From Isoetes taiwanensis (lineage: Eukaryota > Streptophyta > Lycopodiopsida > Isoetales > Isoetaceae): DNA of 64,000 nt. Below, piece after piece: positions 1 through 64,000 of this stretch (position 1 is its first letter; the number at the start of each line of letters is the position of its first letter). A program made the position numbers and the translations under genes. The stretch spans positions 4,799,665 to 4,863,664 of the forward strand of contig JAJEKV010000046.1 of the NCBI GenBank assembly GCA_021234155.1, written 5' to 3'. The notes below the pieces were generated by a model. That model was not told the DNA's origin. It saw nothing but the letters and a program-made list of their open reading frames with translations, and did not search any database.

Positions 1-298
1 GCAGCCTGTGGCAGCATAGGGGCCATAGTCAAGGGCCGAGTAAGACACATGCAATTGCACGAAATGAATGCCAAATAGATTCTTTTATGGGCACTACATT
101 GCTTGGCATGTATGCAAAATGTGGTTCTCTTGGAAAAGCAACAAAAGTCCTTCATAAGTTGCCTTTTCACTGACATTGTGTCCTGGAATGCTCTTGTTGT
201 AGGAAATGCTGAACATGGACTTAGTGAGGAAGCATTGAGGTGTTTTGAACAAATGGAACTGGAACATATCCATCCAGATGCAGCCACATGTATTGTAT
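1..298 (+). pseudogene. PPR (PLS-type) gene fragment, frameshifted
   Basis: Conceptual translation gives typical PPR text in switching frames. Frame 1 reads 'ACGSIGAIVKGR', then hits a TAG near base 76. The next frame carries 'GTTLLGMYAKCGSLGKA' and 'TKVLHKLPF'. The first frame then resumes with 'DIVSWNALVVGNAEHGLS' and '[19 protein letters not shown]'. Two compensating frame changes plus the stop mean it cannot make one protein. PPR proteins bind organelle RNA and direct editing, splicing or stability; this is only about 1.5 to 2 repeats. Homology fades about 40 bases before the first Aurora exon, so it most likely lies within the upstream Aurora intron rather than forming a fusion. The left side is cut by the window edge. 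Confidence 0.8.
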
Positions 299-340
299 AT
301 CTATAACAGTATTCTAATGCTTGACCTTTGTTGCTTTCAG

Positions 341-1161
341 TACATTGCTTCTCTGGCATGTGCACTGCTGTATTGTCATGAGAAACATGTTATTCATCGG
401 GATATTAAACCCGAGAATTTGCTTATTGGAATAAAGGTAAGCTTAGTGTTTATCCCTCTATTGTAATGTGTTTTTCGAGGTTCACCATTCCTATTTGTAG
501 CAGGGGGAACTTAAGATAGCAGATTTTGGGTGGTCTGTTCACACTTTCAACAGGAGGCGTACAATGTGTGGAACACTTGATTACCTACCACCCGAAATGG
601 GTAATTAATATATAAGTTTATATCATTATGCTGCTAAGTGCAAGATTTCATCCTCTTTATGTGTATAAGTCGCAAAACAGCCTACACGATTTTTACATTA
701 TTACAGTGGAAGGCAAGGAACATGATGCTGGTGTAGATATTTGGAGCTTGGGCATATTGTGTTATGAATTCCTTTTTGGTTCTCCTCCATTTGAGGCACA
801 AAAACACACATATCGGCGGTATCTTTCTTTCATCGGTCTTATGTGCTTGCTGTTCCACTTTTCATTTCTAACTTGGTATGTGCAGAATTGTGCGGGTGGA
901 CCTGAAGTTTCCTCCAAAGCCAGTGGTATCCTCTGCTGCCAAAGATCTCATTTGCCAGGTGTAGTAAAGCTTTATTACACATCTTACCTGTTTCATGTGT
1001 TCCCTTTTTCACCTTGCACATCTCATGGATTCCTATATTTTCTGTTTCAGCTGCTAGTGAAAGATTCTTTGCAACGGCTTCCTTTAAAAGAACTGCTTAC
1101 CCATCCATGGATTGTTGCTAATGCAGATCCCTCAGGGATTTATAGCAATAATAGCACTTAA
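341..1161 (+). CDS. AUR: Aurora kinase (plant alpha-type), last five exons
   Basis: Serine/threonine kinase of mitosis that phosphorylates histone H3 and acts at centromeres, spindle and cell plate (family knowledge). Exons 341-436, 504-600, 707-818, 886-958 and 1051-1161 sum to 489 nt, 162 codons plus stop, all in frame and bounded by GT/AG. Visible motifs: '[15 protein letters not shown]' (catalytic Asp), '[18 protein letters not shown]' with activation-loop '[13 protein letters not shown]', '[16 protein letters not shown]', '[18 protein letters not shown]' and C-terminal '[12 protein letters not shown]'. Against Arabidopsis AUR1 as I remember it, two residues are missing in the 'EAQKHTYRR' segment. 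The glycine loop and the catalytic Lys exon are not in the window; they should lie upstream past the PPR insertion. I see no inactivating lesion. If the upstream exons are absent, this would be a truncated duplicate. Confidence 0.87.
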
Positions 1162-2613
1162 GGTTTAGTATATTCATTTTGCCAAAATGTTCATATGTAC
1201 ATGAGCGATTGGTACTTGCTCAATGTGCTATGGATATATTTGTTGTTCTGCAGACATAAAGTGAGAGATATTTACCATAGTTTAGAATTACTAAGCTGGA
1301 ATTAGTTTGTTACATTGCTATCAATCACATATATAACAATGCATATAAATGACTTTTCATCTACCACATCGAACCCCATTGATCGATGACAACCTTATGC
1401 CATGGCTTCAAATACAGCCAAATCTTTGTCAGCCAAATCTTTTTTTTCAATCAATACTTGATTTTCTAGCTTCTGCAAGTTTATGATTTTTAGCAATGTG
1501 TCTTTTGTTGGGCATGATAATTTGGATTTGAAAAATCTTTCTTCCTATTTTCTTTGCTTTTTGTCTATTTACTTTTGAGGAGAAACTGTAGAAGTTTTCT
1601 CTTGCACGCAAAAAATTAGATATACAAAACTTGGGAATGTGGAATAGGAAATCTCCCTTATACAAAGGGGAAGCATATGGTACGACTTAAGTGTGGGATA
1701 AAAACTCCAGTTCAGCTTAAGTTCCTTACGACAGAGTTAATAGATGAAGTTTATAAAGTAAGAATACGGTTTAAAAGCCATTGAATCTCGCAGTCAATCC
1801 ATTGTGATATCACTAGAATTTTGAACATTAGGTCTCTAGTTCAAGAACCCAAAAGTGTGTTGTGTGAGATGACCAGTTTAATAATGTCTTTGTAATAATT
1901 TAAAATTTGCTTGTTTCCCCAAGACCATAGCAACTCTTCAGGTCCTTGCTCGGTGTTATGTTCAAGGCCATTGTTGCATTTTGGCTCCTTTCAAAGATCT
2001 GAGATCACCTTCTTGTCATATTGTTTAGAGTAAAATCCACAACAAAATATACATTTCTCAGAACAAAGTGTTGAAAGAATTTATATTTACAAGAAATTTA
2101 TCGCCGCCGCGAACATTTCTTTGGTCAAACCTCTGCATATGCAGTTAGACCCATTATTGATGTCCAATATTTAAACAATGCAATGCTTGCTTAGTAATAG
2201 ATTTGTTCCTTGACATTCAAGTTGCACAATTCTTCTAAAAGCCAACACTCAGTTGTTATGCTTTTGCATTTTATTCTACCACGTAATAATCTAGGCAGTC
2301 CTCTTAATCCATCTAAAAACATCTTGTATAGCTCCGCATTTAAGTCTAGTTCACATCTATAGTTCTATTGTTTGCCTTCGATGTCATTGGGCATTTAGCT
2401 AATTCTACAAAGAAGCCACTCAATACACTTCAACCCATGCAGTTAGAACGATCCAAAGCTAATAAATTGTATTAGCAAGTCTACTCCGAAGACTCACATG
2501 AGAAGGACACTACTATAACAAAAAATACTTGTTTTTAATGCACAATATCAATAAATACAAAATATAAAACTAAGTATATACTCTCTCAACCACTCAAGGA
2601 AAATTCTGGATTT
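1162..2613. other. AT-rich intergenic, no gene recognised
   Basis: This is the region downstream of the Aurora stop. Short open frames occur on both strands but none shows a family motif, a splice pattern or coding-like composition. It contains no long repeat that I can match elsewhere in the window. Confidence 0.6.
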
Positions 2614-2680
2614 TTGGGTTGCCCCTAAGGGGGCAAATCCTCGTTCATGGGTTTGTGGCATATTTCATGTATATACCAAG
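2614..2680 (+). repeat. GGGTTGCCCC hairpin motif, copy 1 of 4
   Basis: Reads TTGGGTTGCCCCTAAGG followed by GGGCAAATCC, then a stretch with GGGTTTGTGGCATAT. The first part folds on itself (TTGCCCC against GGGGCAA). The same order of motifs recurs at 24516-24574 and 38090-38163 (minus) and 49614-49680 (plus), so it marks one end of a dispersed element that I cannot classify. Confidence 0.6.
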
Positions 2681-3994
2681 ATATACTCGAATATACCAAT
2701 AACTATTATTGGCTGTAAACTGGCAGTGACTTCTATTGCTGGACAGCCACTTTCAAAACTGGCTAACCAGAGAAGCTGCTTTCCTCATCTTCTTGCTTGT
2801 AGTCGTCCAAGGGCATGGTAGGCAGCTTCTTCCAAAGAGGAGGCTCTCAAGGCTGAAATGCCTCGCACTGTTGATGTTGTTGCAGCTCTAAAATAGGAGA
2901 GGTCTTAGCTCAGTGTATGAAGGACGCCCAAGTACCTGGAATAGTCTTCCACCTTGCCAAAGGTGAAAGGTATCATGGAAAAAAAAAGCTCTTATAGATG
3001 GTCTCACATCAAATGGAATCATTCTTATCTGAAGTTCTATTATTTTCGCCTTGCATGTTAATCAGGAATATATGCTTCGTTAGTTCGTAAACATGTAACA
3101 TTTGATGCAAAAATATCTTTAGAAGGAGTGGCATCTAATTGATGGGAAAGGGATTGGAAAACTTAGCTCTTGTTTGTTCAAATAGTGAACGTCGTGATCC
3201 TAATGTTCCAAATATTTTATATGTTTTGTGTTGATTGTCACGTTGTACTGTACTCTGTGACAGGCAAGGGGGAAGCCAATTGAGAAGACCATAGGTTATT
3301 AGTTAAGCTGCTCTTACTAGTGTATTTGTGGGAGCTAGCCGGCATTAACCAATCAAGGTTAGTTTTTTAGGTTCTCCTCCCTTGCCAAACTCGTTCACTT
3401 TCTCATTTGGAAAATCCTTGCTTGGAAGTTAGCATTCAACTTTGTAAGGCATCTGCTGAGGTCTTCCACTGAGATGCCTTCCTAATTGAAGTCCTTTGGC
3501 AAATGGTCTTTTGATTGGTAGAAATAAACATGTTTATAGATGCCCACTTAACTTTTAATGAACTTTTCCACATGTAGCTTACATGGTTTTACATATTCTA
3601 TGCTAAGAAGCACATGCCCAAGTTTTTAACCAAGAGCCTCTTTGCTCATAAGACACATTTACAGGCTACTCATAATATCTTGCAAGCACTAGGAAGAAGG
3701 TTCCTGAATGCTGTCTTTAAGGAACTGAGAACTATAAACTGGACTAGCACAGGATTGAATTAAGGTGGAACTGGTATGCTAAGGACTAAACCACCAGATT
3801 CTAAAGGAGAAATGATTGCATCTCCTATTTATCTATGTATTCTAGAGTTTATAAGACAAATGAGAATTGAAGTATTAAGAAGAAAACTACCTTCACACCT
3901 GTATAGGAAGTATTGGAGGAATGACACTAATAATCCAGCAATAATCTCATTATAGATGCTTAAATTTAAGCCTCTTCACCCTCTGGTCATGGAG
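2681..3994. other. Intergenic, no gene recognised
   Basis: A short frame near 2840-2900 reads 'KEEALKAEMPRTVDVVAAL' but is surrounded by stops and has no partner exon I can identify. Nothing else in this stretch is supportable. Confidence 0.5.
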
Positions 3995-4022
3995 GGCAAC
4001 CCGCCGTGCGCAGCACCTTGTT
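3995..4022 (-). repeat. 28-bp motif with GTGCTGCGCAC hairpin
   Basis: The minus strand reads ACAAGGTGCTGCGCAC then GGCGGGTTGCCC. The same sequence with one or two changes stands at 23885-23912 on the plus strand. GTGC and GCAC can pair around a 3-nt loop. The two copies are flanked by unrelated DNA (an AT satellite here, an A-run there), which fits a mobile-element terminus. Confidence 0.5.
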
Positions 4023-4263
4023 ATACTAGCACACATTAGTATTAGCACACATTAGCATTTTTATACTAGCACACCTTAATTAGCACACATTAGTACTTTA
4101 TACTACCACAATTAGCACACAATTAGCACACAATTAGTACTTTATACTAGTATTAGCACACATTAGCATTCTACATTAGTACACATTGGTATTAGTATAC
4201 ATTAACATTTTATACTAGCACACATTAGCATTTTATACTAGCACACATTCTATACTATACTAT
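4021..4263. repeat. AT-rich tandem repeat (TAGCACACATTAG family)
   Basis: Irregular tandem copies of TTATACTAGCACACATTAG and ATTAGCACACATTAGCATT fill this stretch. Units vary in length, as expected of a decayed satellite. It begins immediately after the hairpin motif to its left. Confidence 0.8.
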
Positions 4264-5797
4264 GTATTTTTTAATAAACACAATATTTTATGTATTTTCT
4301 ATGAAAAATTACCCTCCCCATAAATTTCCTATGTATTTTCTATGATAAATAGACCCTCCCCATGTATTTATCTAATGGACATCATATGCACCTATAATGC
4401 ACATTATAACAACTGAAAAATAATTTACCCTACTTACCCTTACAAATGCATTATACAAATATTACACTCTACGTGACTTATTAAAAAGACTTATTTAATT
4501 GTTTCTTATACCCCGCCCTTTTTTCCCCCCAATATTTGAATTTTAAAATTTGGTACACACCTTTGTACCGCAGATCCTGTTGGACCACTTGGAAAGGAGA
4601 AACCACCACGTTTTCGCAGATCCGCAACCTACTAATCCGTTAAAAGGAATGACGTGAGCTTCTTAATGGCTATGGCGGAGCAAATTTAGACGGTATGGCC
4701 CTCATTCATACGCTAGCCCATGTGCATCGCCTCATTTCAAACTTATTCTTTGTCCGAGAACCAATCTAGAAAAGCTTTGCATGCTATGAATCATGTGCGC
4801 ATGTACCCATTGATTCCAAAGCCAAGGAGCGTAAACGGAGGACCTTATTAGATCCACGATACAAAGAACTGGCCGCTAATACACCGTGAAATCATGGGGC
4901 CATAGCCGCTTTTTGAAGATAAGTGCTTTTGGAGATAAGCACCTCTGGGCGCCTGCGCCTGAAATGGAGATGCCGAAGCTTTTGCCCAGCCTTCCTGCCT
5001 AAAATCATGTCTCTTTGCATTTTTCTCGCCATGTACTCTAGCTTAAGGAGAATCCTGAATTGAAACCCGAGCTACTATGTAATTCCACCGACCGGATGTT
5101 TTCTGCCAAGCAAGGAAAAATGTGAGAGAGGTGAGCATCGTGGAAGAAAAGGCGGGCATTATGTTGAGCTCTTCAAGAGAGCTATTTTCCGATGAGAAGG
5201 CAGATCCAAGAAGAAGAGTTAGAAAAAGAAGCAAAAAGCTAAAAAAAGCAATGGAAATGGGGTACCTGGGTTTGAGGGGGTATGTATGAGCTTTGTGGAT
5301 ATGGCTGACTGGATTTGGAGGATATAATTTCGAGAGAAAAGCGAGGATGCCGAATAGATGCTAAACAACCGATCATGCCCTCGAAGGTTAGGATTGATGA
5401 GAGGGAAGGATTTTGAGGAGGAAGAACGGGCACAAGAGAACAATTAAACATGAATATCCGAAATCATACAGCGATGGGATTCGACCGGTGGAGCGCTTTG
5501 ATATGGTCGAATGGAAGACAAGATCGCTTTAATCGGTAATGCCTAGTTTTCTCCCTAAACGCTTTCTTTTTGGATCGTAACCAATCCAAGGCCTTTCCCA
5601 AATCAATGATTCCCGCTCAAAGAGGTTGCGATCCTCCGAGATGACAAAAATTGCCTCACTAATCGCGCAAACAATTGGAGGATGACCTTCAGAACATCGC
5701 TTCCTTCTTTTCGATAGGTTTGATCCATGAAAATGATACCCTTGGAAAATAACGTCCATGGCACCATTTCCCAGCTTAAGGTCGCGAAGAAAAAGCC
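4264..5797. other. Intergenic, no gene recognised
   Basis: Open frames on both strands between 5043 and 5760 overlap each other and show no known domain, no consistent exon boundaries and no similarity to other parts of the window. Confidence 0.5.
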
Positions 5798-5852
5798 CTT
5801 CTGCTATCCTATCTTCTGCTATCCTATCTTCTGCTATCCACCTTCTGTTATC
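5798..5852. repeat. 15-bp tandem repeat, three copies
   Basis: CTTCTGCTATCCTAT is present twice in full and a third time as CTTCTGCTATCCACC, followed by a degenerate CTTCTGTTATCC. Because 15 is a multiple of three it keeps frames open and gives artificial 'FCYPI' repeats in translation. Confidence 0.85.
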
Positions 5853-5985
5853 CGGCGCTTCTATTTCCCTCTGGTCTGTTCGCTGCCCATATTTTTCATA
5901 TATATGTGGATCTGCTCTTCATAGAAGATGCCTTCTGGACTATTGCCTTCAAAAATCAGAAAGTGCCTTCAAAAAGCAGAAGGTG

Positions 5986-6011
5986 CCTTCTCGACTCGGT
6001 AGTCGAGAAGG
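5986..6011. repeat. Perfect 11-bp hairpin, loop CGGT
   Basis: CCTTCTCGACT, four loop bases, then AGTCGAGAAGG: a perfect inverted repeat. It is preceded by repeated TGCCTTC words. It could be a transposon terminus or replication-slippage product; no U-run follows on either strand to suggest a terminator. Confidence 0.75.
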
Positions 6012-6170
6012 ATTATAATGTTTAAAAGGAGTGAGTTCTATTTTTATTTTGTATAATGTTCCATGGGCGCCCAACAAAAGAAAAATTTGGTGCCCATTTC
6101 TTAGCTGGCCATCCGCTCATGGGGCTTCTGCTGAAGGCTTGGGGAGCACAAAAGGGAGGAATTGTGCCCA

Positions 6171-6192
6171 TTCTCGCCTCGTGAGGCGAGAA
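6171..6192. repeat. Perfect 9-bp hairpin, loop CGTG
   Basis: TTCTCGCCT, CGTG, AGGCGAGAA. It lies 160 bases from the similar hairpin at 5986-6011 and shares its TTCTCG stem core, so the two may have a common origin. Confidence 0.75.
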
Positions 6193-6211
6193 AAAACTTC
6201 TCAGCATTGTC

Positions 6212-6335
6212 TAAATTGTTTAATTATTTATTATCTAATTAAATAGTTGTTTAATTAATTGTTTAATTTATTATCTATTTATTATCTAATTATCTAATCT
6301 AATTATCTATTTATTATCTATTAATTTATTATCTA
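6212..6335. repeat. AT-rich low-complexity block (TTTATTATCTAAT words)
   Basis: Repeated TTATTATCTAATT and GTTTAATTAATTG words with almost no G or C. It abuts the C-rich block directly. Confidence 0.85.
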
Positions 6336-6579
6336 ACCCCTTTGCCCTGCCCCCTCCTCCCCTTCCCCAAGAGACCCCCCCCTCCCCTCCCTTTGCCTTC
6401 CCCTCCCTTCCCCCCACCCTCCTCCCCTTTGCCCTTCCCCTCCCCCCCTTTTCCCCAAGAGACCACCCTTCCCTCCCCTTGGCCCCTTCCCCCTTCTCCC
6501 CTTCCCTCCCCCCCATTTCCCCCTCCTTACTTTACCTTTTTCCTCCCCTCCCCTTCCTTCTCTTCTTCCACCACCCCCT
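6336..6579. repeat. Pyrimidine-only tract, C-rich
   Basis: About 240 bases made almost wholly of C and T on the plus strand (CCCTCCCC and CCTTCCC words), with many runs of three or more C. The minus strand is therefore G-rich and could form quadruplex or triplex structures. Long open frames crossing it are a composition artefact. Confidence 0.9.
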
Positions 6580-6891
6580 GGGTGAAAGATGCTCTGTACC
6601 ACTTTTGGAACCCTCAAAGTGCCTTTGCCCCTTTTAAAACCGGTACTTTCTGTTTTTTCTTCCCATTAAAATCAATCCAAAAATTTTGAATTGAAGGTCC
6701 ATAAAATGTGAATCTATAGTATTATAGCATAACAATACTATTAGAGACTAAAATGAATGATCAACTCCCAAACTTATTCTTTATTGAGACATTTATGCAA
6801 GTTCCCAGTACCCAGTGCTGGGTACTTTTCTGGGTAGTTTTGCACTCCCTAAAAAGAACTTTAGATGGTACACCCTAGCATGCTTTCACCC
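6580..6891. mobile_element. MITE, copy 1 (GGGTRAAAG...CTTTYACCC family)
   Basis: The left end reads GGGTGAAAGATGCTCTGTACC with an internal deletion; the right end, reverse-complemented, is GGGTGAAAGCATGCTAGG then GTGTACC. Internal sequence (ACCACTTTTGGAACC, a CCCAGTACCCAG block near the right end) matches the element at 11847-12168. About 312 bp and no coding capacity. Target duplication is ambiguous because the left flank is C-rich. Confidence 0.8.
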
Positions 6892-7261
6892 CCCTTCATT
6901 TTCTCGGATTGTCATGTGTAAATGTTCTTCTTATTTTATCAAGGAAAAATCTAATAATGATTCAATGGCAACTTACTTTTTTTTTGCATGAGTCCCATTT
7001 TCAGTCCGAGTCCCAAAATTCGAGATTTGTCCCACTTTAATTAAATACGACTTTTTAGGTTCAGTTATGAGCTCTGCCCTTATTCCGCCCTCAGTTTGGA
7101 TGGGAAAATCCCGCGGGTCTTGGAACGTTCTAGCTAATGCTTGAAGAGTAAAAATATTTAGCAGAGAAAAATCGGAATCCACCTCGCCTTGGCTGCCCTA
7201 AGCTGCATCCGCCACAGGTTTTGGCTTAGAAAGTCGATTGCTTTCCTTTTTTTTTACCCTT

Positions 7262-7824
7262 TGCTTTCCCTTTGAGCAATGCACATTCTTTGCTCGATTA
7301 ACCTTCTTATGTCAGACAAACAGTTAGCCAAAGGCAATGGCTCAGGTTCGAGTACAGTTGGCCTTGGCTGTTGCTTTTGTGTCTTTATAAGGTGAGTAGT
7401 CGAACATTGAACATATTGCACTCCATCCAGTGTGTATGTACCCGACCTTTGTTGAAGCAGCCCCTGTTTCCAGCAGCAAGTACGCCAGAAGCTGGGCAAT
7501 AGAAATACTACCCACAAGAGCAATGCTCGCTGCTCGATTAACCTCCTTTAGATCATTTTAGGATGAATAATGCTAAGATTGAATGAAGAAAAAAATACCC
7601 AATGACGATTGCTGAGGAAACTGCAAGGCCACTGCAGAAAAAACAGAGTTTTAAAATTAAAGAGATTTAAAATATAAGGGGCCTGGAACTTACGTAAATG
7701 CCTTGGAATCTCTCCAGCTAGCTTTCAAGGCACCGTTTGAAATGTATTGTCTTGTTGTGACCATGAGGACCAGGGCCAGGATGGAGAAAGCCAACCCCAA
7801 AATACGAAGGAAAAGGTTGCATTA
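7262..7824 (-). pseudogene. CASP-like four-helix membrane protein remnant, copy A
   Basis: The minus-strand exon at 7694-7824 reads 'NLFLRILGLAFSILALVLM' then 'VTTRQYISNGALKASWRDSK' and ends at a GTAAGT donor. This looks like the first transmembrane helix of CASP-like (CASPL) proteins, which scaffold membrane domains. After a CAG acceptor the next exon (to 7631) begins 'GLAVSSAIVIGYFFLHSILA', a plausible second helix, then runs into stops and frame changes. The continuation in shifted frames ('LLPSFWRTCCW', 'GTYTLDGVQYVQCS') corresponds to the third helix and last loop seen better in copy B. Dead by frameshifts. The family call rests on hydrophobic pattern and phrase similarity only. Confidence 0.5.
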
Positions 7825-8193
7825 ATGCAGACATTTTGCCTTTTTTTCACACTGCGGTATTGCTGTGGCACCACCAACTCTGTCTCTGCAGCTCTTCATT
7901 TTGGCCTTTGCCTTCTCCTCTCTACAAATTGCTTCTTCTTCTCTATAGAATTGCACTTACAACAACATATCATTTCTGTCATTTAAAAAGCTTTACATGT
8001 CCAGCAGCCCCCCATGGTTCTTTTCACACTAGCTCGCCCTCAACATTTTTCGTCCTTAATTTTTTTTTTGTTCACTTTAAAAAGAAAGGAAAATAAAACT
8101 AGAGCAGCATTTGTATATCACCATGGTTACCTACTATAACTAGATATTACTTTTTACGTCATAACGATTATAAGTAGATATACTATATATATA

Positions 8194-11100
8194 ACTAGTC
8201 AAAAGCACGTTTGATTACTTTGCATAGCAAATTGTAAGATATGGTGTAGGCCTGGATTTTTGGGCAAGGAGGAAAAGCCAGATACTGGTGTTCTGTGTAT
8301 AGGTTGATATTAGAACTTGTTCCAAATGCGTGGTCCATGTAGCCAAATAATGATGGTGCATTTAGTATATTGCGTTTGGAAGTGCTCTCCAATTTTATCC
8401 CGTAAGAAGTTAGTTAAAAATTAATGTTTTTTCCTGATTCCCCCACATATCTGTTGGATAAACCCTAAAGTAGGAAATAAAAGACTTGCATGAGATTTTA
8501 ATTTATTGTCTTTTCATATCTTGTTGTTTGAGGAGGAAATAAAAGATTTATAAGCATTATTCGAAGATGCCTAGAAGAAAATTATTACCAATGAGTTTAG
8601 ACATGAGCCTAAATTTGAATGATCTAGTTTCATTGTAGAATGCATAAGCTTTTCATTAAGACAACGATGCACAAGTTTCATGAATCTTCTGCCAAAATAC
8701 GGCCATCTGAACTATCTTGCTCAATCCTCGCTTTCCTGTCAAGGATCTTGAAATTGGATTTCATGGCTTTGCTACTCTTCACAATATCTGGAGTTAAACT
8801 AATTGTTTCCAAAACCGCAAATGATATGGTGACAATTACAAAAAATGTCTTCGTCATATCCCCAAACTGGCCATTTTATCTCTTGTCAACTTGGCCCCAT
8901 ACTATAATGCAAGTCCATAAGAAGGAAATATCAACATTTGAGATATGCCATATTCTAACCCAGCTATTTGTCGTCTGACGAAGTTAAACTGCTTTGTTAG
9001 CAAATAAGTTTACTAATCTCTCCTCTGCATTGAAAGCTGCCACAATACGGATGTTGCAAACGGCTTCTCCTAATTATTGATCACACCACACAAATGCTTT
9101 GGTTCAGAGACTCCCATGTCATGATTGAGAGACAACAAGTCTAAAATGAACTCATAATGGCTAGAAGTATGTAAACAATCAGGTTCCATGTGTGCTAATA
9201 ATGGCACGGAGTATGTCACTAATCAGGTGAGTATCTCACATCCTGTAACCAAATGGCATGTCAATTTCATCACTTTGCAATAGCAAATACAGCAGATGAA
9301 GCATAATGGAGTGGCAACAAGATCACTCCAAGGGACTTCCTTTTCCTTTTCACTCATTCATTCACAAGACTGTTGATACCTCATATGATGAACAAAGGTA
9401 GAAATACATGAGCGGGCCAAATGGGCACTTGGATAACACCATCCCTTATTCTAATCACATATAAAGCTAGGCCATTTTTTCTGGTGATTAAAAAACATGC
9501 CCGAAGTCTCTTCCACACATTTAACATGCTTATATTTAGTTTGAATTACTTGCAAATGTCTCATAGTCCCAAGTGGTCTCTTGTAGGCAATAATATAATC
9601 TTTCTATCTTTTGATCCAAACTACTTTTCTGCTGATGCAGGGGGATAACTAAAGCACCAGATTCATAGTCATAGCCAGTCAAGTCTAAAATGTATGTCGG
9701 TAACCAAACAATTCAACATCTCTTCATCTGTCAATTAGATGGCCAAATACTTCGGGTTCCTGCAAGATCTTGCCCTTAAAAGAAAACAAAATTAACAGAA
9801 AAGAAAAAAAAGAATAACATCAAAATCTAGAGCCCATCTTGGCATAGGACATAGTAAGAGTTGAGAAAATAACAAAATTATCACGATGAGCTAGGTACAA
9901 AACTAGAGAAAATGAACGATGCAGAATGGTCCACATGAAGAATAATAAAGAGGATCTACATAAGCAAGATGTTTCATATCAGACCCAAAACTTTTAAACC
10001 AAATGTGTTCACAACAAAACATACTCAAAACCACTCTCAGAAATCACCCATGTGCTCTGAGAATAAAGGAAACGGACAACTAGTGCACCTTCATATACTA
10101 TCATAAGCGCAACCATATAAAACAAGGGAAGGAGAAATTACCAGTCGTAATTAGAACCAATTTTTATCTGATCAACAAAGAAAAATATCAAGAATGAATA
10201 ATTGGAAAGGAAGATTGCTTATCCGGAAATGGCTCTGTCACTAACATCTCTGATTAACCTTGCGACAGCAGCCAAAATAGAAATCAACGATATCTTTGCT
10301 AACCTTTAGCATAGAGCAGCCCAAATAGTAAAGCTTGAAAAGAATTCTGGTTGGTTTGGGGATTACTTCAAATACATATGCTCGATGAGAACAAGTTTGC
10401 TCGAGAATGATCACAACTCCAAAGAAAAATGCTGCACGGAAGCAAAATCTCGAAAAAAATCTACGTGAAGACCAAGCCTACGTTCAAAACAAATCTCTTG
10501 AAGACCAAGAACCTATCCGAAACAAACCTCGATTGCACCAAAAAGCGGTGAGTGCGGTGTCGATGTCTTTGCGAATTTTGGGGCCAAGGCACTCAAAAAA
10601 CACTCCCCTACAGGGCAACTCTATGCCACGGAGACAACTAGAAGCCACATCTTTGATTACCAAAAAGAAGAAATATCTCAGAACCAGAAGGAGGCTTTGA
10701 ATCGAACTACGGGTCTGCATCCTTGTAAAGGTAAAGTCGATCTGTCATTTGCTGGAAGACCTCAGAACAAAACAAGAATCCAAAGCAAGAATAGATTCCA
10801 CGAAATCCCAAACTGTGCCACCGAAAACCGGACATCCACAAAATGATCTATTATTTGAAGCCATGGGAGACCTTTCGAATGATGAGAAAAGAAATCTAAA
10901 GCATGCAAGCAAAGGCCATAAAAAGACTCGGAAGGCTGCCCAAAACGAGCAAATAAAAACCGGGAAAGGAAATACGGAAAAAAAATGAAAGCGGCCGGGA
11001 AAAAAAATAGGGGCAGCGACCAAAGAAAAACTCGAAGCATCCAGGTTCTTAAGGCGAAAACTTGAAGGAAAGGTGATACCCTAAACAGCCAAAAGAGTGT

Positions 11101-11294
11101 AATGCGGAACACGAGCAAGCATTCTCTCCAACGCGGTATAACTTCCCAAGCACCACTGGAATTTCGGGAATTTTCATGACCGTACATCAAATCGGCGATT
11201 GTAATGCTCACACACGCACAAAATCCTTAGCATGCAGAGCGTGGACACTCTGAAATTGCTTCAAAGTGTCCACTTGCGTTTGTGCAAACGTGCT
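8194..11294 (-). mobile_element. 3.1 kb insertion present only in copy A
   Basis: Copy B runs straight from the TATATATA stretch into AAAAAGAAAAACAT, whereas copy A has 3.1 kb between them. Its ends carry a short inverted repeat, AGCACGTTTG (8202-8211) and CAAACGTGCT. The right 50 bp matches the right end of a second, 0.47 kb element at 27583-28059, and the left end starts ACTAG(T)CAAAA like that element. No transposase is recognisable; open frames at 10407-11211 on both strands have no known domain. Superfamily unknown. Confidence 0.6.
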
Positions 11295-11368
11295 AAAAAG
11301 AAAAACATATTTAACTTCAATATAATCTCTAAAGTTTGTACAGTTAATTTTGTCTATCAGTCATAGAC

Positions 11369-11495
11369 ACAACATTAATATTGCTCTACTAGTCTATGCC
11401 CTACAACTACTAAATACAAAAACACAACCCCTCAACATTAATATTGCTCTACTAGTCTTTGCCCCACAACTACTAAATACAAATACACAACCCCT
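11369..11495. repeat. 64-bp tandem duplication
   Basis: ACATTAATATTGCTCTACTA recurs 64 bases later, with the following CTACAACTACTAAATACAAA also repeated. The same pair exists in copy B at 20988-21114, so it predates the segmental duplication. Confidence 0.85.
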
Positions 11496-11846
11496 GCCTT
11501 ATCCATGCATAAAGTTCCTCAACATTCAGAAAGCAATAAAGTTTCCACCAGCAATTGTTTTCAATTCTATTCTGACTTTTTCTAACCTCTTCGTTACTCG
11601 CCACAGTCACTAGGGTGATTGTTCTATGTCTACAACGAGATCAAAGCTGAAGTTCCATAACAAAGTTATTGGATATTTGTTTGCCATCATCAACCTTAAT
11701 AACGCATAACAAATGGCGTACAAGCATGCAAAATTACACTAGACTTCAATGTGTAGATCATGTGCCAGACGTACAAGAGCGGCAATAGCCTAGGGCTCGG
11801 CATGCAAGGAGCAGACGCTTTTCAATCACATTATCTCTCCAATCAT

Positions 11847-12168
11847 GGGTAAAAGCATGTTAGGGTGTACCACTTTTGGAACCTGCAAAAGTACATACAC
11901 TAGGTACTTCTGAACTGGGTACTTTCTCATTTTTCTTTTCATTAAAACTAATACAAAAATCCAAAATAAAAGTCAAGGACATGGTAATATTCAAAGTTAA
12001 GATAAAGATAATGCTATCGGAGATCAATATATATATAAAAAGTTCTAAAACATACCTTATATTGAGATATTATACAGGTACCCAGTACCCAGTCCTGGCT
12101 ACCTTTTTAGGTACCTTTTTAGTCACTAAATAATACTTTTTAAGGGACACCCTAACATGCTTTTACCC
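11847..12168. mobile_element. MITE, copy 2, 22-bp perfect inverted repeats and TCAT duplication
   Basis: Starts GGGTAAAAGCATGTTAGG(GTGT) and ends with its exact reverse complement, a 22-bp perfect terminal inverted repeat. TCAT flanks both sides (11843-11846, 12169-12172). Copy B at 21451-21470 reads CCAATCATTTTAG, the undisturbed target with a single TCAT. The element is 322 bp, AT-rich and non-coding. Family relatives: copy 1 at 6580-6891. A 4-bp duplication does not suit hAT (8), Mutator (9), Harbinger (3) or mariner (TA); Sola, Academ and Ginger are possible. Confidence 0.92.
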
Positions 12169-12420
12169 TCATTTTAGAATTTTAGGTGCTGAGCTCTTTT
12201 GCCTTTTGCAAAACTATACATTACATTCTAGCATTGTGTTTCTTAACTTGCACATGATCACCATCCTAAATTCGTGGGTGAAAATATGTCAAAGCTTATA
12301 AAGGATGCAATCTAAAACATAGAATTACAGGATTAAAAATTCAAATGGTATTCAGCTCATAGAGTATTCATAGGATTAGTTCAATTTTTCAAATTTGAAT
12401 ATCCAAATAAAGAAACTTGC

Positions 12421-13974
12421 TTGCGATGCGGAGTAGCTAATGCTTTATCATTGACGACTTGCTTTATATTATTGGAACAAGAAAACAAAGCGAGTAAAAG
12501 TAAGTTGCCTTGCACATCTATTCGTGCATTGTGTATCATTTCATTAGTTGTTTTCGTGAATAGTAGAATTTGTGGACCAATGCCTAGTAGAGAGCGACTA
12601 GCTAGTTTAACCGAGGAACGTAGGGAAAGAATGAGACAAAGAGCAAGAATGATATGCTACACAGATTGAAGAGAAAAGAGAAAAGAAGGGATAACGTTTT
12701 GCAAATTTAAATGAAGAGGATAGGAATATAGTACGAAAGAAAAAGGGAGCTTTATAGACAACAATTGTCTAGGCCAATAGAAGATATGCAAATAGAAGAT
12801 AGGAACATGGGGTCTAGTGAATTGAATTAGGACTTGACCATTATTGTAGACAGAGGTTCCCAGAATCTTAATAAAAAGATTGTTGTAGATGCGACGAGAT
12901 TAGGCACCACGCAGGGTCCAGAACAAAGACACTCAATTCATTGGCAAGCTTGTGCACGACGTATGAGTTTGGCAATAAATCTAACTTACATGATGTGCAC
13001 GTGGAATAAGAGGTGTACCAATTGCCAGATCCCACTACTTAACGTTGAGCAAGAGGATTTTGTTGTAATAATGGGAGATGACAATTGCCACGATTACCCC
13101 CTTTATCCCCAGCATTAAATAACCTGTACAACACGCTCGATTTCGATACAGAAGCCAGAAAGGTGAATAAATTATTTTACTTTAGTGTGCTCGTAGTTGA
13201 CAGTGGATTTATAAACCTGAATTTTCCACCATCCGTTATGATTACGGGTCGCACATACCATCGTCTACTTCCTACGACAGAGATTGGAAATCCTACACCT
13301 TGGTACATCTATGACGAGTTACAATGCTACATGCAGGTGCGAAATCAGAGGGTGCCATTCCAATGGATTGCATATCGGTTCAATCCTTGACCAGATAAAT
13401 CCATTTATTCGAAATCTCCGGACTATTGGTAGCTATAGCATGCCATTAGCATACATAACAATTGAAGGGGCGGTTGCAAGCGATGAGATTGCGGCCATTG
13501 CCGAAGTCAATAACACGGCCGACATTACGCCTCGAATCGCTGGTTTCTGGGTATAAAACCAAGGGGAACCAATCTTTAGGAGCATTCTTGATCCTATGTA
13601 TGAACCACTTCAATACCCCCTGTTTTACCCACATGGTACATTAGGCTAAGGAACTTAAATGAGTATAATCTTATGCAATTGCAATGGTGCAGGGCGAGGT
13701 TGCTGCATGAGGATCGATTCCTCCAACTAGGCCGCCTATGTGGGGAGTACTTGGTAGACATGTACTCGAGGGTGAAGGATGCTCGGTTAAATTACCCGAA
13801 TGCCGATATACAAAAGGGGAGGATACAATATGATGAGGATTATTCCAAGCGGGAATGATGACCAGAATGACATAATCTTATCTGCATCATTCTTGGGATG
13901 CAAAAGATGGTGTTCTGTACAAATAGCGGATGCATTAACACTCTCAAGGGCAAAAGGTCATCCTACACTAATAT
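12421..13974 (+). pseudogene. Helitron Rep, N-terminal half, copy A
   Basis: Fragments of a Helitron replication initiator spread over at least five frames. From 12580 (ATG): 'MPSRERLASLTEERRERMRQ'; then 'IHWQACARRMS', 'LPPLSPALNNLYNTLDFDTE', 'ARKVNKLFYFSVL', 'MQVRNQRVPFQWIAYRFNP', 'LRTIGSYSMPLAYITIEGA', 'DITPRIAGFWV'. The Helitron_like_N segment is at 13673-13858 ('RARLLHEDRFLQLGRLCGEY', 'LVDMYSRVKDARLNYPNAD') and 'ILSASFLGCKRWCSVQIADA' follows. It stops at 'LSRAKGHPTL', where the intact protein would continue with the HUH nuclease core. That core is found instead at 46.2 kb. Several stops and frameshifts make it non-functional; similar lesions occur in copy B. Confidence 0.9.
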
Positions 13975-14091
13975 ATAGCAAAATAACAAAGGGGTTCCAG
14001 AGGGATTTGATATGGATGTAAAAAAAAACAACTTCTGAAACCATAGACCATAAATCCCTAAAACAATTGAATGGGTTGTTATAAAAAAAAA
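13975..14091 (+). repeat. tRNA-like repeat, 3' module only
   Basis: Begins (A)TAGCAAAATAAC directly after the Rep codons for HPTL, includes the GGATGTAAAA A-run, then ACTTCTGAAACCATAGACC and GAATGGGTTGTTATAAAA. This is the first part of the 445-bp unit described at 23388. It is cut at the A-run, where unrelated DNA (ACTAGCAAAAGGCAC) begins. Confidence 0.85.
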
Positions 14092-14092
14092 A

Positions 14093-16258
14093 ACTAGCAA
14101 AAGGCACACCAGAAGGCTTTGGCAAGGTTTTATTTAGCTAGGCATATTAGAACTTCTACTGAAGGCACTTAATAACAATAAAAGGCACTAGTAGAAGTTA
14201 TTTCTATCAAAATCATTTTGGGCTCCCTTCTTTCAATTGTAGTATTGCATGCCTTGGAACTGCAAAATGCTAGTTTCTGAAGGATGCTTTGGCACTGATC
14301 AGACTTCATATATTCCCTTATAGAATATGGGCATCCATAAAACAAAGTTGGCACATCATGTTTTTTGATAAAGACACAATTTATATGATTCAAAGTGATC
14401 GTTAGAACATTGCTCACAAAATGTTTATCCAATGAAACATATACAAACTAGACCATATGAATAAAATTTGTCTTTATTCCTCTAACTTAGAGCTAGATGT
14501 ATCTCGTCATAATGTACCTTTTCACAAAACGTGATGATGTTCTATAGCCAAAAGACAATAATTTACCATCAATTTCTTGAAAGGATCAACAGTTGATCAG
14601 ATCAGAGGCTGCATTACTTGTAACTCAATGTAACAAAACGTCAAACATTAAGCAAATATAAAGGTGCAAAAGTTATAGTATCAAAAATCACGAATTGGAA
14701 TTAAGTAACAAGCTACAACCATAAAATGAAAACACTAAAGGTGAAAACACTGAATGGTACTAATGTTTCACCCCATGATCCTTATCCAGGGGGCTGATAT
14801 TTGTTTATAGTTCATTGTCACAAATGCCAAATTACATTTGCTTCATTCCTTTTGCTTTTTCTGGCAATCTAAGATATCACGTGAAAACGGAAGTGCCAGC
14901 TCCATATCAAATCATAAATAGTGTTTCAGTCAATTTGCTTGTATCATGCTCTAGCTTCTCTCCTCTGTACATAAATCCTTGCATGCAAACTGCTTGAACA
15001 CATCACCAAGAATATTGCAAAAGGAACAAAGCATGCATTTCTTCCAAAGGCAACATGCTATTGCTATACATGTCACAGGCCAGATTCAAATTTAGATCAT
15101 ATAGCTGAGTAGTTTGTTCTTAAAAGCATGATACTTGCAGTTGTTTGTTGAAGGTTCACCGTCACAAACAATCAAAGTCTCTAATGTGTTGTCACACTCC
15201 TTTTCTTCTGGTATTCAACCTACTATTCAATACTATAAGCATGTTAACGTATAGAATTAAACAAGAATGGCCATGAATGAAGCTTAGCTACATTGTATGA
15301 ATAACTCTCTTACCTAGTTATTTTCTAGATTCGGTGAAAGGGTGATAGAAGTCTCTCTCTAATTGAAGTCATTTGCTTTAGAGGTATCAAACAAAAGATT
15401 GGAAATTTCATCACATTGTTATAGAGCACTTGAAGTTGAATGCCTCCACCTCAATTCCAGGTCACAGAAATAGCTCTTAACTCATTTGCAATTTTAGGGG
15501 CAATTTGGGGCATCAACTTCCTGAACTAAAAATTTTCAAAAATAGCAAGGGCAGATTTAAGGTAGCACTGTAAAACACAGAGGTCATCCACCAACCTTGG
15601 CACAAACTTACATTCTTATCAATGAAATCTTCCCAAAATTGCACCGTAGCTTTGCCATAAGAATCCTTTGGAAATAAACAAAGAGATGTCTGGCCAAACA
15701 TCGTTTAGTAATGAGGGATTCACATATAGGCTTATCATTGTGAATAAGGACATTAAGCTTTCTATGGACGAAATTAGAAGCAAGAAAAAGCTATCTCTTC
15801 TTGTGAAAATCTTCCTTAAAGTGGTGTATTGGATTCATTTAAAAGCAAGGGCTATCTATGGCCTCATCTTGACCACCGCCATCGTAATGTCTTGAGCTAT
15901 AAAAAAGGACAGATACAGCGGGATCAAGACCAAACAATCTGCTACTAGAGCCCCAACTACTGGCATTGTACGATATTGTGCAATTAACCCAAAAGAAAAC
16001 TTGTAAGAAAGTTTAGCCATAGATTATGAAAAGAGAGCAAAAGAGAGATAGAGGATAAGTTGTTTTACAAGAATTTGAAGCGAGTTCTGAAGATCCAAAG
16101 TCAGGCCCATTGCTCGCACAATGATTTATGTATTTTCGCCCTATGAGATGCTTGATCTGAGAACCATCATTTACCATAGCCAGTGTCTTTCAACAATCTT
16201 CAACATACAAAATAAAAAATAAATACTTCAAGCCGGTTGCAAATTATGAATAAAGACT
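14093..16258. other. Intergenic; left end of an ACTAGCAAAAGGCAC element
   Basis: The first 40 bases (ACTAGCAAAAGGCACACC, AGAAGGCTTTGGCAAGG) match 27583-27620 and, more loosely, 8194. I could not find the matching right end downstream. The rest is AT-rich with no recognised gene; short frames at 14169-14432 and 15513-15895 show no domain. Confidence 0.5.
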
Positions 16259-17245
16259 TTGGCAGCTGGAGATATTTGCAGTAATCTATGTCGTCCTTCA
16301 AAACTGGAAATCTCATTTAACTTGGTAAATGGTTCTATTCTACCAGAGCTTGCCAACTGCATAGAAATGTTCTATCTAGATTTGAGCAACAACCTTCTTG
16401 CAGGCAATTTCCCACAAGAGATGTATAGTTTTAAAAATTAGAAACACTAAACCTTATAGGGAATAGATTAGCAAACGAAATCTCAAGCTTTATTTTTGCC
16501 TTGCAATCTCTTGTAGAGGTGAGGATAGGAGATAACAAACTGGAAGGATCCATATCTCGACAAATTAAACACCTAAATTTAAAGATGCTTAACATAAGCT
16601 ACAATACGCTGACTGGGAATATACCAGCAGAACTAGGCATCCCGATTTCACTTGAACAAATGCGCTTGTCACATAACAAATTAGGTGGTCACATTCTAGA
16701 CATCTTGTCTAACATGATAAAGCTGATATGTAGATGTCTCATATAACAATTTATCAAGAGATGTTCCCGAGTCATGAGAAAGGTTCCTAATTTCCTATCC
16801 TCTATCATTTGCTGGCAATCAAACGTTGTGCACTTCAAATATATCCTGCACTACAAATACATCAGAAACTTTATCAGGCAAAAAGGGTTTCAAAAACACA
16901 TTTTTGCTGGGATGATTCTTGGAGCTATTGCACTTTTTTTTGTCTAATCACCATCTGGTGTCAGAAAGGCAAATCAAGAGTCTTCCTTATCACTGGCTCC
17001 AGAAAACTGTCTGCAGCAGAAGTATTGCATGCCATAGAGAACTTAACTAATGAAAATATTGTAGGAAAAGGTGCACATGGAATAGTATACAAAGTCATTA
17101 GCAGATCTGGACAAGAACTTGCAGTAAGAAAACTGGAGCTATCAAGAGCAGGAGCAACATTTGAAAGGGAGTTAGAAGACCTGAGAGGTGCAGGCACTGC
17201 GATTGCCCTAGCAATTAGGATACGGATTTCCCATATGAATCTAAC
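16259..17245 (+). pseudogene. LRR receptor-like kinase (PEPR-like), broken and truncated
   Basis: Leucine-rich repeats: 'LPELANCIEMFYLDLSNNLL', 'LQSLVEVRIGDNKLEGSI', 'LNLKMLNISYNTLTGNIPAE', 'LEQMRLSHNKLGGHI'. A transmembrane-like 'FAGMILGAIALFF' follows near 16900, then a kinase start: 'LSAAEVLHAIENLTNENI', glycine loop 'VGKGAHGIVYKV', then 'GQELAVRKLELSRAGATFE'. Arg occupies the usual AVK lysine position. The kinase ends about 60 residues in, before HRD and DFG. At least three frame changes and several stops. Plant LRR-XI kinases of this type sense peptides; the GAHGIVY loop recalls PEPR1, but the subfamily is inference. Confidence 0.85.
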
Positions 17246-17459
17246 CATGTACGAATTGTAGTTCTATGAGTATTAGCTCCAGTAACAAAATTGAGTATTT
17301 TAAGCCCAGTTACGGGGTTGTAGACATGCATCCGTTGCTGGGATGATCTCAGATTTGCCGATGTAACAAAATGGGTTGGAAAATCTAAGCTGGTCATAAG
17401 AACGCTACTCTAGGCTAGAGCAGAAAAAAATTTAACCCACAAAAAGAGAGAGCTGGCTT

Positions 17460-17835
17460 ACGTTTTTTTCTTCGATAATAGTGGCTTGGTATCCTCAACA
17501 TCATCGGATTTGTGAGTATTCTGAGGTTTTTTCTGCTTCATAGTGCTGCTGGCACAATCATAAGATTCGCCGTCTGTAGCATCGCTGAAGGAAGAGGAAT
17601 CTGAAGAATTTGGAGCTGGAGGCGGGGAATCCTTGGGTGCATCATGGAAATCGAATTGGGGCTTGGAAGGGCAATCGAGATTTTGAGGGAGGAAATTGGG
17701 GATATGCCAAGGAAATTCGTTTGCTGGGGTCTGGGCAATCTGGTGGGGATGGCCCAATTCAGAAAATATGGCGTCGGATTCGGCGAACTGCTCAAATGGG
17801 AAGCTCCAAGATTTGGCGGGCTACGGGATCGTCAT
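17460..17835 (-). pseudogene. Unidentified first exon with splice donor and one stop
   Basis: On the minus strand an ATG near 17835 starts 'MTIP', a TAG follows, then an uninterrupted frame: 'PAKSWSFPFEQFAESDAIFS', 'ELGHPHQIAQTPANEFPW', 'DAPKDSPPPAPNSSDSSSFS', 'DATDGESYDCASSTMKQ', ending 'KPLLSKKK' at a GTAAGCC donor near 17459. Pro/Ser-rich acidic composition suggests a disordered N-terminus of a regulatory protein. I do not recognise the family. Without the stop it would be a normal first exon; the next exon would lie to the left and was not found. If ATG use begins downstream, the gene might still be live. Confidence 0.45.
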
Positions 17836-17864
17836 AGCGGGAAGTCTAGAGGCCTCTGCCTGCC

Positions 17865-18056
17865 AAGGGACCGCTTCTCTTCCCATCTCCGTGCCCATTT
17901 TTTACCAATTTCTAATTTCCCTGGCCTTAGATTTGCAAATCTAGAGATCCGATGGTGCAAAATAAGACACATCAGATTTTGATGACATGGAAATTACACG
18001 TGGATAGGCTAGAATTTGAGGAAAGGTTGTAGGCCCGGTAGGGCTGGAGTGCTAAA
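17865..18056 (+). repeat. A-tailed dispersed repeat, copy 1
   Basis: Matches 33690-33935: CATCTCCGT, AATTTCTAATTTCC, ACACGTGGATAGGCTAGAAT, TAGGCCCGGTAGGGCTGG, TGTGCT, then an A-run (with GAGTGCT here). The shared 3' end followed by A suggests a retroposed sequence on the plus strand. Read on the minus strand it would lie just upstream of the unidentified exon. Confidence 0.75.
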
Positions 18057-18798
18057 AAAAAAAAACATAGATTCAAGATAAAGAATAATCATATTAGCTC
18101 ACTGGATATATTGGTTAAGGTAGACTTATTAGGACATTGAGTTATTTTGATAGAGGTTTGAGCCCCCGTATTTCATATTCTAAAATCTTGGCAAAGCCGT
18201 ATAGAGATTCTATATTCCCTCAAAACCTTAGGCAAAATCGTATTTCATATTTCACAATTATAGGCGCCCCCAATCATAAATGACTATAAGCGAAATGAGA
18301 GGTGACCAGAGGCCCCAACATACGATCTGGGTTGTAGGATCGACAAATTCGACGACTGTGGTAGTTTAGGGTGCACCTCGTTTAGAATATGTAGCAAAAT
18401 AACAGGGGTTCCAGGGGGATCTGATATGGATGTAAAAAAAAAAAAAACAATTCCTGAAACGATAGACCATATATCCCTAAAACAATTGAATGGATTGTTA
18501 TAAAAAAGAACATAGATTCAAGATAAAGAATAATCACATTAGCTCATTGGATATATTGGTTAAGGTAGTGTTATTAGGACATTGAGTTATTTTGATAGAG
18601 GTTCGAGCCCCCGTATTTTATATTCTAAAATCTTAGGCAAAGCCGTATAGAGGTTCGATATTCCCTTAAAACCTTAGGCGAAATCGTATTTCATATTTCA
18701 CAATCATAGGCGCCCCCAATCATGAATGACTATAAGTGAAACGAGAGGTGCCCAAAGGCCCTAACATACGATCTGGGAATCCGACGACGGTGGTAGTT
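18057..18798 (+). repeat. tRNA-like repeat array, two units
   Basis: Two consecutive units of the family described at 23388, spaced about 443 bp (anchor GGTTAAGGTAG at 18112 and 18555). The first starts at the A-run that ends the preceding repeat; the second is cut at GCACCTCGTTT, where unrelated sequence begins. Both keep the TAGCTCAYTGG and GGTTYGAGCCC motifs. Confidence 0.9.
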
Positions 18799-19602
18799 CA
18801 GGGTGCACCTCGTTTGAAAGAGGAAAGTTTTTAGGGAAATACAAACTTGACCACTAGAGATCAGCTCTAGCAAAATCACAAATTTAAGAGGTCGACAAGG
18901 CTTAAGAATTGGCTAGAGCAGGGTATTTGGGAATTCACCAAACGAATTGAAGATATCTCAGATCAATCAATTCCTCACGAGAAGTAATGCAAGAGCTTAA
19001 TCTAGGACATAGAATAAGGAATTGGTTTTGGGCTGAGCCGGCTGCTGTAGATTTGCTAGAGCTGAAGTTGAATTGCAGGAACCAAATCGGCCACTGCAGT
19101 CGATGTCTTGGGCAGATCCGTTTGTTGCTTTTAAGTTACTGTAGCAGCCCGATGTGTCCAAGATGTTAGATAATGGTGTACCATTGTCGCCCCCTTGTGC
19201 CGCAGATCCCTACTGTCGCCAATGTTGTCTCGAATGCAGAAATCGCCCTTATATAGACGCTTAAACCTTTTAGAGGTCCTCCCTTTTCTTCTATCTTCGA
19301 CCCGCTACAGATAATATTAAAGTCCATTGTCTTGACATATATAATGGCTATACTTTTGATGTCGAGGCATTCATCTCGACCGTCAATAAATAAGGTGCAC
19401 ACTCCACCGTCAAATATTTGAGGGCTGCCATCCGGATCCAAGAATTCATGCGATCTGCTTCAGCCAAGCTGTTTGAATCAGTTGGTCATCTTATCTTCTT
19501 AAGCAAGATATCTGAATCTGATGCTTTCATCGCCATCTGCTTTCGTCATTGTTTGACAGATGGGCATTTTAGACCCATTGTTTAGTGTTGCGTCGCCTTT
19601 CT
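18799..19602 (-). other. No gene; possible LTR-retrotransposon leader on minus strand
   Basis: On the minus strand TCTATATAAGGG (near 19250) is followed by CATTCGAGACAACA and then TTGGCGACAGTAGGGATC. That order (TATA box, LTR end, TTGGCGAC primer-site-like sequence) is typical of plant Ty3-type elements. The second LTR, polypurine tract and gag-pol are not visible, so this is at most a fragment. Confidence 0.35.
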
Positions 19603-19676
19603 AATACTATATAAGGCGAGCTAATCTACTGTGGAATTTTGTGCAGTTTTGGCGCTATTCTAGCTTCAGTTTCAGG
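19603..19676 (+). promoter_or_regulatory. Possible TATA promoter, leader exon and splice donor
   Basis: CTATATAAGG near 19605, about 30 bp of likely transcription start region, then a leader ending TTTCAG|GTAAGG near 19674. No coding exon downstream on the plus strand can be joined to it; copy B of the duplication starts about 110 bases later. Motif evidence only. Confidence 0.3.
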
Positions 19677-19974
19677 TAAGGCTTTCTGAACTCCTGGCTT
19701 TGGTTTTCTGCATTGTTGAATGATGTATAATGCCCTAAATTTAGAAGTTAAATCTCTGATAAAAATATTATAAGATTGCTTTAGATTCAGTTCTGAGCTC
19801 TGCCCTTATTCCGCCCTCAGTTTGGATGGGAAAATCTCGCGGGACTTGGAACGTTCTAGCTAATGCTTGAAGAGTGAAAATATTTAGCAGAGAAAAATCG
19901 GAATCCCTGCTCTGCCTTGGCTGCCCTACAACTGCATCCGCCCTGGAGTTTTGGCTTAGAAGTCAGTGCTTTTC

Positions 19975-20547
19975 CTTTTCCTTTACCACTGCTTTCCCTT
20001 TGAGCAATGCCTGTTGCTGCTCGATTAACCTTCTTATATCAGACAAATAGTTAGCCAAAGGCAATGGCTCGGAGTTAGCACAGTGGGCCTTTGGTTGTTT
20101 TTTAATGTCTTTATAAGGTGAGTAGTCGAACATTGAACATATTGCCTCCATCCGGTGTGTATGTACCCGACCTTTGTCGGAAGCAATTTTGTTTCCAGCA
20201 GCAATTAGCAAAATTTGGGCAATATAAATACTACCCACAAGAGCAATGCTTGCTGCTCGATTAACCTCCTTTAGATCATTTTAGGATGAATAATGCTAAG
20301 ATTGAGTGAAGGAAAAAATACCCAATGAGGATTGCTGAGGAAACTGCAAGGCCACTGCAGAAAAAACAGAGTTTTAAAATTAAAGAGATTTAAAATATAA
20401 GGGGCCTGGAACTTACGTAAATGCCTTGGAATCTCTCCAGCTAGCTTTCAAGGCATCGTTCGAAATGTATTGTCTTGCTGTGACCATGAGGACCAGGGGC
20501 AGAATGGAGAAAGCCAACCCCAAAATACGAAGGAAAAGGTTGCATTA
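19975..20547 (-). pseudogene. CASP-like membrane protein remnant, copy B
   Basis: Paralogue of the copy A remnant. The exon 20417-20547 reads 'NLFLRILGLAFSILPLVLM' then 'VTARQYISNDALKASWRDSK' with a GTAAGT donor. After the acceptor at 20355 comes 'GLAVSSAILIGYFFLHSILA', then a TGA. A later frame gives 'IALVGSIYIAQILLIAAGN', a third hydrophobic helix, and 'RMEAICSMFDYSPYKDI', which resembles the final extracellular loop of CASPL proteins. The frame break between helices 2 and 3 is shared with copy A, so the gene was dead before duplication. Confidence in the family is moderate. Confidence 0.5.
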
Positions 20548-20987
20548 ATGCAGACATTTTGCCTTTTTTCACACTGCGGTATTGCTGTGGCACCACCAAC
20601 TCTGTCTCTGCAGCTCTTCATTTTGGCCTTTGCCTTCTCCTCTCTACAAATTGCTTCTTCTTCTCTATAGAATTGCACTTACAACAACATATCCTTTCTG
20701 TCAACTAAAAAGCTTTACATGTCCAACAGCCCCCCCATGGTTCTTTTCACACTAGCTCGCCCTCAACATTTTTCATCCTTATTTTTTTTTTTGTTCACTT
20801 TAAAAAGAAAGGAAAATAAAACTGGGGCAGCATTTGTATATCACCATGGTTACCTACTATAACTAGATATTACTTTTTTCGTCATAACGATTATAAGTAG
20901 ATATACTATATATATAAAAAGAAAAACATATTTAACTTCAATATAATCTCTAGTTTGTACAGTTAATTTTGTCTATCAGTCATAGAC

Positions 20988-21114
20988 ACAACATTAATAT
21001 TGCTCTACTAGTCTATGTCCTACAACTACTAAATACAAAAACACAACCCCTCAACATTAATATTGCTCTACTAGTCTTTTCCCTACAACTACTAAATACA
21101 AATACACAACCCCT
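20988..21114. repeat. 64-bp tandem duplication (copy B version)
   Basis: Same repeated ACATTAATATTGCTCTACTA and ACTACTAAATACAAA pair as at 11369-11495. Confidence 0.85.
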
Positions 21115-21459
21115 GACTTATCCATGCATAAAGTTCCTCAACATTCAAAAAGCAATAAAGTTTCCACCAGCAATTGTTTTTCCTTCTTTTCTGACTTTTT
21201 CTAACCTCTTCGTTACTCGCCACAATCACTAGGGTGATTGTTCTATGTCTACAACTAGATCAAAGCTGAAGTTCGATAACAAAGTTATTGGATATTTGTT
21301 TGCCATCATCAACCTTAATAACGTACAAATAACTGTACAAGCATGCAAAATTACACTAGACTTCAATGTGTAGATCATGTGCCAGACGTACAAGAGCGGC
21401 AATAGCCTAGGGCTCGGCATGCAAGGAGCAGACGCTTTTCAATCACATTATCTCTCCAA

Positions 21460-21463
21460 TCAT
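21460..21463. other. Empty target site of the MITE (single TCAT)
   Basis: Copy B reads CTCCAATCATTTTAG without interruption. At the same place copy A has TCAT, 322 bp of element, TCAT. This fixes the element boundaries and the 4-bp duplication. Confidence 0.92.
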
Positions 21464-21819
21464 TTTAGAATTTTAGGTGCTGAACTCTTTTGCCTTTTGC
21501 GAAACTATACATTACATTCTAGCATTGTGTTTCTTAACTTGCACATGATCACCATCCTAAATTCGTGGGTGAAAATATGTCAAAGCTTATAAAGGATGCA
21601 ATCTAAAACATAGAATTACAGGATTAAAATTCAAATGTTATTCAGCTCATAGAGTATTTATAGGATTATTTCAATTTTTCAAATTTGATCATACAAATAA
21701 AGAAACTTGCTTGTTGCATATTTTGCCAAAATTTCAATTTGAAGTTCCAAACTAAAGACAAACCACATGCAAAAGGAGTAAAAAGGTATCTTCTTATGTG
21801 TGCAGAATATTGCGATGCG

Positions 21820-23387
21820 GAGTAGCTAATGCTTTATCATTGACGACTTGCTTTATTATTGAAACAAGAAAACAAAGCGAATAAAAGTAAGTTGCCTTGC
21901 ACATCTATTCGTGCATTGTGTATCATTTCATTAGTTGTTTTCGTGAATAGTAGAATTTGTGGACCAATGCCTAGTAGAGAGCGACTAGCTAATTTATCTG
22001 AGGAACGTAGGGAAAGAATGAGACAAAGAGCAAGAGAATGCTATGCTAAACGGATTGAAGAAGAAAAAGAAAAGAAGGGATAACATTTTGCAAATTTAAA
22101 TGAAGAGGATAGGAATAGAGTACGAGAGAAAAATCGAGCTTTATAGACAACAATTGTCTAGGCCAATAGAAGATATGCAAATAGAAGATAGGAACATAGG
22201 GTCTACTAAATTGAATAAGGACTTGACCATTATTGTAGATAGAGATTCCCAGAATCTTAATAAAAAGATTGTTGTAGATGCGACGAGATTAGGTGCCACG
22301 CAGGGTCCAGAACAAAGACACTCAATTCATTGGCAAGCTTGTGCATGACGTATGAGTTTGGGAATAAATCTAACTTACATGATGTGCACGTGGAATAAGA
22401 GGTGTACCAATTGCCAGATCCCACTACTTAACGTTGAGCAAGAGGGTTTTGTTGTGATAATGGGAGATGACAATTGCCACAATTACCCCCTTTATCTCCA
22501 GCATTAAATAACCTGTACAACACGCTCGATTTTGATACAGAAGCTAGAAAGGTGAATAAATTATTTTACTTTAGTGTGCTCAGAGTTGACAGTGGATTTG
22601 TAGACCTGAATTTTCCACCATCCATTATGATTACGGGTCGCACATACCATCGTCTACTTCATACGACAGAGATTGGAAATCCTACACATTGGTACATCTA
22701 TGATGAGTCACAACGCTACATGCAGGTGCGAAATCAGGGGGTGCCATTCCAATGGATTGCATATCGGTTCAATCCTTGATCAGATAAATCCATTTATTCG
22801 AAATCTCCGAACTATTGGTAGCTTGAGCATGCCATTAGCATACATAACAATTGAAGGGGCGGTTGAAAGCGATGAGATTGCGGCCATTGCCGAAGTCAAT
22901 AACACGGCCGACATTATGCCTCGAATCGCTGGTTTCTGGGTATAAAATCAAGGGGAATCAATCTTTAGGAGCATTCTTGATCCTATGTGTGAACCACTTC
23001 AATATCCCATGTTTTACCCACATGGCACATTAGGCTAAGGAACTGAAATGAGTACAATCTTATGCAATTGCAATGATGCAGGGCGAGGTTGCTGCATGAG
23101 GATCGATTCCTCCAACTGGGCCGCCTATGTGGGGAGTACTTGGTAGACATGTACTCGAGGGTGGAGGATGCTCGGTTAAATTACTTCAGAACGCCAGCCT
23201 TCTGAAATAAACAGGAGGATACAATATGATGAGGATTATTCGGAGCGGGAATGATGACCAGAATGACATAATCTATTCTATTCTATTCTATTATCTGCAT
23301 CATTCTTGGGATGCAAAAGATGGTGTTCTGTACAAATAGCGGATGCATTAACACTCTCAAGGGCAAACGGTCGTCCTACATTAATAT
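21820..23387 (+). pseudogene. Helitron Rep, N-terminal half, copy B
   Basis: Same protein as at 12421. From ATG 21967: 'MPSRERLANLSEERRERMRQ' and 'RARECYAKRIEEEKEKKG', longer and better kept than in A, then 'RQQLSRPIEDMQIED', 'LNKKIVVDATRLGATQGPEQ', 'LSPALNNLYNTLDFDTEARK', 'MQVRNQGVPFQWIAYRFNP', 'AYITIEGAVESDEIAAIAEV', 'RARLLHEDRFLQLGRLCGEY', 'LVDMYSRVEDARLNY'. It ends 'GRPTLI' at base 23387, where the 445-bp repeat starts. Local damage: a short ACTTCAGAACGCC insertion and a CTATT microsatellite near 23277. The Rep nuclease core and helicase are absent here. Confidence 0.9.
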
Positions 23388-23884
23388 GTAGCAAAATAAC
23401 AAAGGGGTTCCAGGGGGATTTCATATGGATGTAAAAAAAACAATTCCTGAAACCATAGACCATAAATCCCTAAAACAATTGAATGGGTTGTTATAAAAAA
23501 AAAAAAACATAAATTCAAGATAAAGAATAATCATATTAGCTCACTGGATATATTGGTTAAGGTAGACTTATTAGGACATTGAGTTATTTTGATAGAGGTT
23601 TGAGCCCTCGTATTTCATATTCTAGAATCTTAGGCAAAGCCGTATAGAGGTTCGATATTCCCGCAAAACCTTAGGCAAAATCGTATTTCATATTTCACAA
23701 TCATAGGCGCCCCCAATCATAAATGACTATAAGCGAAATGAGAGGTGCCCAGAGGCCCCAACATACGATCTGGGTTGTAGGATCGACGAATCCGATGACT
23801 GTGGTAGTTAGGTTGCACCTCGTTTAGAATATGTAGCAAAATAACAGGGGGTTCCAGGGGGATCTGATATGGATGTAAAAAAAA
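23388..23884 (+). repeat. tRNA-like repeat, one complete 445-bp unit plus start of the next
   Basis: Type unit. It runs GTAGCAAAATAAC ... GGATGTAAAA (A-run 1), CAATTCCTGAAACCATAGACC ... GGGTTGTTATAAAA (A-run 2), CATAAATTCAAGATAAAG, an A-box-like TAGCTCACTGG (23537-23547), a B-box-like GGTTTGAGCCC 49 bases further (GGTTCGAGCCC in other copies), TATTAGGACATTGAG between them, and a 3' half ending GTGCACCTCGTTTAGAATAT at 23832. The next unit begins at 23833 and is cut at A-run 1. Polymerase III-type boxes plus A-runs suggest a tRNA-derived SINE-like module. Confidence 0.85.
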
Positions 23885-24018
23885 ACAAGGTGCTGCGCAC
23901 GGAGGGTTGCCCAAGAGTGCATTTTCAATTTGATTGTTTCGTGTTAGATCTTCTTTGTTTAAACCAAGAGTGCATTTTCGGGTTGATTGTTTCGTGTTGG
24001 ATCTTCTTTGTTTAATAT
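23885..24018 (+). repeat. 28-bp hairpin motif and 53-bp tandem duplication
   Basis: ACAAGGTGCTGCGCAC and GGAGGGTTGCCC (also at 3995-4022, minus). It is followed by two copies of AAGAGTGCATTTTC ... GATTGTTTCGTGTTRGATC ... TTCTTTGTTTAA spaced 53 bases. Confidence 0.8.
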
Positions 24019-24969
24019 CGAGCCATGTGAATGGTATAATTATAGGGATTTGTTTTCCTAGCCTAAAAGTGTTCGCATTTTAAAGCTAAAATACCACTAA
24101 CAAGGAATAGAATTTCACTACATGCAAAATTGGACTTGCATATGGATGACACTTCATGCAATTGTTGCCTTTTGAAGTTTTCAGTATCTTATTCATGAGT
24201 GTTGTGAGCATTTTCGAGTATCCATGATGCTTCTTCCGTACATATCGGATGTTGGTATGGTGATGGTTGCCCACAATTTGATGCACACGATAAATAACCA
24301 ACCAACTTGATGTGCGATGGCTTTAGTGATGTCGGTTTGTAGTCCCACTTAGTAGAGAAAGAAAGGCTGCATAGAAGACATAAGAGCCATGTCCAACAAT
24401 AAAGCAATTGTCACCCGGTTAGGGGTTCGAGCAAAGACCCATCGAAACAGGGCTGACTTGATTCTTCGGCAATAGCGATTTGAAGCGGGTTTTGGCGCAT
24501 ATGCCGGCTTATATACGGAATATGCCAAAAACCCATATATGAGCAAGGGTTTGCCCCCCCTCGGGGCAACCCAAACATGCATTCGTTTAAGCATGAGAAC
24601 TCAACCAAATTCATCGGAGGCATGCATCATTTGTAGGTGAACATGGACATGTTGATAAGCATTGCCAAAAGCACTATTGGCCACACTTTGAGATGAGCAC
24701 TACCCAATAGGAGAACAAGCTAATTTGTTTGTTGGCATAAGAAGCAACCGATGATAGATTTCTCATAAACCACAACTCAATTCAATTTTCCTTTGGAATG
24801 GTGCCATATGGTATGACGTACAAAATTGATAGCATCTCATAAAGACATATGGCGGACATTGAATAAGAGCTTAATCTCTTATATTGACCTAATGATCTTT
24901 GAAATTTGCAAACATTGATGTGATATCCTATCCTATAAAATTATACTGTTTGTCTGTTTTGTATGTCGC
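24019..24969. other. No gene; contains GGGTTGCCCC motif copy 2 (24516-24574, minus)
   Basis: The minus strand at 24516-24574 reads TTTGGGTTGCCCCGAGG, GGGGCAAACCC, then GGGTTTTTGGCATATTCC, matching the other three copies. Beyond it the minus strand carries ACCCGCTTCAAATCGC, loosely like the sequence beside copy 3. Open frames here are not supportable as genes. Confidence 0.6.
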
Positions 24970-25385
24970 CCTAAGGCCCTTTTTCCACGGTAGTCTTATC
25001 TCTAAAAGTCACATATTTTATCCAATGATGTTTGCCCACCTATTGTCTTAAAAGTAAATCACTTTTCCACTATAAAAATAAGACATGTCTGGTTCGGAAT
25101 AGGTTTGGATACCAAATGGAGTCTTATTTTTATTAGGGGTTTCCCCATACTAAAATAAGACACCTAGTCTTATTTGAATATATAACTAAAATAACTAAAA
25201 ATAAGGCGTGTCTTATTTTTTTCAAGCTTTCCACAGCATTTTTGGTGGTGTCATATTTTATGACTACCATGCGGTGGAAAACAAATTTAGATTGTGTGTC
25301 TCATTTTTGGCCTTGGGTCATAAATGGTGTCTTATATGGTATATGGCGACCATATTTTGTATTCTTGTGGAAAAAGGGGGGCCTA
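24970..25385. repeat. Long imperfect fold-back centred near 25141
   Basis: The centre is GTCTTATTTTTATTAGGGG, loop TTT, CCCCATACTAAAATAAGAC. Further out GGCCCTTTTTCCACGG and GGTAGTC (left) pair with GACTACCATGCGGTGG and GTGGAAAAAGGGG (right). GTCTTATTTT-like words recur through both arms. Probably a decayed MITE or fold-back element; no clear target duplication. Confidence 0.6.
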
Positions 25386-26762
25386 ATTTAGGCTTAGATT
25401 CAAGATTCTTTAGCCCTAAATCCGAAGGGAGGATTTGAGCTTCTTTCAAGTCCCAGGTCGTACCCTTTCACCGATCCCCTTCATCCCTCACCGCGGATGT
25501 AGGGGTGTGTGTCAATTTAGGGCGTGTTGAAGATCTTAGTAATCTTGTAGCAAGATTTAACTTCCGGCAATTCTTGATTCTTTCACATCGATTTGGCCGA
25601 AATGATCAACGACAAATGACGGTCTGGTGTAGGTATGTCGATTGGACTCTAGAATTGCTTTGCGGCTATGGGAATGGCCTGGTTTTCAAAAGAGTGGCAA
25701 AGTTCAAGAAGTTTATCTACGGGCCCCGGCCGAATCGAACAACTTGATTTGATAGCTCCAGAGGTATTTCTTCTCCGTATATATGCTAAGGGGAGCTAGG
25801 CGAAAGCTGTCTTCCGGACGATTTGAAGTTATCAAATCAAAGCTTATGCATTATGGGGCATTTGCAAATCTGCCATGAAGATATCCCACTCAAATCAGAG
25901 CTTTTGGGCATGGCATGAAATAAGAAATAGCACAAAAATCTTTCCTATAGATCTCTTCTTCACGGATGTTAAATTTTGTTATCTCTTCTTCGGTTTGCCG
26001 ACTAAATGGTTTACATGCCCTATAATTACGTGCTATTCTGCATGCATGTACATACGCTTTGAATTTTGGCATGGGGCAAATACATCCATATACGTTATAT
26101 CAAAGGCATGAGCGTGAATAGCGCTTTTGATGATCTACTGAGGCGGATGCAAATCATCAATCAAAAGGGCATTGGAGGTTTTGTCTACAATGAAGCAGGT
26201 TAGCAACTTGAACTGGATTTAGTAGCATTTGTACCCTGATTGTGAATACTAATGTTATTACGATGCATCAAATGTTTTAGCTTTCTGAAAGATTGAAACC
26301 CCAAGCTCTGTTTGTTTGGTTGTTTTGCAGGAAACGTTTGACAGGACATATTATAAAGGCATTATATGAAAATGTGAGCTACATAATACTTCACGATAAT
26401 TTTGATGCAGCATCATATAAGAGATGTTAAAAACGGCCCTCTATGCAATAAGAGAAATATACACCATACCATTTTGATTATTTTTAATGGTTTACTCTAA
26501 GCTCTTTCTCATACTGCACAACTCTACTTCCAAAACCCATTGTGCTTTAGACTTTTGTATCTGCTAAGAGTTACTCCCACATATTCCTATATATTATAAA
26601 GTTTTACTGTAAGTATGTGTTATTTGGAAAAGACTATTGTAATGATTTTGAACCCGGTATCTGATTGATATATGCCCATGTATGCTGTCATAAGCATGGT
26701 AAATCCATGATGTGTTGCAACAATGAAACGTCTTTCAGATACATGTTTCTTATTTAAAAAAA
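25386..26762 (+). other. No recognised gene; one possible first exon at 26111-26203
   Basis: At 26111 an ATG opens 'SVNSAFDDLLRRMQI' and 'INQKGIGGFVYNEA', ending at a GCAG|GTTAGC donor near 26203. An acceptor-like TTTTGCAG near 26330 is followed by 'ETFDRTYYKGII' and a stop. The sequence looks exonic but I do not recognise it. Another open frame at 25505-25747 has no domain. Confidence 0.3.
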
Positions 26763-27245
26763 ATGCTCAAACTAAATGTTTTCTCATGGAATGCCATGAT
26801 TCTTTACGTGGAGAATAGCTGCATCAAGAAAACCTACCAGCTCTTTGAAAACATGCATTGTCAAGATGTGATGCCACAGCAGAATGAGGTATCTTGGAAT
26901 GTCATGATTGCAGCACATGCACAACACTGCCAAAGGAAAGATGCACTCCAAATGCTTAAGGAAATGCAAACAAAAGGTTTTGTCCCCTTTTAGTAGTAAT
27001 TTGTTTGACGATAGCCACACTGGTTTAGTGGATCTTGATTGTCATTGGTTTGTCTTCATTGCAAATTACAATTGCAATGCACATTCTATGAAGCACTACG
27101 GCTGAATGATTGACCTTCTTGACAGGATAGGATGGTTTTGTGAATTCCCTGCGGGGCAAACATGTTGCACGACATGCATTTGACTTGGACCTAGAAAAAT
27201 GCAAACATGCATTTTACTTGCATGATACGCAGTAAATTAACTGAA
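26763..27245 (+). pseudogene. PPR (PLS/E-type) gene remnant
   Basis: Open frame 26763-26993 reads 'LNVFSWNAMILYVENSCIKK', 'TYQLFENMHCQDVMP', 'NEVSWNVMIAAHAQH', 'DALQMLKEMQTKGFVP', i.e. degenerate L and S repeats. In other frames the text goes on: 'DSHTGLVDLDCHWFVF', 'SMKHYG', stop, 'MIDLLDRIGW', and finally 'GKHVARHAFDLDLEKCKHAF', which fits the E motif that follows the last repeat. No DYW domain. Several frame changes and stops: dead. PPR proteins act on organelle transcripts. Not part of the 1-298 fragment, since the repeats differ. Confidence 0.8.
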
Positions 27246-27582
27246 CTGGTTTGACATTTCAATCCTCTTTCTAAAGGACATGGAATTTTGAGGCATGATA
27301 TTGGACATGCTAAACACTTACAAATAGTCTTTGAGGAAAATGACTATGCTGCAAGGAGAATCAATGCTAATAATATCTTAGCTATTCACTTTAAAAGTTA
27401 TAGCCACAATTGGAATGTAGAACGAAAACACATATTCTTATTCCTCATGGACGACCTTTATGTTTGAAATCTTATTAATTTGTATGTATATGTCAAATGT
27501 CTATCTAGCCTATTATGAGGCATGTAATAAGGTCTTGTACCATTTTTTATCAATAAAATATAAAAATCTTGCCTTCAAAAAA
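27246..27582. other. No gene recognised
   Basis: AT-rich sequence ending ATAAAATATAAAAATC, CTTGCCTTC and an A-run, reminiscent of a retroposed 3' end with poly(A). Confidence 0.4.
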
Positions 27583-28059
27583 AAAAAAACTAGCAAAAGG
27601 CACGCCAGAAGGCTTTAGCAAGGTAAGAGTTGCTAAGTTTTTATTTAGGCTTGAGATACTTTTACCTTTGGGGCATTGTTGAAAAAGCATCCTTCTTGAT
27701 AAGAGGCACGGCCTGTGAATACAGGAATAGCAGCGATGAAAGCTCCATCTCCACATCTTGTTCTTCCCTGTTGTTATCAACTAGCAAACTAGATAAGAGA
27801 TGATGGCTTGTTTTGGGAGCAAAGAGACAGGCATGGATTAGGTGGAAAAAAAACTGAATCACATCACCAGAATGGTGGCCTTGCCCGAAGGAGGCCAGAA
27901 AATGTGGAAGAACTAAGATTCTAGAATTTTGACCCATCGCTTGGGAATCGCTCGTAACTGCCCAGCACTACCCATGCACAAGGTGGAATTTCCATGAATT
28001 TTCAAATTGCTTCAAAGTCTCAACTCGTGTTTGTGTAAACGTGCCAAAAAGAGAAAAAG
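27583..28059 (-). mobile_element. Small element sharing both termini with the 3.1 kb insertion
   Basis: Left end ACTAGCAAAAGGCACGCC; right end GCTTCAAAGTCTCAACTCG, GTTTGTGTAAACGTGCC, AAAAAGA. The right end matches the last 50 bp before 11295 (GCTTCAAAGTGTCCACTTG, GTTTGTGCAAACGTGCT, AAAAAGA). Read on the minus strand it begins TCTTTTTGGCACGTTT and ends TTTTGCTAG followed by T, a Helitron-like configuration, but there is no 3' hairpin and the base before TC is not A. Confidence 0.5.
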
Positions 28060-30461
28060 AAAATGTGTAGGGAAGATGAGAAAAAAGGGGAAAGGAAAGT
28101 GTGTAGAAAAATAAGAAAGAAGGAAAAGGGGAAAGAGGGATAAAGCAAAAGGCAAAAGGAAGTTTCCGTCCACACGAGTTCCCAACTTACTGGGCACCAT
28201 AAGATATAAGATTACAATTGAGCTCACTTTCAATGCAGTTGACTTACGTTTGGGATTGGGTCGTTTTATAATCACCATGCAAGGATAAGGTTTCCTACTT
28301 GTCATTCAACATGTTGACAAATGATTATGTCCCAGGATTGCTAAAAAGTCTAAACTAGCCATAGGATGCTTGGGGCAATGGAATGTCGGTTGTACGGAAG
28401 AAGTAGATATCCACTATCACATTGAAAAGAAGAAAAGAAACACTATCCCAAGAAGAAAAGAAACACGATGACATTGAAAACAAAACTACTTTGTAAAATT
28501 AAATTAGGATCTAAAAGCACATGGGAGCTAAGAAAAAGAATGAACAGTTAATTAAATTAGCGAATAAGTCTTATCAAATCTATGATTCTCAACAAATAAG
28601 TTGGTAAATATATCTTCTGAAATGTGCACACCCTATTGCCCTCGGAGACTCACATAAAAATGTTAAAATACATGGGAGCTAAAATAAACTTGGCGACCAC
28701 ATTTCACCATGTGCAAAAAGTTCATAAATGACTTGGAGATTCATTGCAAAATGTTATCAGTAAGTAAATAAATATCACAAAACAACATTAAATAACCAAT
28801 TATATAAAATGCCAATGGATTCATTGCCTAGGCAAGGTTTCATCACCTAAGCTATATGTTCTTTTTTGCACGGCAAGTTGTGTCAAATAGGAACTAAAAC
28901 AAAGGCGCGAATTGTTATCGTTTGGAAATAAGCTAATATAGAATACAAACGAAAATGCCGACTATTTTGTTATTTAAACCACGACTCTTTGATGCGAATC
29001 TCAGAGGGGACAAAAATATTGTTACACTTAGATGAAGACTCATTTGAAGACTCATTTTTGCAGGCTGGGCACTTCTCATACAATTTACTCCTATTAAATA
29101 TGTACAATCACCATTCAAGTTAGTCGTTTGTGCTTTATCTTGAAGAAGCTGCACATAATAAGAGCAGAGCTTTGCAACTGAATTATGTCTACTACGGTCC
29201 TTGCATCCTCTTTTCTCATTTGAACGTGAAATGAAAAAGCATATCTCTCATTTTTCTTTGTTAAACAGACATTTGATAATATGTCCATAAGTGAAAAGCA
29301 TTACATGGATATAACTGCATACTGAGACATTAGAGAATATAACATTGAGACAACAGAGAATATGACATTTGACAATGCTCTTCAATGTCAAGCCTTGAGA
29401 AAATCTCAAATGGCTAGATAAACTACATCTGCTAATCTCCCTGAGTTGTTAGCATGGGTGCTTTATCAAACGCAATTAAATTTAATAAGAGCCAATCTGT
29501 CCTATACAATTTTTATCCCATTGTTTTTCAACATGCATCTATCCATCCTAGTCAGTGACACTGCAAGAATGGAAAAATTCGAAGGATGCTACTGTTAAAT
29601 GTCCCCGTACAGCAGAAAGTAGAATATATGTTGTGTGGTCCAAATCTAATCTACAAAGGAGGCAAGTGAAATGAATCTAAAGCTACACATTGACATTCCT
29701 TAATACAGATTGGTACCGGGTGATTGTTCCTGTTTGGCTGTTCAAAAATGGCTTGCTTTCGGATTCCCTAGATAATATACAGATGCTCTAGGAAGCCTCA
29801 AAGCCTAGAGCACCAAAACCTGGAGTATAAAAACAATGTTAAACTCATCTGCTTTGTCCAAGCAAATCACGAAAATAGATCACAAAGTCATCAGTTAACT
29901 CAAGAACTGTTCTATTCTTCCATATTCTTCTATAACAACTTCCCTTGTGCTTCAATTCAAAGGAAATTTTGAAGTTTAATGTTGAAAGGTTGCACGTGAA
30001 GGAAATCCATAACACCTGCAAGAAGTCCCGCCTCTGCAATACATATTAGAGTTCTTAAAGCACTGAACATGAGCTTAAAGTAACAAACAATTGAAAACGA
30101 TCTTGAAATTGAGCTTGAAGAGAATGCGAGATTGAAGAGATTATTTGAACTAGCAAGAAAGAGAGGGAAAACATTATATATCATATTATGGACTCACAAA
30201 AAGGATTTGCTTGTATGCATTCAAAATTCTACAAAGGATTTTACCCAACGTAAGCCTGTGTGTACTGGACCATGTCCAGATAGAATGGTGGATTGCTTTA
30301 TGTACACTGGCACCAAAATTCCCATTGAAAAGCTGAACCCCAAAATGATGAGATTTCTTGGTAGGTTCAGGTTTGCAAACTGAAGGTAAGAGATTCCACT
30401 TGACGTTGAAGTAAACTAGGAAATGTCACTGTCTGTCTTTAAAGAAGAGTAAGTTGCTCAG
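28060..30461. other. Intergenic, no gene recognised
   Basis: AT-rich. A plus-strand frame around 30087-30383 ('NDLEIELEENARLKRLFELA' then 'RKRGKTLYIILWTHKKDLL') looks exon-like and coiled-coil-forming but has no family match I can name. Everything else is short frames without motifs. Confidence 0.45.
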
Positions 30462-30800
30462 ACAGCAGCTACAATGGGTGCAGGTATGGAAGCGAACATT
30501 CCTCCAAATTTCCCAAACAAACTGAAGAAGATCATGAATAGGGCAGCTACTTGAATAATCCTATGGTTTCCAACACTTGTTATTCCATTAAGGCCAGCAT
30601 TTTCCCTGCAAATTGTAGGGAAAATGCTGGCCTTAATGGACGGTGCAACAGGTTGCCATGCCAAAAAGACCATTAAGGACAATAGCCACACCCTAAGAAA
30701 CAAGGAGAACAAAATGTTCATCAAGGTTGCAAATAAGATGGAGGGATGGCACCTGCAAGCCTGGAGATTCCATACAAAGCACCTGTCGACACCATACCTT
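30462..30800 (-). pseudogene. Nucleobase-ascorbate transporter (NAT) fragment
   Basis: Minus strand. 'VSTGALYGISRLAGAIPP' matches the 'ESTG..AISR.AGATPPP' part of plant NATs; then 'VAIVLNGLFGMATCCTV', and after a disrupted stretch 'ENAGLNGITSVGNHRIIQ', 'VAALFMIFFSLFGKFGGMFA', 'SIPAPIVAAV'. NATs are proton-coupled membrane carriers of uracil, xanthine and related bases. Only the part around the signature helices is present, in three frames. The break at 'TVS-VENAGL' is caused by a perfect inverted duplication (separate entry). Upstream NAT exons were not found, so this is a gene piece. Confidence 0.85.
30584..30640. repeat. Perfect 24-bp inverted repeat, 9-nt loop, inside the NAT fragment
   Basis: The left arm 30584-30607 (TCCATTAAGGCCAGCAT...) is the exact reverse complement of the right arm 30617-30640 (...ATGCTGGCCTTAATGGA). 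On the minus strand one arm is the true codons for 'ENAGLNG'; the other is an inverted extra copy. This is the signature of template switching during replication. Confidence 0.95.
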
Positions 30801-31009
30801 GAGAATCGTTTCTCTCGTTTCATAGTTTTTAACAAAGGGATGATTTTATAGATAAAAATTAGAGAGCACCACCTGCTAATCAAATCAAAGAAACATATGG
30901 ATATTTCCATGGATCGGCTCGTTTGCAACATAAAAAGTAGGCGAATATTAGGAAGAAAGGCCTTACCAGAACCACTATGCAGTCCCAAACAGAAGTTCCA
31001 CCTATCTTT

Positions 31010-31470
31010 ACCTGTGCAAGAAGATACCAAAGTATGCCATAAAGTTGGATGCCCTTCCAAGTCTGATTGAAAGTTCTCTAACGTGCACTGCCATGATGGG
31101 CCATCATTCTTATTGATGCTATTAGACATACAGTTTTGTGGAGGAATGGATGCATATATTAGTGTACAAACTGCCATAATATAAGTTCCAGCCGTAGCCA
31201 TGTCATTTATTGTTTCTGCCATAATATCAGTTTTAGCCTTAATCATCTCTTGTTGAAAGAAACCCATTTGAACTTGCACTTGTGTGCATGAAGCCTGGTT
31301 TAAGTATAGTTCGTGCATTGGCAAATAATGCGTCATATTCACGGCCCTTCAAGAGATACATGATAAAGGTAACCAAAGTGCCCAGTCGCAGTCCTGTACA
31401 GAAAATACTCATTAAATAAATAAGAACCCTATAAATGCAGCCATGCAAACAAACAGACCCACCTTTGTGC
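31010..31470 (-). other. Unidentified exon-like frames, minus strand
   Basis: Two overlapping frames: 'LRLGTLVTFIMYLLKGRE' then 'YDALFANARTILKPGF' after a CAG acceptor-like site, and 'IKAKTDIMAETINDMATAG', 'TYIMAVCTLIYASIPPQNC', 'SDLEGHPTLWHTLVSSC' ending at a CACAG|GTAAAG donor near 31010. They lie between the MFS and NAT remnants on the same strand. I cannot assign them to either family. Confidence 0.3.
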
Positions 31471-31574
31471 AAAAAAGAAGCATGACAAACAACATGAATA
31501 CAATGTTGTTATGTTAAGAAATGCATATAAAGTTTAATGTCTAAGCATGAACGCAGTCGTGCTAGCCTTTGCTA

Positions 31575-32165
31575 CTGAATTAAAGGAATCATCATGGTAA
31601 GCCCCATTCCATTTAATGCCCTTGAAAGAGCAACCTGCAGTCCTCATCAATCAGTTAATGTACAACTTCAAAAGCACATGACAACAAAGATGGAAAAGGG
31701 ATGGAAATAATGTTCTGTCTGCCAACTGCCCACGCAGATCTTGCATAAATAAATGCTCTAGGAGCTGTTCAATTTCTACACACTAACAAAACCAACCCAG
31801 CGAAAACAGATGGAGTTCTATACCATTAAGAAGGTAGAGGAAAGTCCAATTGCTAGAGTTGCTGCAGCCCACATAAGAGCTCTAAAAGTTATAACACATG
31901 CATGATCATGACGCATTGCTAAATATGCTGCAAGTAGATAATACAGTGCTTGTATGATAGAGAAGCAATGTAAAAGAACCCAAGGTTGTTGGTGATGCAT
32001 TGAAGGCCAATCCTATCTCCTTATATACACCTGGTAATAATGACTCATCGCCATTTTCCAGTATGGAAGCAATATTCACTAGAATTAACGTCCAGTGTTC
32101 TCTTTCCAAAACCTTGCCATGGTCTAGCAAACAGTCTGCAGATCCATGCAAATCACCAATCAAGT
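31575..32165 (-). pseudogene. MFS (spinster-like) transporter fragment
   Basis: Minus strand. First block: 'LILVNIASILENGDESLLPG', 'VYKEIGLAFNASPTTLGSFT', frame change, 'YLLAAYLAMRHDHACVITF', 'ALMWAAATLAIGLSSTFLMV'. Second exon 31575-31634 is 60 nt in frame: 'VALSRALNGMGLTMMIPLIQ', preceded by a CTGCAG acceptor. This is the N-terminal region of plant MFS proteins related to At4g36790 (family knowledge); later helices are missing. The donor after the second exon reads CAG|TA rather than GT. With the frameshift in the first exon, it is non-functional. Confidence 0.85.
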
Positions 32166-33689
32166 TTTATTGCTTGAATGTTGATACATGAACGGACATT
32201 CAATCATTAAGAAAAGCACTTTATATGATAGGTAAACAAGCATTCAATCATTAAAAAAGGCAATTTATAATGTGGATCAATTTGAAATGAAGAGAGATTT
32301 ATGTCTTATAAATAGCACTTGAAACCAGCAGCTGGCACAAAAATCTATAATTGTACATAAGGAGGCGTAAGACCCTGCTGAATCTTTTACAATCTTTTAG
32401 CGCATCCAGCAACGGCATCATACCGCTGAGAAGTACAAGAAATTTGAGGGACTTAAAAAGAGCTCTTGCAGAGATATGAGCAATGAAAGACTCAAGAAGA
32501 GCCTTTTTTGCAGAGATGCAAGAAGGATCTCCAGCTCTTCATAGCTTATGCAACAAAGCCTCTTTTTGAAGAGGCTTTGAAGAGTTCAAAGCCTCTTTTT
32601 GTTGTTTGGGTGTCAAATAATAATTCTAAGTAATAAATCCAACAAATGAAAGGCACTTCATAACTTAAAAATGCTGCAAGCATTAATATAAGTTAACTGT
32701 TATGCAACCATCCATTAGGCAGTGCCATATTAATGCAACTTAAACTTGGCTGGAAAAGACCGAAGTAGAAAAATTGAATAGTAATGACTTAATGCATCAA
32801 TCATTAGTGGGTGGGTAGAAGAGGGAGGGAGGGAGGGAGGGAGGGACTTCTTATGTGGCCAGAATCAACACGAGCAAAGAGAATTAAAATCTCACTCTCT
32901 TTGCCAATTCAAGTAACAGCGACATCTATTGAAAGGCAAAAAAATACCTCGTACTAAAAAAAAAATGAAGAGCAAGGAAGAGCATGCCTTTCCAGAAGCA
33001 TCATGATGCACCAAAAGGAAACTAAAGATTTTATTGTAAATCTGCAAGAACAAAAAATGCAAGCAATTCTTGCAGAGATATGCAAGAGCAGCAAAGGCAG
33101 CTCTGTTTTCACCATGGTTTTGGGGAATAGGAAGTACATAAATTGCTTATTTGTACTGAAATAAGAATGACTGGAAATAAACTGCCTTTCTATGTTTTTT
33201 CCAGAGAAGTGATTTGGGCTCAATAATCGCAACAGTGGAGAAAATACATACAATCTAGAATCAAATCAGAAGCACCTACTTGGAAGTGCTCTTAGATTAT
33301 GTCTTTCACAGAATTCCTCTTGGCTATAAACCGTTCACCACAAGAGTGCCGAAATCACTGCAATTCAGCAAGAAATGAAACTATGCAGAAGCTTTGTAAA
33401 AAGATAGTAGATCCGGCTACTCAAAACCTCTAATTTACCTCCAAATTCGTCCTCAAAAGCAAATAGGTGTCCTCTTTGCTTTGATTGCCCATCTGCCATA
33501 CCCTAACGGCCTGGCTGCGCGAACAGAGAAGTGGAAAAGATAAAAAGACAAAGAAAAAACATGTGCCGGAACAGGTTCGGCATCCTATTAGATGGACCGA
33601 TGTCAACAAAGGACACCAGAATTCTATAGCCATTTCATATTCTTGGAACGGAGGTTACTGTCGAATACGATGATCCATTACCTGCGGTT
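32166..33689. other. No gene; hairpin and G-quadruplex tract
   Basis: At 32552-32576 CAAAGCCTCTT pairs with AAGAGGCTTTG. At 32822-32846 the plus strand has six successive GGGA units, a strong quadruplex motif. The minus-strand frame at 33430-33633 has no recognised domain. Confidence 0.6.
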
Positions 33690-33935
33690 GCGCCTTCTCC
33701 CATCTCCGTTCTATTTGTTGGCCATTACCTGCGGTTGCGCCTTCTCCCACGCGCCTTCTCCCTTCTCCGTTCTATTTGTTGGCCATTTTCTAATTTCCTC
33801 GACCCTTGATTTATGAAACTAGAGATTTGGTGTAGATTGATGCCACTTCAGATTTTGATGAGGTGAAAATTACACGTGGATAGGCTAGAATTTAAGGAAA
33901 GGCTGTAGGCCCGGTAGGGCTGGTGTGCTAAAAAA
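33690..33935 (+). repeat. A-tailed dispersed repeat, copy 2
   Basis: Partner of 17865-18056. It contains its own duplication: CCATTACCTGCGGTTGCGCC followed by TTCTCCCA... and TCCGTTCTATTTGTTGGCC occur twice about 63 bases apart. Ends TAGGCCCGGTAGGGCTGGTG, TGCT and nine A. Confidence 0.75.
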
Positions 33936-34574
33936 AAATGTCAAAATGTGGCTCAGTAGGTGGGAGAAAAGAAGTATTTGATAAAAAAAACAATTTGCAA
34001 TGTTATCTTTTGGGCTGCAACAATTTTAGAATATTATTAACCCGAATCATACTGTTCTGATCAGAAGCGTTGAAGTGCTCTGATCAGAAGCATTCAAATG
34101 CTCTGGACTAATGGAAATAGAGGGCGTAGTACACGAATATCCTATCCTTTACACTTTGCAAAAAGTGCTTCTATATGTAACTTCTTTGGCACCAGTCAAT
34201 TGATGAACATGTATCTATTTAAATGTCACTTTTTTGGTATCGATGATTGGTCATGTTTTTTAGAATGGGACTATCTTAGACTCATTCAAAATGACATTAT
34301 TGCCTATGCATGTTCAATTTGCATTAAGATACGTATGTTATAATAGGAACATAAGAAATACTAATGTACATTCATATAATAACTCTACTAAAAGCCCTGG
34401 TCAATGGACATACCTATACACTTATGAAAGCATTAAGATACATATGTTATAGTAGGAACATAACAAATACTAATGTACATTCATATAATAACTTTACCAA
34501 AATCCCTGCTCAATGGACACACCTATATACTTAATCAACACACTCAATGGACAAAATTCTAGGTAACTAAAAAC
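33936..34574. repeat. 108-bp tandem duplication (34325-34532) in otherwise empty DNA
   Basis: AAGATACGTATGTTATAATA, GGAACATAAGAAATACTAAT and CAATGGACATACCTATA recur 108 bases later with few changes. No gene in this stretch. Confidence 0.75.
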
Positions 34575-34899
34575 AGTGCCCAGCGTTGCTGCACACGTTT
34601 TCTATATAATAAAGAATTGGATCCATGTTTGTTTGTCGTAACTCATTGTCCACCAAAATATAATCCCCCATTATTCACGTACAGGCACATGGATCCATTC
34701 ATTCTCAAATACAATCACATCAAATGCACACCGATTCTCATTGTTCTTATAAGTTTATAGGTTCTCAACTAATCCCTAGCAAAATTGGCCACTATTACTA
34801 TCTTTAAAATTTTTTTGTTATAATAAAAGGTTACTGCACATTTTTTGCAGTCAAAACATTTATAGACTTCCAACTTATGTCCAGCAACGCTGGGCACCA
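34575..34899. repeat. Facing GTGCCCAGCGTTGCTG hairpins, about 325 bp apart
   Basis: GTGCCCAGCGTTGCTG at the left is repeated in inverse orientation at the right (CAGCAACGCTGGGCAC), a 16-bp perfect terminal inverted repeat. Each copy can itself fold (CCAGC/GCTGG). After the left copy comes ACACGTTTTCTA, nearly the CACGTTTCTAG seen at the Helitron end at 39010. It is either a small TIR element or two degenerate Helitron 3' ends. Confidence 0.6.
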
Positions 34900-35044
34900 T
34901 TACTATTACTAAATAGGTTTATTCCGTACATGATGAATGCCAATCTGTATAGTAAATTTTCAACAAAATTTACATTTCACGCAGGTTGTGTTCCATTTCG
35001 TGTTGTTTTAGGAGGTTTAATGTGTATACTTTGGTAGTTTGGGA
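34900..35044. other. Short spacer before the ABCB fossil
   Basis: AT-rich, nothing recognised. Confidence 0.4.
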
Positions 35045-37915
35045 TCAAGAAAGAGCTCTTGAATGGAAACAAGAGAAAGATGAGCGAGCGGGGTCCTCAT
35101 GAGTTCTTGGTGGGTTCCTTGCTCCAACAATCTTTGCCCTTCCTCTAGTCTGATGGATGACATCGGCATTTTTGGATAGTTGAGAGCTGTGTGTGACTAG
35201 TATAGTGGTTTGCCCACCATCATGCCATCTAGTGTTTTTGCACAACTTTTTTCGCACTCATCATCGGGGCACTTATAGCTTCATCCAATAACAATATAGT
35301 TGGATTCTTTAATATGGCCATAGCTAATGCTATCCGTTGTTTCTAGCCACGGATAAATTTGAAGTCCTCCTTCGCCCGGAAGTGAATGTGGAATAGCCGT
35401 GAAGAAGAAGCCCGACCCACCAATTAGAATAAAAGTAATAATATAAGTGATGTAGCAAAAGACTATTTAATTAACAACAGAAACTTCACATACCAGATAA
35501 AATTGTGGGCACTCACTGCTCGTGCTGCTTCAAAAACCTCTGTTTCTGCTGCATTCTCTTTAACATAAGCTATATTATCCCAAATGCTATAGCCAAAGAG
35601 TGTTGGCTCTTGGATGACGAGTGCAATTTGATGTCTCCGAGTTTGAAGAAATAGGGTCATAAAACCTTTCCACCAGCCCAATAATTGAAGACTTTCCTGA
35701 ACCACTTTGACCCACCAACGCCATACTTTGTGCAGCATAGATTTTTAAGTTGGAAGTTTCTAAAATCATGGCATGCTGGATAGGCAAAACTGATGTTCTC
35801 CAACATAATCTCACTCGTTATGTTTTCCAATGGCTTGGCTTTACTGTCATTAGCATTTATTTTTGTCTTTTGATCTAGAATCTCAAATCTGGCGTCAAAG
35901 TTTCAGCCTCTGCAAGAACTCGACCAGTGCTAACAAGGACAAATATAGTTTTTAGGACCTCTCCAAATGTGGCCTTCCCTTGCTTTACTAGTATACTACC
36001 ATACCAAAAATCCAAACTCCATGATGCATAAAGAATGAATTGAGCAACCCCAAGGCTAAGACCTCCAATATGGCATCTCTTCATGGTTCTCTTGGTAGAA
36101 GACTCAATTTTATTTGGAAAGATTAAAAATTTTGTTTTGAGGAAAATGATGTGATGGTTCTTAGATCTTTGCTTCACTTACTACTTTGCTTGCTGCGACC
36201 CCTCTTGTGCAAATCCTTGTAAGGATGTGCTTTTATATAATAACTGCGCAATAATCAAAGGTTGTATGGCTATTATAATCAAAAGCCAATCTCAAGATGT
36301 TAAAAGACCTATAGCAAAGCTACGGTGATAAGCATTTGCGGTCTGTAATGGCAATGAAACTTCGATCACCAACAAATGCTCAAATCTACAAATGAATAAA
36401 AAATAAAAGTTAGAACTAACAAAGATACAAAAATATAATAATATAAAATTATGCGGGATTAAGTGATGGGATTATCACTTGTTATCGATCCACGAGATGC
36501 TAACGTAGTTGAAAATATGTTGCATAGTGCTCATTTTCGACCTTGGCCATTAGTTCATCATGACCACCAACTTAAACAAGATTGCAGAGTGTAGAATTTT
36601 GCTATAGTATCGGTGTTACATTATCATGGATAATCTATGTGCAATAATAATAGTTATGCGGCCAATATAAGTTGTCTCAAGGGCTTGTTAAAACCCAATT
36701 TATTTTGAAAAGCTATCAAGGGCACTTGTAAGCTTCATCCAACAAAAGTATGCATGGATTTCTAATCAAGGCTCACGGCAATTGCAATCTGGCGCTTTTC
36801 ACCTCGACATGGACACCATTTTTCACCAACACATTGTGTAGAAACACAAACACAATTATCGCATGCCCATTTTACGCGCTACAAATTCCACATTTGGGTT
36901 ATATCGACTTACTTGCGTATCATATCCTGCTTTGGTAGTTTAGTAATAAAATCATGTGCATTTTCTTGCCTTGGCGACAATAATAATTTCATCCATAGTA
37001 GCATCTTCTTTTCCATCTGAGAATGTTCCCTTTTATTGAGGTGGAGAATAGTGTTGGCTCTTGTCGACCAACCCCAATTTGCTTTTCTCAACCATCCCAA
37101 CTTCAAATTTTTTAATGTTAACTCCATCAAGAAGAACCTCGCCTTCAGAGGCTCATAAAACCATTCTAAAGAGCAATATGTATTGGACTTCCACATCGCT
37201 ACTACCAATTTGCAGTCACTTTTCTGATAAAACAATAAAACTAAGTGTTACAAAGGTCTCAACATTATAATCTGGAATGGACCCTTGCTCAAAGATACTA
37301 GTCTATCCATTAATCATACCTGTGGTATCTTGATTAAAATGTTGTAGAATAGCTGCATCACTTCTTGAAGGATATGAGAAACTAACATTTTTAAAATGTA
37401 TGTTTCCCTCAATCTTTTAAGTGATGCGCCATTGTCGATGTCGAGTCGAGGGTGAAATCGTTCAATCCGCGTGGAATACTCTATGATGCTAGATTTTAGA
37501 TAAACTAAATCTTCAAAGAAGGATAGGCTTGACATACATGCCACGGAGATGGCAGCAAAACCCGTGGCTAAGATTTGTCCTCCATTGGCATGAACATGAA
37601 TAACAAGAGCGGCTTCCATACCATGCCATAAAAGCCCAAAGTGCAAAGTTAATCCGGCTTGAACCCATAGCTACTCCTTTAACAATCCCTTGCCCATTAG
37701 CCCAAGTTTGATAGTAGCATCTAAAGCTTTGGAGTTGTAAGCATGTAGGATTCTCTTCTCGACTACAAAGGAATATATGGTGCGGATTGATAATATAGCA
37801 CCTTTCTGAAATAGAACCAGCTTTGGCATAAGCCCTCTCTCGACAAATGCTAATATCTGAAGAGCTTTACTATAAAATGCTCCTAAATATCGAGTAAAAG
37901 CCAAAGCCACCGTGT
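35045..37915 (-). pseudogene. ABCB-type ABC transporter, nearly full-length fossil
   Basis: Reading the minus strand from 37915: TMD1 end ('ILSIRTIYSFVVEKRILHAY', 'NGGQILATGFAAIS'), linker 'RLDIDNGASLKRLRE', NBD1 ('LKLGWLRK', 'NAHDFITKLPK', signature region 'GEKRQIAIA', Walker B 'LLLDEA', 'IIIAHRLS'), TMD2 ('SSTKRTMKRCHIGGLSLGVA', 'QFILYASWSLDFWYGS', 'KATFGEVLKTIFVLVSTGR'), NBD2 ('[20 protein letters not shown]', '[18 protein letters not shown]', '[20 protein letters not shown]', 'TTILVTHSSQLSKNADVI'). The NBD1 Walker A is destroyed and most helices of TMD2 and early TMD1 are missing. Many stops and frame changes. ABCB proteins export auxin and lipophilic compounds; this copy cannot. Confidence 0.92.
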
Positions 37916-38163
37916 AGCGGTTAAGCGGTTAACGCCGTGTTCTAGTCCATTTCTAACAGGGATAGGCCAAATCACCCGGGAATTTACACCGATTTGCATG
38001 CCGGTTATCCGGTTGAAACACCAACGATCAAAGCGGATGAGCGAATTTCTGAGGGGGCGGGGTTTGGGCGATCACAAGCATATTCTAAGCATATTCTGGC
38101 ATATACCAAATATATGCCACCAACCCATATAAACAAGGGTTTGCCCCCCTAGGGGCAACCCAA
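37916..38163 (-). repeat. GGGTTGCCCC hairpin motif, copy 3, with flank
   Basis: The minus strand from 38163 reads TTGGGTTGCCCCTAGGG, GGGCAAACCCTTG, ATATGGGTTGGTGGCATAT. Further along the same strand are CGGATAACCGGCATGC and GCGTTAACCGCTTAACCGC. It abuts the repeat array exactly at an A-run (CCC|AAAAAC). Confidence 0.65.
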
Positions 38164-39009
38164 AAACAATTTCTGAAACCATAGACCATATATCCCTAAA
38201 ACAATTGAATGGGTTATTAAAAAAAACATAGATTCAAGATAAAGAATAATCACATTAGCTCACTGGATATATTGGTTAAGGTAGTCTTATTAGGACATTG
38301 AGTTATTTTGATAGAGGTTCGAGCCCTCATATTTCTAGAATCTTAGGCAAAGCCGTATAGAGGTTCCTTAGGCAAAATCGTATTTCATATTTCACAATCA
38401 TAGGCGCCCCCAATCATGAATGACTATAAGCGAAATTAAAGGCCCAACATACGATCTGGATCGTAAGATCGACGAATCCGATGACTGTGGTAGTTCAGGG
38501 TGCACCTCGTTTAGAATATGTAGCAAAATAACAGGGGGTTCCCGGGGGATCTGATATGGATGTAAAAAAAAAAAAAAAAACCCATATATTCCTAAAACAA
38601 TTAAATGGGTTGTTATAAAAAAAACATAGATTCAAGATAAAAAATAATCACATTAGCTCACTGGATATATTGGTTAAGGTAGTCTTATTAGGACATTGAG
38701 TTATTTTGATAGAGGTTCGAGCCCCCATATATCATATTCTAAAATCTTAGGCAAAGCTGTATAGAGGTTCGATATTCCCTCAAAACCTTAGGCGAAATCG
38801 TAATCATAGGCACCCCCAATCATGAATGGCTATAAGCGAAACGAGAGGTGCCCAAAGACCCTAACATACGATCTGGGTCGTAGGATCGACGAATCCGACG
38901 ACTGTGGTAGTTCAAGGTGCACCTCGTTTAGAATATGTAGCAAAATAATAGGGAGTTCTAGGGGGATCTGATATGGATGTAGAAAAACAATTCTTGAAAC
39001 CATAGACCA
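38164..39009 (+). repeat. tRNA-like repeat array, two units, left of the Helitron
   Basis: Anchor GGTTAAGGTAG at 38272 and 38673. Starts at module 2 (AACAATTTCTGAAACC) and stops at CCATAGACCA, in the middle of module 2, where the Helitron begins. The continuation TATATCCC is found at 44545. Confidence 0.92.
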
Positions 39010-39020
39010 CTAGAAACGTG

Positions 39021-39039
39021 TGCCCGGCGATGCCGGGCA
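39021..39039 (-). terminator. Helitron 3' terminal hairpin
   Basis: Perfect 8-bp stem with 3-nt loop, 7 nt from the CTAG terminus. This is the palindrome that signals the end of rolling-circle transposition in Helitrons (family knowledge). It is not a transcription terminator. Confidence 0.88.
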
Positions 39040-39529
39040 TTAGTCATCGTGGGCGCTTGTGAATTCAATTTATGGAATGCATAAATGTATGATTCTATAG
39101 ATGCGTGTTGCAAAACTGGACATTTAGATGAAGAAATTAAGCAGGAACAAATGGATTGTTTGAAAATGCTAGTTGAAGTTTATAAAGGGTGTAAAGTGGA
39201 TCCACCTCATTGAAGGTCATAAAGGCCTAATGTCAGATATATACATATGTTGGAGCAGTATCCTTGTTCAGCCTCCGATCAACATCATAGTCAGTGTAAA
39301 AGTGAGAGATGAGGTAAAGTCTTTGATAGAACCTACCATCAATCAATAAACCAATTGAATTTAAGTGTTATCGTATCACAATGTTCTAAACTACCTTGGG
39401 TCGGTTCCTATTGCATATTCCTATAAAGGTGAAACCCCTTGTCACTAAGAGGAACTCTATGAAGGCGGTTCCTATGACAACAACGACACATCTATTTGGC
39501 GTAGTGAGAGGCTCTAGATGTACACTTGC

Positions 39530-39533
39530 AAAA

Positions 39534-39564
<31 letters not shown>

Positions 39565-39591
39565 CACACACGCGCGCGCGTGCGCACACAC
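39530..39591. repeat. Compound A(n)-(CA)n-(CG)n-(CA)n tract
   Basis: About 20 A, then roughly ten CA, five CG and several CA repeats. Alternating purine-pyrimidine sequence of this kind can adopt Z-DNA. Open frames through it are artefacts. Confidence 0.93.
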
Positions 39592-40214
39592 CACAAAATA
39601 GATTCCAAAGTATTTTGCAAGGATTTCCATGTGTAAAGAGTAGCAAGCGAGTGTCCAGTGATAATCGCGGCATTAGTTGCAGGTGCATAGAGTAGAAATA
39701 TGTAAATGGTGCATAGGTGGAATGGAATGTGTAGATGTAATGGCGCAGTGAAATGCATAGCTGCAAAAGAATAGGTATGTAAGGGTGCAATGAAATGGAT
39801 AGATGTAATGGTGCATAGATGGAATGAAATAAGCCAAAGTAATGGAGTGTATAGATGGAACAGAGTGTAAAATGTATATTAGTCAACATGATGATCCCTT
39901 CTTTATGGTATTGACTATGGACGTTGAATTATAAGGGATTGCAAGAACACTTGAGTAAAATTCAATTGCCAAAACTAAAAGTAGCAAATGCTTGTTTTGG
40001 AGTATTTATATAATTGCAGTGCAAGGCCCATCCATGTGATGGGCACACAAGGTTTATACGTGTATGCCTACAATTAGGGGCCATGCCTATCCCTAATAGA
40101 GGAACCACCAAACAAAACTAATGCACACAGAAATGACATGATGTTCTTGGCTGGGCGATGATCGGAACATGCACCATGGGAATCAAATACATAGTTGTCG
40201 AAATCATGGTCTGC

Positions 40215-40760
40215 ACCCTATTTCCACCAAGAAACGAAGAGCTATAGCTGCAATAAGGACAGGGTCCCACCATCTTAGAATTGAGGCAGTAGTTGGGAGT
40301 GCGGATGGAGGCGGGAATCCCCCATGAGAGATTATGCAGTCTTTGTCACATGCGGATAGTAGAAGATGAACACCATGCTCTCTGGGAATGCCCATCATAT
40401 GCACACATCGGCGGTCCATGCCGATCTCGGATGCTCACGATATAGCAATTCACCATGGCGGCTTTTGCCAATGGTGGCGCGTCTTGCGTCCTACATTACG
40501 CAAGTCTCCACCCGTCGGGGAGTCCCTCCACGGCCACGAGGGGAATTTGGCGCCCAAATAGGGCCTCTCAGCGCCCTACTACAAGGGTTTTTCCTCCCAC
40601 AGGGAGGTTTTTTCATCCCAGTGGTAGAGACACATTGTACATGATTTCTGTGGTTTTATTTTGTGTTTGGAAACTTTCTGCTATATTGTAAAACCGTCTC
40701 ATAGGCCAGTTGGTCTCCATGGACGTTAAAATACACTTCCTTCCTTCCTTCCTTCAACTT
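40215..40760 (+). mobile_element. LINE 3' end with zf-RVT motif and TTCC tail
   Basis: Plus-strand frame reads 'AIAAIRTGPHHLRIAVGSAD' and 'CSLCHMRIVEDEHHALWECP', a CxxC...HxxxxC zinc-binding end typical of the reverse transcriptase C-terminus of plant LINEs. Then a 3' UTR with GGGTTTTTCCTCCC, AGGGAGGTTTTTTCATCCC, CATAGGCCAGTTGGTCTCC, TGGACGTTAAAATACA and a (CTTC)n tail at 40738-40757. 5'-truncated; it lies inside the Helitron. Comparable 3' ends are at 52830 and 58261. Confidence 0.8.
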
Positions 40761-42518
40761 AGAAAAGTAAAGTCACATGCAAAATGAATATAAGCAATCC
40801 TGCAATCAGACATATTTGAGTACTGAGATTCCAAATAGCATCTTGCCAATCATTTTTTATTCAGACATGAAAACCATGTCAATTTAATCCCAATCTGGTG
40901 AAATTTTCATGCTTTGAATAGCTGTAGAAGTGAGACTCATTTCTCAAAGTACATTAAGATTTATATAGAGAGCAGTTATTAGTGAAGAGACTACAACTGG
41001 CATCAGTCTGCTCAAGGAGCAGGTATGACAATTGATTTTGTCACATATTTAATTTTGTTTCTGCTTGTCACATCTTCTATCAAGCATGGAATGTACTACT
41101 GCATTTCTGTCATCCAATGACCAGTTAGATAATGGAAGAATATGTAAAATGGTTGACTAAGTTGTGATATATTGCCAGCCTGAGAAATTCAAGTTCTAAT
41201 CCCTCCCTTATAGCAACATGCAAGCTAATTTTCTTCAAGTCAGTTCCGTCATGCAAAAGGCAACATGCACGAATTATCTAAAGAAATATCTATTAACCTC
41301 TTTGGAAGATTGCCTGTGAACATGTGAATCTGCCTACCAATATTTCAGCCAGAAAAAGTTCTTGCCTTCCCCAAACCACATGTTTTGCACTTTTGATACT
41401 TGGGGCGTTAGACTCCATCTCTTAGCTAACGAAAATGGCAGCATGCTTCTCTTTACCATGTCAAGCTGTTCAAAATAGTTAGTTTATAGCTTTCTGTGCA
41501 CTTGTTTATCATAACGGAGTTGAGCCTAGACTTGATAGATGATTCGCTATGCTCTGTGGCAAAAAATGACCCCAACAAAATGTATATTTAACGGAAAGAA
41601 GCAATTGGAAAAAACTTTTACCTCCATATATATATTGATTGCTTAACCTCACTCAAGAGATATGTTTATAGCAGCCACGAAACATACCGGGGAAATGATA
41701 TTCTTATCTCAAATTCCAGCATTTTGTGCCATACATTGCACGCTGTATAGTTTAATCTGCAACCAATTATGGCAATCATAAAGCATGAGTTAGCAAGCCA
41801 GATCTTAGGTCATCAAAAAAGATTGTAGAGCGCCGAAGTTGGAAAAGCATCATGGTGTATGGTCTATCGCTATTAGCTACCAAGGAAACACTAAAAAATG
41901 TAATAGAAAGCACTGCAACTTATTAAACTGGGAATCAACAACAGATTTGGTAAAAACTCGGTGGTTGAAGATGGGTGAATCGTACACCAAACATCTTTTA
42001 CAGAAACATTTTACTGATTTAATGGACATGCAGATATAGTATATCCATGAACCCATAATAAAATACAACTTTACATGAGAATATGAGCCTACATCAAAAT
42101 TTTACAACATATTGAATCTGAAGCACGATGTCATCCCAAAACATGCACAAACAAAAAAAAAAGAGAAAAAAATCAAGCCTAGTAAATAGAGCCCAGAGCT
42201 AGAGAATCTGCTCCCATGAAATCAGCAAAGATCTGGTGACGTCTGCCTTAGTCGAAATGAGAGTAATGAAAAAATTATAAAACAAAGATGAAATAAGAAA
42301 ATTTGGAATTGCAGAAAGAAAGCAGAGTTAACCCAAACTTAGAAGATGAATCTCAGCATCTGCATATGTAGCATAATAACGGGGGGTTTTCTTTGTGTTT
42401 TTGTACGTTTTTCACTAAGGTTTTCCTATGATTTCGTGATGTATTCAAATGGATGTACTAATGCGTACATCTAGAGTGCACCATTTATGAGCCATTGATT
42501 TTAGCTTTTTTTTTTCCA
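40761..42518. other. Helitron interior, no gene recognised
   Basis: AT-rich. The 41839-42039 frame has no known domain. Confidence 0.5.
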
Positions 42519-42765
42519 ATGGTCAACAACCAATGGCTCACAACAAAAGCCCTTTTTTTTGTGCATGTAGTGCATAATGGTCAACAACCAATGGCTCACA
42601 ACAAAAGCCCTCTTTTTGTATGTGTGGTGCATAATGGGCAACAACCAATGGCTCACAACAAAAGCTCTTTTTTTGTGCGTGTGGTGCATAATGGTCAACA
42701 ACCAATGGCTCACAACAAAAGCCCTCTTTTTGTGTGTGTGGTGCATAATGGGCACATGAAGGGCT
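42519..42765. repeat. 57-bp minisatellite, four units plus a partial
   Basis: Each unit begins AATGGKCAACAACCAATGG, CTCACAACAAAAGC, then T-rich, then TGTGGTGCAT. Starts 42519, 42577, 42634, 42691, 42748. Period 57 (58 in the first) is a multiple of three, so frames on both strands stay open and give repetitive 132-aa and 97-aa translations. I do not regard these as proteins. Confidence 0.93.
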
Positions 42766-43419
42766 TGAAGGGCGCATGTAGTGCGGTTCCCCATGGCAAC
42801 ACATTTCTTATCATAACTTTTGATCGAGCTCTGTTTGAGATGATTTTTATTGCGTTGGAAAGTTCTCTCCGAGATCTTTTTGATATTGTATGATATGGAT
42901 ATGTTTGATTAAGTTATCTATGCTAAAACAGCAATTTTTCGGCCGGGTTTGGTAGGCTTTCACATCCTACCAAGTGATTAATACAAAATTGCGCTATTGG
43001 ATATTGTTTTATGGCTCATTAGAATGAAGCTTGCAAAAATTACCATGCATTTTTTAGATTTTTGAGGCAGTTATTAAGCAAATTCTAAGGCTTCTAGATC
43101 CTTGTGCTAACAAGCAAAAAGTTTCCACTTTGGTTTCTCACCACAAGAATCCATGGAGGCCAAAAGGCTTGTTAAATTCAGGTTGAAAATGAATTTGTGT
43201 ATGGGTGTTGCAAACTTTATGACTTTGGAATAATGGGATCAATATGCTCTATCTTTATGGTAACTTTTACTTATGTTCTATTTGTTTTGTTGTGATGAAA
43301 TTTAAAAGCTACGGTGATAAAAAACTTCAAATGAATTCTAGTTTTTTACGGTTTTGAATTCTAAAATTTTTGTCACAGGGGCCGTCCCCTAAGGCCCGAA
43401 GGAGGCCAAAAATTTTTGC
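42766..43419. other. Helitron interior, no gene recognised
   Basis: No motif on either strand. Contains GGCCGGGTTTGGTAGG-type words but no repeat I can match. Confidence 0.4.
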
Positions 43420-43883
43420 AACCCAAACCATTAACATCCAACATATAAAATTAAATCCAACACATAACAACCATTGACATTAACAACCAACACATAACTA
43501 CCATTGATATTAATTAACACAACCATTGGGTTCAACACATTTTAAATTAAATCCCCTTAAACCCCTTTGGTTTGGGTGCATATTATTTGCGGGGTGGCGT
43601 AGCGAGCGAGAGCCCTCATAATTGTATTTTGCACGTATAAAATCAACACCATATAGTATTCCGCTTGAAATCTTATAGTATTTTGCGAATCTTGTTATAC
43701 AGTATAGCAAATTTTGTACTTGCATACCCCACAAACGAGGAACTTTACGTACGGTGTAGATTAAGGAACCCAATGGTTGTGTTAATTAATATCAATGGTA
43801 GTTATGTGTTGGTTGTTAATGTCAATGGTTGTTATGTGTTGGGGGATTTAATTTTTATATGTTGGATGTTAATGGTTTGGGTT
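43420..43883. repeat. Fold-back with arms of about 115 bp
   Basis: Left arm 43420-43533 (AACCCAAACCATTAACATCC ... AACCATTGGGTTC) is nearly the reverse complement of right arm 43766-43883 (GAACCCAATGGTTG ... GGATGTTAATGGTTTGGGTT). Spacer about 230 bp. Within each arm CAACACATAAC and CATTGA(C/T)ATTAA words are duplicated. RNA from either strand would form a long hairpin. Confidence 0.93.
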
Positions 43884-44544
43884 CCTGTCCCTTCAAACTG
43901 CTAGACAATAAATAAAATTCAGTTAAATATTTAGACCAGTGATGCCTGAGGTCGTTACCGCTATGCATTATGTGTCTAAGACCTGATCTCATAGTCATAA
44001 CCTCATAGTCTATCTGCCCGAAATGCAGCAAGAGAACCTCAAAGGTAGCCAGAACTACCGTCTAAGGCACCAAAAATGCGCAGTCTTGAGACGTGGCGCA
44101 TGTAAAGAGGAAATGGGAACCTCGAGCATCTGCCGCTACATGCAAAAAAAATTGAGGATTAGAATGGTACTCCACACATCGAAAGCAACATCTAAATCTG
44201 GTCCATTCAAATCCATCCAAAATGACATTGTTAATTCATCAAATCAAGTGCCATATAATAAAAGGAATTGATATACCAAATGGGGAAGAGAAAAGGTCGG
44301 AAAACTCAGTGGAACGACCAACATTTTGATTGCAACTAAAGATGGCGATTTGAAGGAGGGTGAATCTGATATGAAGAAGAGCACCGAAAGGGTGGAATTT
44401 GATAGCGTTGGAACGAATGCAGAGGAAAAAGGATGTATGGTTCAAAAAAAAAATGTACCGCGGGGGAGAGGGAACGCCGCATGCGGCATTACATGCGGTG
44501 TTCCAGGCACATTTCCCAACCCCTTGCCTTTTTAAAAAAGAAGA
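43884..44544. other. Helitron 5' region, no gene
   Basis: Includes GCCGCATGCGGC, a 12-bp perfect palindrome near 44474, and the CCTTTTTAAAAAAGAAGA terminus. Antisense frames have no domain. Confidence 0.5.
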
Positions 44545-46229
44545 TATATCCCAGAAACAATTGAGTGGGTTGTTATAAAAAAAAAAAAACACAGATTCAA
44601 GATAAAGAATAATCACATTAGCTCACTGGATATATTGGTTAAGGTAGTCCTATTAGGACATTGAGTTATTTTGATAGAGGTTCAAGCCCCCGTATTTCAT
44701 ATTCCAAAATCTTAGGCAATATAGAGGTTCGATATTCCCTCAAAACCTTAGGCGAAATCGTATTTCATCGTACAATCATAGGTGCCAATCATAAATGACT
44801 ATAAGCGAAACGAGAGGTGGCCAGAGGCCCCAATATACGATCTGGGTCGTAGGATCGACGAATTCGATGACTGTGGTAGTTCAGGTGCACCTCGTTTAGA
44901 AATATATAGCAAAATAACAGGGCAAAATAACAGGGGGTTCCAGGGGGGTCTGATATGGATGTAAAAAAATAATTCCTGAAACCATATATCCCTAAAACAA
45001 TTGAGTGGGTTGTTATAAAAAAAAAAAAAAAAAAACATAGATTCAAGATAAAGAATAATCACATTAGCTCACTGGATATGGTTAAGGTAATCTTATTAGG
45101 ACATTGAGTTATTATGATAGAGGTTCGAGCCCCGTACTTCATATTCTAAAATCTTTGGCGAAGCCGTATAGAGGTTCGATATTCCCTCAAAACCTTAGGC
45201 GAAGTCGTATTTCATATTTCAAAATCATAGGCGTCCCCAATCATAAATGGCTACAAGCGAAATGAGAGGTGCCCAGAGGCCCTAACATACGATCTGGATC
45301 GTAATATCGACAAATCCAACGACTGTGGTAATTCAAAGTGCACCTCGTTTGGTCTGATATGGATGTAAAAAAAAACAATTCCTGAAACCATAGACTATAT
45401 ATCCCTAAAACAATTGAATGGGTTGTTATAAAAAAAACATAGATTCAAGATAAAGAATAATTATATTAGCTCATTGGATATATTGGTTAAGGTAGTTTTA
45501 TTAGGACATTGAGTTATTTTGATAGAGGTTCGAGCCCCCGTATTTCATATTCTAAAATATTAGGCAAACGTATTTCATATTCTAAAATATGAGGCAAACC
45601 GTATAGAGGTTCAATATTCCCTCAAAACGTTAGGCGAAATCGTATTTCATATTTTACAATCATGGGCGCCCCTCATCCTAAATGACTATAAGCAAAACAA
45701 GAGGTGGCCAGAGGCCCCAACATACGATCTGGGTCGTAGAATCGACGAATTCGGCGACTGTGGTAGTCCAGGGTGCACCTCATTTAGAATATGTAGCAAA
45801 ATAACAGGGGGTTCTACGGGGATCTGATATGGATGTAAAAAAAATCAATTCCTGAAACCATAGACCATATATCCCTAAAACAATTGAATGGGTTGTTATA
45901 AAAAAAAAACATAGACTCAAGATAAAGAATAATCACATTCGCTCACTGGATATTTTGGTTAAGGTAGTCTTATTAGGACATTGAGTTATTTTGATAGAGG
46001 TTCGAGCCCTCGTATTTCATATTCTAAAATCTTAGGCAAAGCCGTATGGAGGTTCGATATTCCCTCAGAACCTTAGGCGAAATCGTATTTTATATTTCAA
46101 AATCAGAGACGCCCCCAATCATAAATGACTATAAGCGAAATGAGAGGTGCCCAAGGCCCCAACATACGATCTGGGTCGTAGGATCGACGAATCCGACGAC
46201 TGTGGTAGTTCAAGGTGCACCTAGTTTAG
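44545..46229 (+). repeat. tRNA-like repeat array, four units, right of the Helitron
   Basis: Anchors GGTTAAGGTAG (variants) at 44637, 45073, 45486 and 45957. It resumes at TATATCCC, the half of module 2 missing on the left. Units vary: one lacks the ATATT before GGTTAAGG, one lost the TAGAATATGTAGC junction, one duplicated GTATTTCATATTCTAAAATA. The last unit ends GTTTAG at 46229, directly followed by AATAT and Rep coding sequence. Confidence 0.93.
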
Positions 46230-48593
46230 AATATCATCACAATGACGACAAACACTGAGTGGCCCGGATACGAACTGCACTTAAACCTGGACAAAACGCA
46301 TCTGGCGCCCCTATGATTATTGTTCGTTGTTTCCATGATAGACTGCAACGACTAAAGGAGTTGCTAAAAATGTTTTTCCAGCGTATATCATACATGATGC
46401 ATGTAGTAGAATTTCAAAAACGAGGATTACCTAATGCACACCTTGTATTATGTACGGAGCCTGAAATACCATTGGATTGCATCAATCAGATAATTTTCTG
46501 CTGAACTGCCAACGGTTCCAATTCTTCGAGGACAAGTTCAAAAGTTCATGATACATATACATACAGAGAGATGCTCTTCAAATAATGCTTTCTGCTGCTA
46601 TAACTTTCCGAAGCCTGTTAATTCCATAACATACCTCGATTCAAGGGCTTATGTACAGTACAAAAGGAGAAATGTAGAGGACATGTGGGTTGTTCCCTAT
46701 AATGCATTCTTGCTCCATGAGTTGGATTGTCATATTATAGTAGTTATTTCGTCTACTATACACGTGTTTTCATATCTCTAAGGTTATATATACAAAGGGT
46801 TCGATATTGCCAATTTTCGAATAACCCAAGAGAGCCAATATGTGACTGAATCATCGTCAAGGAATAATCAACAGACACATCATATGTCAGAGTCTGTATC
46901 AGCAAATGTAGAATAAAGAATAGGAGCAATGAGAGAAACATTTGAAAACGTACCAACAGAGCAAACTGCGAGACCTTCTACTAAAAATGAGATATGAGAC
47001 TATATGAATGCACGGTATCTTTTTGCCACAGAGGCATCGTGGAGGATAATGTCCTATCACATAACGGATAAATCTCCATCCGTCAAATGCCTCCCATTAC
47101 ACCTACCATTACAAAATACAAATTCACTCTTGGACCGCTACTTTTTACGGCCTATAAGTCTCGAGTTTGACAATTTGACATATATCCAATACCACGAGCA
47201 CTTTACATTAAGTGCATACAAATGGACATCTATTTTGCAACGTGGCGAATATCTAGAGCAAGAATTTCAAAGAGCAGAATACACAAAAGGCATTGTGAAA
47301 AAGAGATCAAGACAACCAATTATATGTAGAATACGCCTCCTGCTACCTTGAGTTGGTGAAGCATTCTACGTAAGACAGATCTTGCTACATCGACCTGCCA
47401 GGACATGGGATGAACTTAAAAGAGTGAATAATTAGCAACATGAAACTTATCGATAAGATGCAGAAGCACAAGGACTTCTTGAAGTGCATAATGAGGCTTA
47501 TGGAAGAAGCGACATCGTTGTCTCTAAATCCTACAGAACTGCATTTTTTATTTGCAATGGTTTTACTTGATCAAGCACCAACGCTTGAAATATGGGATAG
47601 ATTTCGAGTACTTATGAGTCATGACCTACTAGATCAATACTCAGACGATGAGGCAGTTGCATTTAACGAATGTCTTCACCTGATTAACAACATATTAACG
47701 CAACATGGCACCAACATTATGGCCTTTGGCTTGCAATTACACTCTCGTCTAGCAAGAGATGTAATGCATGAATTAGCCACATTTTATGACCATGCGACAT
47801 ACTTAAATAGTGCAATGGAAATGTCAAGCATAATGAATGCTAATCAATTGGAAATATATAGTTATATACGAGATGAGCTAGAACGGCCTCAAAGTAGACA
47901 ACCAATATGCGTAAATGGCCAGGCTGGCATGGGAAAGACATTCATCCTCAATTGCATATACTTATTAATATGTGGAAACAAGAATATAGTGCTCTTATGT
48001 GGCACAACAGCACTCGCAGTTCTCATACCCAGGGGGGCAAACTGCACATTCGCTTTTCCAAATCCCTTTTGTAGAAAATAACATAGGTCTACATTCATTG
48101 TTAGAACGGGATTCGGGAGCAGCTCAACTCCTTATTGTAGCAAAGGCTATAATTTGGGGCGAGTTTAATGGCCAACAAAGCAGTTATAGAAAGTGTGCAC
48201 AACCTGTTGCAACAATTGTGTGGAAACAATTTACTGTTCAGGGGAAAGCATTTTATAGGTTCTGGAGATTTTAGACAAATAGGACCCGTCGTGAGAGGAG
48301 GAGATAAAATTGCAGCTGTTAATGCATCCATAAAATTATCACCGTTATGGCAAACATTTCATGTCTTGAAGTTAGAACAACCAATACAAAATGCAGGAGA
48401 TTCTAAACTCATGCAGTATGTCGATAACATAGCGGAAAACTGGGAGAAAACAACAGTCTCTCTAGACATATTCAATACAACTATTGAAATTACAGATGCA
48501 GAAAACTTTTTGTACCCATTTGAAGTCTTGAGGAATCCAACCGAATGTGGGAACCGAGCATTTTTGTCGCTAATTTTGGCTTCTACGTTTTAA
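46230..48593 (+). pseudogene. Helitron Rep C-terminal half and PIF1-like helicase
   Basis: Begins 'ITMTTNTEWP', the Rep text that should follow 'HPTL' of the N-half. Rep core: 'RLQRLKELLKMFFQRISYM', 'HVVEFQKRGLPNAHLVL' (HUH motif GLPHAH has become GLPNAH, 46424-46441), tyrosine motif 'YL*GYIYKG' with a stop at 46779. Helicase: 'ANQLEIYSYIRDELERP', Walker A 'GQAGMGKTF' (47917-47943), 'LLCGTTALAVLIPRG', motif III-like 'GDFRQIGPV' (48264-48290), 'LKLEQPIQNAGDSKLMQY'. It stops before helicase motifs IV-VI. Several frameshifts. Helitron RepHel nicks, unwinds and transfers the element by rolling circle; this copy is dead. Confidence 0.92.
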
Positions 48594-49613
48594 CTTTTTT
48601 TCACATTCTCTTGCTCCCATAGCTATCCCCCAAACACCACCATATCAATTCCTTCCCTTCTATATTGCAAATCTAACACAATCAAGTTCATGGTTTTAAC
48701 CCTGATTGAGTCCATAATCAGAAATAATCAAGTCCAACCCCTTACGTTAAAAATTTATCCAGATTTCAAGGCTAACGGTTTGCAAGACTGCAGATATAAT
48801 AGTTGTCTCAAGAGATATTAACATAAAGATCTAATGAACAAAAACTTTTAAGAGAACACTTTTCAGTTCTATAAGCAAGCATTTCGGAAGGAGTAATTTT
48901 GGGTTATTAAAATTCCACAATGGAAATTTTGAGCCGACTGGAGGCCATGGCCCGTGGAGGCATGAAGTGGTATTGCGGCTGTCTGCTCAAAATTCGATTA
49001 ATTTAAATTTTACAGGGCCTAATGTTCTCGGCGAAATTTCAATCAAGTTTGAAATTTAGGCTCCTTTTGAGGTTTGGAGCTTGATTTTTGCTATAGAAAA
49101 TTCGTTTGATGCTGGATTTTGATGATGAAGCCTGAGTGTAATAGAGCAGCAGGCCGGAGCTTGGGTGCCATCAAGAAGTCTATGGCTGCTAGAAGAAGCC
49201 CCAGTTCCTGCAGCAAGAATGAAGGAAAAAATATGAAAAATAAGCAAGAGTTACCTTGATTCAACTCTATTCTGTCTATGGCCACCGATGCATGCAACGA
49301 ATGAAAAACAAAAAATCGGAAAAGCAAGCCTCCATTCAACTGGTTTCTGTAGTTTGTGGCTTTTGCAGAACTTAGAATGCGATATTATAGGAGGCGATAG
49401 AAGAATGCATTTTCATGACAAACAAAACGAGAAGGAGGACTTAAAATAGAAATAGAAGCAGATGAAACGAGGAAGTGGTCAGAAGCCGCTTGGTCCATGC
49501 CATGATGTGAATAAAAAATTTTGGGGTTTAAAAAGAAAAGCTAAAAGAGGGCAAAATTTCAAAGTGGTTGAAATTTCGTTGTGTTTATTTTGGTTTGCAT
49601 TGCATCTAACTTG
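48594..49613. other. No gene recognised
   Basis: Sequence downstream of the truncated helicase is unrelated to Helitron coding. Minus-strand frames at 49056-49339 have no domain. Confidence 0.5.
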
Positions 49614-49680
49614 TTAGGTTGCCCCTGGGGGCAAACCCTTGTTTATAATGGGCTTTTGGCATATCTTAGGGTATATTCTT
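49614..49680 (+). repeat. GGGTTGCCCC hairpin motif, copy 4
   Basis: TTAGGTTGCCCCTGGGGGCA, AACCCTTGTTTATAATGGG, CTTTTGGCATAT. Same order as the copies at 2614, 24516 and 38090. Confidence 0.6.
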
Positions 49681-49699
49681 GAATATCCCTAGGATATCT

Positions 49700-50310
49700 T
49701 GGTGGCTACTAAAACCTCCTATTTCACATGAACCGGCGGTCACCCGATGTACGATTTCTTTGAAGCGGAGCGAGATTGGCCGCAAGGCTCCATGGTCGTA
49801 TAGTAAGCTTCTTTGGGAGGACCGCCATTCCAAGCGGCATCAATTGTGGAGCTTCGAAAAAGCTTTGGCTTTGAGGGAGGAGCTTCTACACCGAGCCTTT
49901 GATTTTCAGGTTTTGAAGTTGTTAGAGTTGGCCAGGTGCATTTTGTTGGAGAATTGAATAAGGTCGTTTATTCTTTGTGGCAGATGCACATCCGCTTATC
50001 TCTATCTATCAGGAGTTTTCTGTAATCTTATCTTGCAATACGATTTTTTTCGAATCTTTTCCTTTAATAACAGGGATTTGGGCATGTCTAGGTTACTTTG
50101 GAGCGTAAAATCAGCTACTTTCGAGAGGTAATTGCTTTGCTTTTTACGCGCTTCAATGATCTTCACGCTTTGGTAGAGCCATGCAAGAAACCTAAAATGG
50201 ATCGGAAGCGGCTGGATTTTGCTTTCCATGTGCCGATTTCAACGGTTTTTGGTGGTACATGCTCGATTCCTTTGGCTACCCCTCCAAAGGTATTTTCTTT
50301 AACATTGAAT
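49700..50310 (+). other. Unidentified exon-like frames
   Basis: Frame 1: 'RHSKRHQLWSFEKALALREE', 'LLHRAFDFQVLKLLELARCI'. Frame 2 (50098 on): 'LERKISYFREVIALLFTRF', 'CKKPKMDRKRLDFAFHVP', ending at an AAAG|GTATTT donor-like site near 50290. Amphipathic, coding-like composition, but I recognise no family, and a stop separates the two. Confidence 0.3.
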
Positions 50311-50439
50311 ATTGATTTCTTCATATTGCATGATGGCGATCATATATGCTTTTCAGTTGTCTTATTCTAGAATGGGACTCTAAAGAAACCAACAAACTGC
50401 CCATAGATAGGCTTCTCATTCATCTCGCCAGATTTTGCA

Positions 50440-50720
50440 ATGGTGGGCAGCATGGGTAGGCGCACATCGCAAATTTACCCTAAAAATAAAAGGAAAATCC
50501 AATTATATCATTTGGACCCCAAAAATACAATGCTAATAGATGAGTGGCTGATGTACTGCGGAAGCTTATCACGGGATTAAAAACCCGCCCTTTTCGGGTT
50601 TTGGGGAAAACCCTAGTGATAAGCTCGCAAGGGCTTAGACAAGCGTAAGGCATAGAATCGCTCCCAAAACCCCCGCGATGGAAGTGAAGCAGGATGCGGC
50701 TCGCCAACTGTGCACCACCG
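50440..50720 (-). repeat. LINE-like 3' UTR repeat, copy d
   Basis: Minus strand has GGTTTTCCCCAAAACCCG, AAAAGGGCGGGTTTTTAATC, ATTGTATTTTTGGGGTCC, and TTTGCGATGTGCGCCTACCC. It aligns with 56200-56480 (minus), and its first part with the 3' UTR at 59298-59380 (plus). Confidence 0.65.
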
Positions 50721-51006
50721 CACATCACCAACACAACAAGCTAAACAACACAAACATGCCGGAGAAAAGCATCACCCGCAGGGTGGAAAAAAGCATCACC
50801 GGTGGTTGGAAAAACATGATAAACAGAAACTTGTACAAAATGCAAAATCTGAAAAACAAAGGGGAGGGTGGGTTCAAAGGAATAAGGTCGCTGTTTGAGA
50901 GAAGAGCTGGCCCAGGTGGGCGATGGATCTGCGAGAAGCTGGCGCTGAAATCGCATGACTCAAGCAAGCGGACGTCGCCCACCGCGTACATGCGCTATCA
51001 CGTCTT

Positions 51007-51374
51007 CGTCCCATTCTAGAATGGCGTGGATGTCACCGGATCGATGGGTCTAGAATGGGACTATAAAACCAACCGAAGAGAACTTCCCTTACAAACTAGG
51101 ATCGAGGGCGAAGGTCGGGGGGAGCCAAAGGCCAAAAGGATAGCATGAAAGCCAGCCAAATTGGCTAAACCGGTAGGAAGAAGCCCCCTCCCACGCACGG
51201 AAACAGTCAAAGAGAATAAGGTACTGCCGAGAAGAGGAAGCGGGTAAAACGTGGATTTGGCTTTGAGAATGCTTGAACTCCCAACCAAAGCGGGCGTAAT
51301 GCGCCACCCGCATGGCCCATGACATGCATGCACCGTCCCATTCTAGAATGGCGATCCGATGTCAGGATCAATGC
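51007..51374. repeat. Direct repeats carrying the palindrome CCATTCTAGAATGG
   Basis: CGTCCCATTCTAGAATGGCG begins the left repeat (about 51008) and a near-identical GTCCCATTCTAGAATGGCG the right (about 51336). Both are followed by related GATG-TCA-GGATC-ATG sequence. Half-copies (TCTAGAATGGGACT) sit at 50368 and 51048. The enclosed 300 bp has no recognised gene. Confidence 0.6.
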
Positions 51375-52749
51375 GATTAGAATAACAAGGAGGGCGTAAT
51401 TCAAATGTTGCCTTCCTCTTTATGTTTGTTTTTGCCGATACAACATTGTCATCTTATTAACTCTAACTTCTACGAATATTTTAATCTCAAGTTTGTACAA
51501 TATATTCTAGCCATAATGGCGAACAAAATAAAAAGTATATTCATGGATAGACTTTGTTTATGGATGTTTAGCTCTTGTTTTCAAAGTAAGATGATCACGC
51601 GTCAAATTCATGACTATGGGATAAGGAGAAAACGGAAAAAAGCAGCGCAAAGGAGATTCACGGTGGGAAACATGGCAGAAATTCTCTGGCCGGGGATATT
51701 TGGAGGTCTTGCTTGGAGTAAAGGCTAAAAGGGCTGCAAATATGGTATGCATTAGTTACGTCCTCGCTTACTTATAGAAGAGCTTTTGGTTTCAATTTTA
51801 AAAAAAGCGAACAACAAAATCGAGAACAGAAATGTTTGATGTAGATCCTTAACTAGGACATACCTTTGATTGGGCCATAGGCGTAAAAGCATTTGATCAA
51901 TGGCTCGTGACTAAGAACAACGATATTCGATGCACAACATAGAAAGCGGCATAGATATATATAAAAGGTATGCGGGACTGATAATAGCTATAGGGTAATT
52001 TGTGTATCAATTGCTCGGTTGCTCAAAGTTGCTATAGACTAATTGCTACAGTGGGAGGCCATTATTTCCTTTCGAGAAATATATCCATTGATTTTTCACC
52101 TTGTGAACTCAACTTGATAATGTCATCTTGTTCTAGATCTCGTAGTAATTGCCTTGTCAACCTATTCTAATGACATGACATTATAAGCGGCTGGTTTGGA
52201 CGATGGCACCTTTAATAATTGCCTTACTAACCCTTCAAAGGCGGTGAAGGCCCAGATAGAATTCATTGTCATTTTTTTAAGTATTTCCTTTACGAGTTCA
52301 TTATGCGTTTCCACAAATGCAAGCTCAACCTTTCCTGCACTCTTAATTGCAGCGGATGGTTTTCCTTAGCATGTGGATGATATTTTAACCCTTTGGATTT
52401 GCATCTATGGACAGGGACATTTAGAAAAAATTGCATCGTTCTTTCATCCCTAAATTCTGATCCCTTTCTTTGGAATAGCAAGAGGTCCCTTATCGATATA
52501 GCGGGGCAAAGATAAACGGTCGCGATTTTACATATTATATTGCAATAGAACATTCTAGATGAATTGCCTCCACTTGCACTTACATAATATTATCATAATG
52601 ATGATTGGCGGGGATTTAGAGTATGGGACTACAAATCATCATGATTCCAATCGAAGATCTGGGTATTTGGTATATTTTGAAACTAGATGAATATAAAAAA
52701 CTTATCCATTGGACTTCATAATACATTTTTTATGCCTTTCTTCTTTCTT
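51375..52749. other. No gene recognised
   Basis: AT-rich, only short frames. Confidence 0.5.
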
Positions 52750-52942
52750 AGTTGTTGTTATTTGTTATTTGTTGTTGTTGTTGTTGTTATTTTGTTGTTG
52801 TTTGTTTTGTTGTTGTTGTTGTTGTTTGGTGATGGGGCCTAGTCCCGAGGTTTTAGATAGGTTGTTGCCCTTGCCCATGCCAGATCCCATAACCGTTGGG
52901 TTCCGTGGGCGTAAAAAATTTATCTTATCTTATCTTATCTAG
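52750..52942 (+). repeat. GTT microsatellite and LINE-like 3' end with TTATC tail
   Basis: (TGT)n at 52752-52830, then GGGGCCTAGTCCCGAGG, CCCATAACCGTTGGGTTCC, GTGGGCGTAAAAAATT and (TTATC)4. The end is laid out like those at 40700-40757 and 59380-59432 (CCATAGGCCGGTTGGTCTC, GTGGACGATAAAATC, (ATTCT)n). So this is probably a severely truncated LINE copy. Confidence 0.6.
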
Positions 52943-55900
52943 TCATATTGAGAAGAAATGTGTTTGAGAACAACTAAGATCCTTAAGTTGTCATCTTTAT
53001 CTATATTAAGGTTGGAAACAAAACTTAGGTGCAAACATTATGAGACTTTTATTACGGTATGGTCTTGTTGCTCATGATATGTCTTCGGTACAATGGTCGC
53101 ACCATATAATGTTTTTTAGTAGGTACTTTGCTTGCTATTTTGGTTTCGCATAGGTCCAAGCGGTCACCTGGACATTGATAAGCTCCTTCCTCTTTATTCT
53201 ATTGTTTTTTGTCGGGATATGGTCTTTAAGGCAAGGACAAGGTATTTTTAAGACAATGGGAGAAATCAAGCTATTAGTATTTAGATAGAGGCTTTGGATT
53301 TTGAAAAGATATAGATAGTAAATGATGAGATTCCTATCGGGCCTTAAGCTTACGTGGCGTTTATACTTGATATTTATTTCGTTATAATATGATAATTCTA
53401 ATGACATATTTTAATGTTTTGATCAGAATCAATCATGCATTTACGGATTGAGTTACGTATTTCTGATGAGCTTCTAGCTGGTCTGAACATCGATGAAAAG
53501 AATATGCAATGCTGTTTCTAGGATGGGCAACTTTCATCTACGGTCTCATATCGACATAATTGGATGGGCAAAATTTGGTAAGTGGCAGTTTGCTGCTCGT
53601 ATTATCTAGAAAATACATTTTGTTGAATTTAGCACACAAGGAATGATATATGTCGCGGAAAGCTTTTTGTCCGCCCATGGTTTCTCTAGTGTGCTTAAAT
53701 ATTCCTTCCTAGCTGGGGATGTGAGAAAGGTTCCCGCTAATTACGGATCGAGTTTTCAAGGCTGCCAAGCAAAAGGTCGAAGTACCTCTCGCGACTTTTT
53801 AATTGCATGTACCTCCCTGAACTTTTAATTGCATACTTTGCTTATTTGGAAACACGCTAGAGACCTATATCTATATGTAGAGGATACGGTGCTCCAAAGA
53901 GAGATACTTGTGGGATCGACACAAACTTGAAAGCATGCCCAAAAGAACTGTTTCGTCCAAAGAATCTTTGGACTCCCCATAGATTTGTGTTTAAATACAC
54001 ACAATATTGAGGTTGAATCTTTGCAACCCATTGAATTTTCTGCAAATTTGATTGTTGCTTCCATTCAACCGTTACTCAATTGCTAACAACCTGCACACCC
54101 AGAACCTTTGATCTTATCTAGGATTTGTGTGGAAGATTATTTGTTTTTGTTTCACCTTTGTAGAGACCTTACATAATATCAATGCATATAGTATCAATGC
54201 ATGTATACACTTATGGTTGACAATTGGATCACGATCCTTGTAGGCCTTCTACTAGCTAGGCTATTATCACGAGGGCATCAATGAGTAGGGTTAGAGCACT
54301 TATGATGAGGCATCAGAGATGTTATGAGCTCCTTTGGTGAAATCATATGAATGGCCACTTGCATTGAGTTTTGTCCTGGTTTTTTATTTAGTTTATGTGC
54401 TTGATTTTGTTGGCCCCCTTCTAATGCAAATATGCAATGTATTATGCTGTAGCAATGGTATTGAGGTAATGACTGCACCATCATTCTTGTTTTGTTTGCT
54501 TATTTTTAAGAGTATATTTGCTACATGGTGTATTTCCATGTAACTTCCATGGTCTAAAGATATTGGCTACCTTTTAGACAATCTTGTATATCTATCTCAC
54601 TTGTACATGAAAAGAAGTATGCCATGGAGTATTTTGCCCCTTGGTTTAGGTTTTTCACATATTTTTATACCCTTGATATTTTCTAACTAAGGTTTTTCAA
54701 TATAATAGTCACAATTTCATGGTTTTAGGCGTATCCTAGGACATCCCCTCTGTCAAGAACTTCTTTATCGGCCTTTGCAGATGTGTGTTTCATTTTATTC
54801 TTCTTCTATTAAGGTGTTGTTGCCTTGGGCCCTATTCTATCCTCTGTGAGCTTATTCCATTTCATCTACACCCTTTGGCATGTACTTTTTTTATAGCTAA
54901 CTGTTCGTGAATTTCTTTGGGCGATAACCAAACAAGATGCTCCTCTTGCTTCAATTCATCCCTTGACACAACGATATTAGAGACTACCAGGAAGAGTTCA
55001 GGACTAAGTCTAATAGACTTTTGCATAATTTACATAACAATGGAAAGGTAAAAAAAAAACTCCAAACTACGAGAAACCTCATCCTGCTCCACAATTTTGA
55101 TTAAATATTCCTTACATATTTCAAATTCTCTTGTGTTCATCACAACATGATATGTATTGAACATATTAAGATCAAGAATGCATCACTCTTTGTTACAAGA
55201 CGCCTTTGGATAGGCATTTAAGTTATTTATAATTCTGTTTGGCAAGAGCATTATATAGCAATATCTCAGTGGATGCACACTATCCACCACAAAAGTGAAA
55301 GCTTCCAGAAGATACTCTTCATCTAGGGTTGATATAATACTCTTCATCTAGGAATTCTTGATTGACTAAAGGTTTAACTTTAGATTATGACATTATCTTT
55401 CATCTTTGAATCATGGAAGAATTATTAGATTGCTATGGATTTTCTAAGCTTTCAACTCTTTATATTATCCAAGCAAACATCCAGAGTGCTACATGTTTAG
55501 GTGCTATGTATAATAGCATGTCCTTGTCATCAAGAGAGCATTCATGATAACAAAGGATTTTGGTATGATCTCTTTGCAATTGCTCAAGAATTATTTCTCA
55601 AGGCAAAGTCTAAAAGCATGCTCATCATATCCAAAAAGTTGCCAAGCGATAGCTGTTCTCCATACCATCAACACCGTCTTGACATGCACATCATCCAAAT
55701 CTAGTAAAGAACACATCCCAATAGAATTGTATGGCTTCAAAGGTTTCTATCATAAGGTGAACTGTAAGAATGCAATTGTAGTTGAGCAAGCGCGATGTCT
55801 AGTTTCACCATTAACAGTGCAAAGTTGAAGTTGTCAAGGGGTGAGAGTCGTATGGCTGGCCAAAGCAAAGACACATAGCCAAGAGAGAGAATAGAGGGCT

Positions 55901-56199
55901 AAATGAGAATATAATTTCAAAATAATTGCCTAAATCGAAAATGAAATGTTGGAAAAGAGTTGCCTTTATGGACGAGAATGTCCAGAAGATGATCAGCACG
56001 TGTGTGTTAGAGACCAGGCAAATACAATAAGAAAGTTACGCTTGTAACTGGATTTATTTATGAACCATTACTATCGTCAAAATCCTGCATCTGTTTGTTT
56101 CTATATGATTTCTTCTGTTTTATTTCATTAGCTTTCGGTGAATTCTCATTTTGCGACTTCGAGATGACACAACAACGCCTCGATGGATGGGGCTTTTTC
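52943..56199. other. No gene; possible LTR-retrotransposon debris near 54500
   Basis: Around 54560-54720 the plus strand has words often seen in plant LTRs (TTTTAGACAATCTTGTATA, ATGCCATGGAGTATTTTG, CCCCTTGGTTTAGG) but no ends or coding domains. Frames at 53643, 54278, 55501 and 55544 show no family. Confidence 0.4.
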
Positions 56200-56480
56200 T
56201 ATTCATCCCGTGATTGTAATTACAATGGTAGAGAGTGGGTAGCTGCATATCGCAAGCTACCCAAAAACAAAATAAAAATGGGGAATATCAGGTCATAACA
56301 CACGGACCCCCAAAATACAAAAAATATATCATAGATGTTTGGCTAGTGTACGCCTAGGGCTTATCGGCCGGATTAAAAAACCCTCCCTTTCGGGTTTTCG
56401 GGAAAACTCCTAGCGATGGCCCCTAAGGTAGGCGTTGGTTTTAGACGCCGGCTACTAAAACTTCCCAAAAACCCACGCTC
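56200..56480 (-). repeat. LINE-like 3' UTR repeat, copy e
   Basis: Minus strand: AGTTTTCCCGAAAACCCG, AAAGGGAGGGTTTTTTAATC, TATTTTGGGGGTCCGTG, GCTTGCGATATGCAGCTACCC. Partner of 50440-50720. Confidence 0.65.
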
Positions 56481-56619
56481 CAAAAGAAACCAGCGTCGCG
56501 GCAAAAGCATCACATACGGCATAAGATCACAAAACACAATAGAGAAGAACAAAACCCCGAAAAAAGCTGGGTCGATAAAGATAGCCGTGCCACGAACAAC
56601 ATATATAAACAAAATACTT

Positions 56620-57290
56620 AAGGGAGGGAGGGAGGGAGCATAGAACATAACTTTGAAACTGGCTTAAGCAGAAAGCGCCCGGCGAGAAGTCGGGAGAATC
56701 TTGCGAGTGAAGAAATAGCGATCCCCTTGGGATGAGAGGCCGAAAATGCATACAATGCATGCGAACCAACGCGATGCAATCCCAGATGCTCGTTATTTCG
56801 AGAATCGCTGATCCATTGGATTGATCTGCATTCTCGAGCTCGCGACTCTGATGACACAACAACAAAGAAGAGAACTTCCGTCGTCATCCCAGATGAAGGC
56901 TCGAATTGCCCTATAGTGGAGGAATGCCGCAGGTAGGCGAACTTGTGACGAGAAGGATAGGAAGAGATACTGAGAAAGATAGGAACGCCGAGGGAAGGGA
57001 TGCGCCGTGAAAGGTCAACGCAGCTAAGGTAGAAGAGAACCGGTGAACGATAAAACGCAGCGTGAAGGGATACGCCAGAAAGGTCAGTCGAAGAGAAACA
57101 AGAATGAGGAGGAAAATGCCGCGTGGGTCAACCCATGCAAGAGGAGTCTCCCTCCGCATGAGAGCATAGAACATAACTCAAAAACACTTTGGCTAAGAAA
57201 GCGCCGATGGCGAGGCGAATCTGAGGGAAGAAATAGCGATCCCTAACCGGATGAGAGGCCGGAAATGCATGAAATGCATCGCGCAACTAT
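56620..57290. repeat. G-quadruplex tract and degenerate direct duplication, period about 520 bp
   Basis: GGGA repeated four times at 56625-56638. Then GAGCATAGAACATAACT, AGAAAGCGCC, GAAGAAATAGCGATCCC, GGATGAGAGGCCG, AAATGCAT recurs from 57160 in the same order. The sequence is richer in G and C than its surroundings. No coding domain on either strand. Confidence 0.7.
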
Positions 57291-58260
57291 GCCATCTGCT
57301 TTGCATGCTCGAACGCTCGAGAATCCGATCCGTCGGATCGACCGCATTTCACTATGTTTCTTTCACAATCCCGCTACGGCCTCCTTACGAAAATGCCGGG
57401 GTTTCCGACCTTTTACCACCGGTAATCCCTTGTTCTTCATCCATAGTGGCGTCGGCTTTTGAATCCTTGAATTGTTATGTATGCTATCTTTGTCGAACGC
57501 CACATAGTAAGAGGGAATTCATCGATTTTTTATCACAAGGTATTTAAATAATGCCGATACGGTACCTGACATTAAAGGCCGCAATTATAGAAACGAATGG
57601 CAAAAGCGCAATCAATCGGGGATTAAGCATGGTCACGTGGTAATCTTAATACCGATTTTGATGTCGCGGAAGCGGGGATTTTTCTCCCTCTTTAACAAGG
57701 GGATTCGGCTCTTCAGAAGGTGCTTTTCTTTACTAGAAGGGTGTATTTTTCCTATATTACAGAGCTCTCGAAATAACGAATCTTGCCTACAAAGAAAGCA
57801 AATTTCGCTTCTTAAATATGATGGCTCAAAATCCTGAAAGGCAAAAGGAAAGCTGTAGAAATCCTGGCTTCTATGTGCAAAGCCAATAACAAGAAGAAAG
57901 ACCTGATAATCTTAGCTTCGTAGGCTTAATCTTCACAGATTGATGCACAGAAGCAAGAGACGATTGGTATAACAATTTTTAAAGGGGGGGCCGTTTAGAT
58001 CAGGAATAAATATGCAAATCAGAAGCACCTTTATGCCAAAACAGAGGATGAATAAACCAAAATCAACAAGCAAGAAAACTTGAAGATGGATCAGCACGCA
58101 AAACGATGCTTCGAAGATCAGATTCCAAATTTGAAGAAGGATCAGATAGAAAAAGATATTTGAAATAGTTTTTTATCAAAGAAGCCTTCTGATTAGGTTA
58201 GAGGTCAAGAGGGATCGCTTTTTACGTGTTGAGGACAGCCTCTTTTAAAGAAACCAATTT
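57291..58260. other. No gene recognised
   Basis: Moderately GC-rich at first, then A-rich. Frames at 57251-57547 and 57637-57837 lack known motifs. Confidence 0.5.
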
Positions 58261-59432
58261 GAGCGGGTTGGCGGCTACCGCATTCATGGTACCCTGTCAC
58301 TCTTTTAGAATATATTTAGACCACATTAACCAATCCTGGTTGCCTTGAGTGCTTCACTAATGCATGGGGTCACCGTGCACACTTCTGTTCGTGGCCTTGG
58401 TTGAACCGGTCCTCCTCATGGGGCGCGTGTGGGGGGGTGATATCCCTCACCACTTGGAACGATCTGGAAAGCAGTACGTAAGGCCTTCTTGGCCCGGCGG
58501 CGGGAGTGAAATCCGCGGTCCCATATCGGATCTTGCTCGGGGAGACGGGCTTCCTTCCATTACGGAGGGGCTGCTACTGAACGCCACATTATTTACTTCG
58601 TAAGGTGGGGCTATGGATGAAGCCCCGGCTAACCTTGCTTTGGCGTTGGCGATGGGCCCCGGCGACTCAAAAGCCTGCTGGAAAGACAAGCAAGCCCAGT
58701 GGTTCTCGCTATGGAATGTGCGTGCACACGATGTGGACCATTGGCATACACCGAAGGAACGCTGCCCGCCTTGAAGCAATGCCTTGATGCTTGCTTCATG
58801 GCCAAGCTTTGGGATGCAGAGGCCCCGTCACATGTCAAGGTGGCAAATTATCGACAAACAGGTTAATCCCCATGCTCACGAGGGGCCCACACCACTACAC
58901 GCGGCACCCATCTACCCATGAAAAGCCAGGTGATTGCTTCCATTCGCCGCAGTGCACACCACCTCCGCATTGAGACGGGGAGATGGATTCGGAGCCAGCG
59001 TGAGGACGAGTCTCCACAATGCCGCCATCAGCGAGCCATTGAGGATGAAAGTCCGCCCTCGATTTTGTCCGGGTCTGAGAACATATCCGGGCTCGGTATG
59101 CTCGGTTAGTTGTGCCCCATCGCCTTTGCATGAGCCACCGAAGCAACCCCTCTGTAGGCTTGTTGGGATCGGCCCGTGGGAGGAGGTAATGGATCACAGT
59201 GGACTTCGGTTATGCCCCCGTCCGGGCATTAACCTCGGCGTACTTGTGATTATGTATATAACGGTGCGGTATGTCAAAGATCCTTATTGCTACTAAAGGT
59301 TTTCCCAAAAACCCTTCCGGTGGGGGTTTTAATCAGTAGTATCGCTTCGCGCTCTCTCTTTGTACTTGGGTCCCATAGGCCGGTTGGTCTCGTGTGGACG
59401 ATAAAATCATATTCTATTCTATTCTATTCTAC
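58261..59432 (+). mobile_element. LINE 3' part, GC-rich, with ATTCT tail
   Basis: Plus-strand frames include 'VANYRQQVNPHAHEGPTP' (about 58840) and 'QVIASIRRSAHHLRIETGRW' (58925 on). The latter is clearly related to 'AIAAIRTGPHHLRIAVG' at 40240, just upstream of the zinc-binding end of plant LINE reverse transcriptases. The 3' UTR has GGTTTTCCCAAAAACCC, GGTGGGGGTTTTAATC, CCATAGGCCGGTTGGTCTC, GTGGACGATAAAATC and (ATTCT)4 at 59409-59430. Frame breaks throughout; 5'-truncated. Confidence 0.65.
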
Positions 59433-60328
59433 TAATAAACAATGTCAGTAGAATTTTTCATGGGCCATGCACACCACCTTCTTGCACTCTCGGTTGCCCG
59501 CGACTTCCTTTCAATAGATATCCTTGTGTATCTATGCATGGCTAATGCTCCTGAGATATCCGAATATCCATCCTTGGTGTTGCCCTACTAGATCGTCCTG
59601 AATTCTATATCCTTTTCATACAATCACATGTTTTCTGGTCTCAAATACATAGTGATGGGCTATCAAATCGACCGGAATTTTACATGCTCTTCATACAACC
59701 ACATGTTTTCACGTCTCAAGTGCATAATCAAGCTCCGCCACAAGAACAGTCAAACAATCTTCATGCAGATACACCTATCCAATGGTATTTGTTTAAATCC
59801 ACAATTTCTATTGACTACTATAAACAGCAAGGTCACGTATTCAACAAATATTTTGGGATTCTAATTTTATATATGTTTGATGTTTTCAAGACATTAACGC
59901 AGTGATGGCTAATATATTTTATTGTCACCTTTATAGTGACGTAAATGTTGTGTTATTCATTATATACTCGGTCATTGATAACATTTAGGGCATTTTTTGA
60001 CTAATGATGATATATTACTGCATTTTTTACTCCTCAACAATGGGGCATGAGTCACACGGTCATCTAGCTAGATGTATAAACTAGCCTTCGAAGTATCATA
60101 AAAATTCTATAATTGTATGGTTGGTGCTTGAGTAGATTTTTGAGGTGTATTTGTGCATCATAGATTGATGTTCCTTATTCTTCTCTTTTCTTTTACTACA
60201 AACTACTGGAACTAAAAAAGAGAAAAATGAGGATTACGGGGTGGTGTCATTAAATTGGTTGCTAGAAGTGCTTACTTTCGGTTCACTCAATTCATGTCCA
60301 TGTAACATTAAATTTGGTTTATGAGGGT
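59433..60328. repeat. 77-bp tandem duplication (59607-59732), otherwise empty
   Basis: CTTTTCATACAATCACATG, TTTTCTGGTCTCAAATACATA recurs 77 bases later as CTCTTCATACAACCACATG, TTTTCACGTCTCAAGTGCATA. No gene is recognisable. Confidence 0.65.
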
Positions 60329-60928
60329 ACTGAAATGCATCATATATGTTCTGTGTTTCATTAAGCAAGTACTGGAACAAAGTTGAATAAGTAAAGAATA
60401 CTTATTTTCATATAATCTATTCCAAGTCATGCATATGTTTTTTATACACAAATAACGTCACATGGATCACGTTTGGAAATCATTCAACTTCATTAAAGAA
60501 TACATGTATTAAAATAAGGGACTAGGTCACTACAACACAGTTCCCACTATCCCTCCATTATGTTGGCAAATAGTTTTTACAAGTTTTTTGTTGGGAAAAA
60601 ATGTTTATTTAAAAAATAGGGGGTTTTTGTGCTTGCAAAACCATTGAGAGTTCATATAATACTGAAATGCATCATATATGTTCTGTGTTTCATTAAGCAA
60701 ATACTGGAACAAAGTTGAATAAGTAAAGAATACTTATTTTCATAATCTATTCCAAGTCATGCATATGTTTTTTATACACAAATAACGTCACATGGATCAC
60801 GTTTGGAAATCATTCAACTTCATTAAAGAATACATGTACTAAAATAAGGGACTAGGCCACTACAACACAATTCCCACTATCCCTCCATTACGTTGGCAAA
60901 TAGTTTTTGCAAGTTTTTTGTTGGGAGT
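60329..60928. repeat. Tandem duplication, about 268 bp, period about 332 bp
   Basis: TACTGAAATGCATCATATAT through GGCAAATAGTTTTTRCAAG TTTTTTGTTGGG occurs at 60329-60597 and again at 60661-60928 with a few substitutions and one 2-bp indel. Non-coding. Confidence 0.92.
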
Positions 60929-61173
60929 TTATGTTTTGGGCCTCTTTCATTCCTTATTTTGGGAGATGATGTTATGTTGGCCATGCTTTATTGGCCCCAT
61001 TTTGTATCAAATTAAAAAAAAAAAAAATCGAATTTGTTTTGGTGTTTTATGGGATTTGTGCTATATTTAAAGTTTATACGTTATTCATGAACTTATCAAT
61101 GTTTTCTGAATTTTTATTTCTTTTCCAAACCAAAAAAAGGCAACCTCTCCCATAACACACCAAAACAAAAACG

Positions 61174-61372
61174 TTTAATTAATCTACTTGATGCTACGTA
61201 AATAGCCCTTTAATTAAAAAAAAAACAAAAACCAAAAAACAAAAAACAAAAAACAAAAAACAAAAAACAAAAAACAAAAAACAAAAAACAAAAAACAAAA
61301 AGTCATCCACAAAAATTTTCAATTAATCTACTTGATGCTTCGTTAATAGACCTTTAATTTAAAAAAAAAAAA
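61174..61372. repeat. Duplicated 45-bp segment flanking a CAAAAAA microsatellite
   Basis: ATTAATCTACTTGATGCTAC, TTTAATT and an A-run (61178-61224) recurs at 61322-61372. Between them lies (CAAAAAA)n, about twelve units. Confidence 0.88.
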
Positions 61373-62357
61373 AAAAAAACCTTCATATGTCCACCCCTAT
61401 TTTGACTTCAACCTTAATACTTCTTGCGTAAATATCAAGTTTAGAATTTGCAGCCCTAGGAAAATCAATGGTGGAATCTCATTTTCTTTAGGCCTAAGAT
61501 AAAGTTATACTAACTGTACATATTCAACAATTTTACATACTTTTGACTTAATAAAAGCCTTTCTATTCAATTCAAACAACTTACATAATCCAGAGATACA
61601 TATAATAATTCAAGCTATCTCTGCTTAACCGATGACAGATATCTTGTATGTCGTTTTTCCTTACGTTGTAATATCTATAAGTAAAGATCTCCATATGGAA
61701 CATGCTTACTTTTGACATCTTGTACATTGAACCATACCTAAACTAAAACATCAAAGCATGGAGCAAGAAAACCCGTTACCTCATAGCTAAATGTACCAAA
61801 GATTAGCCAATGTAGGGTAATTAAGGCGTAACCGACAAAGCTTGGTAGGTTTTCGGGGATTATCCCTTCACCATGCCACAATGTTTAATGGCATACATTG
61901 CATTGTTTCTACCTTAGATCACATAGGTTTCATTTGTTGTTGCATACACCCAGAAGCAGTAGTTATAAGGGCAATATTCCTTACTTTTATAGCCTGTCAA
62001 TGTCCACCAAATGATCTCCCTTACCTTAGAGTCATTCTGGTTTCATTCTTCAATCATATATTTGTATTTTTTCTTTTACTGTTTCAGCTTAGCCCCTGCT
62101 GTGGTTAGTGGTCAGAATAACAACAATAGACCGTGGTCTTTATGACCTTATATCTTGTCACGATTTTATATCCATCAAGCCATCTGATCTGTTACAAAGA
62201 AGCCTGTCATCTATAGCAATAACCTAGTCTAACTAGCACTCAAAATAATTTGTAGCCTTTCTTCTTATTTTTCAAAGTGATCATGCTATTTGCATCAGTG
62301 GCCTCTTCTTTCCTTTACTCATGTACTAGCCTGTTTTAATCCAGTATTTAAAAGACC
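61373..62357. other. No gene recognised
   Basis: AT-rich. The 61842-62108 frame is hydrophobic but matches no family. Confidence 0.45.
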
Positions 62358-62882
62358 ATGTATCTCCATAATTACATCAGATCAGCCCTCTATTTTATTT
62401 ACCCTTTAGTGAGCAAGATTTTTCCTATTTCTGCAATATCCACATCCAGCATGCTACCTTTCTCCTTAGTTGGGTTTAATTTACATGATATTATACAGTT
62501 CATTCCAAATCCATATCCAATGTCAGTCTCTTTTAAATGTAGTTCTATAAGATCAAAGAATAATTTCTTCTTAAAGCATTCAATAAGATCAAAGAATAAC
62601 TTCTTCTTAAAGCATACAATAAGCAATCATTTCAAATGTAAACAAGAACCTGGATGGATTTCGAGTTATGGAGAACTCCCAAGTGAAGATCACCGGCCGC
62701 TCTTGATCTCTCCTTCGATCCAAATTTCAAGCCCATTGTTATCGCTATTTGTTTTCATTAATCGCCATCATTCATACCTTTTCGTGATTTATCCTGATAG
62801 CAATGGTGCCTCTACATCCTTCCCAAAGATTGATCGTGCTCTTGCCGCTTCTCCATTAGGTTCCTTAAAGGTTTTTCCTTAA
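62358..62882 (+). other. Uncharacterised 174-codon open frame with a 36-bp duplication
   Basis: The longest plus-strand frame outside the Helitron helicase. It contains an in-frame 36-bp tandem duplication ('SIRSKNNFFLKH' twice; 62547 and 62583). Its C-terminal third ('GELPSEDHRPLLISPSIQIS', 'SLFVFINRHHSYLFVIYPDS') has mixed composition that could be coding. It starts without an ATG in good context and no family is recognised. It may be chance. Confidence 0.25.
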
Positions 62883-64000
62883 ATTGAAAAGCTTCTTGCT
62901 CTTAGATGCAACGTCCTTCTCAAACTCCAAATTTTCCCCGTGGCCATGTTGAGGTCACCTTTCTTCCCTACCCATTAACGTAATGCAAAACCCAAACCAA
63001 ATTTCCATCAACAGAGCAGATGTTACGTCGCTCAAGCTTTCCACGGTTTGCAAAGCCCCATATTTGGTGGGCATTTTGATCGGTACTTAATCGTATATAC
63101 TTTATCTATCCGTGGTCCTTAGGACCTCCAAATTTTCATCATAACCCATTCACGCGAAACGCCAGCATCATCGTGGATTTGTTATGTCATACTGAACTTA
63201 GTTGCATCGACCAGAAATGCTTCAAGTAGGATCTAAGATGCCTACTCTTCGCTCGGATGGAGTGAAACCCTAGGATGCAAACCTAACGGGCATAAAAAAA
63301 AAAAAATACAAATATTTTGAAGATAAGAGTCTCAGCATAAGGCTGTGGCCATTACTATTTCAAGTCCTTAAGTTTATTCCCCCTCCGCATGCCCAAGTTT
63401 CCCATGCATAAAACTCCTGTGCCTCTACCTATGTCAACACTGGTATACACTAGCACAAGAAATTGTCAAGAACATATAAAAAAAAAAAAAACTTTCAAGT
63501 CCATCGTATCCTACATCTTTAGACTTATCATGATTTTGACTCTGCAAGGCTAAAAAACATGATAATTTGGTACTTGGCACACTGTGCCAATGTACTTGTG
63601 CCAAAGACATGGTTGCTAAAAAATAAAAGTCATTATATTCCTATTATCAACATGATGCAAGATTACAAAATGTATTCAGACCAATCCGCATTGTGGGCCC
63701 GTATATTACCTTAATAATTGTACAAGTACAAAATGTGAGAGACCGCTTAACTTGTAGTGACAACATAACTGAATTACATTTTTACACCAATCACATGATC
63801 CTTTTGAAGGCCCACTTTGTCCTCAATGGCAGCCTATAAAATCATTTCAACCATTAGTTTGAAGAGGATGCGCCCTTAAGACAAGACCCATAATGCAACC
63901 AATATCCCGGCTACTAGTATAACCCGATCGAAAGTTAGAGATAAAAAACTTCAAGTCCATCGATCCTAAGACCTAGATTTCCTATCATGATTTTGACCTT
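62883..64000. repeat. No gene; direct repeat spaced about 459 bp
   Basis: CTTTCAAGTCCATCG, ATCCTA, TATCATGATTTTGACT at 63492-63542 recurs at 63949-64000 (CTTCAAGTCCATCGATCCTA, TATCATGATTTTGACC), cut by the window edge. Probably the start of a tandem array continuing to the right. Confidence 0.65.

Follow-up and report, generated by a model that had tools for sequence, protein, structure and literature searches.

Site S, CCATAGACCA^TATATCCC, a single A^T dinucleotide within a tandem-repeat unit of about 440 bp in Isoetes taiwanensis, is a recurrent landing site of different Helitrons in both orientations, and it is probably a preferred one. We first noticed S through the 5,535-bp Helitron that sits there in the window, by which we mean the whole stretch of 64,000 nucleotides that was analyzed.

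Recurrent Occupation of Site S

Helitron ends were found at the exact A^T of S in 11 distinct loci of the genome, seven in the window orientation (the window itself, C1076, C101, C1078, C1098, C1019, and C889) and four in the opposite orientation (C944, C1087, C1018, and C1082). Both ends were recovered for five of these loci (the window, C1076, C101, C1082, and C944) and one end for the other six of the 11. The insertions look separate because the 3'-terminal ~190 nt of the Helitrons at S mostly match in the end motif only (about 20–60 nt), the exception being the elements at C1087 and C1018, which have a 90-nt stretch in common (80%). The hairpins at C889 and C1087 have decayed. In the genome as a whole, about 3,064 S sites are intact.

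The figure of 11 loci is a lower bound, the matches of one search having been reviewed for the first 100 of 161. Among the 100 listed matches of that search, four with an intact CTAG were kept and one with CTAA (C1018:25954728) was left out; most of the others look like intact units. A 20-nt pattern used in another search was unspecific (21 matches versus 135 for the control), and its hits were judged singly. Thirteen places were inspected for these 21 hits (12 that were fetched plus the window), with three hits in C1098 counted as one and C889, which has two mismatches, retained. Four candidates (L081, which is the unit itself, L086, L087, and L088) did not represent a Helitron junction within the array and were dropped, and the eight unfetched hits consist of two more places in C1018 bearing the letters of the rejected L086 and six without CTAG.

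Proposed Target Choice at Site S

We infer that target choice underlies the recurrence. Our tentative proposal is that Helitrons here choose far more narrowly than "any AT," such that one dinucleotide of the ~440-bp unit attracts several of them in both orientations, with the dispersed arrays serving as a natural landing pad. The attraction may lie in the sequence of the dinucleotide, in single-stranded structure, or in chromatin.

Two other explanations, each of which we consider rather unlikely, were weighed against this proposal. According to the first, S is not preferred at all; abundance or openness of the arrays is sufficient, and every AT in them is hit at a similar rate. Other AT sites of the unit have indeed been hit (in C1037, C1019:20657884, and C1040), the array in C1076 holds a second Helitron end, and all of the intact S sites counted above are available as targets. 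Two local scans covering 11 AT positions of the unit, however, placed five loci at S versus three at other AT sites, a comparison with small controls (binomial probability 4e-4 with p set to 0.1, or 0.0027 when the window locus is removed). The first scan returned 13 hits, of which six were at S (five loci), L098 and L099 were in arrays, L100, L102, and L105 were not, and C1038 and C1065 were left out; the second returned five, of which L101 was in an array, L103 and L104 were not, and two were left out. Also contrary to uniform use of AT sites, the class of 2,473 copies described below would be expected to contribute 0.048 insertions at S genome-wide, and four were seen.

According to the second explanation, recurrence at S reflects a general preference of these Helitrons for certain local bases, and the repeat is not special. 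A position matrix derived from 39 flanks, which were picked by end similarity and not by flank, ranked S in the window orientation eighth of 134 site-orientations, as such a preference would have it, but the opposite orientation, which accounts for four of the 11 loci, ranked 72nd of the 134, and the A+T content around S ranked only 51st of 63.

Recurrent insertion at S has partial parallels elsewhere, as judged from excerpts of the papers cited here. Helraiser, whose target choice was studied experimentally in human cells, prefers AT-rich surroundings of ~20 bp, whereas S is not particularly AT-rich, and the excerpts hold no description for Helraiser of the repeated use of one repeat dinucleotide that is seen here (PMC4778049). 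MuTAnT elements insert into TA microsatellites in Medicago, likewise using repeated DNA as a landing place, but MuTAnT belongs to a different transposon class, and here several Helitrons use one dinucleotide of a ~440-bp unit (PMC4486113). The HINE/Helentron elements of the oyster also bring together rolling-circle elements and dispersed tandem arrays; there, the elements carry the array inside them and prefer TT as a target, whereas here the array surrounds the Helitron, which has inserted at AT (PMC7492417). Recurrent Helitron insertion at one repeat site was not named in the titles and abstract openings of the literature searched. Within one genome, ~3,064 near-identical sites stand empty alongside 11 or more that are filled, in both orientations. 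This makes S a natural experiment in how Helitrons choose their targets, one that would let specialists ask what guides plant Helitron insertion beyond A^T.

A Canonical Helitron without Genes of Its Own

The Helitron in the window is itself ordinary, a further representative of a known element type, for which canonical plant Helitrons (Arabidopsis Helitron1 type) are the comparison. A reading made from the sequence alone had described a TC start, an 8-bp hairpin, a 7-nt gap, and CTAG followed by T on the minus strand, and every letter checks (Table 1). On the plus strand the junctions run ...CCATAGACCA / CTAG AAACGTG TGCCCGGC GAT GCCGGGCA ... TTAAAAAAGAAGA / TATATCCC, and the stem of the hairpin, which has a 3-nt loop, ends 11 nt before the 3' terminus. 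A single-stranded DNA fold of the 3'-terminal 36 nt has an energy of -10.7 kcal/mol (z -5.0). The element resembles both canonical plant Helitrons and bat Helibat1/Helraiser (PMC4778049, in excerpt) in its TC start, CTAG end, A^T target without duplication, and Rep-helicase partner, as well as in a 19-nt palindrome located 11 nt from the end.

Table 1. Features of the Helitron, its host array, and its secondary insertions (window coordinates)
Feature	Position	Strand	Evidence or remark
Non-autonomous Helitron, 5,535 bp	39010..44544	-	Termini, A^T flanks, genome copies
CTAG 3' terminus	39010..39013	-	Sequence; CTAG kept with A before it (plus strand) in 20/20 fetched genome copies
3' subterminal hairpin (stem 8 bp, loop 3 nt), 7-nt gap to CTAG	39021..39039	-	Hairpin scan and fold
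TC 5' terminus	44543..44544	-	Sequence; T next (plus strand) in 20/20 fetched genome copies
5' subterminal GC-rich block, common to same-contig Rep-helicase Helitron	44470..44498	-	28/29 nt identical
Target A of site S, CCATAGACCA^TATATCCC	39009 (other half, T, 44545)	.	Sequence; filled by other Helitrons elsewhere
Host array of ~440-bp units, left part	38162..39009	+	
Host array of ~440-bp units, right part	44545..46234	+	
Older decayed Helitron, interrupted by the array: remnants of its C-terminal Rep and Pif1-type helicase	46235..48437	+	Pfam, tblastn
Remnant of matching upstream Rep part, ending at array start	13058..13973	+	Duplicated at 22447-23392
Secondary insertion 1: probable 5'-truncated LINE 3' end with (TTCC)n tail	40224..40751	+	Absent in C1030 and C1033 copies
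Secondary insertion 2: dispersed ~1.5-kb repeat, begins ATATGTAGCATAATAAC	42364..43883	+	Absent in C1030 and one C1033 copy
57-bp minisatellite in insertion 2	42518-42751		
Fold-back arms in insertion 2	43420-43533 / 43766-43883		

The same reading had claimed an exact A^T empty site, and this too was confirmed. The insertion point (A39009/T44545) lies inside a ~440-bp unit, and the flanks rejoin without target-site duplication to ACCATATATCCC, which four sister units (18466, 38185, 44981, and 45864) still contain unbroken; two further units, at 45394 and 38581, are one and two letters off, respectively. More unusual than these empty-site paralogues is the occupation of the same A^T by other Helitrons in other copies of the unit.

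By itself, the hairpin/CTAG signature is within chance (one occurrence on the two strands of the window versus six in 20 simulated windows); it is the genome match counts that carry it beyond chance. The ACTAG-plus-hairpin motif, allowing up to three mismatches, had 1,270 + 1,203 = 2,473 genome matches versus 0 + 0 for its control, and the 5' end had 33 + 23 versus 0 + 0. Copies bounded by A and T with unrelated flanks had been predicted, and in this test, set beforehand, A preceded every fetched 3' end and T followed every fetched 5' end (20 each, from 40 listed matches per end). The flanks were unrelated apart from one flank common to L001 and L020, which leaves 19 independent 3' flanks. Homology among the copies stops at CTAG and at TC, and a 3,759-bp sister copy in C1030 (locus L043) has both ends between unrelated flanks, so that neither a want of loci with both ends nor homology beyond them was observed. 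We are thus highly confident that the element is a Helitron of the canonical plant type that carries no genes itself. A Helentron/HINE or other hairpin-bearing repeat, although it too could have a hairpin near one end, be free of genes, and sit among tandem repeats, is a most improbable identity given the TC/CTAG ends, the A^T target at 40/40 fetched ends instead of a TT insertion preference, and a partner of the canonical Rep-PIF1 type.

The element had been said to lack Rep and helicase, and neither was found inside it: the five open reading frames in 39010-44544 (one of which overruns the edge) gave no Pfam match above the curated cut-off, a GATase_7 match in one of them falling below it (E 0.0089), and tblastn with Rep proteins produced matches elsewhere in the window and none within the element. 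The same contig carries a related 9.5-kb Rep-helicase Helitron of autonomous type (C1052:6566384-6575932) with A and T outside its ends. Its terminal 36 nt at the 3' end are identical to those of the window Helitron, and its 5' end is related, with the start TCTTCTTT and the 29-nt block listed in Table 1. This partner encodes Helitron_like_N (E 4.8e-58) and PIF1 (E 4.4e-40) domains, the helicase being spread over several reading frames. By analogy with the Helitron family, the Rep-helicase of a related element, such as this one, would have recognized the common ends in trans, and the strand displaced from TC to the hairpin/CTAG terminator would have been joined between A and T without target duplication.

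The Host Array and an Older Helitron

An older Helitron, whose PIF1 match is just under its cut-off (E 1.6e-5), has its Rep gene split by the ~440-bp array. Owing to the adjoining Rep, we considered whether the array is part of an autonomous Helitron. We rejected this because Rep resumes beyond the array and because three other array loci, searched to E 0.01 with the Rep and helicase pieces of the window, gave no match. In the nested order, the array had already interrupted the Rep gene of the older element when the window Helitron entered one array unit.

A tRNA-derived SINE origin of the unit, suggested by stretches resembling the box A/B consensus, was dropped on the results of ARAGORN (no tRNA in the whole window), Rfam (36000-47500 searched to E 1 without a match), and conservation across 36 units, which was roughly even except at a poorly aligned end and was not raised at the boxes.

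Secondary Insertions

Finally, of the three features attributed to the element by the sequence-only reading, the minisatellite and fold-back are present, and the LINE end is weakly suggested by a zf-RVT match below its cut-off (E 0.038) and by the TTCC-repeat tail. These features make up two later insertions and not Helitron cargo, because the sister copy in C1030 has both ends without them. In the C1033 copies, 28 further bases are missing along with insertion 1. The LINE fragment and the 1.5-kb fold-back repeat thus entered the Helitron after its own insertion; the latter repeat has many dispersed copies in the genome.

The Helitron and Its Relatives in the Genome

The sequence-only reading had described a minus-strand Helitron running from TC to a hairpin and CTAG, and its letters are as claimed: the element is 5,535 bp long and is flanked by A39009 and T44545. 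The hairpin signature by itself was compatible with chance (one in the window versus six in 20 simulated windows), but the identity of the element was settled by counts of its ends across the genome (1,658,258,908 bases in 1,110 contigs). The A together with the 3′-end motif (three or fewer mismatches) gave 2,473 matches and the reversed control none, and the 5′ end with its T gave 56, again with none in the control. As the earlier reading had predicted, A preceded CTAG in all 20 of the fetched 3′ ends, and T adjoined the element in all 20 of the fetched 5′ ends, each time with differing flanks (20 of 40 matches listed in each case). Thus, the 3′ end is common to a large group, whereas this 5′ end is characteristic of a small family. 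All canonical Helitron features that were open to testing were found in the element, except for genes of its own.

Four 3′ ends of this family lie at C1033:17023700-17042200 in two pairs, with 3.93-3.94 kb between pair members and identical flank beyond CTAG; the pairs evidently represent a local duplication. On C253, three exact 3′ ends in one orientation (97864, 103215, and 108575; spacing about 5.35 kb) are possibly tandem Helitrons.

Recurrent Insertion at One Dinucleotide of the Repeat Unit

The element lies at an AT dinucleotide, here called S, of a tandem array of ~440-bp units. One of 12 loci fetched for array borders (L076) was interrupted at S by a different Helitron. Searching in the window's orientation with the 16 nt of the unit before S joined to CTAG (two or fewer mismatches) gave 21 matches and the control 135, and therefore each match was judged individually. 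Hairpin ends were found directly at S in the window and on C1076, C101, C1078, C1019, C889 (hairpin decayed), and C1098 (three near-identical places, tallied as one locus). In the opposite orientation, all four intact-CTAG rows among the matches listed were Helitron-like ends (C944, C1087, with a decayed hairpin, C1018:25367430, and C1082). Both ends were observed at S in the window and on C101, C1076, C1082, and C944; at C1078, C889, C1019, and C1098, about 7 kb of sequence revealed no far end, nor did the search at C1087. When the 3′-terminal ~190 nt were compared, the elements at S had only the end motif in common, barring the pair on C1087 and C1018, whose sequences are also alike (80%) over a stretch of 90 nt.

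The preference for S looks real, although it rests on few events and was spotted via the window. Local base preference explains it only in part, since in a matrix of 39 flanks S ranked 8th of 134 site-orientation combinations in the window's orientation but 72nd of 134 in the opposite one, and its A+T content ranked 51st of 63. Two exact-match scans within the unit, anchored on conserved stretches and spanning 11 AT positions, gave five loci at S versus three at other AT dinucleotides (L098, L099, and L101; binomial 4e-4, or 0.0027 without the window, with p set to 0.1). As for abundance, the genome holds 3,064 intact S sites (three or fewer mismatches), a count that misses diverged units, with which the expectation would rise somewhat. 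At an AT-dinucleotide frequency of 0.095, the best-counted class, with its 2,473 insertions, is expected to have 0.048 of them at S, whereas four separate ones were observed (window, C1076, C1078, and C1098; Poisson 2e-7, or 2e-5 for three without the window, with class copies treated as independent).

Helraiser is described as having AT targets in AT-rich surroundings (PMC4778049). Among the titles and abstract openings listed in searches of open-licence papers, we found no report of several Helitrons at one dinucleotide of a repeat. Two more Helitron ends lie after GTTA in the unit (L093 on C1076 and L098 on C1037), a possible second recurrent landing site.

A Rep-Helicase Partner

Helitron_like_N matches are abundant in the genome (150 scored out of 1,813 candidates). 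Eight Rep loci, selected for the length of their open frames, were retrieved together with some 8 kb of downstream sequence. One of them lies on the same contig as the window (C1052:6566384-6575932) and has an identical terminal 36 nt, CTAG, and then T. Its 5′ end, preceded by A, begins TCTTCTTT, and a 29-nt block there matches the window element at 28 positions. The partner measures 9,549 bp between both ends, and among its frames there are matches to both Helitron_like_N (4.8e-58) and PIF1 (4.4e-40). At a second Rep locus (C1018), the 3′ end is a variant of this one; no such end was seen in the fetched stretch at the other six, two of which contain masked runs. Because the ends are shared, the window element may have been mobilized in trans by a partner-type protein.

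Later Insertions and Nested History

Features of the window that bear on its insertion history
Feature	Position	Description
Rep fragments of an older Helitron	13058-13973; duplicate 22447-23392	Cover the partner's frame from residue 310 to about 662
Rep continuation	46289 onward, right of the window array	Resumes at residue 679 of the partner's frame
Insert 1	40224-40751	TTCC tail; weak zf-RVT match (E 0.038, under cut-off)
Insert 2	42364 to about 43883	Contains 57-bp minisatellite and fold-back

A LINE end, a minisatellite, and a fold-back had been read as cargo of the Helitron, but the blocks concerned are missing from sister copies and so are two later insertions. One sister copy (C1030:5280492-5284250; 3,759 bp) is bounded by CTAG and TC, with A and T just beyond them, and its flanks are unlike those of the window element; its hairpin has been removed by a small deletion. 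Aligned with it, inserts 1 and 2 are exclusive to the window element. Insert 1 plus 28 further bases is missing in the C1033 copies, one of which has the site of insert 2, a dispersed repeat, empty. Relative to sister copies, each insertion is accompanied by loss of a few bases, with no clear duplication.

Arrays are likewise dispersed in the genome and vary in unit number, and the match begins exactly at ATATGTAGC in nine of the 12 border loci. Insert 2 starts with nearly the same 25 letters as array units (38516, 38933, and 45789), and near 4817 in L047 array sequence directly abuts sequence resembling insert 2. The two are therefore probably parts of a single modular, mobile repeat family. 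A repeat with the letters GGTTTGCCCCCC...GGGGCAACCC adjoins the array's left side (38100-38161) and recurs at about 24533.

Both Rep fragments end at the start of an array, and between the right-hand junction and the 46289 match the frame continues as ITMTTNTEWP (read by eye). So an older Helitron first had its Rep gene interrupted by a tandem-repeat element; insertion of the window Helitron into the array came later. A Pif1-type helicase follows the split gene (Rep/helicase remnant 46235-48437). A segmental duplication (7054-14093 and 19780-23505; 93-96% identity, interrupted by insertions) contains the Rep fragments and array start. Elsewhere in the window, 616-1158 and 30461-31348 hold protein-kinase and permease-family fragments (Pfam).
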